A stretch of 64,000 nt of DNA. Origin: Artocarpus heterophyllus. Lineage: Eukaryota > Streptophyta > Magnoliopsida > Rosales > Moraceae. Where the stretch lies: NCBI GenBank assembly GCA_025403435.1, contig CM046340.1, forward strand, positions 15,568,091 to 15,632,090, read 5' to 3'. The translations under genes and the position numbers were made by a program. The notes beneath the pieces were generated by a model. It saw only the letters and a program-made list of their open reading frames with translations. It was not told the DNA's origin and ran no database searches. Below, piece after piece: positions 1 to 64,000 of the stretch; within the stretch, counting starts at the first letter, position 1; the number at the start of each line of letters is the position of its first letter.

Positions 1-998
1 TAATTATATAAATTATAAATTTCATCTTAAGAGTATTTACAAATTCTTTAAGTATTTAAACACAAAAATTTGTATATTTAAAAATATTCTAAATTGCACA
101 AAATTCACATACATAATGCACATTAATATTATTCATAAACAAGTCACATTTATCGTAATTATACAAAATATAATTTATTGACGAAAATTTATTATTTAAA
201 TCTAAATTAATTTTATATTTAAGTTAATGAATTTTTCTCGGACATGACACTATTCTAATCACCTACAACTTTAAGAAATGATACACAATAATTAATTGAA
301 TATAAAATTTAATCATCTTTTTTTGATAGATCAAATTTGAACTCTATTTATATTTTATCCTAAGTTTTTCACTATGAAACTTTTGATAATATATAAACTT
401 TATAATGCACAACTCTTAAATAATAGTATGATTATGTATATAGGAAAAAATTAAGTATGAGTTTATTTTTTATTTTTGAGTTTTTTTTTCTTTTTATCTA
501 AATCAAACTATGCTTATAATACTTTGAAAGAACTTTAAGTTTAATTTTTGGATATTTTAAGTTTGAGTATCACTTTTAGGAAATGAATAAACTTTAGATA
601 TTTTAGAAGGATAAAATAACCTCTCAATAATAGAAATATATTATGATCTTAACTAAAAGAGTGTTTGACAAAATGAGTTATAATCAAAACTTTTGGTTGT
701 TATAATGTAAAGCTCTAACATATTATAATGGTTAGAAAAAGTTTTCAATTAAGAAGTTTCAGTTCTAACTACACTTCCCAAATATCTTTTAATATACAAA
801 ACCAAGTTTCAAGGTTGTTAAGTGGTATATTTTAAACTTGATGTGTCACAATGGGAAAGGAACAAGCTTTAGGTATGCCTAATATTTTTAATCCTTGTTT
901 TTGGTATCTAGTTGCATTTTCTCACAAACATTTTTTTTTAATTTTTTTTGAATGACTACACTATAAGGTGTTGTATTCAAATCTGTTTATAACATTTT
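1..998. other. AT-rich intergenic DNA
   Basis: I see no gene here. The stretch is very AT-rich and every reading frame is short. The only structure recognised is the small foldback-like repeat at 661-784, listed separately. Confidence 0.6.
661..784. repeat. small MITE-like foldback repeat
   Basis: The left end begins GTGTTTGACA and the right end (TAACTACACTTCCCAAATA) is a diverged inverted copy of it. The core contains the string ATGTAAAGCTCT, which recurs in the element at 24811-24972 and in altered form near 47441. The short length, similar ends and dispersed copies suggest a miniature inverted-repeat element, perhaps hAT-like. No target duplication was found. Confidence 0.45.
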
Positions 999-1324
999 GG
1001 CTCCATTTGGTATTGTTTTGAAAATTTTTAGAAATATGTTTACATGTTTTTTGAGGCAAAATTTTCAAAAACACTCTCAGTACAATTCTCAAAAAATTAT
1101 CATTTTTCAAAACAAAACCATTTTCACTTATTTTGAAAATACTACTAAACGGACCTGATAGGTTTTCATTTTCATTTTTAACCTAGTTTTTCAAAAAATC
1201 TAGAAATGTTTCCATTCTTATTTTTGGGCCGAGCTTGTAACCAAACATGTTTCCAATGGTATTTTCATTTTTAAAATTTTCAAAAACACCCAAAATGTTC
1301 TAAATAATGGAACCAAATGGGCCC
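999..1324. mobile_element. MITE with 13-bp terminal inverted repeats
   Basis: The left terminus GGCTCCATTTGGT is matched at the right end by ACCAAATGGGCCC, whose reverse complement differs by one base. The inner arms are rich in TTTTCAAAA motifs and pair partly with each other. There is no coding capacity. Length and ends resemble hAT- or Harbinger-type miniature elements. T-rich flanks on both sides make a target duplication impossible to call. Confidence 0.65.
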
Positions 1325-3350
1325 TTTATTTTTAGTTTTTGTTTTTCACAAAGTGTAGCTTATTTTTTATTGGGAAAAATTCACTACTCACTGTAAAAAA
1401 AAATTATAATAATAATTAATCTTGAGATGTGATTAGTTGCCCTTATGTATTGTTCAATTTTTTGATAAGTTTCCTCTATTATCATGAAAGTTTTTTCTAA
1501 TTATAATTCTCTTAAAAGTTTGGTTTAGGAAAGAATATTTAAGTAGAGTACATTCTTTAAAAAAAAAAAGATTAGGGGGCAAAATAGACACAAAATTATT
1601 TACTGGTATATATAAGAAATAATATTTGAATGTGTTAAAAGAAAAAAATGTATTATATCTTACTAGAGCAAGAGGAAAATTTTTTTATAAGGACAATTTT
1701 TAAAATAAAATTATTAGGAGTGCAACTATTTTAGCAGCACATTGGGAAAAAAAGTTAATTCAATGGAGGCAAATAAACAAAAGTAACACATTTAAACATA
1801 TAACACTTAAAAAAGTAAACAAAGAATATAATTAGTTAAATGTACATTACAATCAAAACATTTATTTACATTCAATAGTTTTATGTATAGATAAGTACGA
1901 CATTTCTTAGGAAAAAATAACTAACACATAAAAAAAACTAATCATGAGGTACATAAAAGAAAACAATAAACTAAGAAAACTATACAAAAATTGGTATATT
2001 TTCTATTAAAAAAAGTAAAATTTTATCAACTGAGTTTATTCAGTACAACATAAATATTCTCCTCATTTAAGCTAAGGAAAAAATTGCCCCTCAATTTTTC
2101 AAAACAATTAACATTCTTATGATCATTCAAATTGTTAAAAATATTAACAATACCTTCACTAATAAGCATTTATGTATTTTGTAAATTTATACATTATTTA
2201 AACATTAACTATTTAAAAAATTAGAAATAGATTTAAAACAAATTTTTTTTGAAACTATTTACAAAATTCAATCAGTATGAAAAAAATATCAAAGAAGTAA
2301 GATTAGACATCGAAGTAGATCGATTATAGGCGGGGATATGTTTGGCCTGGATGTTTGGCAAACTAAGGTATGAAAGAGAAATTTTTATTTTTTTAAATTT
2401 GTTTTGTTTATTTTTTTGAAATAGTTAATATTAAATTGTACTAAAATGTTAGTAATAGGATATTCTTAGTGTAATTACCCAAAAAAACCCTAGAATTAAA
2501 TAATGTAAATTTACATATTTAAACTAATTATTTTCTTGAAATATCACATAACAATTTTTGTGCTAAAAGGATTTATAGAATTAATATTAATATTCAAAAA
2601 ATTCTATAGCAAATTTTAAAGTTAAAATTTTTAACTTTTGTGATTTAATAATTCGGATGATAAATTCTATCGTGAATTGAAGTGGAAGAAATTTTAATCC
2701 ATAAACAACTTGAGAAATTTAATTACAAGAATTTCCAAGTGTAGTACAAAGTGAGCAGTGTATCGAGAAACACTCTAACGCTCAACAAGTCCTTAATTGC
2801 CAAGTTGAAATCAGAGTTACACAAGTAATACACCCAGTAGAAAATTCTACGTGAGCTCAGAAATTAATACTGTCCAAAAACTATATCATTATCGAGTTCA
2901 GAAGCAGGAAAAAAGTCAAGTTTAGATTTTATTTAGTCTAGAATTAAATTTAAGACTAAACACAATCAAAAATAAGTATGTGACTAAAACTTATATCGAT
3001 ATCAATTCATACATGTTTAGCATTCAACTGTATTTGAAAATAGGAAAGGACCTGATATATATTAAAATCTCTTGTCAGTTAAGTTAGACTCCTAGTCGTG
3101 CAAAATATTTTTGTTTGATGGGAATCTTTAGAGATAAGCTCAAAAAAGGGGATTCGACCATGATTTGGACTTGATTTGATTTTGTCCTTCATGCATTTAA
3201 GAGACAAAAATCTCACCAACCTGTATTAGAGAATGATGCCACAGTTAGGGCTCCTTAAGCAAGTTTTTAGCTCCAACAAAGTTACTTAGAGCTTAAATAA
3301 GTATTAGTTAAGTGACATGTTTAGATTTTCTTTTGTTCAATAAATACTTG
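1325..3350. other. AT-rich intergenic DNA with dispersed-repeat debris
   Basis: No gene is visible. The part around 1560-1650 resembles 15240-15320 (AAATTATTT..GGTATAT..AGAAATAAT), and 2300-2400 resembles 7400-7500 (AGTAGAT..TTTGGCA). This marks the stretch as pieces of an old dispersed repeat also present at 7.0-7.5 kb and 14.0-15.9 kb. Confidence 0.4.
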
Positions 3351-6120
3351 CATTATCACAAGGCCTCATTTTAGACTCCATTTCCTCTCTAATTCCCCCC
3401 CAAAACCGACCACACCAAGAGGAGTTCTCCAAAATTCTTCCCTTTCATTTTCTTTTCCAAATCCATGAGAATGATCAAGACTATCTAAGAAAAATTTTTC
3501 CTCTTCCTTCTACTCTCCAAAACCGGTTTCACCAAGGAATCCACCAAGAAAATTTTCTTCCTTTCCCCTCCTTCAAGGCCTTGTTTTCCCCTAAGTGAAC
3601 TCCAAAAAAATTATATCTTAAAATCCCTCACAACAATCCATCAAAGTAAGAAGAGAAGGAGGACTAGAAGGAAGTTAGTTTACAGCTTTTTCAAGGGGTA
3701 AAGTTTCAATCTTTTCTCTTTATTTCCTTATATGAAAATAAGATTAGGTTTTTATATATGAATTTTGTGTTTTAGTGGTCAAGCAAGGAGCAAAAAGAAG
3801 ATTTGGTCAATTTTTAGGAAGGGCTCAAGTTGGTCATCAAGAGTGAGAATCTTAGATTTTTTTTTTCCATGCGTTTACCAAGTTTAACGTTTGTATTTTT
3901 ATGAGTGATTTGATGATTAGGTGAGAAAATGGTTTGTAATAATTATTTATATATTATTTAACATAGTTTATGCATGTATGTGTTGGTCAAAAGCTAATAG
4001 ATGCATGTTAAGTTATGTTGTTGCAAGTCTTGGTTTGTGGAAAAATTTTCCACAAATTTTGGGCGTGTAAACGAAAACATTGGAGTCAGTTTTTAAAACT
4101 TTTTTGAACACAGAACTTTTACTTTATGACATTTTGAACAAAACTCCATCACTAAACGAAAATGTAGTTTTGACTCTAAGTAAGGTTTCCTAGTAGTTTT
4201 TACAAACTGCTCAAAACAATTTTGAAACTGCTTAGAACAATTTTTACAAGAGCTGCTACTGTTTTGGTTATTTCGGGCCATTTTAGGTCCAAATTTCAGT
4301 TTCACAAACTTAAATATTTTAGATTTTGATGAGACAGACAACTTTTATAAAGAAACTTTTCCTAAAATTTTCCTCTAAAAAATAGTTATGGACAATTTTC
4401 TAAAACTGTCCAAAAATCGTATTTTTGAGCTTAAACGGTTTTTCAAAGTTTCAAGCTGTTTTGAGGCCGAACTGTAATTTTCACTAGACATGAAACTTCT
4501 AGGTCTCATCAAAATAAAAGCTTTCATAAAGGAACTTTTGCAAAAATCTATTTATAAGAAGGACTTTAAATTTGATTAGTAAAAAACTATAAAACTCTTT
4601 AATCGGTAAAGTTTGTCAAAGTTAACTGGAAAATAAATATGCTGAAGACAGTAATCAGGACCTCTATATGAGCATGAAACTTATTAAAACACGTATTTAA
4701 AACAAGTAACTTTCATGAAGAAAAGCTTTAAAAGAAAAATCTATCTTCAATATGTAGTTTCATGGTAATTTTCTAAAATTAATAAAAAAGGTACATTTCA
4801 GTGCTAGATTCAAACGAAGATTGTGTAGCAATGGAATTCTATTTTTCGATAAACCATGAAATTATAACGCTCTAGAAAAACTATACAAGCCTAAGATTTT
4901 ATGTTTTACTAAATTCAAACATTAATTTATAGAGCAATTTCAGCTCAAAACCTTGAGTTATACGGATATAGTTTTTAAAAGAAAATCCTTAACATTTTTC
5001 AAATGATCGACAAAACAGCTATTGTAAAAAAACTTACATGCCTAATTTTTGTATTATAATGTTAGACATGGGTCCAATGCCCGCCTTTATCCAAAAGCCC
5101 CTAGGGTCATAGTTTTAACAGTATGACATATAAAACATATTCGGAGCGTTTTTAGGCTCAATGAGCTTTGAACCAATTATGAGCCCATCAAACGAATTAA
5201 CAAAATGGTTAATTAAGCATTAGTCTAAAAATCAAGAATTTAGGAAATCTCTAATTTAGTTAATTAAGGTCATATAGACTTAGTAATGAGAACATAATTG
5301 ATTAGTTGTTTTAAATTAGTTAATTATCAATTACAATACGAATCAAAGGCAACTACGGAAAATTGGATGTTATGAGGACTTAAATTAGTAATTAATCCTT
5401 GTAATAAAAATATCCATTTTTATGATCTTTTGCGAAAGAAATTATGGTAAAACTTCTTATGTTTATGCTGAAATTAAAATAGCATAAAATAGATTATTCT
5501 TGCACATTCTTAATGGGTGTTTTGTACAAAATTATTTCTTATAGAGGATAAGGAATTTTGGACAAAAAGAGAGACCTACTACAAGATAATAGGTAAGTAA
5601 GAATCTCGTCTACAGTACCAATAGTTTTAAATAAATGTTTTCAAAAAATAGTAAGCATGGTTTAATTCAAGTCAAAATATGCTATGCCATGTCATAATAC
5701 ATGCTCACTAAATTGTTAGTGAAACTTTTTAGGATAATCTAATAAAAGAGTCGTATCAACTTCTTGACCTACTGGGAGGCTTAAGACTTAAAAATAAAAA
5801 ATTAAATTAAATTAGATCATGGAGTTATTGAGACTTTGCAAACCTTAACTGCTTGTCGATCGCACCCAACCAGTATGACTACTTAGGCCTAATAAAAAAT
5901 TAATAAGACATGATCATAACTAAGCATAATCGGCACATGCATTTTATCGTCATATGTTACTTTTAACACTTTACGAGTTATAGTTCCTACTTGCTGAGCG
6001 AAAGTTCATTAAAGAATGTTCATATAATAGGTAAACCAACCTGTCAATAATATCTAATGGACGGTGGCCAAGTGGCAGACGATCAGAGTGGAGTTATGGG
6101 AAATAGATATTGCACGCTCT
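3351..6120 (+). repeat. possible decayed long LTR
   Basis: A C-rich leader-like block (3380-3600, repeated CCAAAACCG and ACCAAG words) is followed more than 2 kb later by TTGCTGAGCGAAAGTTCATTA (near 5993). This resembles the segment CTACTGAGCATAGTGTTGCTCAT inside the intact LTR at 30996-33397 (around 32993). Such blocks are common in plant gypsy LTRs. No termini or target duplication were found, so this may be an old solo LTR or unrelated sequence. Confidence 0.25.
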
Positions 6121-9100
6121 TATTTTTCGCATTTAATTTTTGTTACATATGACTTTTTTAATAATATGTGAACTGCATTACCTTAGTATTATGCATGTTT
6201 TGGGTTAACTATTAAGTCACTATTATATGTCATTGTTTCTATTGCAACAAATGTATACATAGCTTTTAATTAAAAATTAATTAGTTAAGTCTTTTTAAAA
6301 AAATGTTGCTAAAGTTACGTTATATAAATAGATGTATCTTTAAGTAGTTAAGTAACAGCCATGCAAGTAAGGTCATTATACTTAATGAGATGCACCTATT
6401 GACATCCTTTATTATACTTTTCACACATCCCTATTTAATAAGATTTATTTATTATTGTATTACCTATTAATAAAATTACTCTTAAGGATAAAATTGTTTT
6501 AAATAAATACTCATTACACATCTATTATAATAATATATTTATTCCCTTCTAAAAAATTAGTGTATTATTTTTTTTAAAGAATAAAATGGATTCTAAAATG
6601 AAGAGTCTCGTATAAAAAATATATTATTTATTTCTTTTTCAAAATTCTTATTTTTATTATCGTTTTATATATATACTAATTTAATTATATATGTCATTGT
6701 AAATTTTTTTATTTATAAATAACTACAAATCATATGCTTCGGTAAAAGGAACCACTCTTTGTTTTGATATAAAAAACACGATATTAAAAAAGAAAAAAAA
6801 AACTATGTTTCTCTTCTTGTTTTTAAGTAAAGGAAATACAATTTGTTTGATTCATATATCAACCCTTACAATTCACTATCGATTATTGTTTCCTAGAATC
6901 TAAAGTATGGTTTAATGAAAAAGAAAAAAATTATATTACGGAAAAATTATCGCTTGGTATATGAACAAAAAAAGAAAAATGGTTGGAAAAAATTGTAAGT
7001 TTATTTAAAGGATAGGTGGAAAAAAAGAAAACCAATAATACTATTTTATTGTAAGGACTTTTCTGATATTTTAGGAGGGTATAAAAAGGAGAATGAAGGG
7101 TGGTTATAGAAACGGTATATGAAAAGTGGAATAAAGGGTGTCAATAGAAATACCCTTCTTAATGTTTTTAATATTTGGGATGCAATCTAACACTGTAAAA
7201 AATACTAAGGGGATAGATTAACTTATGGAATATTTGTGGCATTTTAATAAAATCATAGAATACTTTTAGAATTTTTTTTCAAAACATTACTTACCTTTTG
7301 TACTACTTTTATATATATTTTGGATTCTTTATTCCCCTCGTTTATTCACGATGGTAATGTCAAAAATATACCTTTATGCCTTGAATTATCTGAAAATTGT
7401 ATATATTAATAGACGTCAAAGCATATCGACCATAGATTTGGATATTTTTAGTCGAGTAGATTGGCAAATTGGAGGTGAGAGATATTTTTTATTTTTCTTA
7501 AAATCATTTTGTTGATTTATTTAAAATAATGTTAAATGATACATTAACGGCAATAATTGAGGGTAGAATAAGTAATTAAGAAACGTATGGTTTATGTATT
7601 ACACTATTATTAAAATTTTTAAAACATAGAATATAAAAGATAACATACAAAAATCATAAATAAAATAAAATATTGTTTTAAAAGTATATATTAATGGCAG
7701 TCAAAATAAAAAACTCATATAAGTCACAATTTATCATTAAACCATGATGGTATAATATTTATTATACATAACATTTAAATATTATAACACAACAAAACAC
7801 AAATAATTTTTTTTTCACAAAACTTATAGACTTGCATTTTGCCATCGAAAATACCAATGTTGCTCATTACAAGAATACTCCATGATTGAAAAAAAATACA
7901 TTGAAAATAATTAGCCAAAAAATAGTTGCAATAATCTCATCATTTGTTAGTAGAAGAAATCTTATTAAAAGCAAGATAACACAAAATTTTAATTTAAAGT
8001 ATAACTTACGACCATCATCAACAGATAAAACAAATAATTTTTTTCTTTATTTCAAAACCTTTTTTTCCATAATTTATCTTTACCTTGAAGAAGATTTGAG
8101 ATAAATTAAGTTAGCAATATCTTAAAGTTTCTTAAAATCATAGTATGTAAAAAATTCTTTTATTAATGAAACAATATAAGCTAATTTGAAGTATTTTCTT
8201 CATAGGTTTTCATAAATGGAATAAAGTATTGATCGGGTCTGAAAAGTAAATATGATATAATCTCAAGTATAACGTTGTTATAAATAATAATACTCAGTAA
8301 GTCTGAGGTCTATCTCGCAGGAAAAAGATCTTGTAAAGTTCAACATATTAATTATATTATCCGATTAAATTATTTATCGAATTTGAGGATTAAATTTAGT
8401 TATTTACAAATTATATACACATTATTTGCAGTTTATTTACAAGTTTTGCAGGTCTTATGATTTATGTAGATTACCGAATTTACATGAAAGTTTATAAATT
8501 TTAAAACAAAAATTCAAATTAACTATAGAACTTCAACAATAAGAAATGTAGTTAATCAAAAGAAAACAATAATTATGAAAATGTTGAAGTTAAAGGATCA
8601 ATTATGGTTTCTAACTCAATTATATTTTAGTTTTTCTAAAAAATATTTGCTAAAAAGATTTAAGAATATATTATATCATCCTTCTACGACTAATCTAGAA
8701 TTACCGAGTATTAACTGTGTCAGTTCATGTCTATAATGTAGCAAAAACTCATATTAATAAACAAATATAAACTTAAACTTAATTAAGAAATTTACCTAGA
8801 AAATAAAGTAAAGCTTTTACCGAGCTATTCTTTGTCAATGAATAATCAAAGTTTTACTAAGTATTACCCATGCTAGCCTATATTTACGATAAGTCAAACT
8901 CCTATTTTACAAGAAAATGACAAATTAATTCTAAATTTACTAAGTTTTTTAAATAATGTTAGCATTATAACAGCTTAGAAAACATAAAAATAACTAAAAA
9001 TAACTAAGCTAAATTGACCAAAATCTCACCCACTCACCTCAACAAAAAGGAAAATTAAAAACACATTTTTAACACTATTAAATATTTATAATTACTAAAT

Positions 9101-9699
9101 AACAGGGTTTCAACATTAATTAAACAAAGTTTGGGTAGTAGAACCCAAATCCCTACATTAACTAACGAAGAACGAAGAGTTAATTGAGGCATGCACATCC
9201 TTCTATAGACGAAGGCAAGCATGCTCAGACAAATATTTTACACACAAAATAAAAAAAAAAAAAAACAAAGGTCCGTTTAGGAGAAATCTTTAACAAAAAT
9301 ATAACAAGAGAAAAAGTATCACGTGGTGTTTCCAATACACTCAAAACTTAAAGCGTTTTATCTTTTTTTTGCAAACCATTTTTTTTGCCCAAACAAAACA
9401 TTTTTTATGTTTTCTAAAACATTTTTTCCTCCTTCAGCCTTCCAAAACTATTTGTTTCCCTTTTTTCTTCCAAAACGTCTTTTCTTTTTAATTTTTTTTC
9501 TCGTTTTTATCTTTTTGTTAACATGCTTACCACGTACAGAACACGTGCTGTCAACTAGAAAGAAAAGAAACAAAGGTCAAATGTTAGGTATCTAATTTTT
9601 AACTTATTCTTGATTTTCTTTATCTTCCTCGGATAAGAGCTGATGCAAATTACATTATATGTTTATTACTCCTTTTTTTTTCTCGGTTCAGCTTTATAG
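6121..9699. other. AT-rich intergenic DNA
   Basis: No gene is supported. The small open frames at 7886 and 9323 are low-complexity (Phe/Lys-rich) and look fortuitous. The part at 7310-7450 is a diverged copy of sequence at 14030-14160 and 15790-15900 (shared word TTGAATTAT and neighbours). Confidence 0.5.
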
Positions 9700-9796
9700 G
9701 ACGCAAGTTGTAAGATGTGATCTGCTGCTTCGCGGAAATAAGAGCAATGAAACGGCAGCTTCAGGAGCATTGGATTGGCTTCAGGAAAGAAATCCA
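9700..9796 (+). pseudogene. exon-like fragment, 5' part, interrupted by solo LTR
   Basis: A pyrimidine-rich tract and CTTTATAG resemble a splice acceptor just before 9700. From 9701 a frame runs 32 codons (containing NETAASGALDWLQERNP) up to the target duplication ATCCA. With the LTR and one duplication removed, it continues in frame for 21 codons and ends in a stop at 11891-11893 with a basic tail. I do not recognise the protein. It could be the last exon of a gene broken by the LTR, or chance. Confidence 0.3.
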
Positions 9797-11822
9797 TGTT
9801 AGTTATGTATGCTCTAAAGAGTAAAAATGTAATAAGTTTTTGGAGACTTTTTTATCAACAAAGAATTTGTTTATTGTTTATTGTTTATATACCAAATCTT
9901 GTCCTATTTACGTTCATATTTGTTGAATATATGTTAAGCAAACAAAAATCTGAGATTGTCGGTCTAAACCTTTAAGAATTGGGCATATGATAGACAGATT
10001 ATGCGAAAGATACGATTCTTAAGGTGATGGTCTAAAACATAAGATCCACAATCGAGGGAATAAAATTGGGCGCTTTATTCATGTAAAGATTGTTATGTTG
10101 TCTATATCCCAATTGGTAGATTGTTTGTTTTGACCATCGGAGGTGGATTCCATGAATAGAAACATGGACACGTTGTCATAGGTGACGATATGTTGGATCG
10201 GGACATAAAGTGAATTGATTTGGATTAATAATTCTATCTTAGCAAATCGATTCACTTTAGACAATCATTTGTATTGTATCTTAATCCTGAGATGAATAGT
10301 GGGCCTGTTGTTTTGACTTGTGTCTTTTGATGTACCAAAGGGTGACACCCATATCTTAATAGTGGTATGCATGTCGGTACGTTGGAAGCATGACTCTTGA
10401 TAGCGTAGACCTATTATTCATAGATATAAAATCCATAGCTCCTCTTCAGGAGTAGTGATATCCTCTTATATGCATTATCCTATAATTGAAAAACTGGAGC
10501 ACTCAACCATTTGGATACATAGGTGTAATCGAATGGTATACTATCCTTGGATGGTAAGTTTTTTTATGGTGAGATAATGGAACGTAAGATAAAAATAGTC
10601 AGAAAGGTAAGACAGAACTTGTCCTTAAGCCGATAATGGATAATCCTATGAGGATACGATACATTATGCTATGTCATGGAGACTTAGCTATACGGGCTTC
10701 GTAATTCTATGTAGTTCGAGAGTGCAGCTCCAAGCTTTTAGTGGAGTAGCGTTGGAGTTGATAATTATGAAATGTATATTTAGGATATTGGGTTTCATAA
10801 TTATCGGGAGCTTGAACTATATAGGTTTATTTGGTCCCCTTTGTTAGCTCACAACATCCTGTAAAGATACGGCGTGCTTTTCCAATAATTGGTGACTGAT
10901 GTTAGATTTATCAGATTGGTTTAAAATTTAGAAGAATCAGATAATTCATGTCTGTTTATCGGTTGAATTAATTTTGTGATAAAATTGATTCAAGATAAAC
11001 TTGTTGAATTATTGGGATCGGATAATTCTTGTCTGTTTATCGATTGATTTAATTTTGAATAAATTAGATCAAAATAAACTTGTAGAATTATTAAGAATTC
11101 ATTTATTTTCTTGGAGATTATCTAGATAAAACTTTATCCTATAGAATCTTGGGTGGAAATAAAAGATTTGTTGAGATATTAATCGACAGTTGGCACGCCG
11201 ATCCTCAAGTTTGGCTTGCCGATGGGCCCTGTTCAGCCTGCCGATCTTCCTGATCGGCCTGCCTATAAGCGAAGCATAAGATCACGCATTTTTACGCAAA
11301 TCTTATCAGATATTGATCCGAATTTGATTCTGATTCAAATTTTTGAGACATAATCTGAAAAGGACGGACCTTAGACCCAACCTCTATAAATAGGGAGTAA
11401 GTCTTAAGAGTTATTTAGATCAATTGAGAGATTAAGTAGGTAGTAAGTCTTAAGAGTTATTTAGATCAATTGAGAGATTAAGAGTGATACTCTGCTGGTG
11501 AGAATCTGAAAACTCCCTAAGAGGTTTTGTTCACAAATCACGAACACTTGCTTTGGGATTGGTTGGAAGGAGAGTCACCTAGTGGAAGAGCTGTACGTGT
11601 GAGCCCACACTCACTCCGATCGTGGATGGAGAATAGAAAAAAAAACCAGTTGGTTGAGGCTCTTCTAGAATGTTACTTCTCTTCACAGATTGTAGGAGCT
11701 CTTCGGCATTCAAAAGTTAGTAAGATCTGGTTAATTTATGCATATAGCATGTCAAACTTGTTTTTTGGAAAATACTCTGATATAAAATTTTTAAAATTCC
11801 ACTGCGTACTATTTTTCCAACA
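9797..11822 (+). mobile_element. solo LTR of Ty1-copia element (copy A)
   Basis: This 2026-bp LTR starts TGTTAG, ends CCAACA and is flanked by a perfect 5-bp duplication ATCCA (9792-9796 and 11823-11827), with no coding region beside it. It is therefore a solo LTR left by recombination between two LTRs. Homologous LTRs lie at 20949-22970 (same strand) and 30031-41030 (opposite strand, split by a later insertion). Copy A has two internal tandem duplications absent from the others: about 81-bp period near 10933-11094 and 46-bp period near 11396-11486. The open frame at 11527-12012 runs across the LTR end and is not a gene. Confidence 0.9.
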
Positions 11823-11893
11823 ATCCAATGGTTGGGGTCGTGGAGAGATTGTGCAGGATAGCTTGCGTGAGTGGGAAAAGCAAGAGACGTTAG
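11823..11893 (+). pseudogene. exon-like fragment, 3' part, after solo LTR
   Basis: This begins with the second ATCCA duplication. From 11828 the frame MVGVVERLCRIACVSGK continues the frame of 9701-9796 and stops at TAG 11891-11893 after a Ser-Lys-Arg-rich tail. The combined frame is 53 codons. The product is unknown, and support rests only on frame continuity across the insertion and the acceptor-like site upstream. Confidence 0.3.
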
Positions 11894-11918
11894 ATCAGAG
11901 AAAGAATAGCAAGATTTA

Positions 11919-12985
11919 TGTTTGTTTCATGCATTTTTTGAACTCAATGAACTTAAATTTGGATTCAAGTATCAAGAATTCTTTGGATGTGTTTGTTTCC
12001 CTCAAAATCTAAATCATTTGAGTATCAAGAATTCAAGTTTTTAGAGTTCTCATCCCTTAAACTTTTGATACTTAGATATTTTTTCTACAGTAAAAACTAA
12101 AATTCTTTCTTTCATACTTGAGGAAAAAAATCATAACTACTTCATTTGATATCCAATTGAGATGATTCTTTTTTCACTGTGTTCCTAATGAAGGGAGGAA
12201 TAAATCAAGATGTATATTGTATATTTTTAAAATCATTAACATTAAGGGTCCGTTTGGTAAATGGATTCAAATTAGTGATTTAATTTGAGTTAGTGTGATT
12301 TAAATTAGGATTAGAGTTAGTGATTTGAATTGATATTTGGATGTACATTTAAGTTTTAATCTGAGTATGGAATAAAATTAGAAATTTGTGTTTGGAGAAG
12401 TAATGAAGATAGTTTTTGATTTCTTAATAAATCCAATAAAATCTTAATGTTAATGATCTTAAAAAATATGCAATATGATCTTGATTTACTCCTCCCTTCA
12501 TTAGGAACACAGTGAAAAAAGAATCATCTTAATTGGATATCAAATGAAGAATTTATGATTTTTTTCCTCAAATATAGGAAAAAGAATTTTAGTTTTTGCC
12601 GTAGCAAAAATATCTGAGTATCAAAAGTTTAAGGGGGTTGAGAACTCTGAAAACTTTAGACTCTTGATACTTAAATAATTCAAATTGTGGGGGAAACAAA
12701 TATATATCCGAAGGATTTTTAATATTCGAATCCAAATTTGAGTTCATTGAGTTCAAAGAATGCATGAAACAAACATACCCTAAGATTTTATTAGATTTAT
12801 TAATAAATCAAAAACTTTCTTCACTACCTCTCCAAACACAAATTCTAATTTTATTCCATACTCAGATTAAAATTTAGATGTACATCTAAACGTTAATTTA
12901 AATAACAATTCAAATCACTAATTTAAATACTAATTTAAATCACGTTAACTTAAATTAAATTACTAATTCGAATTCATTTATGAAA
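11919..12985. repeat. two interleaved foldback elements (A-B-A'-B')
   Basis: Segment A (about 11919-12246) returns as its reverse complement A' (about 12443-12776). Segment B (about 12247-12442, starting GGGTCCGTTTGGTAAATG) returns as reverse complement B' (about 12779-12985). Matches include ATGAAGGGAGGAATAAATCA against TGATTTACTCCTCCCTTCAT, and TTGAACTCAATGAAC against GTTCATTGAGTTCAA. The GGGTCCGTTTGG end is typical of plant Harbinger/hAT-type miniature elements. No coding capacity. Boundaries are approximate. Confidence 0.75.
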
Positions 12986-15900
12986 AGGCAAGTTAAAAGC
13001 TCACAAGCTTGTGATTCTCAACCCACCTGCTCGGGCTCCACCTCTGTCAGACCATTGCCACACTGACGCGTGGCTATGATAGTTGACGCAGATGTTGACC
13101 GACAAATGATGAAATGCCACATGTGTCATTGATTGACACTGCTCAACTCCATTTTGTTAAATATTTTCGTTTTGACCCCGATTGGAAGCTTCTTTACACC
13201 ATTTTTCTCCACTTTCGGCCCATGTTTCAAAACTTAACACATAAACCCACAAAAATTATTTATTTTACGAAATAAAAATTGCTAAAATAAAGCAAATGTT
13301 TTTGTACATATTTATTTAACACAAATCTAAATTAAAACACAAAACTCACATTAAAAGAAAAATATACATATTAATTTTACAGTTATAATTTATTTTACAT
13401 AGGTTAATTATCTAATACACAAAAAAACTTCTAAAAGTTACTAAAAATATTCTTAGACATAAAAACACAATAAAAATACATAATTAATATTTTTCACATT
13501 AACATATAAAAATACTATTTAACAAATACATGCTATAACTAAGTGATTTTATGACAAATACAAATGCAAAATAAATGATTTTAGTCTTAAAAAATGTACA
13601 TTTTTATGTATTCATGAAGTATTCAAGCATTTTGATGTAACCAAACAGGTTTTTTTTTTTTTTTTGTTAATTAGATTAGTGCAACTTGTATGGTACAAAT
13701 TTGCCAAATAATCTTATATATTTTAATGTTTATTTTTAAAAAAAAGCTTTGAGCAATAAATTTCTTTCTTCTTTGCTAAAGGAAGCAATTTACTTAACAA
13801 GAGTAATGATGATGTCTCTATCATGATGATATTAGGGCACAACAACGAGACAAAAGGCTAAGTGAGAAGAAAGCACGTGAAACTAACTGAAGAAATGAAA
13901 TACAAAAAATTTTGATTAAAAAAAGAAAAGCACCAATCCAGTACGTTTTGGACGACCAAGAGATGATTAGCTACGTTTATTCACTTTTTTAATATAGTTA
14001 AGGAAATCAAGAAATACTTTTAGAATTTTTTAAATATAAATTTTAAATTCTTTATTTGTCTGATTTATTTATGATGATAATGACAAAGACATACCTTATA
14101 CCTTGAATTATTTAAAAACTCTATATATTAATAGAAACTACAAAGCTATCATACAAGAGAAATTTTAGATTCACTTGATCGGTCACTCTTTTTCTCACTT
14201 TTTTGTTATTCTATTGCTAAATATAATTCTACTTCCCAATAAAAATGCAGCCAAAATATCGACTATTTAATTTAGTTTTTATTATAATTCTGTCACTCTT
14301 TATAACTATCTTTTTTTCCTTTCTTATTCTTCCTATAATAATTCTTACTGGTGTCTAGACATGGTTGCTTCTTTACCTTTCCTTCTTCCATCTTCGTCCT
14401 TTAATCTAAATTCTTCTTCACTAACCACCAATGATAAAGAAAAGCAAAATATTAGAATATAATGATGGGAAATAACTATTAGATGACAACTCTCTCACTC
14501 TTAAAAAAAAAATAAGAAGAAGAAGAAGAAAAAAAGACTTCACAAGATACTTAAGTAAAAGTCGCCATTGTCTCACAATAACCATTTTGTAATATTAAAG
14601 ATGGCAACAACGGTGGATAATTATGTCTAATTTTTATAGGTAAGCAGAATGACATATTGAATTTTTGTAATTTTGTTGTATTTTCATTAAAAATATAGTT
14701 TTGAAAATATGTTGAATCATTGATACATTTGATAACAAAATTTCGTAAAACTTTACGACCCATTTGGTACATGGGTTCCTAAGGTTTTGAAACCATGAAT
14801 CCACTGGCATTTGATAAGTACATTAAAACAATGATTCACAATGACGAGTATGGTTTAACATGAGCCAAAACGGTCAGTTTGAAGAATTTGACCCCTTAAA
14901 CCTTAATCGTTTTGAATCATTCTGTATAATAAAATTTTTTTCTTGTTTTTGTTTTCCTACCTAAACTATATTTTAAATTGATATTTCAAAACACCATTTC
15001 TATGATGTGATATTTTATTTCCTGTTCAGACCTTTAAGTTCTAAACATTAATTCAAACCCACTTTTTAATCTATATAGATTTAAAACCATCAATTCAAAC
15101 TACAAAATTCAAAATCATACCTAATTTAATCCGAATACCAAACAAATCTATCTTCTCTTGATTTATCATCATCTTCAAAGTTCTTTAGATTATTTTTCTC
15201 TTAAGAGTTCAGTTTAGTTTTTTCAACATTTAAAGAAAAAAATCAGTAGGGCAAATGAGACACTAAATTATTTAGGGGTGTATATGAGAAATGGTAATAG
15301 AAGGTGTTAAGAGAGAAAAAAAAAAGATATTTAAGTAGGGGCATACTTGAGAAAATGATTTCATCAAAACTGGAGGAAAAAAGTATTTAAAAGGACCATT
15401 TCTAACATGAAGTTATTTTAGAGGACATCAAAAAAAGTATTTAAGAAGTAGCACATTTGAAAAAAAGTTATTTCTTGTTTTTTTAGAGGAAGAAAAAGTT
15501 ATTTCAATAAAAGCAAATTAGAAAAACAATATTGAGTAAAAAAAGGAGATGGATCAATTATGCATGTTTCAATCAAATATATCATGGTTGAATATTACAT
15601 TCACATATTCACACACACAAATTAGCTAAACATCTTTAACGAAACAAATTAGTTAGCAAATAAAAAATTAATTAGAAGGTACATGTGAGAAAATAGTAGT
15701 TGAGAAGATTGTAGAAAAAAAGAATATAGTACAAGAAAGTGGTACACTTTCTCAAGAAAATTAATATTAGACAAGAGTATATTTTTTTTCCATACAAATT
15801 TCAGGTTCTTTATTTGTCTCATTTGTTTTTCACGGTGATTACAAAAGTATATCTTATGCTTCGAATTATTTAAAAATTTTGATACTTTTACTAAAATCTT

Positions 15901-17449
15901 AAAAGTTGTCATTTAGATATGTGATGTTTATTTCAACTTGTTTTTTGGCCTCTTTGCTGGTTTGCGAAAAATAGTTTTACAATAAAACACAAACAACGTG
16001 GCGAATTAGTTTTTAAATTTTTCAGAAACTTATTCTTACCCATTGGGCAAGCTATTCTGGATAACCAAAGAGTTCCTAAACTATTGATCTTCTTTGCTAA
16101 TTTCTCCTCTTTAAATTAACTACTATTTGGGCACTAATTAAATCGTCTAGAACTTTGCAATTTTTTCCATTTAATCTTTATTATGGCTTTCTTAACCCTA
16201 AAGGTTAGCGATGTGTATTCAATACCCCAATTCTATCGAAAGTAAAGAATGAGAAACGGAAAATAAGCAAGAAAAGAATACATAAAATTTATAGTGGTTC
16301 AATATTAATGTAAGAGCTACATCTACTTTCAGTATTATAGAAATCCACTATAATAAAAAAGAAACTTAAAGAGAAAATTATATATTATTCTCTCTCTAAA
16401 TTTTTCTTTAGCTTTTCTTAATTTTTTAAGTTATATACATAAGTCCTACCATGTCTTATTTATAGAACTACATAAAACAAGAAGCAAATTTTCTAAAAAC
16501 AATGATTTGTGACCGGGTACTACGGCCTCAGATTCCCAGTGGTGTCGTTTCAAACGCTGCTACGCTCTTCGAATTTCTCAATTTAGCGTCATTGCACTGA
16601 GGTCTCAGCCACAAGTACCAGAAAAGCTGCCTGCAGTGCCTTCGATGCTAACTTTGCTCCTCTCTTCCCTTGTAAAATTTTGGTATGGGGCTCTGCTCCC
16701 ATAATTCTATCTGCATGGGCTTATAAATCATACGTCGTCAAATTGTGCTCCATATTTCTCAATATTAGAGCAAATAAATTCAAATGGAGTCTTAAAAGAT
16801 CTAATTAAACACATTATTAAGGGTCCATTCAAGTCAAAGTTATGGTTGTTTAGTTCATAGATTCAAAGAAGAAGTAAAATTTTTGTGCGCATAGCGTGTT
16901 CTCATCATAGAACATTGTCACACGTCATTGTCATTATTTAACTAGATGTGTCAATTTTCTTCAATCATAGTCCAAGTTTTGGACAACCAAAATCTAATTT
17001 GATTCAAACTTGTTTAATAATCATCTCAATACTTAGGATAAATATCTTTTTCATAGTTATCGGTAAAAAAAAGAGAGTAAATAATCTGTAATATTTATCT
17101 TAACCTTAAAATAAATATTTTATATGCAATTGATATCTTTTATGTCATACAAAATATATGTGATATAAACAGATCAGAGTTGCATTGAACCGCGTGTCTA
17201 AGTGTGCCAAACAACATCATTTAGGTAGGTAGATGTACTGGGAGATTTTTTCTAGTCCTAAAAGACTGGTCATCATCAAGAATATTCCATTAATTCATCC
17301 TAGACAATTTTGAATCTGGCAAGATTATCATATAGACATATATGAATAAAACTCTAATAGTTATTAATCAAATTATGCTTATATTTATAGTAACGTAATT
17401 ATTAAAATTTGATTTGTGTCACTATAGAATCAAAGCTTCACCCCTAGAT
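12986..17449. other. AT-rich intergenic DNA with repeat debris
   Basis: No gene can be supported. Parts at 13990-14160, 15240-15320 and 15790-15900 are diverged copies of a dispersed repeat also seen at 1.6 and 7.3 kb. A less AT-rich patch (16500-16720) and the segment ATTTATAGTGGTTCAATATT (near 16289) look like retroelement LTR debris, but no termini were found. Small open frames (14551, 15649, minus strand) appear fortuitous. Confidence 0.45.
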
Positions 17450-18430
17450 TAACATTAAGGGATGCAATGACTTTAGATTTTGGTCAAAACATCAAAGTGG
17501 AAGATTCTATATTTCTTTGGCAAGATATGATGGATACTTCTTTTAGTTCTCAATTGTAAGCTCCATCACATGTTTCTATTGTTTCTGGCTTTTGGGTTGT
17601 ATGATTTCTTTAGAACTATACAATTTTTCAAGTTAGTAAGTCTTACTTTACAACTGCTTTGTCTATAGTTTTGGGTTTCATTGAAAGATTGATTTTATGA
17701 GTTCGGGTACGATGAAAAATTCTGTGGAGGATTTGATGACTCTTCGTATGCTTTATGTTTTTGGTAAGCATTTTAAGGCTTCTCGTGCTATTGAGATTGC
17801 TTAACTTCTTTCTCCTTTATGTTGGCTTAAGGTAAATGCATATGGTACTGCTTTTGGTAGTCCGGATCTTGCTGGTTGTGGTGGGTCTTTCTTACTTGTG
17901 GAGGTTTCGTTAAGGGTTGCTTTGCTATTGCCCTTGGTATTTGCTATACTTTTAAGGCTGAGTTGGTCGCCACTATTCATCTAATTGAGTACGAGTACTG
18001 CTGGACGTGGCAACGTTTTTAAAAAATTTTAGAGGTTTTTTGAAGAGTGCTTTGCTCTTAATATCAAATCAAATTTGCTTTCGAAGTTGAGATTTATGGC
18101 ATTGTTGGAGGTTGTTTCTATTATTTGTCATAATAATTGAAAATCTATATGATTCCAAAGTAATTCAACTTTTATTGATTCTCTCATGAAGTCACTTTCT
18201 ATAAAGGTGTCTTGGAAATGCAGATCTTCTTAGGCAACTATTATTTCTCGTTTAAGGAAAATTACTTTTCAAGTTTCTCATATTTATGGGGACATTAATC
18301 ATGTAGTGGATTGGTTAGTCTTCTTTGTTGTTATTAGTGTTGATTCTTATAGGTCGTACTCTTTCTCGGATTTTGTTCAACCTCTAATTGCTTGTGCAGG
18401 TTTAGGCCTTCCAGCACGGTTTGTTGGTTT
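17450..18430 (+). pseudogene. LINE retrotransposon remnant, C-terminal RNase H region
   Basis: With frameshifts and stops, the plus strand spells pieces typical of the RNase H tail of plant L1-type LINEs: NSVEDLMTLRMLYVFG, then LKVNAYGTAFGSPDLAGCGG, then ALGICYTFKAELVATIHLIE, then FQVSHIYGDINHVVDWL near 18270-18315. In intact elements this domain removes RNA from the RNA-DNA hybrid. The first catalytic Asp position (expected in VNTDGA-like context) reads Tyr here. No reverse transcriptase or endonuclease is visible upstream, so only the 3' end was kept. Confidence 0.65.
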
Positions 18431-18892
18431 GCCCGGAAAAATTTCAATAAAAAACAGTAAAAAAGCATTAGAACAGGGTTATAAAATTATTGTTAAATTC
18501 GCAAGACCCTTCTCATGATGCTATATGCAACAATTGAGTAAAACACAAATTTACAAGTTTGGCAATAGCTTTAGATTATCTCCTCCTTTTGGATCAACTG
18601 GTGTAGAGGCATTAGTGAGATTTCTTAAAAAATCTCTATAATATACCTTTCAACTTTTCACAGCAAAGGTTCTTTATATAATGACCCATCTACGTGGCCT
18701 TTATTTAACTTGAACATAATCGTAATTTCAACAAACTTTAACATAAAGTACTGAAAATTACGTAATAAAGTTTTTTCCAAATGAAATAAATTCTTGATGA
18801 TAAAGAATTCGTAACATATAACGTTGAAAGAAATATTAATTGTTTCTCAAAACTTAATTTCGTAAAACTAACAAAATAACATTAATTTCTCA

Positions 18893-19414
18893 CACTACAA
18901 GAAAAACTACATTTAACAACATATTATTTACAACATGTAGTATTTGAATGTCGTTGAAAAGTAAATACAACGACATCTCCAACAAGCATGTCTTTAATGA
19001 CATTTAAAACAATAATTAACGACATCTATATAGATGCCGTATTAAATGTCTCCTTTTAATGACAATAGTTTAGTGTCGTTAAATTATTTAACGACAAGTA
19101 GGAGATATCGTCAAAGCCTTGGAGATTCTACGACACCCCTTATAGACGACATCTTGACCAATATCGTCTATAAGGGTTGTCGTAAAATCTCCAAGACTTT
19201 GACGACATCTCCTACTTGTCGTTAAATAATTTAACAACACTAAACTATTATCGTTAAAATGAGACCTTTAATACGACATCTATATAGATGTCGTTAATTA
19301 TTGTTTTAAATGTCGTTAATGATATCTTTGTTAAAGATGTATGTACTTTTCAACGACATTCAAAAACAACATGTTGTAAATAATACATCGTTAAATGTAG
19401 TTTTTCTTGTAGTA
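18893..19414. mobile_element. CACTA-type foldback MITE
   Basis: The element begins CACTACAAGAAAAACTACAT and ends with the inverse, TGTAGTTTTTCTTGTAGT(A), flanked by the 3-bp duplication TCA (18890-18892 and 19415-19417). CACTA ends and a 3-bp duplication are the signature of the En/Spm (CACTA) superfamily. Nearly the whole 522 bp is one palindrome made of repeated GTCGTTAA/TTAACGAC words around a short centre near 19150. It has no transposase and must be mobilised in trans. Confidence 0.88.
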
Positions 19415-20948
19415 TCAAAACATAACCATAACAATTTTCTTGAAACTTTTCCTTTAACAATAAGGATAATCATTTAAAATCTATTACTTTTATAATATTT
19501 CTTAAAACATAATCATCTTAACTTTCATAATAATAAATTCACAAAACATATTTGTAAAATTCGTTTCTCAACTTAATGTAAAACTCATATAATTCAATTA
19601 CTTAAAAATTGATGCATTTGTTGCATTATCTATTGCAACATTTTAAAACTTAAAATTTCTCTAGACCAAGGTTGTGTAACCATAATCTCGGTTTTCGTAA
19701 AACAAAAACATGCATGAATTCATAAACTAATACTACAGAAATAATACAAATCTCTCTCTCTCTCTTTTTCCTTTAACATTCCTTAAAGCATACTTAAAAA
19801 CTATTGCAACTTCTGTTGCAATTTTAGTTGAGTCACTGCTCAACACTTGACTTTAAAATCCTTTCAAATTGTTTCTTAAAACTTAATTAGAAATATTTAG
19901 CTGAAACATAGCCTAAAACTTTGCTTTATAATTAGATAAAACATTCTGTAAAATATATCTTAAATTAGTCAATAACATATAATTAACTATTATAATTAAT
20001 TATTCTAATAAAGTACAAAATCTTTAATTGAGCGTTATTAGTGTAGGTCATTTATATTAAGAATAGAAGAGTCTTATTCGAACCAGTAAGTCATTAAATG
20101 AGTGCACTGTATATAATGAGATTATGTGAGAACGAGACATGATGTGATATAAATACTTAATAATTTTCGTTAAATATAACAAGTTCTAATCACATTGATT
20201 AATAGTCATATATAAGATGATCTTAATCTTGAATTATTAGCAGACTCCTATTTATAGATTTGTATCTTTTGATTTATTCGGTACGGATTCGAAAATCTAA
20301 TTCGATTCCTTGAATTTTGGAGGCATAGTGAAGTAAGTAGCCAGGAATGTTAATATTACAAGATGGAATCCATTCCTTCTTTAACAAGAAGCAAATAAAT
20401 AAAACTCTTGAATATTGATTTGGGTCTTAAAATAATATGACTGCTCAATTCAAGATTAAGTTCATAAATTTATTATGCATTCTAGAATCAATGGCACTCA
20501 AGGATAAAGAAGTAATTAGAGAGGTTGATAGATTTTACTTAGCTCTAATTATGAATTATTTATGCATGATCAACTTACATGTGATGACTATATCAAATGG
20601 ATGGCTCTAAGTAGTTATATCTATAAATTCAAGAGTGCACTTTCAACTATTTAGTAGAGTTACATTGGAAATAAAAAAGAGATATATTTATTAAAGAGTT
20701 TAATTAATATATTGGTTTTATTAGATCTAGAAATTATGGGTCCATTAGTCTCCCGCCATTCTTGTAAATATCGTTTAGACAAGTAAAATTATTGATTTAA
20801 TTAATTAGTTTAAAATTATGGAATTCTAAATTAAATATCACTCAAAAGAAATTAATTATATATTAATTTATAATCATTAAATAATAAGATTCTTTAATTT
20901 ATTTTAGAAGACACATAGTGGGTGGGTCCTACTAAAGGTGGCGCACAC
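19415..20948. other. AT-rich intergenic DNA
   Basis: No gene is recognised. The stretch from about 20030 to 20740 is less repetitive and has LTR-like features (ATTTATAGATTTG near 20251), but I found no termini, primer site or coding remnant. Confidence 0.4.
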
Positions 20949-22970
20949 TGCTAGAAAGTATAGGGAAAAGTTCTTTGAGACATTTTATCATAAAGAATTT
21001 ATTATTTATATCATATATCAAATATGTAACTGTTTATTATTTATGTTCCACTGTAACTGTTTTTTGAGATATTTTATTAATAAATAATTTATTATTTATG
21101 TCATATATCAAATTTATTCTTTCTATATTCATTTGTGTTGAATGTATGATAAGTAAACAAAAGTCTAAGGCTATTGTTCTAAACCTTTAAGATTATGTAT
21201 ATGATTGACAGATTATGCAGAAGACATAAATCTTAAGATGATGGTCTAAATATAAAAATTCTGCAATTAAGGAAATAAAGTTGAGAACTTTTTCATATTA
21301 AGATTGTTATATTATCTACATCCATAATGGGAGATGACTTGTCTTGGTCATCAGACTAGGACTTTGCGAGTAGAGACATTGGTATATTGTCATTGGTGAC
21401 GATACATTGGATTGGGACTAAATATAAATTAATTTGGTTAATAATTCTATTTGAAAAATCAATTCACTTTAAACAACATATGTGTCATATGTTAATTCTG
21501 AAATGAATTAACAAGTCCGTATTATTAATTTGTGTCTTTTGATGTACCAAATAATGATATCCTAAATCAAATAAAGGAACACATATCAGTATGTTGGAAC
21601 CATGATTCTTGATTGACATAAACTTGGCATTCATAGATATGGAATTCATAGCTCTTTAGTAGAGTTAATAATATCCTTTTATATGTATTATCTTGGAATT
21701 GAAAAACTAGAGCGCTCAATCATTTAGATATATTTGTGTAACTGAATAGTATACTATTTGTATTAGTTATGAATAGTATTCCAATCATGAGATAATGGAA
21801 CATAACATAAATATAATCATGAAGGTGAAACAAAATTTATCCTTAAGCTGATTATTGATATGCTATGGCTTATTAAAGTTTCGTAATTTATGTATAGTTC
21901 AAGATGCAGCTCTAAACTTCTGGTGGAATGGCTTTATAGTTGATAATTGTAAAATGTACGTGTCTGGGACATGTTATTTTATAATTACAAGAGCTTGATC
22001 TATATATGTCTATCAAATCCTCTTTGCTAGCTAAAAAAATTTTCTCTAATAATACGACATATTTTTCCTCAAATTAGTAACTTATGTTAGTTCTTAGATT
22101 GGTTAAAATTCATTTTATTAGATTTTAATGTGTTTAGTTTATTGGTTGAGTTAATTTTGTGAATTAATTCAAGATAACATGTTGAATTATTTGTATATAT
22201 TTTATGTAATATGGAATTATTTGTATATGACTGTTTTAATTAAATAACTTTTGCATTGGGTTACTTGAATTAAAACTAAGACTCTATGAAAGATTCTTAT
22301 GTCAAATAAAATAGGTAATAATTCAATTAGGTCAAAATCAGACGGATACTGGATCGGGTGGATTGTCTGAAGCATAGAAAGATAGAAATCAGGTCAGGCC
22401 CAACCGTCCAATCAACAGGACTACACTAGGGCAAGTCAACCAGCCTGCCACATCAACAATCTACGACTAACACATTTTGTTGCGAGATTTTGATCTACAG
22501 TCAAATTTTGAAGCCCAATTGGATAAGAATGAGTGCCCTACCAATCTTATATATAGAAAATGTGTTCCTATAGTTATTTAGATCACTTGAAAAATTTTGA
22601 GAGAGTATTCTAGCGAGAGAAAACTCTAAAACTTGGATAGAGTTATTGTTTAACATCAGGAACAACAACTGTTAGTTTTCTATTGTGGTTAGAAGGAGAT
22701 GTTACCAAGAGGAAGGTTGAATGACGTGTGCCCACTTATATTTTGATTGTGGAAAAGAGAATAATAAAGACGACTAATTGGTTGCCTCTTCTGATCATGA
22801 TTCTCATGTAGTAGTTCTATAGATTTTGTTAAGTCAACAGTGTGGTTTATGGTCTACTAGAGGTATGAAGATCTTTGATTAATTTATTGTATATAGCATG
22901 TCCAACTCGTTTTATAGAAAAAGGTTGTTAAAATTTTTTTAAAATTCTGCTATGTATTCATTTTTCAATA
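20949..22970 (+). mobile_element. Ty1-copia LTR (copy B), older copy
   Basis: This is homologous along its length to the solo LTR at 9797-11822 and of nearly equal size (2022 bp). Shared words include CTAAACCTTTAAGA, ATGATGGTCTAAA and TTGTCAT.GGTGACGATA, with the same promoter-proximal stretch and 3' end. Its ends have decayed (TGCTAG and CAATA instead of TGTTAG and CCAACA), and no flanking duplication is visible. TGGTGATTAGCGC right after it could be a decayed primer site (compare TGGTATCAGAGC), so it may be a 5' LTR that lost its body rather than a solo LTR. Confidence 0.7.
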
Positions 22971-24810
22971 ATATGGTGATTAGCGCTACACGCATATAGA
23001 ATCTATCGGCATGTGATGCCACATGTAGCATAATAAAAGGAAAACTTATATCTTTTATTTGAATTAAGTATTTGATATTTAAATTATAACAAAGGAAACT
23101 TCCAAAATTAAATGGGTCCCTTATGCTTTATAAATAGAGGCCTCCTCTATTTATTCTACACACAATTAAGAGTCTCGGTTGGATTGAGAAAATTTTGCCA
23201 AAGAGTCTAGCAATAATGTGTAGAGAGAGAAAGAGAGAAGAAAAAGTGTTCTTCATCCCTAGACATGTTTTGCTCTTATGTTGAGATTAACGAGTGATAA
23301 AAGTAAGCGAGTGATATTTAGAAACCTATAACGCCTTCTTCATCCACCCATTCGTCCATTTGGTGCTAAAGAGCAGGCAAGAAAGATTATGATTTCATCT
23401 TTTAAGAATGTCCTTCCTGTTATAAGAATTGTAATTCTCTTTTTCATTCAGGTAAATAATTATATTTATTTATTTAGTATTAAATTCATATAATCTATAG
23501 CATGTTTTATAAAAATTTTGAGAAAATTTTTGTTACCTACGTTTCGTATCATAACCATGTTTCAACTATTTTCGTGAAAATTGTTTTTGAAAACCAACAT
23601 GTATGACCTCTACTAATGAGGGAAAAAAGACAAACGTTTCTTTTGAAAATCAAAGGAAAATGTTTCTTTGGAAAATCAAAGTATTTCATTCATGTGTCTA
23701 AATGATGCAATATTAGAATTATTGCTGACATAATTAATTAAAGGTGCATTAAAATTATCAGATTTATTATTTATTTATATAGGTTGATAGTTATTTAAAT
23801 GCTAAAATCCTATTGACTATAAGGGACTACAACTCTTATCAAGTAATGTGTCTGCATCTATTAAAAGATGTGTGCTTTAATGAAAAGCACCTATTGAGGG
23901 TCTATAAATAAGAGTGTAGTCCTCTCTCTCTACCCAATTAATTGTATTTCTACTCTCTATCAGAAAAATATGTTAAAAAAATAATTGAGGGTTTAGAGAG
24001 ATAAACAAAGTCTTCGGCTTTAAAAAAACTTTTTGGATAAGTGGTCATTAGCAAATTAAAATCATGAATCAAGCTACGTTCTAAATCTATATCTATGAAA
24101 ATTTATTCAGTTTTAAGATTATTGAGTATTAGAGAAATTTAAAATTTAACATACAATCCCTAAGAAATATATACAGATAAAACAAAGAAACTAACTACTA
24201 AGGAAGAATTATTCCTACGACTAAAAATCATCTAATCTATCATCCCAACTTTTATACAAAAACAACAAGTTGATTGATCAATGCCAACTAGAATCGTGTT
24301 TTCCCATATTTCCCCCTCGAGCTGGTGAAATAAGTATTTGTCATTCCCAGCTTAGAAATGAACGCTTGAAATATTGCAATGTCGAGTCCTTTCGTTAACA
24401 GATACATGAAACGGGACTCTGCTATTATGCCTTTTTTTTTTTAGCAAACGATTCTGCTGTTATGCTTGCTCACCGTTAATTGAAATCAAAATGTACACAA
24501 ATTTCCATTAGAAAAGTCCATATACAAATAAGTCGAGCAGCAAACAAGAATAATAAACCCCACATGTTTTATATCCCCTTGAGACGTGCCAGTAGCTTCT
24601 TGTCTTCTATTTGTAAACTTATGCACCATAAAGCAAGACATCTTTCTTTCCTGTTTATTTTTATTGCGATTGAAACGAGCACAAAAACAAACTTCATTCC
24701 CCACTTATGTTCACGTTGAAAAGTAAATAATAATAATTATAATTATAATAGTAATCAAGGTTTCAAGGTGACAATGGCAGTTTAGAAATTTAAATGGACT
24801 AAGGTAATGG
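22971..24810 (+). other. intergenic DNA with LTR-like promoter segments
   Basis: No coding region is visible. Two segments look like LTR promoter and leader remnants: GCTTTATAAATAGAGGCC near 23132, followed by a GA-rich leader, and GGGTCTATAAATAAGAG near 23900, followed by CT-rich sequence. They may be parts of old copia LTRs. Termini were not identified, and the two overlapping 70-80-codon frames at 24480-24719 are not convincing genes. Confidence 0.35.
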
Positions 24811-24972
24811 GGTGTTTGACAGACGGTTGTCTGGACTATTTTTTCAGTTATAAACAATGTAAAGCTCTCATATGCTACAATAACAATAAAAAAATCACTA
24901 CAGTGTAAAGCTCTTATATGTTATAGTAAAAACAGTTCTAACCAATGATTTTAACCACCTTGTCAAACACTA
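24811..24972. mobile_element. short MITE, GTGTTTGACA family
   Basis: The left end GGTGTTTGACAGACGGTTG is matched by the right end TAACCACCTTGTCAAACACT as an inverted repeat. The inside repeats the words GTAAAGCTCTCATATG and GTAAAGCTCTTATATG. About 160 bp, no coding capacity. It shares its core with the repeat at 661-784, so this is a dispersed family. Confidence 0.6.
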
Positions 24973-25709
24973 TGTAAACCACCATAACAAGGAGCAGTTG
25001 ATGAAATTAATAATGGTTGAGCTACTCACTATCAACTAGAAGCCATGTTAGTTTGATTAAGACACGCACCTACTTTGTCTTTCCGCCTTCATTTCTCCGT
25101 CTATCTTCAAAATGATAATATTAAAATTTCTTCTTTTCTTTTTAAAATTTCCTTTTGATGTTTCAAAAGAAAACAGGGAAAACAGAAATAATGCGCTTCC
25201 GAATTGAACCAATTAATCATGATGACATTTAGCAAAAACAAAAAAAACAAAACAAAAGTAATCGTGATAGCTGCCTAGAATAAAGATTTATATTAACATA
25301 GTTACAAAAGGGGACCCATTATTTCCTCAAAATGAAGTGGAGGCAAAGTTTCGTTTTATGTCCGCTATTCTTGATTTGATCAAATGGACGGTGCAACGTG
25401 GGGTACGCGGTGGGCCCCAAATCAATACGGATAAGCACTTTGACATTTTCGGCTACAGCTACTTGGATACGATTTACATTTTTTTTTTAATTTCTCTTTT
25501 TTTTTTTTTTTGCATGTCTTCTAAAAGAATTAATTAGAATTGTACAGCTCAGAAAGCCGAAAATCTTCTTTCAAAAAAAAAAAAGAGCCAAAAATCTAAC
25601 TTCATTTTTGGTCTTTTCTAAGTCATGGCTCGTCAAACGTTACTTTGAATGTTCTTTTGATCAAACAACTTTTTCTTTTAACGTAAACACCTAACCAAAA
25701 ATAACATAC
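24973..25709. other. intergenic DNA, no gene seen
   Basis: AT-rich sequence with homopolymer runs. The 66-codon frame at 25337 ends in a poly-Phe run and is not credible. Nothing else is recognised. Confidence 0.5.
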
Positions 25710-25876
25710 GGTGTTTGAGAATTATAATTAGAACTAATTTTAGTTAAAAACAATATAATATGAAAGAATTTTATATTATATTAATTTTTTTATTTTTTAT
25801 TGTATCTGCTTAAAGCTTTATACTAATTATTAATTAGTTATAATTAACAACTGGTTCTAATCGAGAGCCAAACATC
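25710..25876. mobile_element. short MITE-like foldback
   Basis: The left end GGTGTTTGAGAATTATAATT and the right end GGTTCTAATCGAGAGCCAAACATC are diverged inverted copies (GTTTG..AATTAGAACTA against TGGTTCTAAT..CAAAC). The centre is low-complexity AT. Probably a relative of the 24811-24972 element. Support is moderate because of the AT richness. Confidence 0.4.
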
Positions 25877-26149
25877 TTACTATTTTCTTTTATTACTCTC
25901 ATAGCTATGCTAAGCAGGTAGAGCACTTGGTTACAAAACAAAAAAAAAGACATGTATTTAAAGAAAATAACATACTATGCCATATTTTTTCTCTTATGCT
26001 TATTTATACCATAAATCTTCTTTTCGGAAAAAAAAATGTCACCAAAATTTCTTTTCTTTTTTTTTTAATTTTCTCTCCCTCCATCGGAGTTCTCTCCCTC
26101 TCCCTTCCTAAAGATGCTATCTCTTTCTACGCCGTCTACCACCGTTATC

Positions 26150-26383
26150 ACACAAGCACGCTAATGAATACATCTCGTGGCAGTCCTCCTCTGCTCCGGT
26201 CATCCTTCTCTGCTCTGGTCATCTTCGTCAGTCGCAATCTACAGAGGTCACGATGATCGGTCATCATCGTCTCACAAGAACACCATTGAATACATATCGT
26301 AGAGGTCCTCCTCTGCTCCAGTCATCTTTCTCGGCTATGGCTATCTTCCTTGGTTGCGATCTGTAAAGGTCGGGATGATCAGA
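26150..26383 (+). repeat. tandem duplication, about 118-bp unit
   Basis: Two adjacent units share AATACATCTCGT/AATACATATCGT, GTCCTCCTCTGCTCC, GTCATC.TTCTC, GCAATCTACA/GCGATCTGTA and end in GATGATC. They are diverged by roughly one base in five. They lie in a locally CT-rich patch (26060-26730) that contrasts with the surrounding AT-rich DNA. The 109-codon frame crossing the first unit shows no known domain. Confidence 0.6.
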
Positions 26384-26736
26384 GAAGCTTGTCTTGCCGC
26401 ATGATGAGATCTCTGCCGTTCAAGATCTGGTCCTCCATACTGTTACACCATCGGGGTCGCGCACGATGCGATCTCCCCACCATCATTGCATCGCTTGGGT
26501 CCTGACCTTCGAGACCTAATCTTCTATCCACCTCTCTGGTGGAGATCAACGTCACATGGGTTTCACATGACCTTGAAGATCTAATCTTCCACTAGAGATT
26601 GACGACGCCAATGGAGATCATCGGCTAAGTCTAGTTCGGTGAGCTGCAAGGAATCATTGTCATCATTTCGGTCTCCTCTACTACCTCTTGGGATCACCGC
26701 TGTTGCTTTCGCCGCTACGATCTCTAGTGATGGAGG
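26384..26736. other. CT/GC-richer patch, no gene recognised
   Basis: This continues the compositionally distinct patch begun near 26060. Several words (GAGATCTAATCTTC, TCTCCACC, GATCTCTG) recur irregularly, suggesting decayed repeats. All frames are interrupted. It ends exactly where the hAT terminus begins. Confidence 0.35.
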
Positions 26737-29160
26737 CAGTGGTAAAGCCAGAAAATATTTTCAGTAGGGGTAAAATATAAAACATAAAAAAGATAAGAAG
26801 ATAAAATAAGGTTTTTGATATTTCATTTCAATACTTCAATTTAATAAATTACAATTTTTCTTTGGGAGTTTTTATTTTTTTCAAAGCGTTCCATGATGAT
26901 TACATTATCAATGCCATTAAAAATATCTTTTTCAACGTATACAACCAGATTGTCATTTATTTATTAATATCCTATTCGGTTATATAGTCGATTCTTCACA
27001 ATATTTATAACAGAAAATGCTTTCTCGACAATAGTTGGAGCAACTAGAAGAATTAAAGCCAAAGTCATAAGTAAATAAGCTAATGGGTATACCTTGTGTT
27101 TTTTGTCTCAATCATTTTTATGCAAGATCACCAATATCTCTCAATCATGCAAACTCTATAGTAGAGCGCGTATCCAACATATATAGATTTGAAGCTAATC
27201 ATCAAGATCCATGAGTTGTACCATAGAAAAATCTTCACGATAATACTGAGCAAAGCAAAGCAATTTTTTCTTGTCAAAAGTAGAAAATAAGTTATCTAGA
27301 TATAAACAAGATACACGTAACAACAGTTCAGTATTTATCTTACTGAAATGATCATTTAACTCAAGAAGTTGCAAATCAATAACGGCGTAAAATAAATCAA
27401 CTCTAAAATGATACGAGTTTGTAATTTCTTGAGTGCTACGTTGTGGTAGACCTAGAACCATAAACTTATCATTATATTAGGAATATCACTGTTACGTTTT
27501 TCACAAAAAGGATTCATCAAGAAAAGAGTCCCTATCATTGTCCCTCATATGCTGTAATTGTTGTTTGCATAATTTCACTAATTGTATGACATTCACAATA
27601 TCTTGGTCTTTTTTTGGTAGTGCCCTTGATAACTTATGCGTAGTTTCTAATACGGTTCTCATTAAATGTAGACTAAAAACAAAATCGAATGATTAAATCG
27701 ACTCCAAAAAATAATTTGCTTCATATCTTTGTTCAGAACTTGATGATTCATCTACAATAGATTCAAGAAAATCAATTACAGATGAGAACATGACAATCAA
27801 GCCAATTAAAGTACTAAAATATGAGCCCCATTGTATATCACCAAAATGCTTGAGGGTAATATGTTGATTTAGGCCCCAATCCCTAAATATCTCACCAGTA
27901 TTGAGTTCTTCAACAATTGGGGCAATACGTTTCTCTTAAAGATGATCACAACGTTTAGGTGAAGCTGCAATAACGTTGACCATACCAGCAATCAAACTAA
28001 ATAGTGATGCAATTTGAATACGCTTTTTTGACACAGCTATGAGAGCTAGTTGAAGTTGGTGAGCAAAAAAGGAACCTAAAAAGCACATTGATTCTCCTTC
28101 GAGATAAGTAATTTTAGACCATTAAACTCACCTCGCATATTACTAACTCTATCGAGCCTTGTCCTCTCAATCTAGAAATGCTTAACCCATATTTGGAAAA
28201 TACTTTATCAATTGCATTCTCTAGTGAAATAGATGCGATACTAAAAACATGTTCAATACCTATAAAATGTTTTATCATATGTCTATTCTTGTCTACATAA
28301 TGCAAAACAATGGCCATTTGCCCCTTTATCAAGATATCACGAGATTTATCAACTAGAATAGAAAATAATGCAATGCCAATATCTCTAATAATAACATCAA
28401 CTATTACAGTGGCAACGACATTAACAATGTCTTTTTGAATATCAAGTGATGTTAATTTATTATTCCAAGGAGCATTATTGAATGTAACAACCTTAATTGC
28501 ATCATTATGATCAGCTAAAAACTACAAGAGCTCAAGGAATTTATCTTGATTGTTTGAAGCCTCAAACTTATCATGACCACGAAATGCAAATCCTTGTCAT
28601 AAAAAAAACCTAATACAAGTTATTGATGTGCTCAAGTGAACTTGATATTCACTTTTAAGATTTTTTAGATTTCTTTGACAAAATTCCTTCAATATGTTGA
28701 TTTCTTCAAGATTTCATATTTGTTTCAAGCTTGGATGCGGGTGCTATTGGGGCCACCAATACAAGTTTGAAATCTTTCTTGATTTTTTTTTTTTTTTTTT
28801 TTCAATTTGAGAACCCTGAGCCAACAAAAGAGTCACCGCCTACTTGTTGCCTACAACTTGATTTAAAAAGATAAACATAAGCAAAATGCTGTATCTTTAG
28901 CCATGCTATATTCCAATGAATTGCCATATTCATCGTACCAATCATAGTTGAAACTTCTTAATTTTTCTCTAAATTTTGTAAAAGGAAAATTATGTTCTCT
29001 AGGTTGACATGGACCTTTTTACATGTATCCTCTTCATACTTGATCTCTTACATTAGGATTATATTCCACGATTAGAATCCTAAGTCTGGGATCGGTAGAA
29101 AGTTCTCCCACGTTTAGTTTTATCTTGTTGATCTTTGTACTATCATCATCATTTCTTCTT
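26737..29160 (-). pseudogene. hAT-family transposase pseudogene (ZMYM1/DUF4371-like)
   Basis: The minus strand carries, in order, a broken TTF/zinc-finger N-terminus (about 29160-28750, including FNYDWYDEYGNSLEYSM), a DUF4371 segment (28332-28114, KGQMAIVLHYVDKNRHMIKHF, then GLSISRLRGQG), a further segment (27461-27195, EITNSYHFRVDLFYAVIDLQ) and a C-terminal hAT dimerisation region (about 27110-26900, including AFSVINIVKNRLYNRIG). The order matches the plant transposase-derived ZMYM1-like family. Frameshifts and stops separate the parts, so it is dead. The left edge CAGTGGTAAAGCCAG at 26737 looks like the hAT terminal repeat of this group. The matching right terminus and 8-bp duplication were not found. 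Confidence 0.85.
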
Positions 29161-30030
29161 TTAAAAAATATTGAATTTAATTTCGTTTTAAAATATCTCT
29201 CTATAAAAGTAACTGTTAAACAAAAATACCTTTTACAAATTATTATAGGTCAACAAGACAACAACCCACACTTAGATAAATGAAACATAACAAAAGTTAG
29301 CTTATACTCCAAAATTTACAAAAACGAATAAACAATTAAGTGACCACTACTATTTGTTGTAGTTTTTTTTTCTTATTTTCTTTTTTTTTTAAAGCTATTT
29401 GCTGTAATTATAACTTCTAGTTCAATGCATATGTACTCTAAACAAACACTTTTAGATTAAGACAACAAGGTTAAGACTTAAATGGAAATTTTATTAAACT
29501 ATTTGGTTTATAACATCATAATCTCTCATCAATTAAAACTCAAACCAAAAATTAAAAAAAAAAGATTAATGAAATACAACAAAAGTTAGTTTATATACCT
29601 GAACACTTAAGGACTAAGATACTAAATTTGACATCTTGGACTTGAACTTGAAGAATACTTGATGAATAAGTAATGAATGCCTAGCCACAAAGACAAAGTG
29701 GAATTTTTGTTTTTCATTTCCATCTTTTTTTTCCCCTTTGTTTGGATGACTCCAAGTGTGGAGTCTTTCTTTTTATTTTTATATGTTTTGTTTGCTCTCG
29801 TTCTTTTTTGGAGGGAGATGAAAAATTTATTTTTAACTTTTGCTTCTTGACTGTTCCATGGTAGCTTTTTTTGTTCTCTTTTTTATTCTTTTTTAGTTTT
29901 TTAATTTTTAGCCTTTCATTGTGATTTTCCATGGCAACTTTATCTAGTTTGGCTAGAAAAAAACTTGTTAAGGGCCCAAAGATTAACAATACTTCAAGTG
30001 GTAGATTGGGCTAAATATGTTGGGTCTGAT
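29161..30030. other. AT-rich intergenic DNA
   Basis: No gene is seen. The Lys-rich 91-codon frame (29714-29989, minus strand) is low complexity. The stretch ends at the TGTTAG terminus of the copia LTR. Confidence 0.5.
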
Positions 30031-30995
30031 TGTTAGAAAAAGGAGTACACAAAAAAATTTTAAAAATTTTTCAACAAACTATTTTCCATAAACGAGTTAG
30101 ACGTGCCATATACGATAAATTAGTAAAAAAAAAAAATCTTTTTATATGGTGCAAAATTGGAATTGCACTTTTGATAGGAAATCGTATAACAGAACTGTTA
30201 TTGAGAATCATGTCTGAAACAACCTTAATCAACTAATCTTTTCGTTATTCTTTTTTCTACAACCAGAGTACGAGTGGGCACACATCATTCAATTCTCCCG
30301 TCAGTAACTACTCCCCACAATCACAAGAGAAAAATAATTCTTATTGTTCTCTACGTTGAATAATAATTCTGAGAACAATAATTCTATAGAGTGACAAACT
30401 TTCTCTCTCTAAACCTCTCAAGTTACTCCACTTTTTATTTAAATCCATAGAAAAATGTTTCCTATTTATAGTGGTCAGATGGGGACTCATTCTTATTAGA
30501 TTGCGCTTTAAAGTTTGAATCAAAATCAACTCCCACAGCTGAAATGTGTTAGACGCAGATTGCTGACTTGGCAGGGGCTAGTCGACTGGGTAGAAGTGGT
30601 AGATGGGGCCACGCTTTTTCCAGCTCCTAGAGAGCTGCCTAATGTACTTGTTTGAACCAATTGGATAATTTCTACTTTATTTGACCTGAGTATCTTTTAT
30701 AGATTCTCAGATTTAATTCAAATAACCCAATAGAAAACCTATCTGATTAAAATAGTCAAATACAGATATTCCATATTCAAATAAAATAGACTTCAAATAA
30801 TTCAACATGTTTATCTCGAATTACTTCATAAAATTAATTCAACCAATAAACATAAATTATTAAATCCAATTAATCAAATTTTAACCAATTTTAAGAATTA
30901 GCATAAGTTACCAAGATGTGGGACAATCATGCCATATCATTACAGGAAAATATGTGAGCTACCAAAGGGGACCCAATGGACATATATAGATCAAG
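30031..30995 (-). mobile_element. Ty1-copia 3' LTR (copy C), distal part
   Basis: This is the reverse complement of the 3' portion of the LTR family seen at 9797-11822, and its terminus TGTTAG/CTAACA lies at 30031. It is cut at 30995 by the younger LTR element and resumes at 40029. The original LTR is about 1967 bp long. The internal region of the same element follows at 41031 on the minus strand. Confidence 0.85.
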
Positions 30996-33397
30996 TGTGA
31001 CACCCGTTATTCTCCTAAGGGTATTAAGGTAATTAGATTAATTACCTAGTATATATATAAAAAAAAAAATCAGAAAATCTCTCATAATTCGAAACTCTCT
31101 CTCTCTCTACTTTCTCTCTCTAAAAATTCTCTCTCTCTCTCCTCAAAGATCGTCTGAGATTTCGGCATCCGTTTTCGACACCTCCCGCACCAATGGAAAG
31201 CTCTCGACGAGCTGAGTCCAACGAGGTGCCGCGCCGCCCAAAACGCCGCCGGAGGAGACCACACGCGCCGCCCAAAGTGGCGGCAAAACCCATTTCTTTC
31301 CGACGAGATATCTTCGCCGTCCGACGTCCGATCGAGGTGATTCTTGTTCCTACACGACCACCGTGATGAGAGGAACAAAACCCACCCTTGGTGGCAGCTC
31401 AACAACCGCCGGATTGCTCCGCCCGTCTATTGCCGCCGTGCACCGCCGCCCCCATGGTGGAACTCCGCCTTGCCGGAGGAGGTGACTGACACCACCCCTC
31501 CCAATGAGTTCAGAGGATCAAGGGGAGTAAAACCCCTCGATCAATTGCACGGAAGGAGCCGGTTTCGCCGGAGAACGGCCAACGCCGCCGTCAACCGCCG
31601 CGGGAGTCTCCGTTTTGGCTCTTCCCAGCCACGTTTCTTCAAATTGGATGAGGGGAAATGCTCATAGGAGGATGGGTAGCAAAAGCCCTCAGCCAATTTC
31701 AGGTTTCCATCGTCGGAGAATCAAGATCGGAGCTCATCCATTTCTACCGACGTTGTACTTCACGACCCGCTATGTTAGAGGCAGAATTGGGTGAAATTGA
31801 CCCCGCCATTGGACTCAGAAGGGTCGATTTAGGGGGGGTAGGCTCGAGCCCAGCTGCCAACGGACCCCGATTGACGCCGGTCAACGCCGGTCAAAGTCGG
31901 TCAACGCCGATCAACGGTGGTCAACGCCGGTCAACGGCCGGTCAAAGGCCAAAATGGGATTTTGTGATCCGGACCTCCGATCGAAGATCCGAGACCGCCT
32001 CCCGACTCGTTTCGATGCTCTGGATGCAATGGTGACCTCCGTTTGAGCAAATTCCACTCCGATGAAAATCATCCGGTACCGACTGCACGCGAATCGAGGC
32101 GATTCAAACAGCAGTATCGGAATCCAGAATGACGTTTTCAAGAATGTATGATCTCCAGGAAGCATTCCTAGCCATTCATAGTCGCTCGAGGAGCACTACA
32201 GAGGATGCTTCGTAGATACAGCGAGATACAACTGGATCTGCTTTGCTTGGAGTTCAAGATCAAGGGAGTATGGAGCTAACGTTAATTGATTCCAGGATTA
32301 AGAGACTGTTGATAAGCTTGAAAGGTAGGGATTCTATTACTCATCTTTTGTGAGGTTTTTATAGAATTAAAATTGATTGTTTTGCCGCAATATATATATA
32401 TCTATGTTGAACTGATATTATATGTGTATCACATATGAAACTATGACATGGACTCGTCTTGTATTGTACGGCGAGGAACATAATGAATTGACACATGTTA
32501 TAAATTGAGAAGCATGGTTAGGAAAATTAACTCTATTAATAATGATTTAATATAGAGAAATTGTGAGACATGAAAAGGGCGACGGTTACGTCCTTGGGCA
32601 TGAATACCCTAAAAGGTAAAGTAGGGGGAAGGCGATGACGCTTCCTTGGGTTGAAAGTCCCAGAACACACTGTACAGGAATCGATTTGGTGAGGACTCGG
32701 GGCTTGATGTCCCCTCACCGGAACACCCTTGGAATGTTTATAGGGTGATCAAGTGCGCCCATTTGGGTTTCGATGAGTTGAGTGATACTCAATTTAACAT
32801 GGATACCTAGGAACAATGATGATTGGTAATATTTGTATAAATGTGTAATTATGACACTTGGTAATGATTAACTACGGTATCCATAAGATGTGATCATAAT
32901 AAACCTCATAATCTGGAATATGATGTGACTTACTAACCATGCAGATTTTAATGTGGTAATGATAAAAACCTAAAGGTGAGTAATGGCTTTCTCTACTGAG
33001 CATAGTGTTGCTCATACCCTTATATTTTTATCTTTTCAGGACTCACTAAGTGTGAGGTGGCTACGAGAAATATAGTTGAGGACGTGATGTAGCTATATTA
33101 CATTGGGACTGCTTCAATTGTTGAGAATGTTTTTCATGATAATGTAAGCATCAATTGTTACTTTCTGTGACTGTATTACAATGTGTTGAGGGTTAAAATG
33201 ATGATGACAACAGTTTATATTATTAAATTTAAGGTGCTACATTAAAACTGTGGTTTATTTGTCGTTTATATTTTTATTTTTGAGTTGAGAGTTTTCATTT
33301 AAGTCCCGGGCAAATTTTATTTTTAAGGTTTTACTTTTATTATTTATTTTTATTTTATCTCATTAAAAACTGTTAACCCCCATATAGGGGCGTTACA
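30996..33397 (+). repeat. 5' LTR of the gene-carrying element
   Basis: Starts TGTGACACCC, ends GGGCGTTACA. A TATA-like stretch near 31050-31062 is followed by CT repeats (31094-31140), which suggests transcription starts early and that most of the LTR is transcribed leader. The part at 31180-32040 is GC-rich, unlike the rest of the window. I found one difference from the 3' LTR (C at 32054 against T at 38680). Open frames of up to 125 codons on both strands of the GC-rich part occur identically in both LTRs and show no recognisable domain. Confidence 0.93.
31869..31948. promoter_or_regulatory. cluster of W-box cores in the 5' LTR
   Basis: Within 80 bp there are six copies of GGTCAA (TTGACC on the minus strand) plus one forward TTGAC, in an irregular array of GGTCAACGCC-like units. 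TTGAC(C/T) is the core bound by WRKY transcription factors, which act in plant defence and stress responses. The array is therefore a candidate for inducible control of the element. If transcription starts near 31080 it lies in the transcribed leader. Binding is inferred, not shown. Confidence 0.45.
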
Positions 33398-33404
33398 GAA
33401 TTTT

Positions 33405-33417
33405 TGGTATCAGAGCC
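33405..33417 (+). other. primer-binding site
   Basis: TGGTATCAGAGCC begins 8 bases after the 5' LTR end. It is complementary to the 3' end of initiator methionine tRNA, the usual primer for plant LTR retrotransposons. This fixes the left LTR as 5'. Confidence 0.92.
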
Positions 33418-34851
33418 TAGGTTCGGTTAACCTAGGGAGTGTAGCACCACTTTAAAAAATATATTTTTGAGATGGTTTTGAAGCTGAATTTTTATTGTCA
33501 TCATCAAAATGAACCTTCACATTGATTTATACAGTCTAGAGGGATGTAACATGGAAAGGCCATAGAATGAAAATATCAATAGTTATATGAGTACAATAAT
33601 TATATAGAAGGAAAGTATTAATAGTTATGAGGGAATGATAATTATATGGAATGAGTTTATAAGTAGAATGCTTATGAGAGATTCGTATAATATTTGGATC
33701 TATAAGCATATCTAATTCGTATAAACGATGAGAAATTCGTGTAGATACGAGGATTTAATAGCCTTTTGTCTCGTGAAAAACAATAAGAAATATAAGGCTT
33801 GATTTATTGATTTTAAAGTTTGACATAGATATGCCAAATTTTTCGTAATTGATTCAAACCTAAGTAATGATTATGTGTGGATTCGATGGAGCACATAAGT
33901 GTCAATAACTTTTCTTAAAAGTTCTATTTATTTGAGGAATATGATATAAGTTGGGAATCATGGTATTGAATCTTGAGAGAGATAAATGTTAGACTTTTGG
34001 TCTGTTGAGACTGTGTAAAGTCTAGAATGCATGAATCTCAAAATTGGAATATTTCGTTACGTACATTGTATTTAAGTGTATCAGTGAATCTTTTGGTTAC
34101 CTAAGGTTTTGTTATATGAGGAAATTATATATTGTATGAGTAGAATTGTGGGGATTGTAGATGTTCTTAAGTAGTAACATCTAGTGTCTTTGTTCGTTGA
34201 TATGGTCTACGTTGAAAGACGTAAATCGTATTGATTTCAAGGTTAGTCACATTCTAAACCCTTGGTAGCAATGATGATGAATCCATTGATAGATGTTGAG
34301 TATTAGGAATAACATATGGGTGTATGCATTGTTCAATAAGGTTTTGATTAAAACAAAATTATTTGAGTTGGATCATTCAGGAAGATCCTTGTTGTCGTTA
34401 AATTAGATTTGTTGTTTATAGTTAACTTTATCTATAGTGGGCTTTGAATTGGGTTTAAGATTCATACGAATTGGTTTTCAATTTTATGTTTGTTATTTAA
34501 CTCGTTCTAAATGTGTTAAGGCCCGAAACAACCTGACCATTTTCAACTTAGAACATTTGGGCCTAGTTCAAATCCTAAATCAGTTTGATTCACACTGTCT
34601 CTCCCACGTGGTCTCTATACGTGTCATATACAGTGGTTTAATCATTGTTTATATATACGTTTACTGTGCATAGGAGCTTATTTCTCTGAGTTCACTTTTT
34701 CTCTCTTAATTTGTTATTTTCTCTCTAAATCGCAAATCCTCTTCTTTTTCATTAAAAATTCTTCTTTTCCTCTAAAAGAAGAAGGAATTCTAGGATTCTG
34801 CAATTTACTATCTTAATTTTTCCTTTCTATTTACTCTTCTTTCATCTCATC
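33418..34851 (+). other. leader region of the element, no gene recognised
   Basis: This is untranslated-looking sequence between the primer site and the first intact frame. No gag motif is visible in any frame, and the 78-codon frame at 34437 shows nothing recognisable. A CT-rich stretch (34690-34850) directly precedes the ATG at 34852. Confidence 0.55.
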
Positions 34852-35373
34852 ATGGACCCAAAGTACCAACACATGAGAAAGTATTTCCCATCACTCTCCC
34901 AAAAGATTCTTAGAAAGAAATACAAGGCTAGAATTACTCGGTTGTGGATTCTTATGCGTTTTGGTATCCCTTGTGATGTGAGAATGTTAATAGAGGGGAA
35001 AATCCGTCCGAGTGACTTTAGTCAAGATGTCGGTTTACCAGGAACAGGTACCAGTCGTAGTGCAATGAAAAGAAGAGCTCGTGCCATCGTGGTCACTTGT
35101 AACAAATGTGGAAGACAAAATTGTAACGGTAAATGTACTTCACCTGGTTATATGTCTACGAATAGAGAGGATAAAATAAGGTTTTGTAGGGATGGACTTT
35201 CAAAGGAGAACTTGGATAGCATCCATCCTCCTCTCCACGGTCACCCTAGTGGATATGTTCAAGGAGCTATTTTTAAACTCTGGCCTAAATTTTATACAGA
35301 AAGACAACGCCTCAGGAATATGGTATTTCTAGATCCTGTTTGCCAAGCCATAAGAAAACTGGATGGGGAATAA
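34852..35373 (+). CDS. basic cysteine-finger protein, 173 aa, inside the LTR element
   Basis: An intact frame from ATG. Residues 1-30 are strongly basic. Residues 31-51 form a mixed hydrophobic segment (LWILMRFGIPCDVRMLIEGK). An Arg/Lys cluster at 69-77 (RSAMKRRAR) is followed directly by a possible zinc site, C83-x2-C86-x4-C91-x3-C95. The spacing is not the retroviral Gag knuckle (CX2CX4HX4C), because the His is replaced and the last gap is shorter. An Arg-rich run next to a small Cys finger, preceded by a hydrophobic helix, recalls the small nucleic-acid-binding proteins of betaflexiviruses (carla- and vitivirus type). This is resemblance of architecture only. A role in binding nucleic acid is inferred. 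The alternative is a highly altered Gag or a captured host zinc-finger gene. The frame is open in an element without gag, suggesting it is useful or recently acquired. Confidence 0.6.
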   Translation: MDPKYQHMRKYFPSLSQKILRKKYKARITRLWILMRFGIPCDVRMLIEGKIRPSDFSQDVGLPGTGTSRSAMKRRARAIVVTCNKCGRQNCNGKCTSPGYMSTNREDKIRFCRDGLSKENLDSIHPPLHGHPSGYVQGAIFKLWPKFYTERQRLRNMVFLDPVCQAIRKLDGE

Positions 35374-36016
35374 GTCATCGCTCTATAAAGGTTATTTAGT
35401 CTTTACTTATTTGAAGCAGTTTTAGCTGATGTTCAACAGTTTGTGTTTTTCTTTTACTCAGAATATTTGCTTTTGTGTTTGAAATAATTGTGATTATTAG
35501 ATTGATACAGTAAGTGTTAATATCTTATTTAATTTATGATTTTCTTAAATATATATATAATAAAATATATTATCTTATCAGACACGTTACATACGGTACA
35601 GTAATATGTTTGAATTTTGAAAAGCTTATCCAGATATTTCAAGATTTGTGTCTCAAATTTCAAAAGTTCTACAGTATTTGTCGTTTATATTAAATTTCTA
35701 GACTTGGTGTATATTTGTCAAAAAGTCTACAGTTGTGTCATGAGGGTCTTCTGTCAAATTGTTCTCAATTGTCAAAAGTTATACAATTAGAGTCTAATCT
35801 TTTTCAAAAAGTGAATCAGATTTTCTGTAAACTATCAATCACCTTATCTTACTTTCTTATCCGCACAAGATTTTGTTTAAATCTTTGGATTACCTTTTCA
35901 TTACCTACTCGTCTATCTCTTTAGCCCTTTTTGTATATTTCTCATCTTTAAAATCTCATGTAGAACCCGAAGTCTAAGTGGAGCAGACATTAAGCAACCA
36001 CTTCTATAAACCAAAT
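35374..36016 (+). other. spacer between the two frames of the element
   Basis: AT-rich 643-bp spacer with no recognisable domain. Words such as GTCAAA and TTCAAA..GT recur at 35590-35800. The in-frame extension of the LOG frame upstream to 35978 starts at GTG, so the ATG at 36017 is the likely start. Confidence 0.5.
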
Positions 36017-36667
36017 ATGTCTACCTCCCAGTCCACGAAGAAAATAAAGAATGTCTGTGTCTTTTGTGGTTCCAGCCTTGGAAAAGATAAAGCTTATTTA
36101 GAAGCTGCAAATCACTTAGGGCAAGTCCTAGCACGCAAGGAGATTAACATAATCTATGGGGGTGGTAGTATAAAAATGATGGTAAATATGGCACTAGCAG
36201 CTAGGTCTAGCGACGCTACTGATGTAAAAATTTGGCCTCATATTCCAGTTGAAGGAAACCTTTGTAAGGAAGCCATAGGTAAGGGAGAAGGAGTCAGGAG
36301 TATCCCTAAAAATTTTAAAGACATAATCTATAATTCTGATGCTTTTATAGCATTACCTGGTGGTCTAGGTACTCTTGAGGAAATATTTATAGTTGCTTGT
36401 GGGCAATTGTTGGGCTTTTATTCCAAACCTTTGGGTCTGCTGAACGTAAAGGGTTTTTATGACGGTCTTTTGAAATTTCTAGATTACGCTGTGGAAGAAA
36501 ACATCACTACAGAATCGGAGAGACAAATCTTTGTTACTGCTTCAACAGCTGAGGAATTGATAGATAAAATGCAAATCATACATCCAGAATCCGACACTGC
36601 AACATCCAAGCTTGAATGGGAAAGGGAAAGCCGGGAGCGGCCAATTGATTTGAATCTCCATCTGTAA
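36017..36667 (+). CDS. LOG-like protein (cytokinin phosphoribohydrolase family), probably catalytically altered
   Basis: A 216-aa intact frame, matching the usual LOG length. Family members release active cytokinin bases from riboside 5'-monophosphates. Visible family motifs are VCVFCGSS (13-20), IIYGGGSI (45-52), SDAFIALPGGLGTLEE (107-122, including the nucleotide-binding PGGxGTxxE motif) and KPLGLLN. Two conserved sites differ. The GLMG that normally follows GGGSI reads KMMV. The MHxRK block that normally supplies the catalytic Arg just before SDAFIALPGG reads PKNFK, so the Arg-Lys pair is Asn99-Phe100. Plant LOG genes have several introns and this frame has none, suggesting capture through a spliced transcript. 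Classic activity is therefore doubtful. A regulatory, binding or changed role, or slow decay, is possible. It is transcribed, if at all, from the LTR. Confidence 0.88.
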   Translation: MSTSQSTKKIKNVCVFCGSSLGKDKAYLEAANHLGQVLARKEINIIYGGGSIKMMVNMALAARSSDATDVKIWPHIPVEGNLCKEAIGKGEGVRSIPKNFKDIIYNSDAFIALPGGLGTLEEIFIVACGQLLGFYSKPLGLLNVKGFYDGLLKFLDYAVEENITTESERQIFVTASTAEELIDKMQIIHPESDTATSKLEWERESRERPIDLNLHL

Positions 36668-37607
36668 TCTTTTTGTTTTATCTTTGGCATGTAGGCATGT
36701 GTGTCCGTATTTCGTGTGTTACGAATAACCGTTTGCCTTGTATTCTGTGTTTCTTGTGGTACGTCGTTGTTAAATCTTTTAGATTCATTGAGCCTAATGC
36801 CGGGATGGCTGGATACGGAGTACTTGATGCTCTCGAAACGCATCCTTCTTAAGGTCCGATCTTTTGTTTATCGATGTTTTTGTATTCTATAAGCATGCAT
36901 GATATGGATAGCTGGTATACGGAGTGCCTTGTACTCTCGAAACGTATCCGTATTATGTTTGTAATGTGTAATATTCTGTTAATATTATGTGGAAGTACCA
37001 GAGTCAGTTATGGGGATATTCCATATGAAATATGAGTATATTATTTGGATTGAATGTTTGTGTCATGAGGATAGCTGTTTAATGAAAAATATGTCGGGTA
37101 TGTTTGCAACCAGAGATTCCGTTTAATATCTCTATGAATAAGTTTAATGTATGGTTTTGAATATAAGTGTTTGTGATATATGTTTTATGATTATGTTTTA
37201 GTTTATTAGTTGAGGTATGAAATCAAATATATTTGACTTTTCCTTACTCAAAAAGGAAAAGGAACCTAAAGATGAAGTATATAAAATTTCTCTGGCAATC
37301 TCCTTAAATGTGATTGTAAATCACAGTCCATGGACAATGAAGGACTGGAATCATGATATGGTCAATATGTATACCTGATCAGATTCTTAGACTATTATAC
37401 GGTGTTATAAGTTGAAACTTGTCAGAAATACTCTCATTGAGGGATTTAGGAGTAAGATTTATTATGCAAGTAAATAAGTGGAGTTACGATAACTTAAATT
37501 TGGAGGACAAAGAACATTAACGGTTTAGACTCAGAATTGGAATCATAGTGGAATCATAATTTTTACTAGTATTACTAAAATTGGAATTTCGAGGACGAAA
37601 TTTCTTT
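36668..37607 (+). other. 3' untranslated part of the element
   Basis: No gene is recognised. A near-repeat is visible: GATGGCTGGATACGGAGTACTTGATGCTCTCGAAACGCATCC (36802-36844) and GATAGCTGGTATACGGAGTGCCTTGTACTCTCGAAACGTATCC (36907-36949), about 105 bp apart. The block TTCGAGGACGAAAT near 37588 is typical of the region just before the 3' LTR in plant gypsy elements. Confidence 0.55.
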
Positions 37608-37621
37608 AAGAGGGGTAGAGC
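37608..37621 (+). other. polypurine tract
   Basis: AAGAGGGGTAGAGC lies immediately before the TGTGACACCC start of the 3' LTR. It is the expected primer for plus-strand DNA synthesis during reverse transcription. Confidence 0.85.
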
Positions 37622-40023
37622 TGTGACACCCGTTATTCTCCTAAGGGTATTAAGGTAATTAGATTAATTACCTAGTATATATATAAAAAAAAAAATCAGA
37701 AAATCTCTCATAATTCGAAACTCTCTCTCTCTCTACTTTCTCTCTCTAAAAATTCTCTCTCTCTCTCCTCAAAGATCGTCTGAGATTTCGGCATCCGTTT
37801 TCGACACCTCCCGCACCAATGGAAAGCTCTCGACGAGCTGAGTCCAACGAGGTGCCGCGCCGCCCAAAACGCCGCCGGAGGAGACCACACGCGCCGCCCA
37901 AAGTGGCGGCAAAACCCATTTCTTTCCGACGAGATATCTTCGCCGTCCGACGTCCGATCGAGGTGATTCTTGTTCCTACACGACCACCGTGATGAGAGGA
38001 ACAAAACCCACCCTTGGTGGCAGCTCAACAACCGCCGGATTGCTCCGCCCGTCTATTGCCGCCGTGCACCGCCGCCCCCATGGTGGAACTCCGCCTTGCC
38101 GGAGGAGGTGACTGACACCACCCCTCCCAATGAGTTCAGAGGATCAAGGGGAGTAAAACCCCTCGATCAATTGCACGGAAGGAGCCGGTTTCGCCGGAGA
38201 ACGGCCAACGCCGCCGTCAACCGCCGCGGGAGTCTCCGTTTTGGCTCTTCCCAGCCACGTTTCTTCAAATTGGATGAGGGGAAATGCTCATAGGAGGATG
38301 GGTAGCAAAAGCCCTCAGCCAATTTCAGGTTTCCATCGTCGGAGAATCAAGATCGGAGCTCATCCATTTCTACCGACGTTGTACTTCACGACCCGCTATG
38401 TTAGAGGCAGAATTGGGTGAAATTGACCCCGCCATTGGACTCAGAAGGGTCGATTTAGGGGGGGTAGGCTCGAGCCCAGCTGCCAACGGACCCCGATTGA
38501 CGCCGGTCAACGCCGGTCAAAGTCGGTCAACGCCGATCAACGGTGGTCAACGCCGGTCAACGGCCGGTCAAAGGCCAAAATGGGATTTTGTGATCCGGAC
38601 CTCCGATCGAAGATCCGAGACCGCCTCCCGACTCGTTTCGATGCTCTGGATGCAATGGTGACCTCCGTTTGAGCAAATTTCACTCCGATGAAAATCATCC
38701 GGTACCGACTGCACGCGAATCGAGGCGATTCAAACAGCAGTATCGGAATCCAGAATGACGTTTTCAAGAATGTATGATCTCCAGGAAGCATTCCTAGCCA
38801 TTCATAGTCGCTCGAGGAGCACTACAGAGGATGCTTCGTAGATACAGCGAGATACAACTGGATCTGCTTTGCTTGGAGTTCAAGATCAAGGGAGTATGGA
38901 GCTAACGTTAATTGATTCCAGGATTAAGAGACTGTTGATAAGCTTGAAAGGTAGGGATTCTATTACTCATCTTTTGTGAGGTTTTTATAGAATTAAAATT
39001 GATTGTTTTGCCGCAATATATATATATCTATGTTGAACTGATATTATATGTGTATCACATATGAAACTATGACATGGACTCGTCTTGTATTGTACGGCGA
39101 GGAACATAATGAATTGACACATGTTATAAATTGAGAAGCATGGTTAGGAAAATTAACTCTATTAATAATGATTTAATATAGAGAAATTGTGAGACATGAA
39201 AAGGGCGACGGTTACGTCCTTGGGCATGAATACCCTAAAAGGTAAAGTAGGGGGAAGGCGATGACGCTTCCTTGGGTTGAAAGTCCCAGAACACACTGTA
39301 CAGGAATCGATTTGGTGAGGACTCGGGGCTTGATGTCCCCTCACCGGAACACCCTTGGAATGTTTATAGGGTGATCAAGTGCGCCCATTTGGGTTTCGAT
39401 GAGTTGAGTGATACTCAATTTAACATGGATACCTAGGAACAATGATGATTGGTAATATTTGTATAAATGTGTAATTATGACACTTGGTAATGATTAACTA
39501 CGGTATCCATAAGATGTGATCATAATAAACCTCATAATCTGGAATATGATGTGACTTACTAACCATGCAGATTTTAATGTGGTAATGATAAAAACCTAAA
39601 GGTGAGTAATGGCTTTCTCTACTGAGCATAGTGTTGCTCATACCCTTATATTTTTATCTTTTCAGGACTCACTAAGTGTGAGGTGGCTACGAGAAATATA
39701 GTTGAGGACGTGATGTAGCTATATTACATTGGGACTGCTTCAATTGTTGAGAATGTTTTTCATGATAATGTAAGCATCAATTGTTACTTTCTGTGACTGT
39801 ATTACAATGTGTTGAGGGTTAAAATGATGATGACAACAGTTTATATTATTAAATTTAAGGTGCTACATTAAAACTGTGGTTTATTTGTCGTTTATATTTT
39901 TATTTTTGAGTTGAGAGTTTTCATTTAAGTCCCGGGCAAATTTTATTTTTAAGGTTTTACTTTTATTATTTATTTTTATTTTATCTCATTAAAAACTGTT
40001 AACCCCCATATAGGGGCGTTACA
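37622..40023 (+). repeat. 3' LTR of the gene-carrying element
   Basis: It is identical to 30996-33397 at a constant offset of 6626, except for one difference found by eye (T at 38680 against C at 32054). The W-box cluster recurs at 38495-38574. Because the two LTRs of an element are identical at insertion, this near-identity over 2402 bp means a recent insertion. Confidence 0.93.
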
Positions 40024-41030
40024 TCAAGCTTCTATAATTATAAAATAAAAATAACATATCCCCCACATATATTTTATAATTATCAACTCTAAAGTTATTA
40101 TGCTAAAAGTTTAGAGCTACACTCTCGAACTATATATAAATTACAAAAGTCTAATGAGTTAATCGTCTATAACATATCATAATGTGTAACATCCTCAAAT
40201 GATATTCATAACCGACTTAAGAAGAAATTCCGTTTTACTTTCTCAATTATATTTATCTTATGTTCCATTACCTCACCATTGGAATATTTACTATTCATAA
40301 CCAATACTAATAGTATACTATTTGGTTACACATATGTATCATAATGTTTAAGCGCTCCAATTTTTAATTAGAGGATAATGTCTATAAGAGAATATCATTG
40401 ACTCTATAGAAGAGATATGGATTTCATATCTATGAATAGCAAGTCTACGTCATTCAATAGTCATGTCTCCAACATACTGGTATGCATACTTTCATATAAT
40501 TCAAGACGTCACCCTTTGGTACATCAAATTATACAAATCAAGAATATGGTCCCATTTATTCATTTTTGGGTTAGGATGTAACACATATAATTATCTACAG
40601 TGAATTTATTTATTCAAATGGTATCATTAATTAAATCAATTCTTCTTAGTCTTGATCCAATATATTGTCACCAATAACAATATACTAATGTCTTTACTCG
40701 TGGAATCCCACTTCAATGACTAAGACAAGTCATCTTTTATTAGAGATATAGACAACATAACAATCTTAATATGAATAAAGTCAATTGCGGACCTTTTATA
40801 TTTAGTATATTACCTTAAGATTCATGTCTTTCGTATAATTTGTTTATATCATATGATTGATATTAAAGGTTTAGATTAACATTCTTAGATTTTGTTTGCT
40901 TATCATACATTTAATCTAAATGAACACAAAGAGGACGCATTTGATATACGAAATAAATATTAAACTCTTTATTGAGTAAATGTCTTAAAAATAATTATAT
41001 CATTTAATCCTTTGGGCACCGAGTCTAACA
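40024..41030 (-). mobile_element. Ty1-copia 3' LTR (copy C), proximal part
   Basis: This is the continuation of the LTR begun at 30031, after the TCAAG duplication at 40024-40028. It ends with the terminus CTAACA at 41025-41030, which is TGTTAG on the minus strand. The purine-rich tract (GGGCAAGTGAGAG on the minus strand) sits directly outside, at 41031-41045, so this is the 3' LTR of the minus-strand element. Confidence 0.85.
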
Positions 41031-44000
41031 ATCTCTCACTTGCCCTAAGTGAGTAAATGTGACATGTTACGTATCCCTATAGCCTCTACGTGCTTCTCAA
41101 AAGCCTTTATTTGTAATGTCTTCGTGAAAGCATAAGCTATATTCTTCTCAGATGCGATCTTACAAGCTATTACATGCCCATTCTCTACGAGGTCTTCACA
41201 TAATACTTTGATGTATATGCTTACTCTTCTTATGAAATATTGGTTCCTTAACATTGGCTATTATTACAATGCTATCACAATGCAACGTTATCGGCTTATT
41301 CATGCTAGAAACTATCTTAAGATCTCTAAGGAACGTACGGAGCCACACAGATTCTTTCAAAGCTTCACTGGCAATCATATACTCTATGTCCATCGTTGAA
41401 TCAGAAGTGCAATCTTGCTTAATACTTCTCGAAACAATGTCACCTCCTCCAACAATAAACACAAACCCTAAAGATGATATCCTCAAATCCAAGCAAGACT
41501 AAAAATCTAAATCATTGTATGTAAGAGGTATTAGATCCTCATTAGAATACACTAGCATATAACTTCTAGTCCTTCTTAGGTAAATGAAAATATGATTGAC
41601 CGCAATCCAATGGTTCGGTCTTGGGTTTGATTGGAATCGACTCATAATCCCAACCGCATAACATATGTCAAGTCATATGCAAAGCATAACATATATGAGA
41701 CTAGCCACTACTAAAGCATGAGGCACCTTCTTCATGTATTATCTTTCTTCATCAGACTTTGGACAGTCTTTTTTAGAAAGAGTAATTCCAAACCTAGATG
41801 GTTGCCTATCTTTCTTAGAATTCTACATTGCATACTTCTCGAGAATTTTGTCTATGTATGAAGCTTGAGATAAAGCTATCATTTTGTTCTTTCTATCTTG
41901 AAAGATTTGGATGCCTAAAACATAAATAGCCTTACCTAAGTCATTCGTATCAAACTACTTGGTCAACCAAAGTTTGACTGATGGTAATACCCCAACTTCA
42001 TTCTCAATAAGTGGCATGTCATCTATATAGAGCAAGAGAAAAACTACCTTCCCATCATTAATGTGCTTATAAACACATGGTTCATCTAGATTTTGTTTAA
42101 ACCTATAAGTCTTGATCACTTGCTCAAGACTTATGTTCCAAAAAACGGGAAGCTTGCTTAAGTCCATAAATAGACTTTGGCAACTTGTAAACTTTATTCT
42201 CTTGACTTATAGCTTTGAACCCGTATGGCTACATTATATAAATGGTCTCATCAAGATGGCCATTTAAGAATGCATTCTTAACATCCATTTGCTATATCTC
42301 GTAATTAAAAGCAGCAGCAATCGACAAGAGAATGCAAGTGAACTTAAGCATGGCTATAAGCGAAAAGGTTTCCTCGTAATCGATTCCTTCCTTTTGTGTA
42401 TATCCCTTTGTTACTAGTCTAGCCTTATCGGTTTCAACTTTCTCATCTGTTCCACTCTTTCTCTTATAGACCCACATATATCCTATGGGTTTCACCCCTT
42501 TAGGAAGGTCCATAAGTTCTTAGACTTGATTAGTCTTCATAAACTTTATCTCAATGTTCATAGCTTCTGTCTAGAGTTTTGTATTAACATTCTCTATGGC
42601 CTCTTTGTAAGTGTAAAGATCCTTATCATGTTCAACCATTTCAGCCAAGTAGGTTTTACCATTGAACATAAACCTTTTGACTTGATGCTTAATCCTCCTA
42701 CTACGTCGTAGCTCCCTAGGTTATTCTTCGGTCAGCTTTTCTACATGGATTGGATCAGTTTCTATTGGAACAGCTAAAGTGATCATATCACTTACTATCT
42801 CCTCAAGTACCACTCTATTACGAGGTTTAAATTCATTCATGTAACTTTCCACCAGAAATGTTATATTCATTGAAACCACGACTTTATTTTCTTTCAGGCT
42901 ATAGAAATAACCATCTTTTGCCCTTTTTGGATATCCTACAAACACGCGCACCTCTAAACGTGCTTTCAGCTTATTTGCTTCCTTATATAGGACATAAACA
43001 GGACATCCCCATATGAGAATATGGTTTAAGGATGTCTTCTTTCTTGTCCATAACTCGTGAGTAGTTTTAAGAACCAATTTTGAAGACACATTGTTCAAAA
43101 GATAACACGCCATTTATAGTGCATATCCCTAAAAAGATAGTGGCAACGTTGAATAACTCATCATGGACCTTACCATGTCTAATAAGGTCTTATTTCTTTT
43201 CTCAACCATGCCATTTTGCTATGGAGTGTTAGGAGTAATCAAATGGGATAAAATCTCATTCTCTATTAAGTGTCTTGAAAACTCATCAGAGAAGTACTCT
43301 CTACCTCTATCAGATCGAAGTGTCTTGATGGGTTTACTTAATTGCTTCTCTACTTCCGCTCGAAACTCTACGAACTTGTTAAAAGTTTCACTCTTATAAT
43401 GCATAAGGTAAACATACCTATATCTCAACTATTCATCAAAAAAAGTGACAAAATACTCATACCCTTCTCGTGCCTTGATGTTCATGAGACCATAAACATC
43501 ACTATTCACTAGTTCTAGAACCCCTTCGGCTCGATTTTCTTTAGACCCGAATGGTCTGTTAGTCATTTTACCCTCCAAAAAGGATTCGCACTATGGTATA
43601 GATTCCACCTCTAAATAGCTTAAAAGTTCATCCCTTACTAACCTTTGAATAAGGCTTATGCAACCTAATCGCCAGTGCCAAAGATAAGTCTTATTAGATT
43701 GAGAAGTTTTATGCCTTTTAGAGTTATCATTAATCTCAGTGCTCAGCAATAGGTCGACCTTAGGTTTGATAAAATATAGATTATTATGTATACATCCACT
43801 ATAGAGAAAAGAATTATTTTTATAAATCACAACTTTTTTATTAAAAGAAACTAAATAAAAATCATTAAACAAATAAGCAATAAAAATTAAACTCCTTTTA
43901 AGTTTAGGAACATAAAAACAATCTCACAAAATTAAAGTCCTATAACTATCAAATAAAGATGGATATCTTCTGCTACTTTAGCCAATACTAAAGTTCTATC

Positions 44001-44900
44001 GCCCATCTGTAATATGAAGTGCTCATTCAGCATGCTTCTCATTTGCTTGAACCCATGTAGAGAAACAAAAACATGATTAGTGGCTCCAAAATCTATAACC
44101 CAAGTGTCACTTAATTCTTTAAATAAACATGTTTCAACAACAAGAAGTTCACACTTACCTCTTTTAGATAGAAAGTCCTTGCAATTCTTCTTCATGTGGC
44201 CATCCTTTCCACAGAAGAAACACTTGAGCTTATTTCGGTTCCTCTTCTTCTTCTTCTTCTTCTTCTTCTTGTTCTTGCCTTTAGTTGGTAGAACCAAAGC
44301 CTTTCCATTCTTGACTTTTTACTTCTTTCTATTTCCAGAGTTGGGATTAAAACCAAATACAACAGCCAAATTTGCCTCACCACCAACTGGAGCTTTCTGA
44401 TTAGGTTTTCAAACACCTACAACTGTTTCATCAGCGTAGTTGAGGTTAGATCATGTCTATTTGCTCAAATTATATGAAGCTCTAAATAGGATGAACTCCT
44501 TAGAAAAAGTCTCAAAAACCATAGTCATTTGTAACTCAACATTAATGTCAGCTCCATGGATTTGAACCTCAGCAAGGTAACCTATGACCAATATCATGTG
44601 ATTCTTCACAGGTGTCTTCGTTTTTTGTTTGAAGTTGAAGAGCTTTCGAAGAGCTTCTTGCCATTTTGCTAAGGCTTGGCTTTCAAATATGTCCTCAAGA
44701 TTGACCATGATTTGCCAAGTAATTTCATGATTTTCATGTTAAGCCTATGGCAAGTTATTCATGCTAGGCATAATATAGTAACGCGCCTACTCATTGGCAC
44801 CCCTCTAGCGATTATATGCTTGGATTTGTTCATCAGAGGATTTGTCGGTAGGCGCGGGAGGACAGGGTGTGGTTAGCACAAATTTGAGTTTCTCAAAGGA
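41031..44900 (-). pseudogene. decayed Ty1-copia gag-pol, minus strand
   Basis: Read on the minus strand from high to low coordinate it shows: Gag (44708-44457), then a zinc knuckle CFFCGKDGHMKKNC with a run of nine or more Lys in front (44290-44190), protease motif DFGATNHV (about 44100, normally DSGATNHV), the integrase zinc region HWRLGCISLIQ (43680, His of the HxxxH motif replaced), integrase core QLSKPIKTLRSDRGREY (43330), the start of reverse transcriptase DKARLVTKGYTQKEGIDYEE (42400), the catalytic block YIDDM (42020) and RNase H (41492-41196). Stops and frameshifts separate all parts. The element is dead. Its 3' LTR is at 30031-41030. No 5' LTR was found up to 47 kb, so the 5' end is lost or too diverged. 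Confidence 0.9.
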
Positions 44901-45780
44901 TAGGATAATATTTAAGTTCTCTTTCCAATCATTATAGTTCTCGTTGGTTAATGTATTTTTGTCAAGTATAAATGATAATGTGTTTAAGTGTCAAAAACCT
45001 TGAAAAAATCACAACCTTACAACGATAATTCCTAACTCATAATTCAACAAGCAACCTAGGGAAGATTTACCGAATTCAATTAAAAACATTGATCCCATCC
45101 GGTTACTATATACCATCTAAAACTTGTCTTAGTCTAGCATATACTAATAATCATTTTGTTTGACAATAACTCTATTGATAGAGCTCCTAGGGAGGTTAAT
45201 AATATATTTAATCTTGAGTGTTTAACCATCGTTTCAACTACTTTATTCCTGGTTTATAATTGTCACCTATGGATGAACAATGATAAGACATGCTAAAGCA
45301 AATTATTCTTTTGAAGATCCAACCTGATACATAATGCATTCTTTCCTAGGGGTTGGAACCATCTTGTGTTACCTATGGACTAATGATAGAAGTCTTAGAT
45401 TCTCTCTTCGAAAACCTTCTTCCACTCAATATTTTAGAAAACAAGGTTTTATGTTAAAACATGCATGAAGAATTTTTAATGAGTGGCACTCTTCTTATCA
45501 ACATACATGACAAAACATATTATAAAGCAAACAAACAAAGCTACAAGCAATATAATAAATAACCATAATATTATGATAAACATGCCTCAATAAAAAATAA
45601 AGACCAATCACAAACACTATAATACAAGTTTCATTATATTATGTTCTAGGAAAGCAAAATTAATAGAGGAAAAAAATAATAAAATGCAAAATTAATCGGT
45701 ATAGATCTAGTTGCATAAAACTTTACAGATCTAAACAAATCCACGCAGGACTAACTGAATCTGTTGTAGCATCGCTAGGA
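44901..45780. other. AT-rich region next to the copia remnant
   Basis: No coding domain is recognised. It may hold the 5' leader of the minus-strand copia element, but no primer site or LTR was identified. Confidence 0.4.
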
Positions 45781-46225
45781 TCTCCTCAACGACGAGATCA
45801 CAAACTTCAGCACATATTCAAGTTTGGAGTTGGTTCAGGAGCTTTAATTAGATATTTGGCTACGATCTGCACCGTCGATGACATGGCTTGAAAGGGAGAC
45901 AAAAAGATCACTAAGTCGCAGCCAACGATGACTGGCGAGAGCACAAACTTTAGTATGCATTTGAGGTTGGAGTTGGTTTGGGAGTTTTGATTGGAGATCT
46001 ATCGACGTTGCATCGTCGACAACCTGGCTTGAAAAAGAGACAAACAAATCGTTCGAACTTGCGACCAACAATGACCGACAAGATCGCAAACTCTTGTATG
46101 TATTCGAGTTCGGAATTGGTTTAGGAGCTTAGATCAGAGATCTGACGACATCTACACCATTAACAACTTGGCTTAAAAGGGAGACGAATAGATCGCTCGA
46201 ACTTACGACCAACTATGACTGTAGT
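45781..46225. repeat. diverged tandem repeat, about 140-bp unit, three copies
   Basis: Landmarks recur three times: GGCTTGAAAGGGAGAC (near 45888), GGCTTGAAAAAGAGAC (near 46024) and GGCTTAAAAGGGAGAC (near 46171). Each is followed by AGATC.CT/TCG and CGACCAAC.ATGAC, and preceded by GTTGGTT.AGGAGCTT and GATCT. Units differ by 10-20 percent and in length (about 136 and 147 bp). The 81-codon frame over them is a by-product of the repeat. Confidence 0.75.
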
Positions 46226-46400
46226 GAGTTAAAAATACAACTCCGAGTTGAGGAGGGTGAGAAGGGGGAAAGAGAGAAGGATGCATAGTGAGAGGAGAGA
46301 GAGCAGGCGAGGCAGGAGGAAAGAGAGGAGAGAGAGTGTGTGTAGAAGGCTGAGAGAAAGAGAGGAGAGAGAGGCAGACAATTGGTAGAGAGAGAGATTT
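46226..46400. repeat. GA-rich low-complexity tract
   Basis: Dense GAGAGA and GGAGGA sequence. The minus-strand 138-codon frame covering it gains its Ser/Pro-rich tail from the CT repeat and has no support as a gene. Confidence 0.7.
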
Positions 46401-47873
46401 ATCTGATCTAGGGTTTCTTTTGGTATGATAATAAGGGCAAAATAGTAAATGTGAGATTAAAATTTTAAAAAATAAAATAATTAAAAAGGCAGTTTTGAAA
46501 AGACAAAAATGAGATGACAGTTTTAATACATAGTGTGTTTTAAAAATATTCTCTATGCATTTCTCTTTTTTTAATCTCATTCCAAACCACATACGCAATT
46601 GCCCACTTGTTTGGCACAAATGCAGAAATAGAATTCAAATTGAAAACTACTATATGAGTTGTTTGAATAAATTACTGTTATCGTAATACGCTCATTTTTC
46701 TAACCCACACCTGCAATTGCCCATTTCAAGTTTTTTTTTTTTTTTTTTTTTTTTTGTTCTCTGCGATTACCCTTTCATCAAAATTATCCCTTTCTCTATC
46801 TTCTCTCCAAGCCGTCATTAGCATCTTTCCAAAGGATTTTTGAGAAAATCAGAGTGTGAAAATGTCTTTCTTTCTTTCTTTTTCTTTTCTTTTTTCCTCT
46901 GTATATAAATAACATCAAATCTATCTTTACTGCACAGCTATAAAAAGCTAGATTTAGAATTTGCACACCTAGAGTAGAAACAATAAGCATGCTACAACTG
47001 TTCTAAAGCATTCAAAAGATAGTTTTTTTTTATCATTGTTATTTTTTATTATTTTTGGATTTTTAGATTTTAGATATGTATATGAATTCAATTATAAGAA
47101 AAGCACTGTAACAAGGGCTTTTACTGTGGAGAGGGTGTTTTTTTTTTTTTTTGGTTAGCTTTTCAATGTTGGTTGTAGAATTTGCCGACTCAGGCCAAAT
47201 GGCAATGTTTGTGAGGAAATTGATCCCTATTCCATTTCATTTTTAACTCCCATTACCTTATTTCCTTTTTTTTTTTTTTACCAATTTCGTAAAAGAAAAA
47301 AATAATCTACTTAATTCATGTTTCAAGTCTTTGAGATTATTAGGTTGCTTAATAAGAATTGCCCCATCATCAGATACAATTCAACCATACACATACTTCT
47401 GTACTTTTATCAATAACAGTGATTAAAATAAAAAAGGCTTCGTTTGACAAAAGTTAATTGGAACTTTAAGTTACAACTTGCTACAATATAAAGCTTTTAT
47501 TTGCTACAATAAAAAACAAAAATTTATTATAATGTAAAACTCTCATATGCTACCGTATTTAAATTTTTAACTTTGTTTCTAAAACTCTAATCATGGAAAC
47601 CTTTTCCCCACACAGGGGAGGTCAAAAGAAGATTAAGGATTTGACTCGAAGTATGGTACAGCCGTACAGCTGACACGAGTTCAAATGCATGCCGCTGCGA
47701 ACACCCAACAATGTGATATATTTTATTTTATATTTAAAAAAAAAAAGGATTAAGTAGAGAGATATCACATTCAATCACAAATTATAAGTTTTCATTTGAA
47801 AAATATAGATGCAATTTAAAAAAATAAAAAAAATCATACATGATGCATCGACCAAACAGGGAACAGAGAAAAT
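46401..47873. other. intergenic DNA downstream of NUP155
   Basis: No gene is seen. It contains a 25-base T run (46731-46755), further T runs near 47140 and 47265, and at 47441 to about 47595 a repeat with CGTTTGACAA and internal TATAAAGCTTTTATTTGCTACAAT, TGTAAAACTCTCATATGCTAC words, related to the MITE at 24811-24972. The 3' untranslated region of NUP155 should lie just below 47874. Confidence 0.5.
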
Positions 47874-50800
47874 TTAATGACGGTCAAAAGGAAAAGGGCT
47901 AATTAGTGACTCTTCAAGTTCTCGAAAGCCTCTGTAAACAGCCTCAGTCTGACCCTGTGGAAGGGGCAACCTCCGCACTTCAGTCATGTATCTGCAACAT
48001 TCAATTATAAACATATCAGACCTAGAACCGGATTAGAAGGCATCTGATAATCAAGAGTGGTGTAAAACGTGCTGTTTTGTCTTTAACCCTATGTGATAGA
48101 AAGGCCATCAAAATTAGAACGTGATTTTGAGACACTTCTTTCTATGATGCTACTAGCAATGTACAAAAGCTTATACAAGTTGTCTTTCTTGATACAATAC
48201 TCAAAACTCAAAAGAACATCTTAAACTACAAGAAAAGCTGGTTAGATATTTGTATAAGGTTTACGGTCTTAATTCTTGCGCGCGTTTAAACCTCTTGCCG
48301 TCGAAAATAGAAAGAAGTGACAACACTAAGATGACTCCGGGAGAAACATTGTGACATTATGGCATAAGACCAGAGCAACTTCTATTTCGACGTATACATC
48401 GGCAACCCACCTCATGCATGTCATGAACATATACGAAGAAAATCTGTCATTTTATATTATACGCAACGGTGACAAACAAGAGAGATAACAAGTTCACCTG
48501 TTTGCCGCACTCGTGATCTTATCATGGATCCCTTGATTAATAACTGCCATTTGCTCCAGTGAAAATGTTCCTCCTAAAATTAAAGAAGCTCCAGCTGCAC
48601 TTGTACCCATTCTCTGTGCAAATATCGACATTGCCCATTCTCGAAGTAATGTTAGTACTGATCTGAGAAGGCGTAATCTGAGCTTGGCCGTTGGCAAAAT
48701 AGCTCTGCTTGACAACAATTGATCATAAGTGTTCAATACAGGTTCAGATGCACCTTTGCAAGCTGCAAGAAGAGCCCTCGGAACATCTTCATCTCCAACA
48801 GATTCAACCCCCAACTCCAATCTCTCCTATAAAAGATGCAGAGAAAATCAGATAATGAACTACTCATCTACAGAACCATCTTCTTAACTGAAGTTTAAGA
48901 GTAAATATCATCAATTCAAACAAACTGTTCATATGCATGCAACATGTACCAGTGCAGCCTTTTCCAGGTGAAGACAGAGAGTGTCTAAAGGTAAACCAGC
49001 TCCATCTCCAGGATAAATGTGGGAACCAACTCTCTTCAGTACTGAACAAGCTTCGGCAATGCCACCCCTCGAAAGAGCTTGATCAACAAGTCTAGCACAT
49101 GTTTCTCTTGTGATGCTACTATCAGCATCTCCAGAATAATTTGCAAAGTATAGCATTTCCAGACAAATCTGAGTGCGGCAAAACAAAAGCAACTCAGGAA
49201 TGAATTGAAGTATAACTTGTAGCAACCATGCCAAGGTTTGACACAGGAAATTATCACATTATAATCTCATTCATACTAACACAAATAAAAAGAAACTGAA
49301 TCAAGGGCTTATGAAATTTTACTATATACATATTGCAGCAATAAAAGTAAAATGATCGACTGATCTGTTACAAACACACACACACAGAGAGAGAGAGAGA
49401 CAGAGATATCAATTTGCACGCAAAAACACATGGCAAAGATAATTAACATACATAATCCCTGTGCACGAGCAATGCATGGGGAATATGTATACATGCACAG
49501 AGATAAATGCATAACATAATTAAGGAATTTAAGTTAATAAATACAACAATGCTAGGGGGCACTAATAAAAAGTGGTTCCATGCTGTGAGACCCAAAAGGG
49601 GACATTTTCTTTTAGATGTGGTGCTCAGCAGGCCCAAGCTGCTATTAGAGAGAAGCAATTACCTCCCAAAGCTCGAATGGAATGGCATAGTCATTATATA
49701 GCTGAGTTATACTCTTCAAATCTAAGGACAGCTCTTTGGCCTTTCTTCGTGCGCTACTTGCAAGATTTGCATCTTCCATTGATGTGCTTTCAGGATCTGT
49801 TCCATTTTGGACCAACTCAGAAGGACCTGAAGAAGCTTCTAGCCTGGAAGCTATAGCCTCCAATTCTTCTTTGATCTTGATCTGAAACCGAAGAACGGCA
49901 AGTTTCCCTTCTAGTAAATCCAATAGTCCATTTTCAACAGCACCCCTTGTAGAGCTGACCAGGCCATCACTGGTACTTGCATTTTTGGCCTGTATAACTG
50001 CATTACTTAAGTAGCGACACCTGAATTTGACAACAGAAAAGAACCATCAGAGAACAATGGGCTAGGGGATTAAAATCTTATAAACTTGAGGCTAGATTTT
50101 GGTGTTTTTGCACAAAGCAGACATTTTTTTTTAAGCAAATATAAAGAACTAAAGTTTGATCTCTGAAGAGAATGAACCAAAGATTGTCTAAAAAGTAAAA
50201 ACTAAAAAGATACAAATACATATAAACACTGCTAACTTCAAAAAATTAAAATTGAAAAAAAAAAGAGAGAATATCTCTAATCTATATATGTGTGCTTGCA
50301 AATTCAAGTGCCGCTTATACACATGACCAAACTGATTAGAAATTATGTTCATACTTTTAAAACACGGCAAGGGCACAAAACAAACGTTATGCACTTTGAT
50401 CTGGCAACCGAGCCCAAAATGTCAATTTACAAGCTATACATTTCTATAATGCAAAAGGAAATACAGCCCAACTATAAATAGCCACCTAATAACGTTTAAC
50501 TCAGTTGCTGAGAATTAATTATCTATGCTTCCTGTAACCAAAAACCGTAGATTTCCGGTAACAAGATGCTTCAATACAACATAAAAAAGTACCCAAGAAA
50601 AAGTTGTAGAGGAATCTTCTGGAATTAAGTACCTCTGCTCTAAAGTAGGAACATCCCCCATATCAGTTGAGCGCCTCTCAGCCAGTCTTAATAATATATG
50701 AGCTGCAAGCAGGTGCTGCCGCTTCAAGACATAAAACTGTGCCAGAAGATCAAAGTACTTGGCTTGATTAGGTAATATAGCTGCTCCCAATTGACCCATT

Positions 50801-53800
50801 GCAGAAGTCCCTGATGACACAGCAGAAAGAGCTCGAACCTGCAATGAAAGGTGGAGAATGAAATACAACAGAATAACAAAAGGGGAAAAAAACTCACAAA
50901 ATGCACAAAGTGAAAGGTGTAATTAATAACTCTAAAAAAATTGAATAAAAAGAAAAAAGAGCAAGCATAGGTAGAAAGGGCATGTAGAGTTTTATTTTTT
51001 GAGCAAAAGTATTTTGATACTGAAAATTTTGTAAACGAGAATCAAAACAAAATTCAAGGAAAAAAACCTCTTGTTTTGGTTCACAGCCAGCACTTTGTAG
51101 GAAAGGTACCAAGTCAGGACCACCATACTCCAACAACTCATTTTCAAGGCCTATATCAATCATTGCTCGGTACAAGTACTCATGAAATAATCTATCAGGT
51201 GATCTGACACCAAGCTGAACAATCTGGCATATATATTTGTTCCGAGAGGCCTGATCAAGAGCCAATCTTGGAGCCACAGATCTGAGTGGAGATCCAAATT
51301 CTCCACGTGAAGGAACACCTTTCAAAGAACGTAATGCACTAATGACAATCTCATAGCACATTTCACGCTGAGCAAGTGCACGTTCACGAACTGCTGCATC
51401 AAGTTGGTCATTAAAAGCATCACCTGCTGGGTCAAGAGCTTGTGCCTTTTGAAGAGGTAAGTGAACAACAGCTTCATAGAACCTGCAATGCAATCAGTTT
51501 TTGTGTTAGATGCATTGACCAAATTAAGAATTGGCAATCAAATACATTGGAATACCCTCTATTCAACCAACCTTAAATCCTCAAACCGTTTGCAGACGGT
51601 TTGTAAATCTGCAGACTCTGGAACTTTACTTAAGAAATTGAAGGCCTCTCTAGCAAGATTCTCCTTCTCCTCAGGATCTGGAATTACCGCAGCTCTTTCA
51701 AGGCACTCCACAGCTAGAAAAAACTTGTGATCGGACTCCTTGTAATAGCTAGCACAACCCTCTCGTAATCTCGCACTTATATCATCAACGGTCCCCCTGC
51801 CATCAGCACCGGTATAACACTAGGAGAAAATGAACAAGTCAACATAAGGAAATCTGTAATAAAGAATATCAATGTTAGATAAAGCAGGCTAGTAAATAAG
51901 AGAAGAACAAATTTTGCGTGTGTTTTTAGGGGCCCATTTTAGTTGCTTTTAGGATCACCTTTTAGAGGCTTTAAAAGGACAATGGTTTATTCTTGCATAC
52001 CTCCACCAGAGCAGATATAAGCAGTGTAGCCATGCGGTCACCCTCTTCAGAACAAACTAGCTGATGAAATGTCAATTGGACTAATGTTTGTCGTAGATCA
52101 GTGTCAAACCCCTGAACCAAGCGAGTCACATGATGCTGACAAAGAAGTTGGAGCAGAAACAGGGCTTCACTGGATCTAAGAAGCAACTGCCTGATACATT
52201 CCATTGCCCTCACCTGTGGAACAAGAAACCAAGTAGCAAAAGAGAATGAAAAATAATGGTCTAGTGACCTTTTGTCAAGTACAGCAGGACAACAATTTTA
52301 ACTTACCTCCATGGCAGCCAGCTCTGCAGGGCTATATGGTAATCTCTGCCTTTTATTAGATGCACCGCTACCACTAGACTCAGTACTCCGTGAGTAAGCA
52401 CCAAATAAGTTTCTCACCATACTCCGGTCACGAGCACCAATTTCAGAACCAGTTCCATAAAGAATTGAACCAGTCAAGTCTCCCAGACCAGCAACACAAC
52501 CATAGAGTCCCCTTCTCTGATTCCTTCTAGACCTTAAAAACTTCTCTAAAGACCGAAGTTTGTTTTCAAGAACTTGCATAGCCTGAATTGACAGTCTACA
52601 TGAGAGAAGTCCAGTTTCAGATAAGGCATCTGCAGAACCTCCTTTCACAACCATGACAGGAAGTTCCCACACAGGAAAAAGTACCCTAGAAGAGCACAAG
52701 CAAAGACCTTCATAAGCACCTGAAAACACAGGCTCAGCCTCCTGAACAACCTGACCCATGCTGAATCCCCCAGAAGCTGTCCTAGTGTTTGACAATGCAT
52801 TACTACCCTCAAGTTGTGGCATTCCAACAAGTCTTGGATCCTCAAAGGCTTCAGCAGCTTTTTCGGTAACAGCATTGCTTATAAGATTTTCAGAATATAC
52901 TATCCTTGCCGCCAGCATCAAACACATTGCAGCTGCCTCACCAGCTCCAAAACGATTAAAGAAATCTTCTAAAATTGACCTTGATGAATTAGATTCAAAC
53001 AATCTTCTCAAAATATCCACAGGCCTGTTATACACAATTTCCATCATGCCTATGGTACTAAAAACAACAAGTCTTCTCCTGGGCAGTATATGTTGGGTTG
53101 TAAGATCCCCTCTGGCCCAGAGTTTTAGGGATGCATTTTCAGGGGATTCCCAAGAGTTTTCAAGTCCAGTAAATTCAACTTCAGAATATAGGGAGTGCAC
53201 TGTTGTTGCGGTATCAGGATTTGGTAAAACATCTGCTACAAACAGCATTCGCCCTTCAACTGATAAAGAAGAAACAGACTCTCTTAATGCCCGGGTACTT
53301 CTTGAACTCATCGCTGATGTACCTGGGACAGACAATTGTGTGCTCGAATCCCGACTTACAACAAGAAGAGAAGACATGGTTGGTGGAGATGAATCAGAAA
53401 GTACAAGAGTTCCAGCAGAATAATATGCTGTCTCAACCTTCAGTGAGAGATCTTCATTCTGGGGTCTACCAACATGAGACATGGCGCCAAAGGCAAGCCC
53501 ACTGCTGACACCCAAGGGAGGAGAGGGCCTGGTAGCAACAACTTTTAGACAAGTAGGTTTGTAATGGTTGGTATTAAAACCGCCTAAATTTCCACTAGAT
53601 GAAGAAGTTGTGAGATACATCCTTCTGCCATCTGATAAAACAGCAACAAGGTGTAGAGATTTTGATTCCAGCATGGATAGAGGTGATATGCAAACAATAG
53701 ATGACTTTGCCAACCGATTTGGGGCCCTTTGTCCAGTTAATTGCCTACCCCCATAATGTGCATCCCTCTGATTGATCACATTCCTTTCTTCTGCCACTTT

Positions 53801-55301
53801 CTTCAACGGCCCATCACCATTAGGGCCCACAACAAAAACCTGAAGTTTCATTTCTTCAGTTCGTGCATATAAAATGCTCCTTTCATTATCAACAACTAGT
53901 TCAACAATGGGGTCAACAACTCCAAACTTAAAGACATTTGGCACAACCCATCTGCAAAATAAGTGTTTGCATCAATACAGTGTAATAGTATAAGTGAGAA
54001 AACCACAATTTCTAACTCTATGCTTCAAAGCTGACAAACTACAAGGGGAATTGTTATGAGCAAGTTATGAAATTAGATAACAACAAAGTAATTGACTCTT
54101 AAAATTGCTTCAACAATCAACAACTACCTGATTCAACCTTTAAATCACAAACAGTTACAGTGCAGAAGCTTGATATCTTTTTACCACAGAAAACATCAAG
54201 CACTATATTACGTAAATACCTTGATATTACACTGCTAAACCCAGATGTCAGGCAAACTTTCCGGCAACGCCTTTGCCAGCCCGAACCAGTTGAGTAATGA
54301 AGTTCATAGATGTGGCCATCACGGCCAGCCAAGAAAATACGACCTGCCTTCGTACATGCAATACAAGTCATGGTGACTCCATCTGATGGTACTGTATATT
54401 CTGGCAAAGGCTGTAGTGAGACCTCTGCATATGGATCTGCATTGTCACCTCCTCCAGAGCAGCACACTCCTACAAGAACTAACTGACAACAAGAAAAGGA
54501 TGGTGAGATTTTTTGGCATTAATATAATTTTATATATGTATATATGAAACAGTTACTAGTGTCTTGTTGGCATTCTGCAACAATTAAAATAGATCCATAT
54601 TGTACTTAAAGCAATGCGTATCACCTCCTTTCTTATGTTGTGCGTATTCCTCTAATTTTAATGACTACCTGTCGTTCAATGAAATTTTTTGTTATCGGTA
54701 TTACTTGTCTCACAACAGCTCTTGCCCAACTTTCGATGTTATGTGACAAATGAAGTGTGATTCTTCGATCGTGAATATTACAAATACAGTTTTACCAAAT
54801 AGTATTTTACTAATTGAAGAACCATAACTCAATTCACATATTAGTTTGTATTAAAAAGATGCAATAAAATGGAATCCAAGGTACTATGAGTATTTTTTTT
54901 ATTGCACATAATTTTTTCCCTTTTTCCTCCTTCAAAGAGACCCCATTAGATATGCCCACCATATTGCTAGGGTTTGCACTTGGGTCCCACTTTTAGAAGC
55001 TTTTAAACATCCTATTTGACATGTATCGACAATTATATCACACAAATTTTAGCTTATTTCGACAGCCAAAAGAAAATAAACGTTGTCCAACGATTCGTCT
55101 TTATAAGAAGCATTTTCAAAGCACATAGTACATACTACGGGAAGCAAACAAAAAAACCAAGGAATTGTTACCACCTCAACAGGTGTTGCTAAAACTAACA
55201 GATACTGAATTGCTTCAACAAAGACACCAGGTTTTGACTTTGCAAGACCAACAGCACATATAGCTTGCTCTTCTCCACTGTAGTCTGCACACTGACCATC
55301 C
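47874..55301 (-). CDS. NUP155: nuclear pore protein NUP155 (N-terminal exons missing)
   Basis: Scaffold nucleoporin of the inner pore ring: an N-terminal beta-propeller followed by a long alpha-solenoid. I deduce eleven exons with GT..AG borders: 55301-55175, 54482-54220, 53951-52307, 52213-52001, 51819-51572, 51482-51068, 50838-50633, 50020-49663, 49168-48950, 48826-48498 and 47991-47874 (stop 47876-47874). They total 4141 nt, all in phase, about 1380 residues. Recognisable pieces are GEEQAICAVGLAKSKPGVF, CTKAGRIFLAGRDGHIYEL, the 548-residue central exon with VDPIVELVVDNERSILYAR, and the end RGFRELEESL...PFDRH. The first codon of the first exon seen is shared with an upstream exon, which I cannot find. 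About 115-120 N-terminal residues are absent compared with the known plant protein (about 1460 aa). Only 84 bases upstream lies the edge of a stack of copia elements, so the first exons are either beyond 64000 or lost. No stop or frameshift was seen inside the exons. Confidence 0.93.
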
Positions 55302-55385
55302 CTGATCAAGAAAGAATGTCAAATAATGAACAAAAAGAATGTAGAGAGCAGACTTGTAAATCAACATTAGTATAAGTTATGGCCC

Positions 55386-55623
55386 TGTCGACAAACAGCA
55401 AACTGTTTGCTGGCATGTTGATCATATCCTGCATTGTTTTTTGTTAGCAGGTCTAATTCAGTCTTTTTACCATGAGTTTAAATTTTTCAGTTAGTTGGTT
55501 GGATAGATAAGCAGGTTAGTTTCCTGATATCTAGGTTAGTTAGATGAGATTTATTCCCCTCTGCCGAGGAAGCAATATAAAAGGCAGAGGCTAGACTTGT
55601 AGTTAAGTTTTTCCTGAGTTTAA
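55386..55623 (+). mobile_element. element II (Ty1-copia) 5' LTR, left part
   Basis: The LTR probably starts TGTCGACAAA at 55386. A promoter-like CAATATAAAAGGCAG lies near 55570. The LTR is cut at 55623 by element I with duplication TTTAA and resumes at 60788-60840. Without the insert it is about 291 bp. The start is inferred from the TG...CA rule, since the matching 3' LTR lies outside the window. Confidence 0.65.
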
Positions 55624-55887
55624 TGTGGAATTCTCATCCTTAATCAATTAGGGATTATAGGGATCTTATCCCTTATTCTCATCCTTAATCAATTAAGGAT
55701 TATAGGGATCTTATCCCTTATTTTTTGCTATGCTGTAATAAAGATAATTTCTTTCCTTAATTAGTGGAGAAATATCCTCCGTTAGTTAATTAGCCCCTGT
55801 TTTTGTGGCTTGCAAATCAGCAGCCTGCCTATATGTATCTGATTTATCAAATAAAGAATTAAGGAGAATTATTTTCTGATTTCTACA
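55624..55887 (+). repeat. 5' LTR of element I (264 bp)
   Basis: TGTGGAATTC...TTTCTACA. It contains two copies of a 45-bp unit (TCATCCTTAATCAATTA / ATAGGGATCTTATCCC). The 3' LTR has three copies. Confidence 0.92.
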
Positions 55888-55927
55888 TGGCATCAAAGCC
55901 CTTCTCTCTCTGAAAACTTAATTCCCC

Positions 55928-57480
55928 ATGACAAAATACGGCATGGCTGCTAAGAGACAAAGCTCCTCGTCTGAAGTAACCTCTAACCCAGAACCGCCAC
56001 CCACTGGGAACAATCATGGAGGAACAGAATCCACTTCTATCCTTATCACCAGCCACAAACTCAACGGGCACAACTACCTTCAGTGGTCCCAGTCCGTAAT
56101 GATGTATATCTGCAGAAAAGGCAAGGATGACTACCTCACAGGTGAGGTCGCAATTCCAAAGAAGGATGACCCCAGATTCAGGAGTTGGAAGGCTGAAAAT
56201 CATATGGTAATGTCGTGGTTAATTAATTCAATGAACAACGACATTGGGGAGAACTTTCTTCTCTATGGGACCGCAAAGGAAATCTGGGACGCCGTAAGGG
56301 AGACATATTCAAGCACTGAAAACACCACAGAACTGTTCGAAATTGAAGCAAACCTACCCGATTTACGCCAAGGAGATCTCACGGTAACCCAGTACTTCAA
56401 CCATCTAACTCGTCTCTAGCAGCAACTCGACATGTTCGAAATCCACAACTGGAAGTGTTCTGAAGACACAACATTATATCGGAAAATTTTGGAGCAGAAA
56501 CGAACGTTCAAGTTCTTACTCGGCCTCAACAAAAATCTTGACGAGGTTAGAGGGAGAGTGATGGGAATCAAGCCTCTTCCAAGTCCCCGAGAGGCGTTTT
56601 CTGAAGTTCGCCGTGAAGAAAGTAGAAAGAAGGTGATGTTGGGATCCCAAAACTCTATTCCAACCCTAGAAGGTTCTGCTCTTGCTGCCCATAACCACCA
56701 GCGCAACAACAACAGTGACAATCGACAAAAGAAAGGGAGACCTTGGTGTGACCATTGTCGCAAACTCGGGCACCTCAGAGAAAACTGTTGGAAACTCCAT
56801 GGCAAACCAGCCGACTTTAAGCCCTCACGACCTGCAAATGAGAGGGAAAGCCATGCCAGTACTGCTGCTACCACTGACGAAAATCCTCCACCCTCGGAGC
56901 CCAGTCCGTTCACCAAAGAACAACTCGAGATGCTACAGAAAATGTTCAGCCAGAACTCTATAACTCAGACTGGTACCTCGGGTTTTGGAACTGGCATGTT
57001 AGCACAGAAAGGTAAACACTCAAATGCCTATACTATAAAGAAACAACACACAAGCCCATGGATCATTGACTCTAGAGCATCAGACCATATGACGGGTAAT
57101 ACTAATTTATTTCACAAGTACAGTCCATGTAAAGAAAGCTATACAGTTCAAATTGCAGATGGGTCCCTATCAAAAGTTAAGGGAATAGGTTCTATTACCA
57201 TTTCAAAGGACCTAACTCTAAACTCTGTTCTCCACGTTCCTATGTTGGACTGTAATTTGCTATCTATTAGTAAATTAACTCGTGATCTCAATTGTGTGAC
57301 TAAATTTTTCCCAAATGTGTGTGAATTTCAGGATTTGGATTCGAGAAAGGCAATTGGCAGTGCTGAGATGTGTTCTGGACTCTATCTCCTCAAAGGCCAT
57401 TCATTTTTTGGAAGACAAACTCAAAATGCAAATTGTGTGTCCTTTAAGAGTCAGTCAATTTCAAATTCCCTTGTCAATAA
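55928..57480 (+). pseudogene. element I gag and protease region
   Basis: Gag frame from 55928 (start ATG; UBN2-type Gag with HKLNGHNYLQWSQSVM), broken by TAG at 56417-56419 where a Trp codon is expected in LWQQL. It continues in frame from 56432 with KFLLGLNKNLDEVRGRVMGI, zinc knuckle CDHCRKLGHLRENC (about 56750-56790) and the protease segment PWIIDSRASDHMTG near 57060. The protease signature is normally DSGA; here Gly is Arg, a likely inactivating change. Confidence 0.88.
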
Positions 57481-57489
57481 AGTGAGATT

Positions 57490-58410
57490 ATGTTATGGCA
57501 TTTTCGTCTTGGACATCCAAATTTTATGTATCTTGAAAAACTGTTTCCTTCTATGTTTATCAATAAAAGCCCAAAGTTGTTCAGTTGTAAAATTTGCCAA
57601 TTAGCCAAACATACTCGTACCAATTATCCCAGTCTCCCATACAAGCCATCTCAACCATTTGCCATGATACATAGTGATGTGTGGGGCCCATCAAGAATAA
57701 AAAATTTAACAAGAACACGATGGTTCGTGTCATTTGTCGACGATCACACTAGGTTGACATGGATATTTTATAATGAAAGAAAAATCCGAAGTGGGTCAAA
57801 TATTCGAACATTTCAACACCATGATACAAACCCAATTCCACACCAAGATTCAAGTCCTGAAAACCGACAATGCCAAAGAATATTTCAAAAATATCCTGGG
57901 CTCATATCTCCTAAGTCAAGGGATAGTTCACTTAAGTTCTTGCATTGACACACCCCAACAAAATGGAGTTGCAGAGAGAAAAAACAGACACTTATTGGAA
58001 GTAGCCCGATCACTCATGTTTTCCACACATGTCCCGAAACATTTTTAGGGAGAGGCAGTACTTACAGCAACATATCTCATTAATAGAATGCCTTCTAGAA
58101 TTCTTAAATTCCAAACCCCTTGCCAAACTTTTCTTCAAATATTTCCACACACCAAAATAGTCACCTTCTTGGAACCTAAAATATTCGGATGCACGGCATT
58201 TGTCCGTATCCATCAAAAATACCGCAGCAAATTGGATCCCAAATCCATTAAATGTATATTCCTTGGGTATTCTTCGCACCAAAAGGGCTACAAATGTTAC
58301 TCTCCCATCACCATGAAAATATACAACTCCATGGATGTCACATTCTTTGAACATCAGGCATATTATCCCAAACCTTCAATTCAGGGGGAGAACATGAGTG
58401 AATATCAGTT
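57490..58410 (+). pseudogene. element I integrase region
   Basis: HHCC zinc-binding segment (LWHFRLGHPNF...CKICQLAKH, 57490-57610) and catalytic core with SDVWGPSRI, VDDHTRLTW and TPQQNGVAERKNRHLLEVAR. The reading frame shifts near 57490 and again near 57775. A TAG at 58046-58048 replaces a Trp codon (expected FWGEAV). The segment ends in the GCTAFVRIHQKYRSKLDPK block and a TGA at 58412-58414. Confidence 0.9.
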
Positions 58411-60466
58411 TTGAGATGATTATCATGGCAATGAACCTCACCTTCCTCAGTTGTCCACAAATTACTCACCTTCACAATCAGACCAACCAAATGACATTCA
58501 AATCCCCGAGAGTCTCACCCTTGAAAGTCTTCCTCCTACAAACACAATTCAAAATGAGTCTTCCTTCTACAAAAAACTTCCACACTCCTGTCAGTAACAT
58601 GTCAAGTCGTCCTCCTCAATTTGCAAGCAAAGAGTTTTGTGTCTATACTAGAAGGATGAGGCCCGAGAGACAGGTAGTGCACTCAATACCTCTCACGCTT
58701 GACCAAGACACTGAACCAAGTTCAAATCCTCCTGTCCAAATTCACTCAGGTAAGGGAAATTCTAGTCTTGAGGACACTGTACCTATCCTTGGTGATCTGG
58801 ATGTACCAATTGCTCTGAGAAAAGGTGTTAGGTCTTGCACCAATCATCCTATCTGCAAGTTTGTATCATATGAAGGACTATCACCATCATATCAGGCCTT
58901 TTCTCCTCTCTCGACAGTGTGCAGGTACCTCACTCTATTCAGGAAGCTCTTAGTAATCCCGCATGGAGAATGGCTGTAAATGAAGAAATTAGAGCTTTGG
59001 AGAAAAATGGTACGTGGGTAATCTCTGATCTTCTTAATGGAAAGAAACCAGTCGGGTGTAAATGGATTTTCACTGTCAAACACAAAGCTTATGGAAGCAT
59101 TGAGAAGTTGAAAGCTCGTCTTGTTGCTAAGGGCTTCACTCAGTCTTATGGAATAGACTACCAAGAAACATTTGCACCAGTTGCCAAACTTAATACTATT
59201 AGAATTCTACTCTCTCTTGCAGCTAACAGAGATTGGCCCTTGCATCAACTGGATGTCAAAAATGCATTCCTAAATGATGATTTGGAAGAAAAAGTGTATA
59301 TGGAGATTCCACCAGGATTGGAAACTACTTCAAATCACAACAAGGTTTGCAAACTTAAGAAATCTTTGTATGGTCTAAAACAGTCCCCTCGTGCTTGGTT
59401 TGGCAGGTTTGCAAGCTCAATAATAGGGTACGGATATCCTCAATGTCAGGCAGATCACACCCTGTTCGTGAAGTTCTCCTCCGAAAGAAAAGTTGCAGTT
59501 CTAATAGTATATGTTGATGACATTATTTTAACAGGTGATTATGAGGATGAACTAGTGAAAATGAAGAAACTATTAGCCAGGGAATTTGAAATCAAAGACC
59601 TCGGCTATCTCAGGTAGTTTCTTGGCGTGGAAGTGGCTCGGTCCAAGAAGGGCATATTTGTCTCCCCACGTAAATATGTTCTAGATTTACTAAAGGAAAC
59701 AGGTATGCTGGGATGCAAACCAGCAGATACTCCCATGGATTCAACCAAGAAGATTGGAACTGAGAAGGATAGTGCACCAGTGGACAGGGGGAGATATCAA
59801 AGACTGGTTGGTCGCCTTATCTACCTCTCACACACTCGACCTGACATTGGATTCCCTGTGAGTGTTGTAAGTCAATTCATGAACAACCCGACCGAAGAAC
59901 ATATGGAGGCAGTGAACAGAATTCTGAGGTATCTTAAGATGACCCCAGGAAAAGGATTATTGTACAAAAAGAATGACAATAGAGAAATTGAAGTCTTCTC
60001 AGATGCTGACTGGGCAGGAGATGTGTCAGATAGGCGTTCTACATCAAGGTACTGCTCCTTTGTGTGGGGAAACCTTGTGACCTGGAGAAGCAAAAAGCAA
60101 CCTGTGGTTTCAAGAAGCAGTGCAGAGGCGGAATTCAGAGCTCTAGCCCTAGGTATTTGTAAAGGGATGTGGATACAGAGATTACTCAATGAACTGGGAG
60201 TTACTAGCAAGAAACCTATCAAGATGTTTTGTGATAATCAAGCGACCATTAGCATTGCAAAGAATCCTGTGCACCATGATCGGACAAAACACATCGAGAT
60301 AGATCGACACTTCATCTCTGAGAAAATTGAAAACTCAGTTGTGCAACTCATATACACACCTACTAGGTCTCAAACGGCAGATATTCTCACCAAAGCTCTT
60401 CCACGAACTAATTTTGAAGAACTGACTCACAAGCTGTGTATGTACAACATTTACAATCCAGCTTGA
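58411..60466 (+). pseudogene. element I reverse transcriptase and RNase H region
   Basis: After a variable linker with at least two frame changes (58415-58910), one frame runs from 58919: WRMAVNEEIRALEKNGTW, KARLVAKGFTQSYGIDYQE, QLDVKNAFLNDDLEE and the catalytic YVDDIILTGD (about 59510). It is broken by TAG at 59615-59617 and continues in the same frame from 59627 through DADWAGDVSDRRSTS to the RNase H end at 60466. The last part (59627-60466) is otherwise clean. Confidence 0.92.
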
Positions 60467-60473
60467 GGGGGAG

Positions 60474-60782
60474 TGTGGAATTCTCATCCTTAATCAATTA
60501 GGGATTATAGAGATCTTATCCCTTATTTTCATCCTTAATCAATTAAGGATTATAGGGATCTTATCCCTTATTCTCATCCTTAATCAATTAAGGATTATAG
60601 GGATCTTATCCCTTATTTTTTGCTATGCTGTAATAAAGATAATTTCTTTCCTTAATTAGTGGAGAAATATCCTCCGTTAGTTAATCAGCCCCTGTTTTTG
60701 TGGCTTGAAAATCAGCAACCTGCCTATATGTATCTGATTTATCCAATAAAGAATTAAGGAGAATTATTTTCTGATTTCTACA
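60474..60782 (+). repeat. 3' LTR of element I (309 bp)
   Basis: Same sequence as the 5' LTR with one extra 45-bp unit and about six base differences noticed (for example GATTATAGAG against GATTATAGGG; ATCAGCAACC against ATCAGCAGCC). Roughly two percent divergence points to a much older insertion than that of the element at 30996-40023. Confidence 0.92.
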
Positions 60783-60787
60783 TTTAA

Positions 60788-62459
60788 TAAAAGGAAGTGC
60801 AGTGCAATTAATTTGACTCTCTCCTCTAGTTTGTTCTTCATGGTATCAGAGCAGACTTAGAGTTGAAAGAGACAATGGTTAAGACGGCTATGGCAGGAAC
60901 AAGAGGAGTTGAGGCTTCCGAGGTGACCTCTGGTGCTTCGCAACCAGCCTCCACGATTGTTCCCACTGCAATTCCGAAAAACTCAAATCATACTTCCCTC
61001 CAAATCACCACTCATAAGCTGAATGGGACAAACTTCTTAAAATGGTCTCGTTCTATTTTAATGGTGGTTCGAGGGAAAGGTAAATTAGGATATTTGGATG
61101 GCTCAATCCAACAACCAAGCCACGATGATCCTTCTTATCCGAATTGGGAGGCTCAAAACTCAATGGTGATGGCATGGTTAATTCACTCTATGGAAGACCA
61201 TATCGCAGACACTCATATCCTCTTTCCCACTGCGAAACGAATTTGGGATGCTACGACACTTACCTACTCAGACTTGGAAAATTCTTCCCAAATGTTTGAA
61301 CTCAGAAATAAGGCTAGAAACCTAAGACAGGGAGAAAACGATGTCACTCAATACTACCATGACCTGACTAAACTTTGGCAAAAATTGGACCTTTTCACTA
61401 CTCCATCTTGGAAGAATCCGGAGGATGCAATCATTTATAAAAAAAATGGTGGAATGTGACAGGATCTACGACTTCCTAGCCGGACTAAACAAAGATCTAG
61501 ATGACGTCCGTGGGCGCCTACTGGGGATCAAACCATTACCACAAATAGAGATCTTTGCTGAGGTACGAAGAGAGGAGAGTCGACATCGTGTAATGCTCAG
61601 TGGGTCCAACATCCCCATATTGGAGAACTAGGGACTGGTGGCTAGAAGTGTGGAACTGCGCAATGATCGTGATGGAAATGAAGGCAATGACTCAAAAGGA
61701 TACAAGAAGTGGTGTGAGCACTGTCACAAGCCCTACCATACCAAGGAGACATGCTGGAAAATACATGGGAAACCAGCAAACTGGACTTCTAACCGATTCC
61801 ATAATCGTGAGGGGAAAGTACTTCAAGTTGCTGCTGAGGCTAACTCAAAAAAACCAATGCCGTAGGTTTTTCAAAAGAACAGCTGGAACAACTTAGACAA
61901 ATGTTATCTATCTCTCAGTCTTCATCCACATCACTTTTGGCACAAAAAGGTACCAATCTGACCGCATTTGGGTGCCTAACAGAAAAAGGTGAGCCTTGGA
62001 TTATAGACTCAGGAGCGACGGATCATATGACTAGGTATGAGAAGATATTTACTTCCTATGTTCCTACCCCTGGTAATCATAAAGTCAAGGTTGCTGATGG
62101 GTCATTTTCTGTTGTTGCGAGAATGGGAACTGTTACTCTAAACTCAAAATTTACTCTTAAAAATGTTCTCCATGTGCCTAGGCTCTCCTGTAATTTGTTG
62201 TCAATCAACAACATTACTAAGGACTTGTATTGTGTAGTTAACTTCTTTCCCTCTGTGTGTGCTTCCAGGATCAGATCTCGGAGAGGAGGATTGGCAGTGC
62301 TAAAGAAGTTGAAGGACTGTACTATTTTGAGGATTATGCCTCTATGAGTGGGCATGTTCAATGGGCTGTAGGAAACCTTTCCTTGTCTAGAAGACAAAAT
62401 AATGTTTCTACATTATAGGCTAGGGCATCCAAGCTTTGTTTATTTGAGACATTTATTTC
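60788..62459 (+). pseudogene. element II: LTR right part, gag and protease, truncated by element III
   Basis: The LTR ends at 60840 (TTCTTCA) and is followed at once by the primer site TGGTATCAGAGCAG. Gag starts at 60893 (or 60863) with HKLNGTNFLKWSRSILMVV. A frameshift near 61440 leads to RIYDFLAGLNKDLDDVRGRL. Next come a TAG at 61629-61631, a zinc knuckle CEHCHKPYHTKETC (about 61710-61750), another TAG at 61863, a frame change, and an intact-looking protease motif PWIIDSGATDHMT (near 62000). The following LHYRLGHPSFVYL-like integrase start is cut at 62459 by element III. The rest lies beyond the window. Confidence 0.85.
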
Positions 62460-62738
62460 TGTAGAAATCCAGGTCATTACAACTAGGATATGCAGAATAT
62501 TTTGTACAGCTATGATATATTGTACAGCTATGCATAATATATTTTGTACAGCCAAGTAGGCTTGTTTTAGGGGATACGTTTATTCACCAAATTCCATAGA
62601 GATATACTCTCCTTTAATTAGGATATTTCTTATTTATTGCTGAATATTTTTCTCAGCCATCTTGTATTATATATATCTGTTTGTATTCTCAATCAAGAAT
62701 CAATGAAAAACAGTATTTCTCATTCAAACAAAACTTCA
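62460..62738 (+). repeat. 5' LTR of element III
   Basis: 279-bp LTR starting TGTAGAAATCC directly after the interrupted element II coding sequence and ending AAAACTTCA, followed by primer site TGGCATCAGAGC at 62739. It contains two GTACAGCTATG words near 62505-62530 and a TATATATAT stretch near 62670. The target duplication should be ATTTC (62455-62459), but the far end is outside the window. Confidence 0.82.
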
Positions 62739-62779
62739 TGGCATCAGAGCATTTCTGATTACAGTTCCAGAGTGATTCA

Positions 62780-64000
62780 ATGGCATCTCCCACCTCAGAA
62801 AATTGTCCTCCTCTTCCCAAGTTCCCACGGTTACTAGTTCTAATGGAGGAGCAGAGTCTGGCGCTCTTCTTATTACTGGACACAAACTGAATGGCCAGAA
62901 TTACCTGCAATGGTCCCACTCAGTTATGGTGTTCATTTGTGGTCGAGGGAAAGACGATTACATCACAGGTGCAGCCAAGAAACCAAAGTTTGATGATCCA
63001 TCCTTCAAGACATGGAAGGCTGAAAACAACCTTGTCATGTCATGGCTTATAAATTCCATGACAAATGAAGTTGGAGAAAATTTCATTCTCTATAAAACAG
63101 CACAAGAAATCTAGGATGCAGCTCGGGAAACCTTTTCAGATAAAGAAGATACAGCGGAGGCGTTTGAGATTGAAGGGATTCTTCATGATCTTCGTCAAGG
63201 GGATCTCACGGTCACCCAATATTTCAGTCGTTTGACTAAGTATTGGCAGCAACTTGATATGTATGAGACTACTCAATGGGATTGTCCAACTGATGCTATA
63301 AAATATAAGACAGTTGTTGAAAAGAAAAGAATTTACAAGTTTCTTTTAGGGCTCAACAAGAATCTCGATGAAGTTCGTGGTCGAATTCTTGCCATTAAGC
63401 CACTGCCTAACCTACGTGAAGTCGCCGCCGAAGTTAGACGTGAAGAGAGCCATAAGAAAGTGATGATGGGCACTGGAAATCAGCCAACAAACAATGATGC
63501 CTCTGCCTTAGTATCCCGAAAGCTGATGACAACCGAATCAAGAAAGGAAGACCGTTTTGTGATCACTGTAAGACAGGACATACCCATGACACTTGCTAGG
63601 ACATACATGGAAAGCCACATGATCCATTTTGTGATCACTGTAAGAAGACAGGGCATACCCGTGACACTTGCTGGGACATACATGGAAAGCCACATGATTG
63701 GAAGCAAAAAAACAGGAGAGAAGGTCGTGGCAACCATGTTGTACCCGAGGAGCTTCCAAGCCAATTCAGTAAGGAGCAACTAGAAATCCTCCAAAAATTG
63801 ATTTTTGATGCTCAACAAATGTCTTCCTCAAACAATAATCCTTCAGCAACTGCAATAGTGGCCTAAAAAGGTAACTCTTTAGCAGCCCTTAATGTTAAAA
63901 AGGTGGACAAAAAGTTTTTATGGATAGTCGATTCTGGGGCTTCCAATCATATGACTGGTGATGCATCTCTTATCCAAAATCTTAAGCCTTGTTCTGAAAA
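62780..64000 (+). pseudogene. element III gag and start of protease
   Basis: The ATG at 62780 (MASPTSEN) is followed by a frameshift into GHKLNGQNYLQWSHSVMVF. TAG at 63112-63114 stands where a Trp is expected. The frame goes on through KFLLGLNKNLDEVRGRI. A frame change near 63515 leads into a duplicated zinc knuckle (63551-63700), then KEQLEILQKL, a TAA near 63864 and the protease motif WIVDSGASNHMTG near 63920. The element is the same kind as element I. It runs off the window end. Confidence 0.88.
63555..63698 (+). repeat. tandemly duplicated Gag zinc-knuckle segment
   Basis: Two adjacent units begin TTTTGTGATCACTGTAAG (63555 and 63627) and end GGAAAGCCACATGAT. The second encodes the normal knuckle CDHCKKTGHTRDTC. 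The first lacks one codon (CDHCKTGHTHDTC) and has TAG in place of the following Trp codon. So the complete copy is the downstream one. Confidence 0.85.

What the first reader, a model, noticed from the sequence alone, without database searches (positions are those of the whole stretch)
36017..36667. LOG-like cytokinin-enzyme gene carried inside a young LTR retrotransposon
Seen: an intact intronless 216-aa LOG-family frame lies between primer site and polypurine tract of a complete LTR element with near-identical LTRs. Known: plant LOG genes have several introns and set local cytokinin levels. Inference: the gene was captured from a spliced transcript and is now copied with the element, under LTR control. 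Each new insertion would spread a LOG-like gene.
Basis: partly seen in the sequence, partly recalled or inferred. Interest (0 to 1): 0.88.

Follow-up and report, generated by a model that had tools for sequence, protein, structure and literature searches.

The report
Retrotransposon with LOG-like and carlavirus-like genes
A recently inserted plant retrotransposon with no recognisable copying genes of its own carries two intact genes, one related to a plant hormone-activating enzyme but lacking a key active-site residue and one related to a carlavirus zinc-finger protein, and the pair would likely help the element by altering host gene control and RNA silencing, which remains untested.

Summary
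A 216-aa LOG-family frame (36017-36667) lies between primer site and purine tract of a complete LTR element, 30996-40023. The LTRs differ at 1 of 2402 bases, the target duplication is TCAAG, and two paralogous empty sites lie in the same window.

The interpretation needs changing. (1) The element shows no gag-pol and has a second intact ORF (34852-35373), not in the finding. It belongs to a family of 855 proteins, known from plant genomes, related to carlavirus cysteine-rich/nucleic-acid-binding proteins. In a fetched plant-like contig a member sits directly behind a Ty3/gypsy-type integrase. (2) The LOG-like protein is unlikely to be a fresh host capture: apart from a near-copy, its listed relatives are 39-49% identical, and like it most of them end in LxLxL. 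(3) The catalytic arginine is asparagine (also in near-copy P0001), so cytokinin release is doubtful. LOG-type domains in Ty3/gypsy elements of Citrus and Populus are already in print.

Best reading: a gag-pol-less LTR element carrying an old accessory pair, a carlavirus-type zinc-finger protein (likely silencing suppressor/regulator) and a likely non-catalytic LOG-fold protein with an EAR-like tail. The host genome could not be searched, so copy number, expression and host parent gene are untested.

The parts
30996..33397 (+). 5' LTR (TG...CA), 2402 bp
   Evidence: 99.96% identical to 37622-40023
33405..33417 (+). primer binding site TGGTATCAGAGCC (initiator-Met type, tRNA end recalled)
34852..35373 (+). 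ORF A, 173 aa, carlavirus CRP/NABP-type zinc-finger protein
36017..36667 (+). ORF B, 216 aa, LOG-family protein with Asn99 in place of the catalytic Arg and C-terminal LNLHL
37591..37620 (+). GAGGACGAAATTTC motif and purine tract AAGAGGGGTAGAG
37622..40023 (+). 3' LTR
30991..30995 (.). target site duplication TCAAG, left copy (right copy 40024-40028)
21869..22336 (-). paralogous repeat that shows the empty insertion site (78%)
10475..11013 (-). second paralogous empty site (74%)

Best explanation
This is a young LTR retrotransposon without recognisable gag-pol that carries two intact accessory genes, a relative of the carlavirus zinc-finger protein and a LOG-family protein missing its catalytic arginine, which would likely act together to weaken host silencing and bend host transcription rather than to make cytokinin. 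Shown: a complete insertion with near-identical LTRs, TSD, primer site and purine tract; no detectable gag-pol; two intact ORFs; a family of related zinc-finger ORFs in plant genomes, one of them directly downstream of a Ty3/gypsy-type integrase. Inferred: both ORFs are old accessory genes of Ty3/gypsy elements (probably an Athila-like lineage) that came to lie in an element with chromovirus-like ends, mobilised in trans. Inferred: the LTR drives one transcript from which ORF A and, by splicing or re-initiation, ORF B are made. Inferred: ORF A works like carlavirus CRPs (nuclear zinc-finger silencing suppressor and regulator). Inferred: ORF B uses the LOG fold as a dimeric scaffold whose C-terminal LxLxL tail would dock TOPLESS-type corepressors.
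For: LTR identity, TSD and empty sites. All 23 stop-free stretches of at least 45 aa outside the two ORFs were scanned: no match above a Pfam cut-off and no reverse transcriptase, gag, protease or retroviral integrase even at E<=1. ORF A relatives: 15 proteins at 43-96% identity, 14 of them with precomputed Carla_C4; of the 16 rows of A1, 9 match Carla_C4 and 8 match Viral_NABP at E<=0.001. An alignment search gives 855 proteins, 120 listed, and every organism named among these is a plant (Populus, Xanthoceras, Acer, Hibiscus, Orobanche, Rhamnella). Cys86 and Cys91 are kept in 48 of 48 rows, Cys83 in 44, Cys95 in 46. L001 has an integrase ORF (rve, Integrase_H2C2) at 194-1594 followed by the ORF A homologue at 1799-2347, 50% identical. 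ORF A against L001: codon-position differences 73/53/95 over 172 codons, most at the third position. ORF B: Asn99 where 111 of 121 rows have Arg; Glu122 kept, as in 119; PMC8234997 names the conserved Arg and Glu (R99, E122 in CgLOG) as proposed critical for catalysis (passages). LxLxL ends 88 of 117 non-canonical rows and 0 of 4 canonical rows, and 14 of 22 rows after strict thinning, with the residues between the leucines varying. Carlavirus CRPs as silencing suppressors, and CVB p12 as a transcription factor inducing hyperplasia: PMC10219291 and PMC12172455 (passages).
Against: ORF A itself is below Pfam's cut-offs (16.4 bits against 23; 13.0 against 20.9), and its predicted fold (pTM 0.43) finds carlavirus proteins only at meaningless E-values of 2.4 and 3.9. 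No expression data and no TOPLESS binding test. The window's tail lacks the Lys/Arg run found before the tail in 84 of 88 tailed rows, and the tail is predicted with low confidence (pLDDT under 50 at 198-216). The LOG frame evolves fast and has lost several conserved residues (Gly53, Gly56, Trp129, His135), so it may be decaying. Linkage of LOG-like and ORF A-like genes in other elements rests only on one shared longest-contig length (8723; P0049, P0150), not tested against chance. L001 shows no LOG frame. Chromovirus and Athila assignments and the EAR reading rest on recalled motifs. Only 4 canonical LOG rows served as control.
Confidence: 0.5

Rival explanations
1. Passenger: the element swept up the two ORFs from another element and they are now neutral cargo; they are open only because this copy is young, and the LOG is a decaying relic.
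For: Longest end branch of the LOG tree (1.27); catalytic Arg, Gly53, Gly56, Trp129 and His135 lost; LTRs nearly identical, so little time for stops to appear.
Against: Both frames open, both cysteine and tail motifs kept after deep divergence; near-copies with open frames exist (P0001 99%; P0121 134 of 139).
Confidence: 0.27
2. Active cytokinin enzyme: ORF B still releases cytokinin bases and favours dividing cells in which the element transposes.
For: LOG fold and PGGxGTLEE motif intact; 81 of 88 tailed relatives keep the Arg.
Against: Asn in place of the Arg proposed as critical; the loop near it is poorly predicted (pLDDT under 50 at 79-95); the neighbouring Lys is kept in only 15 of 121 rows.
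Confidence: 0.1
3. Recent capture of a host LOG mRNA.
For: Intronless frame inside an LTR element.
Against: Listed relatives other than P0001 reach only 49%; shared LxLxL tail with many other LOG-like proteins, absent from 4 of 4 canonical rows; extra-ORF LOG domains already known in Ty3/gypsy elements.
Confidence: 0.06

Closest known systems
LOG / YgdH domain in Ty3/gypsy elements of Citrus and Populus trichocarpa (PMC9289625: passages, section 12; it cites Steinbauerova et al. 2011, which I did not see; that its LOGL4-like ORFs lay in two Athila-like elements is recalled)
   Same: A LOG-family extra domain inside Ty3/gypsy-type LTR elements.
   Different: Those consensus elements were found through their reverse transcriptase; this element shows no gag-pol, its LOG lacks the catalytic Arg, and it has a second, carlavirus-type ORF. 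Section 12 mentions neither the LxLxL tail nor such a companion.
Carlavirus cysteine-rich / nucleic-acid-binding proteins (Pfam PF01623, PF05515)
   Same: Basic stretch followed by a Cys4 cluster; family members pass the Pfam cut-offs (P0150 both, the L001 protein one of two).
   Different: About 180 aa with its own conserved C-terminal part, found in plant chromosomes and in one case beside an integrase instead of in an RNA virus genome; Cys spacing 2-4-3 is shorter than the carlavirus spacing as recalled.
Plant LONELY GUY proteins (At2g37210, PDB 2a33)
   Same: Fold and PGGxGTxxE motif.
   Different: About 41% identical, catalytic Arg replaced, LxLxL tail, inside a mobile element.
Orchid Ty3/gypsy elements with an AlkB-type m6A demethylase (PMC9289625, passages and section 12)
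   Same: An LTR element that acquired a gene type also known from plant RNA viruses.
   Different: Different gene; large (25 kb) elements with gag-pol and tested enzyme activity.

Membership tests
LTR retrotransposon (complete insertion) | Two direct LTRs, TG...CA ends, TSD, primer site, purine tract | tested here: met
Autonomous Ty3/gypsy element | gag-pol between the LTRs | tested here: not met
   Only two ORFs over 130 aa, neither gag-pol; 23 of 23 further stop-free stretches of at least 45 aa without a retroelement domain
Chromovirus (Tekay/Del) lineage | Reverse transcriptase phylogeny | not testable with these tools
   No reverse transcriptase present; initiator-Met primer site and GAGGACGAAATTTC end motif are recalled hints only
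LONELY GUY phosphoribohydrolase | LOG fold and PGGxGTxxE motif | tested here: met
LONELY GUY phosphoribohydrolase | Conserved catalytic Arg | tested here: not met
   Asn99; role of the Arg from PMC8234997
LONELY GUY phosphoribohydrolase | Releases cytokinin base from the nucleotide | not tested
   needs an enzyme assay
Carlavirus-type CRP / NABP | Match to Pfam Carla_C4 or Viral_NABP above cut-off | tested here: inconclusive
   Window ORF below both cut-offs; relatives pass
Carlavirus-type CRP / NABP | RNA silencing suppression | not tested
   needs a bench assay
EAR-motif protein | LxLxL motif | tested here: met
   C-terminus IDLNLHL
EAR-motif protein | Binds a TOPLESS-type corepressor | not tested
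   needs a binding assay

The most novel reading that the evidence does not exclude
Plant Ty3/gypsy elements share a mobile two-gene counter-defence cassette, a carlavirus-type zinc-finger suppressor plus a LOG-fold corepressor adaptor with an EAR tail, which has been passed between element lineages and even into a gag-pol-less element that spreads it. Plant RNA viruses and plant retrotransposons would then hold versions of one and the same suppressor gene.
Probability: 0.3. Interest if true: 0.85.

Novelty: new variant of a known kind. Interest (0 to 1): 0.6.

Why it matters
LOG-type domains in Ty3/gypsy elements were noted before, with no role proposed in the section I read. The companion carlavirus-like gene, the LxLxL tail and the lost catalytic arginine point to a regulatory, anti-silencing role instead of hormone synthesis, and each point can be tested with one protein. 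It would also give carlavirus silencing suppressors a family of relatives in plant genomes. Practically, some Populus proteins named LOGL10 (P0008, P0016, P0040) carry the same tail and may be transposon ORFs annotated as hormone genes.

Tried and rejected
Search of the host genome for copies and parent LOG genes: no answer in 11 tries. Viral contigs: 8 scans with ORF B, ORF A, alignment A1 and five relatives (P0197, P0064, P0149, P0180, P0150), none confirmed. Genome contigs: 117 stretches matched a pattern, 1 confirmed, L001. Segmental duplication: rejected by TSD and two empty sites. Gag-pol remnants: none in 23 of 23 stretches of at least 45 aa; the few listed matches, among them Zn_ribbon_NOB1, TPR_XPO7, TRF, ZZ, Phage_int_SAM_3 and DUF5677, are all below their cut-offs. 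Shorter stretches were not scanned. Fold comparison of ORF A with viral structures: 8 matches, none with E<=0.001. Rfam on the window: 0 matches at gathering thresholds.

Papers (open-licence library; most subscription journals are not held). 'Carla_C4' + retrotransposon: 0. Carlavirus + retrotransposon + nucleic acid binding protein + LTR: 0. Athila + carlavirus: 1, on viral proteases (listing only). EAR motif + cytokinin riboside + LOG + retrotransposon: 1, a wheat pericarp paper (listing only). Steinbauerova + retrotransposon + LOGL: 0. LONELY GUY + retrotransposon + captured: 3, of which one, PMC9289625, was used. Two broader searches were seen as listings, and two that gave background papers. 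So the carlavirus-like companion ORF and the LOG tail were not found in print by those searches. PMC7264820 (passages): extra ORFs in plant LTR elements, no occurrence of LOG, YgdH or cytokinin in its main text. PMC11593424 (passages) on plant LOGs: no occurrence of 'transpos'. PMC2782294 not held.

Recent host capture and an active cytokinin enzyme were considered and rated low (see rivals).

Full report
What is there. The window holds one complete LTR element at 30996-40023. Its LTRs (2402 bp each) differ at a single base, 32054. TCAAG is duplicated at both ends, and the joined flanks with one copy removed align without a break to two related repeats in the same window, at 22336-21869 (78%) and 11013-10475 (74%). 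A primer site TGGTATCAGAGCC lies at 33405-33417, seven bases behind the 5' LTR, and a purine tract lies next to the 3' LTR. One substitution in 2402 sites is 4e-4 per site (Poisson 95% range 1e-5 to 2.3e-3), so the insertion is recent; I give no date because host and rate are unknown.

No gag-pol was found. Between the LTRs only two ORFs exceed 130 aa. Outside them one search printed 23 stop-free stretches of at least 45 aa; all 23 were scanned and none has a Pfam match above cut-off or a retroelement domain. The element would therefore need help in trans.

Family membership by fold and motif is firm. Its nearest relative is P0001 (99%; a cluster of 8 member sequences on 12 contigs); the other 119 listed proteins are 39-49% identical (best 120 of 5289 listed). 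In the 121-row alignment the position of the conserved Arg is Asn only in the window and P0001; Arg stands in 111 rows. Glu122 is kept, as in 119 rows. Gly53, Gly56, Trp129 and His135 are also changed. [quoted passage not shown] Loss of phosphoribohydrolase activity is therefore likely, as an inference. The model is poor at residues 79-95, near the active site, and at the tail 198-216.

The C-terminal tail. The window protein ends in IDLNLHL. Of 117 rows that I did not count as canonical LOGs, 88 end exactly in LxLxL; of 4 canonical rows (P0113, P0114, P0116, P0117, chosen by name or by the MHQRKAEMA motif), none. Of the 29 without it, 11 are 200 aa or shorter, 8 are 201-212 aa, 3 are full-length with a changed tail and 7 are longer than 228 aa. 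The pattern occurs once in 23,535 other positions of the 117 rows. After thinning, 51 of 65 rows (2 of them canonical) and 14 of 22 (1 canonical) have it; in those 14 the letters between the leucines vary. A Lys/Arg run precedes the tail in 84 of the 88, but not in the window protein. LxLxL is known as an EAR repression motif (recalled; one search gave only a listing). Reservation: the rows are related and Populus-rich, and four canonical rows are a thin control.

The tree (65 rows) puts the window protein on the longest end branch (1.27), in a group with P0009, P0031, P0041 and P0097 supported 94/86, which is not a starred value; its exact place is unsure.

ORF A (34852-35373) is not in the finding. 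Alone it scores below Pfam's cut-offs. But 14 of its 15 hits carry precomputed Carla_C4, and of the 16 rows of A1, the window included, 9 match Carla_C4 and 8 match Viral_NABP at E<=0.001. An alignment search gives 855 proteins, 120 listed; the organisms named are all plants (Populus, Xanthoceras, Acer, Hibiscus, Orobanche, Rhamnella), and some clusters hold hundreds of member sequences (P0156 566, P0188 315), as expected of repeats. The unlisted rest may include carlavirus proteins themselves. Cys86 and Cys91 stand in 48 of 48 rows, Cys83 in 44 and Cys95 in 46, after a basic KRRA stretch. The predicted fold has low global confidence (pTM 0.43). Its viral fold search is not significant, although two of the eight matches are named nucleic acid binding protein of Red clover vein mosaic virus and RNA silencing suppressor of Helleborus mosaic virus.

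Where ORF A belongs. The one DNA relative found is L001, 3330 bp, binned in a bacterial MAG but looking like plant DNA. It holds a Ty3/gypsy-type integrase ORF (rve 60.4 bits, H2C2 48.2 bits) and, about 200 bases behind its stop, the ORF A homologue in the same direction, 50% identical. The stretch GKACHLPVELEHKA in that integrase is Athila-like by recall. A pyrimidine-rich run ending in CTGCAG lies between the two, as for a spliced downstream gene; this is a suggestion only. L001 has no LOG frame. One pair of hits, P0049 (LOG) and P0150 (ORF A family), lists the same longest contig length, 8723, so the two genes may share a contig there; I could not fetch it and did not test this against chance.

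How it most likely works. Shown: insertion, structure, two intact frames, family relations. Inferred: both are long-standing accessory genes of Ty3/gypsy elements, now in an element with chromovirus-like ends (recalled motifs). ORF A would act like carlavirus CRPs, which suppress RNA silencing (PMC10219291, passages) and in one case act as a transcription factor inducing hyperplasia (PMC12172455, passages). ORF B would act as a LOG-fold scaffold that presents EAR-like tails. The passenger rival is real, because a copy this young would keep open frames without selection. Against it stand the conserved cysteines and the conserved tail after deep divergence, the excess of third-position changes between ORF A and L001 (73/53/95 over 172 codons), and near-copies with open frames (P0001; P0121, 134 of 139 residues).

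What is known. The carlavirus-type companion, the tail and the catalytic loss in a gag-pol-less element were not found in print by the searches.

Verdict. Observation confirmed; interpretation partly supported; new variant of a known kind.

Noticed in passing
L001:194-2347: A contig of a Candidatus Nomurabacteria MAG (DAIEQH010000041.1) looks like plant Ty3/gypsy DNA: integrase ORF followed by a carlavirus-type zinc-finger ORF. Probable contamination of the MAG.
   Followed up: partly
window 52298-53944 (-): Open frame with a Nucleoporin_N domain (Nup155-like by recall), probably a piece of a host gene, so the window is partly genic.
   Followed up: partly
window 55624-60783: Ty1/copia-like element with 259-bp direct ends 97.7% identical and gag-pol split over several frames; another copia-like gag starts near 60863.
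   Followed up: no
window 18894-19413: About 520-bp near-palindrome (87.7% self-complementary), perhaps a foldback element.
   Followed up: no
window 9836-11013, 21061-22336, 30651-30995 with 40216-40991: Three copies of one repeat; the LTR element sits in the third and the other two serve as empty sites.
   Followed up: yes
P0008, P0016, P0040 (Populus): Proteins named LOGL10 in NCBI carry the LxLxL tail; they may be transposon ORFs annotated as host hormone genes.
   Followed up: partly
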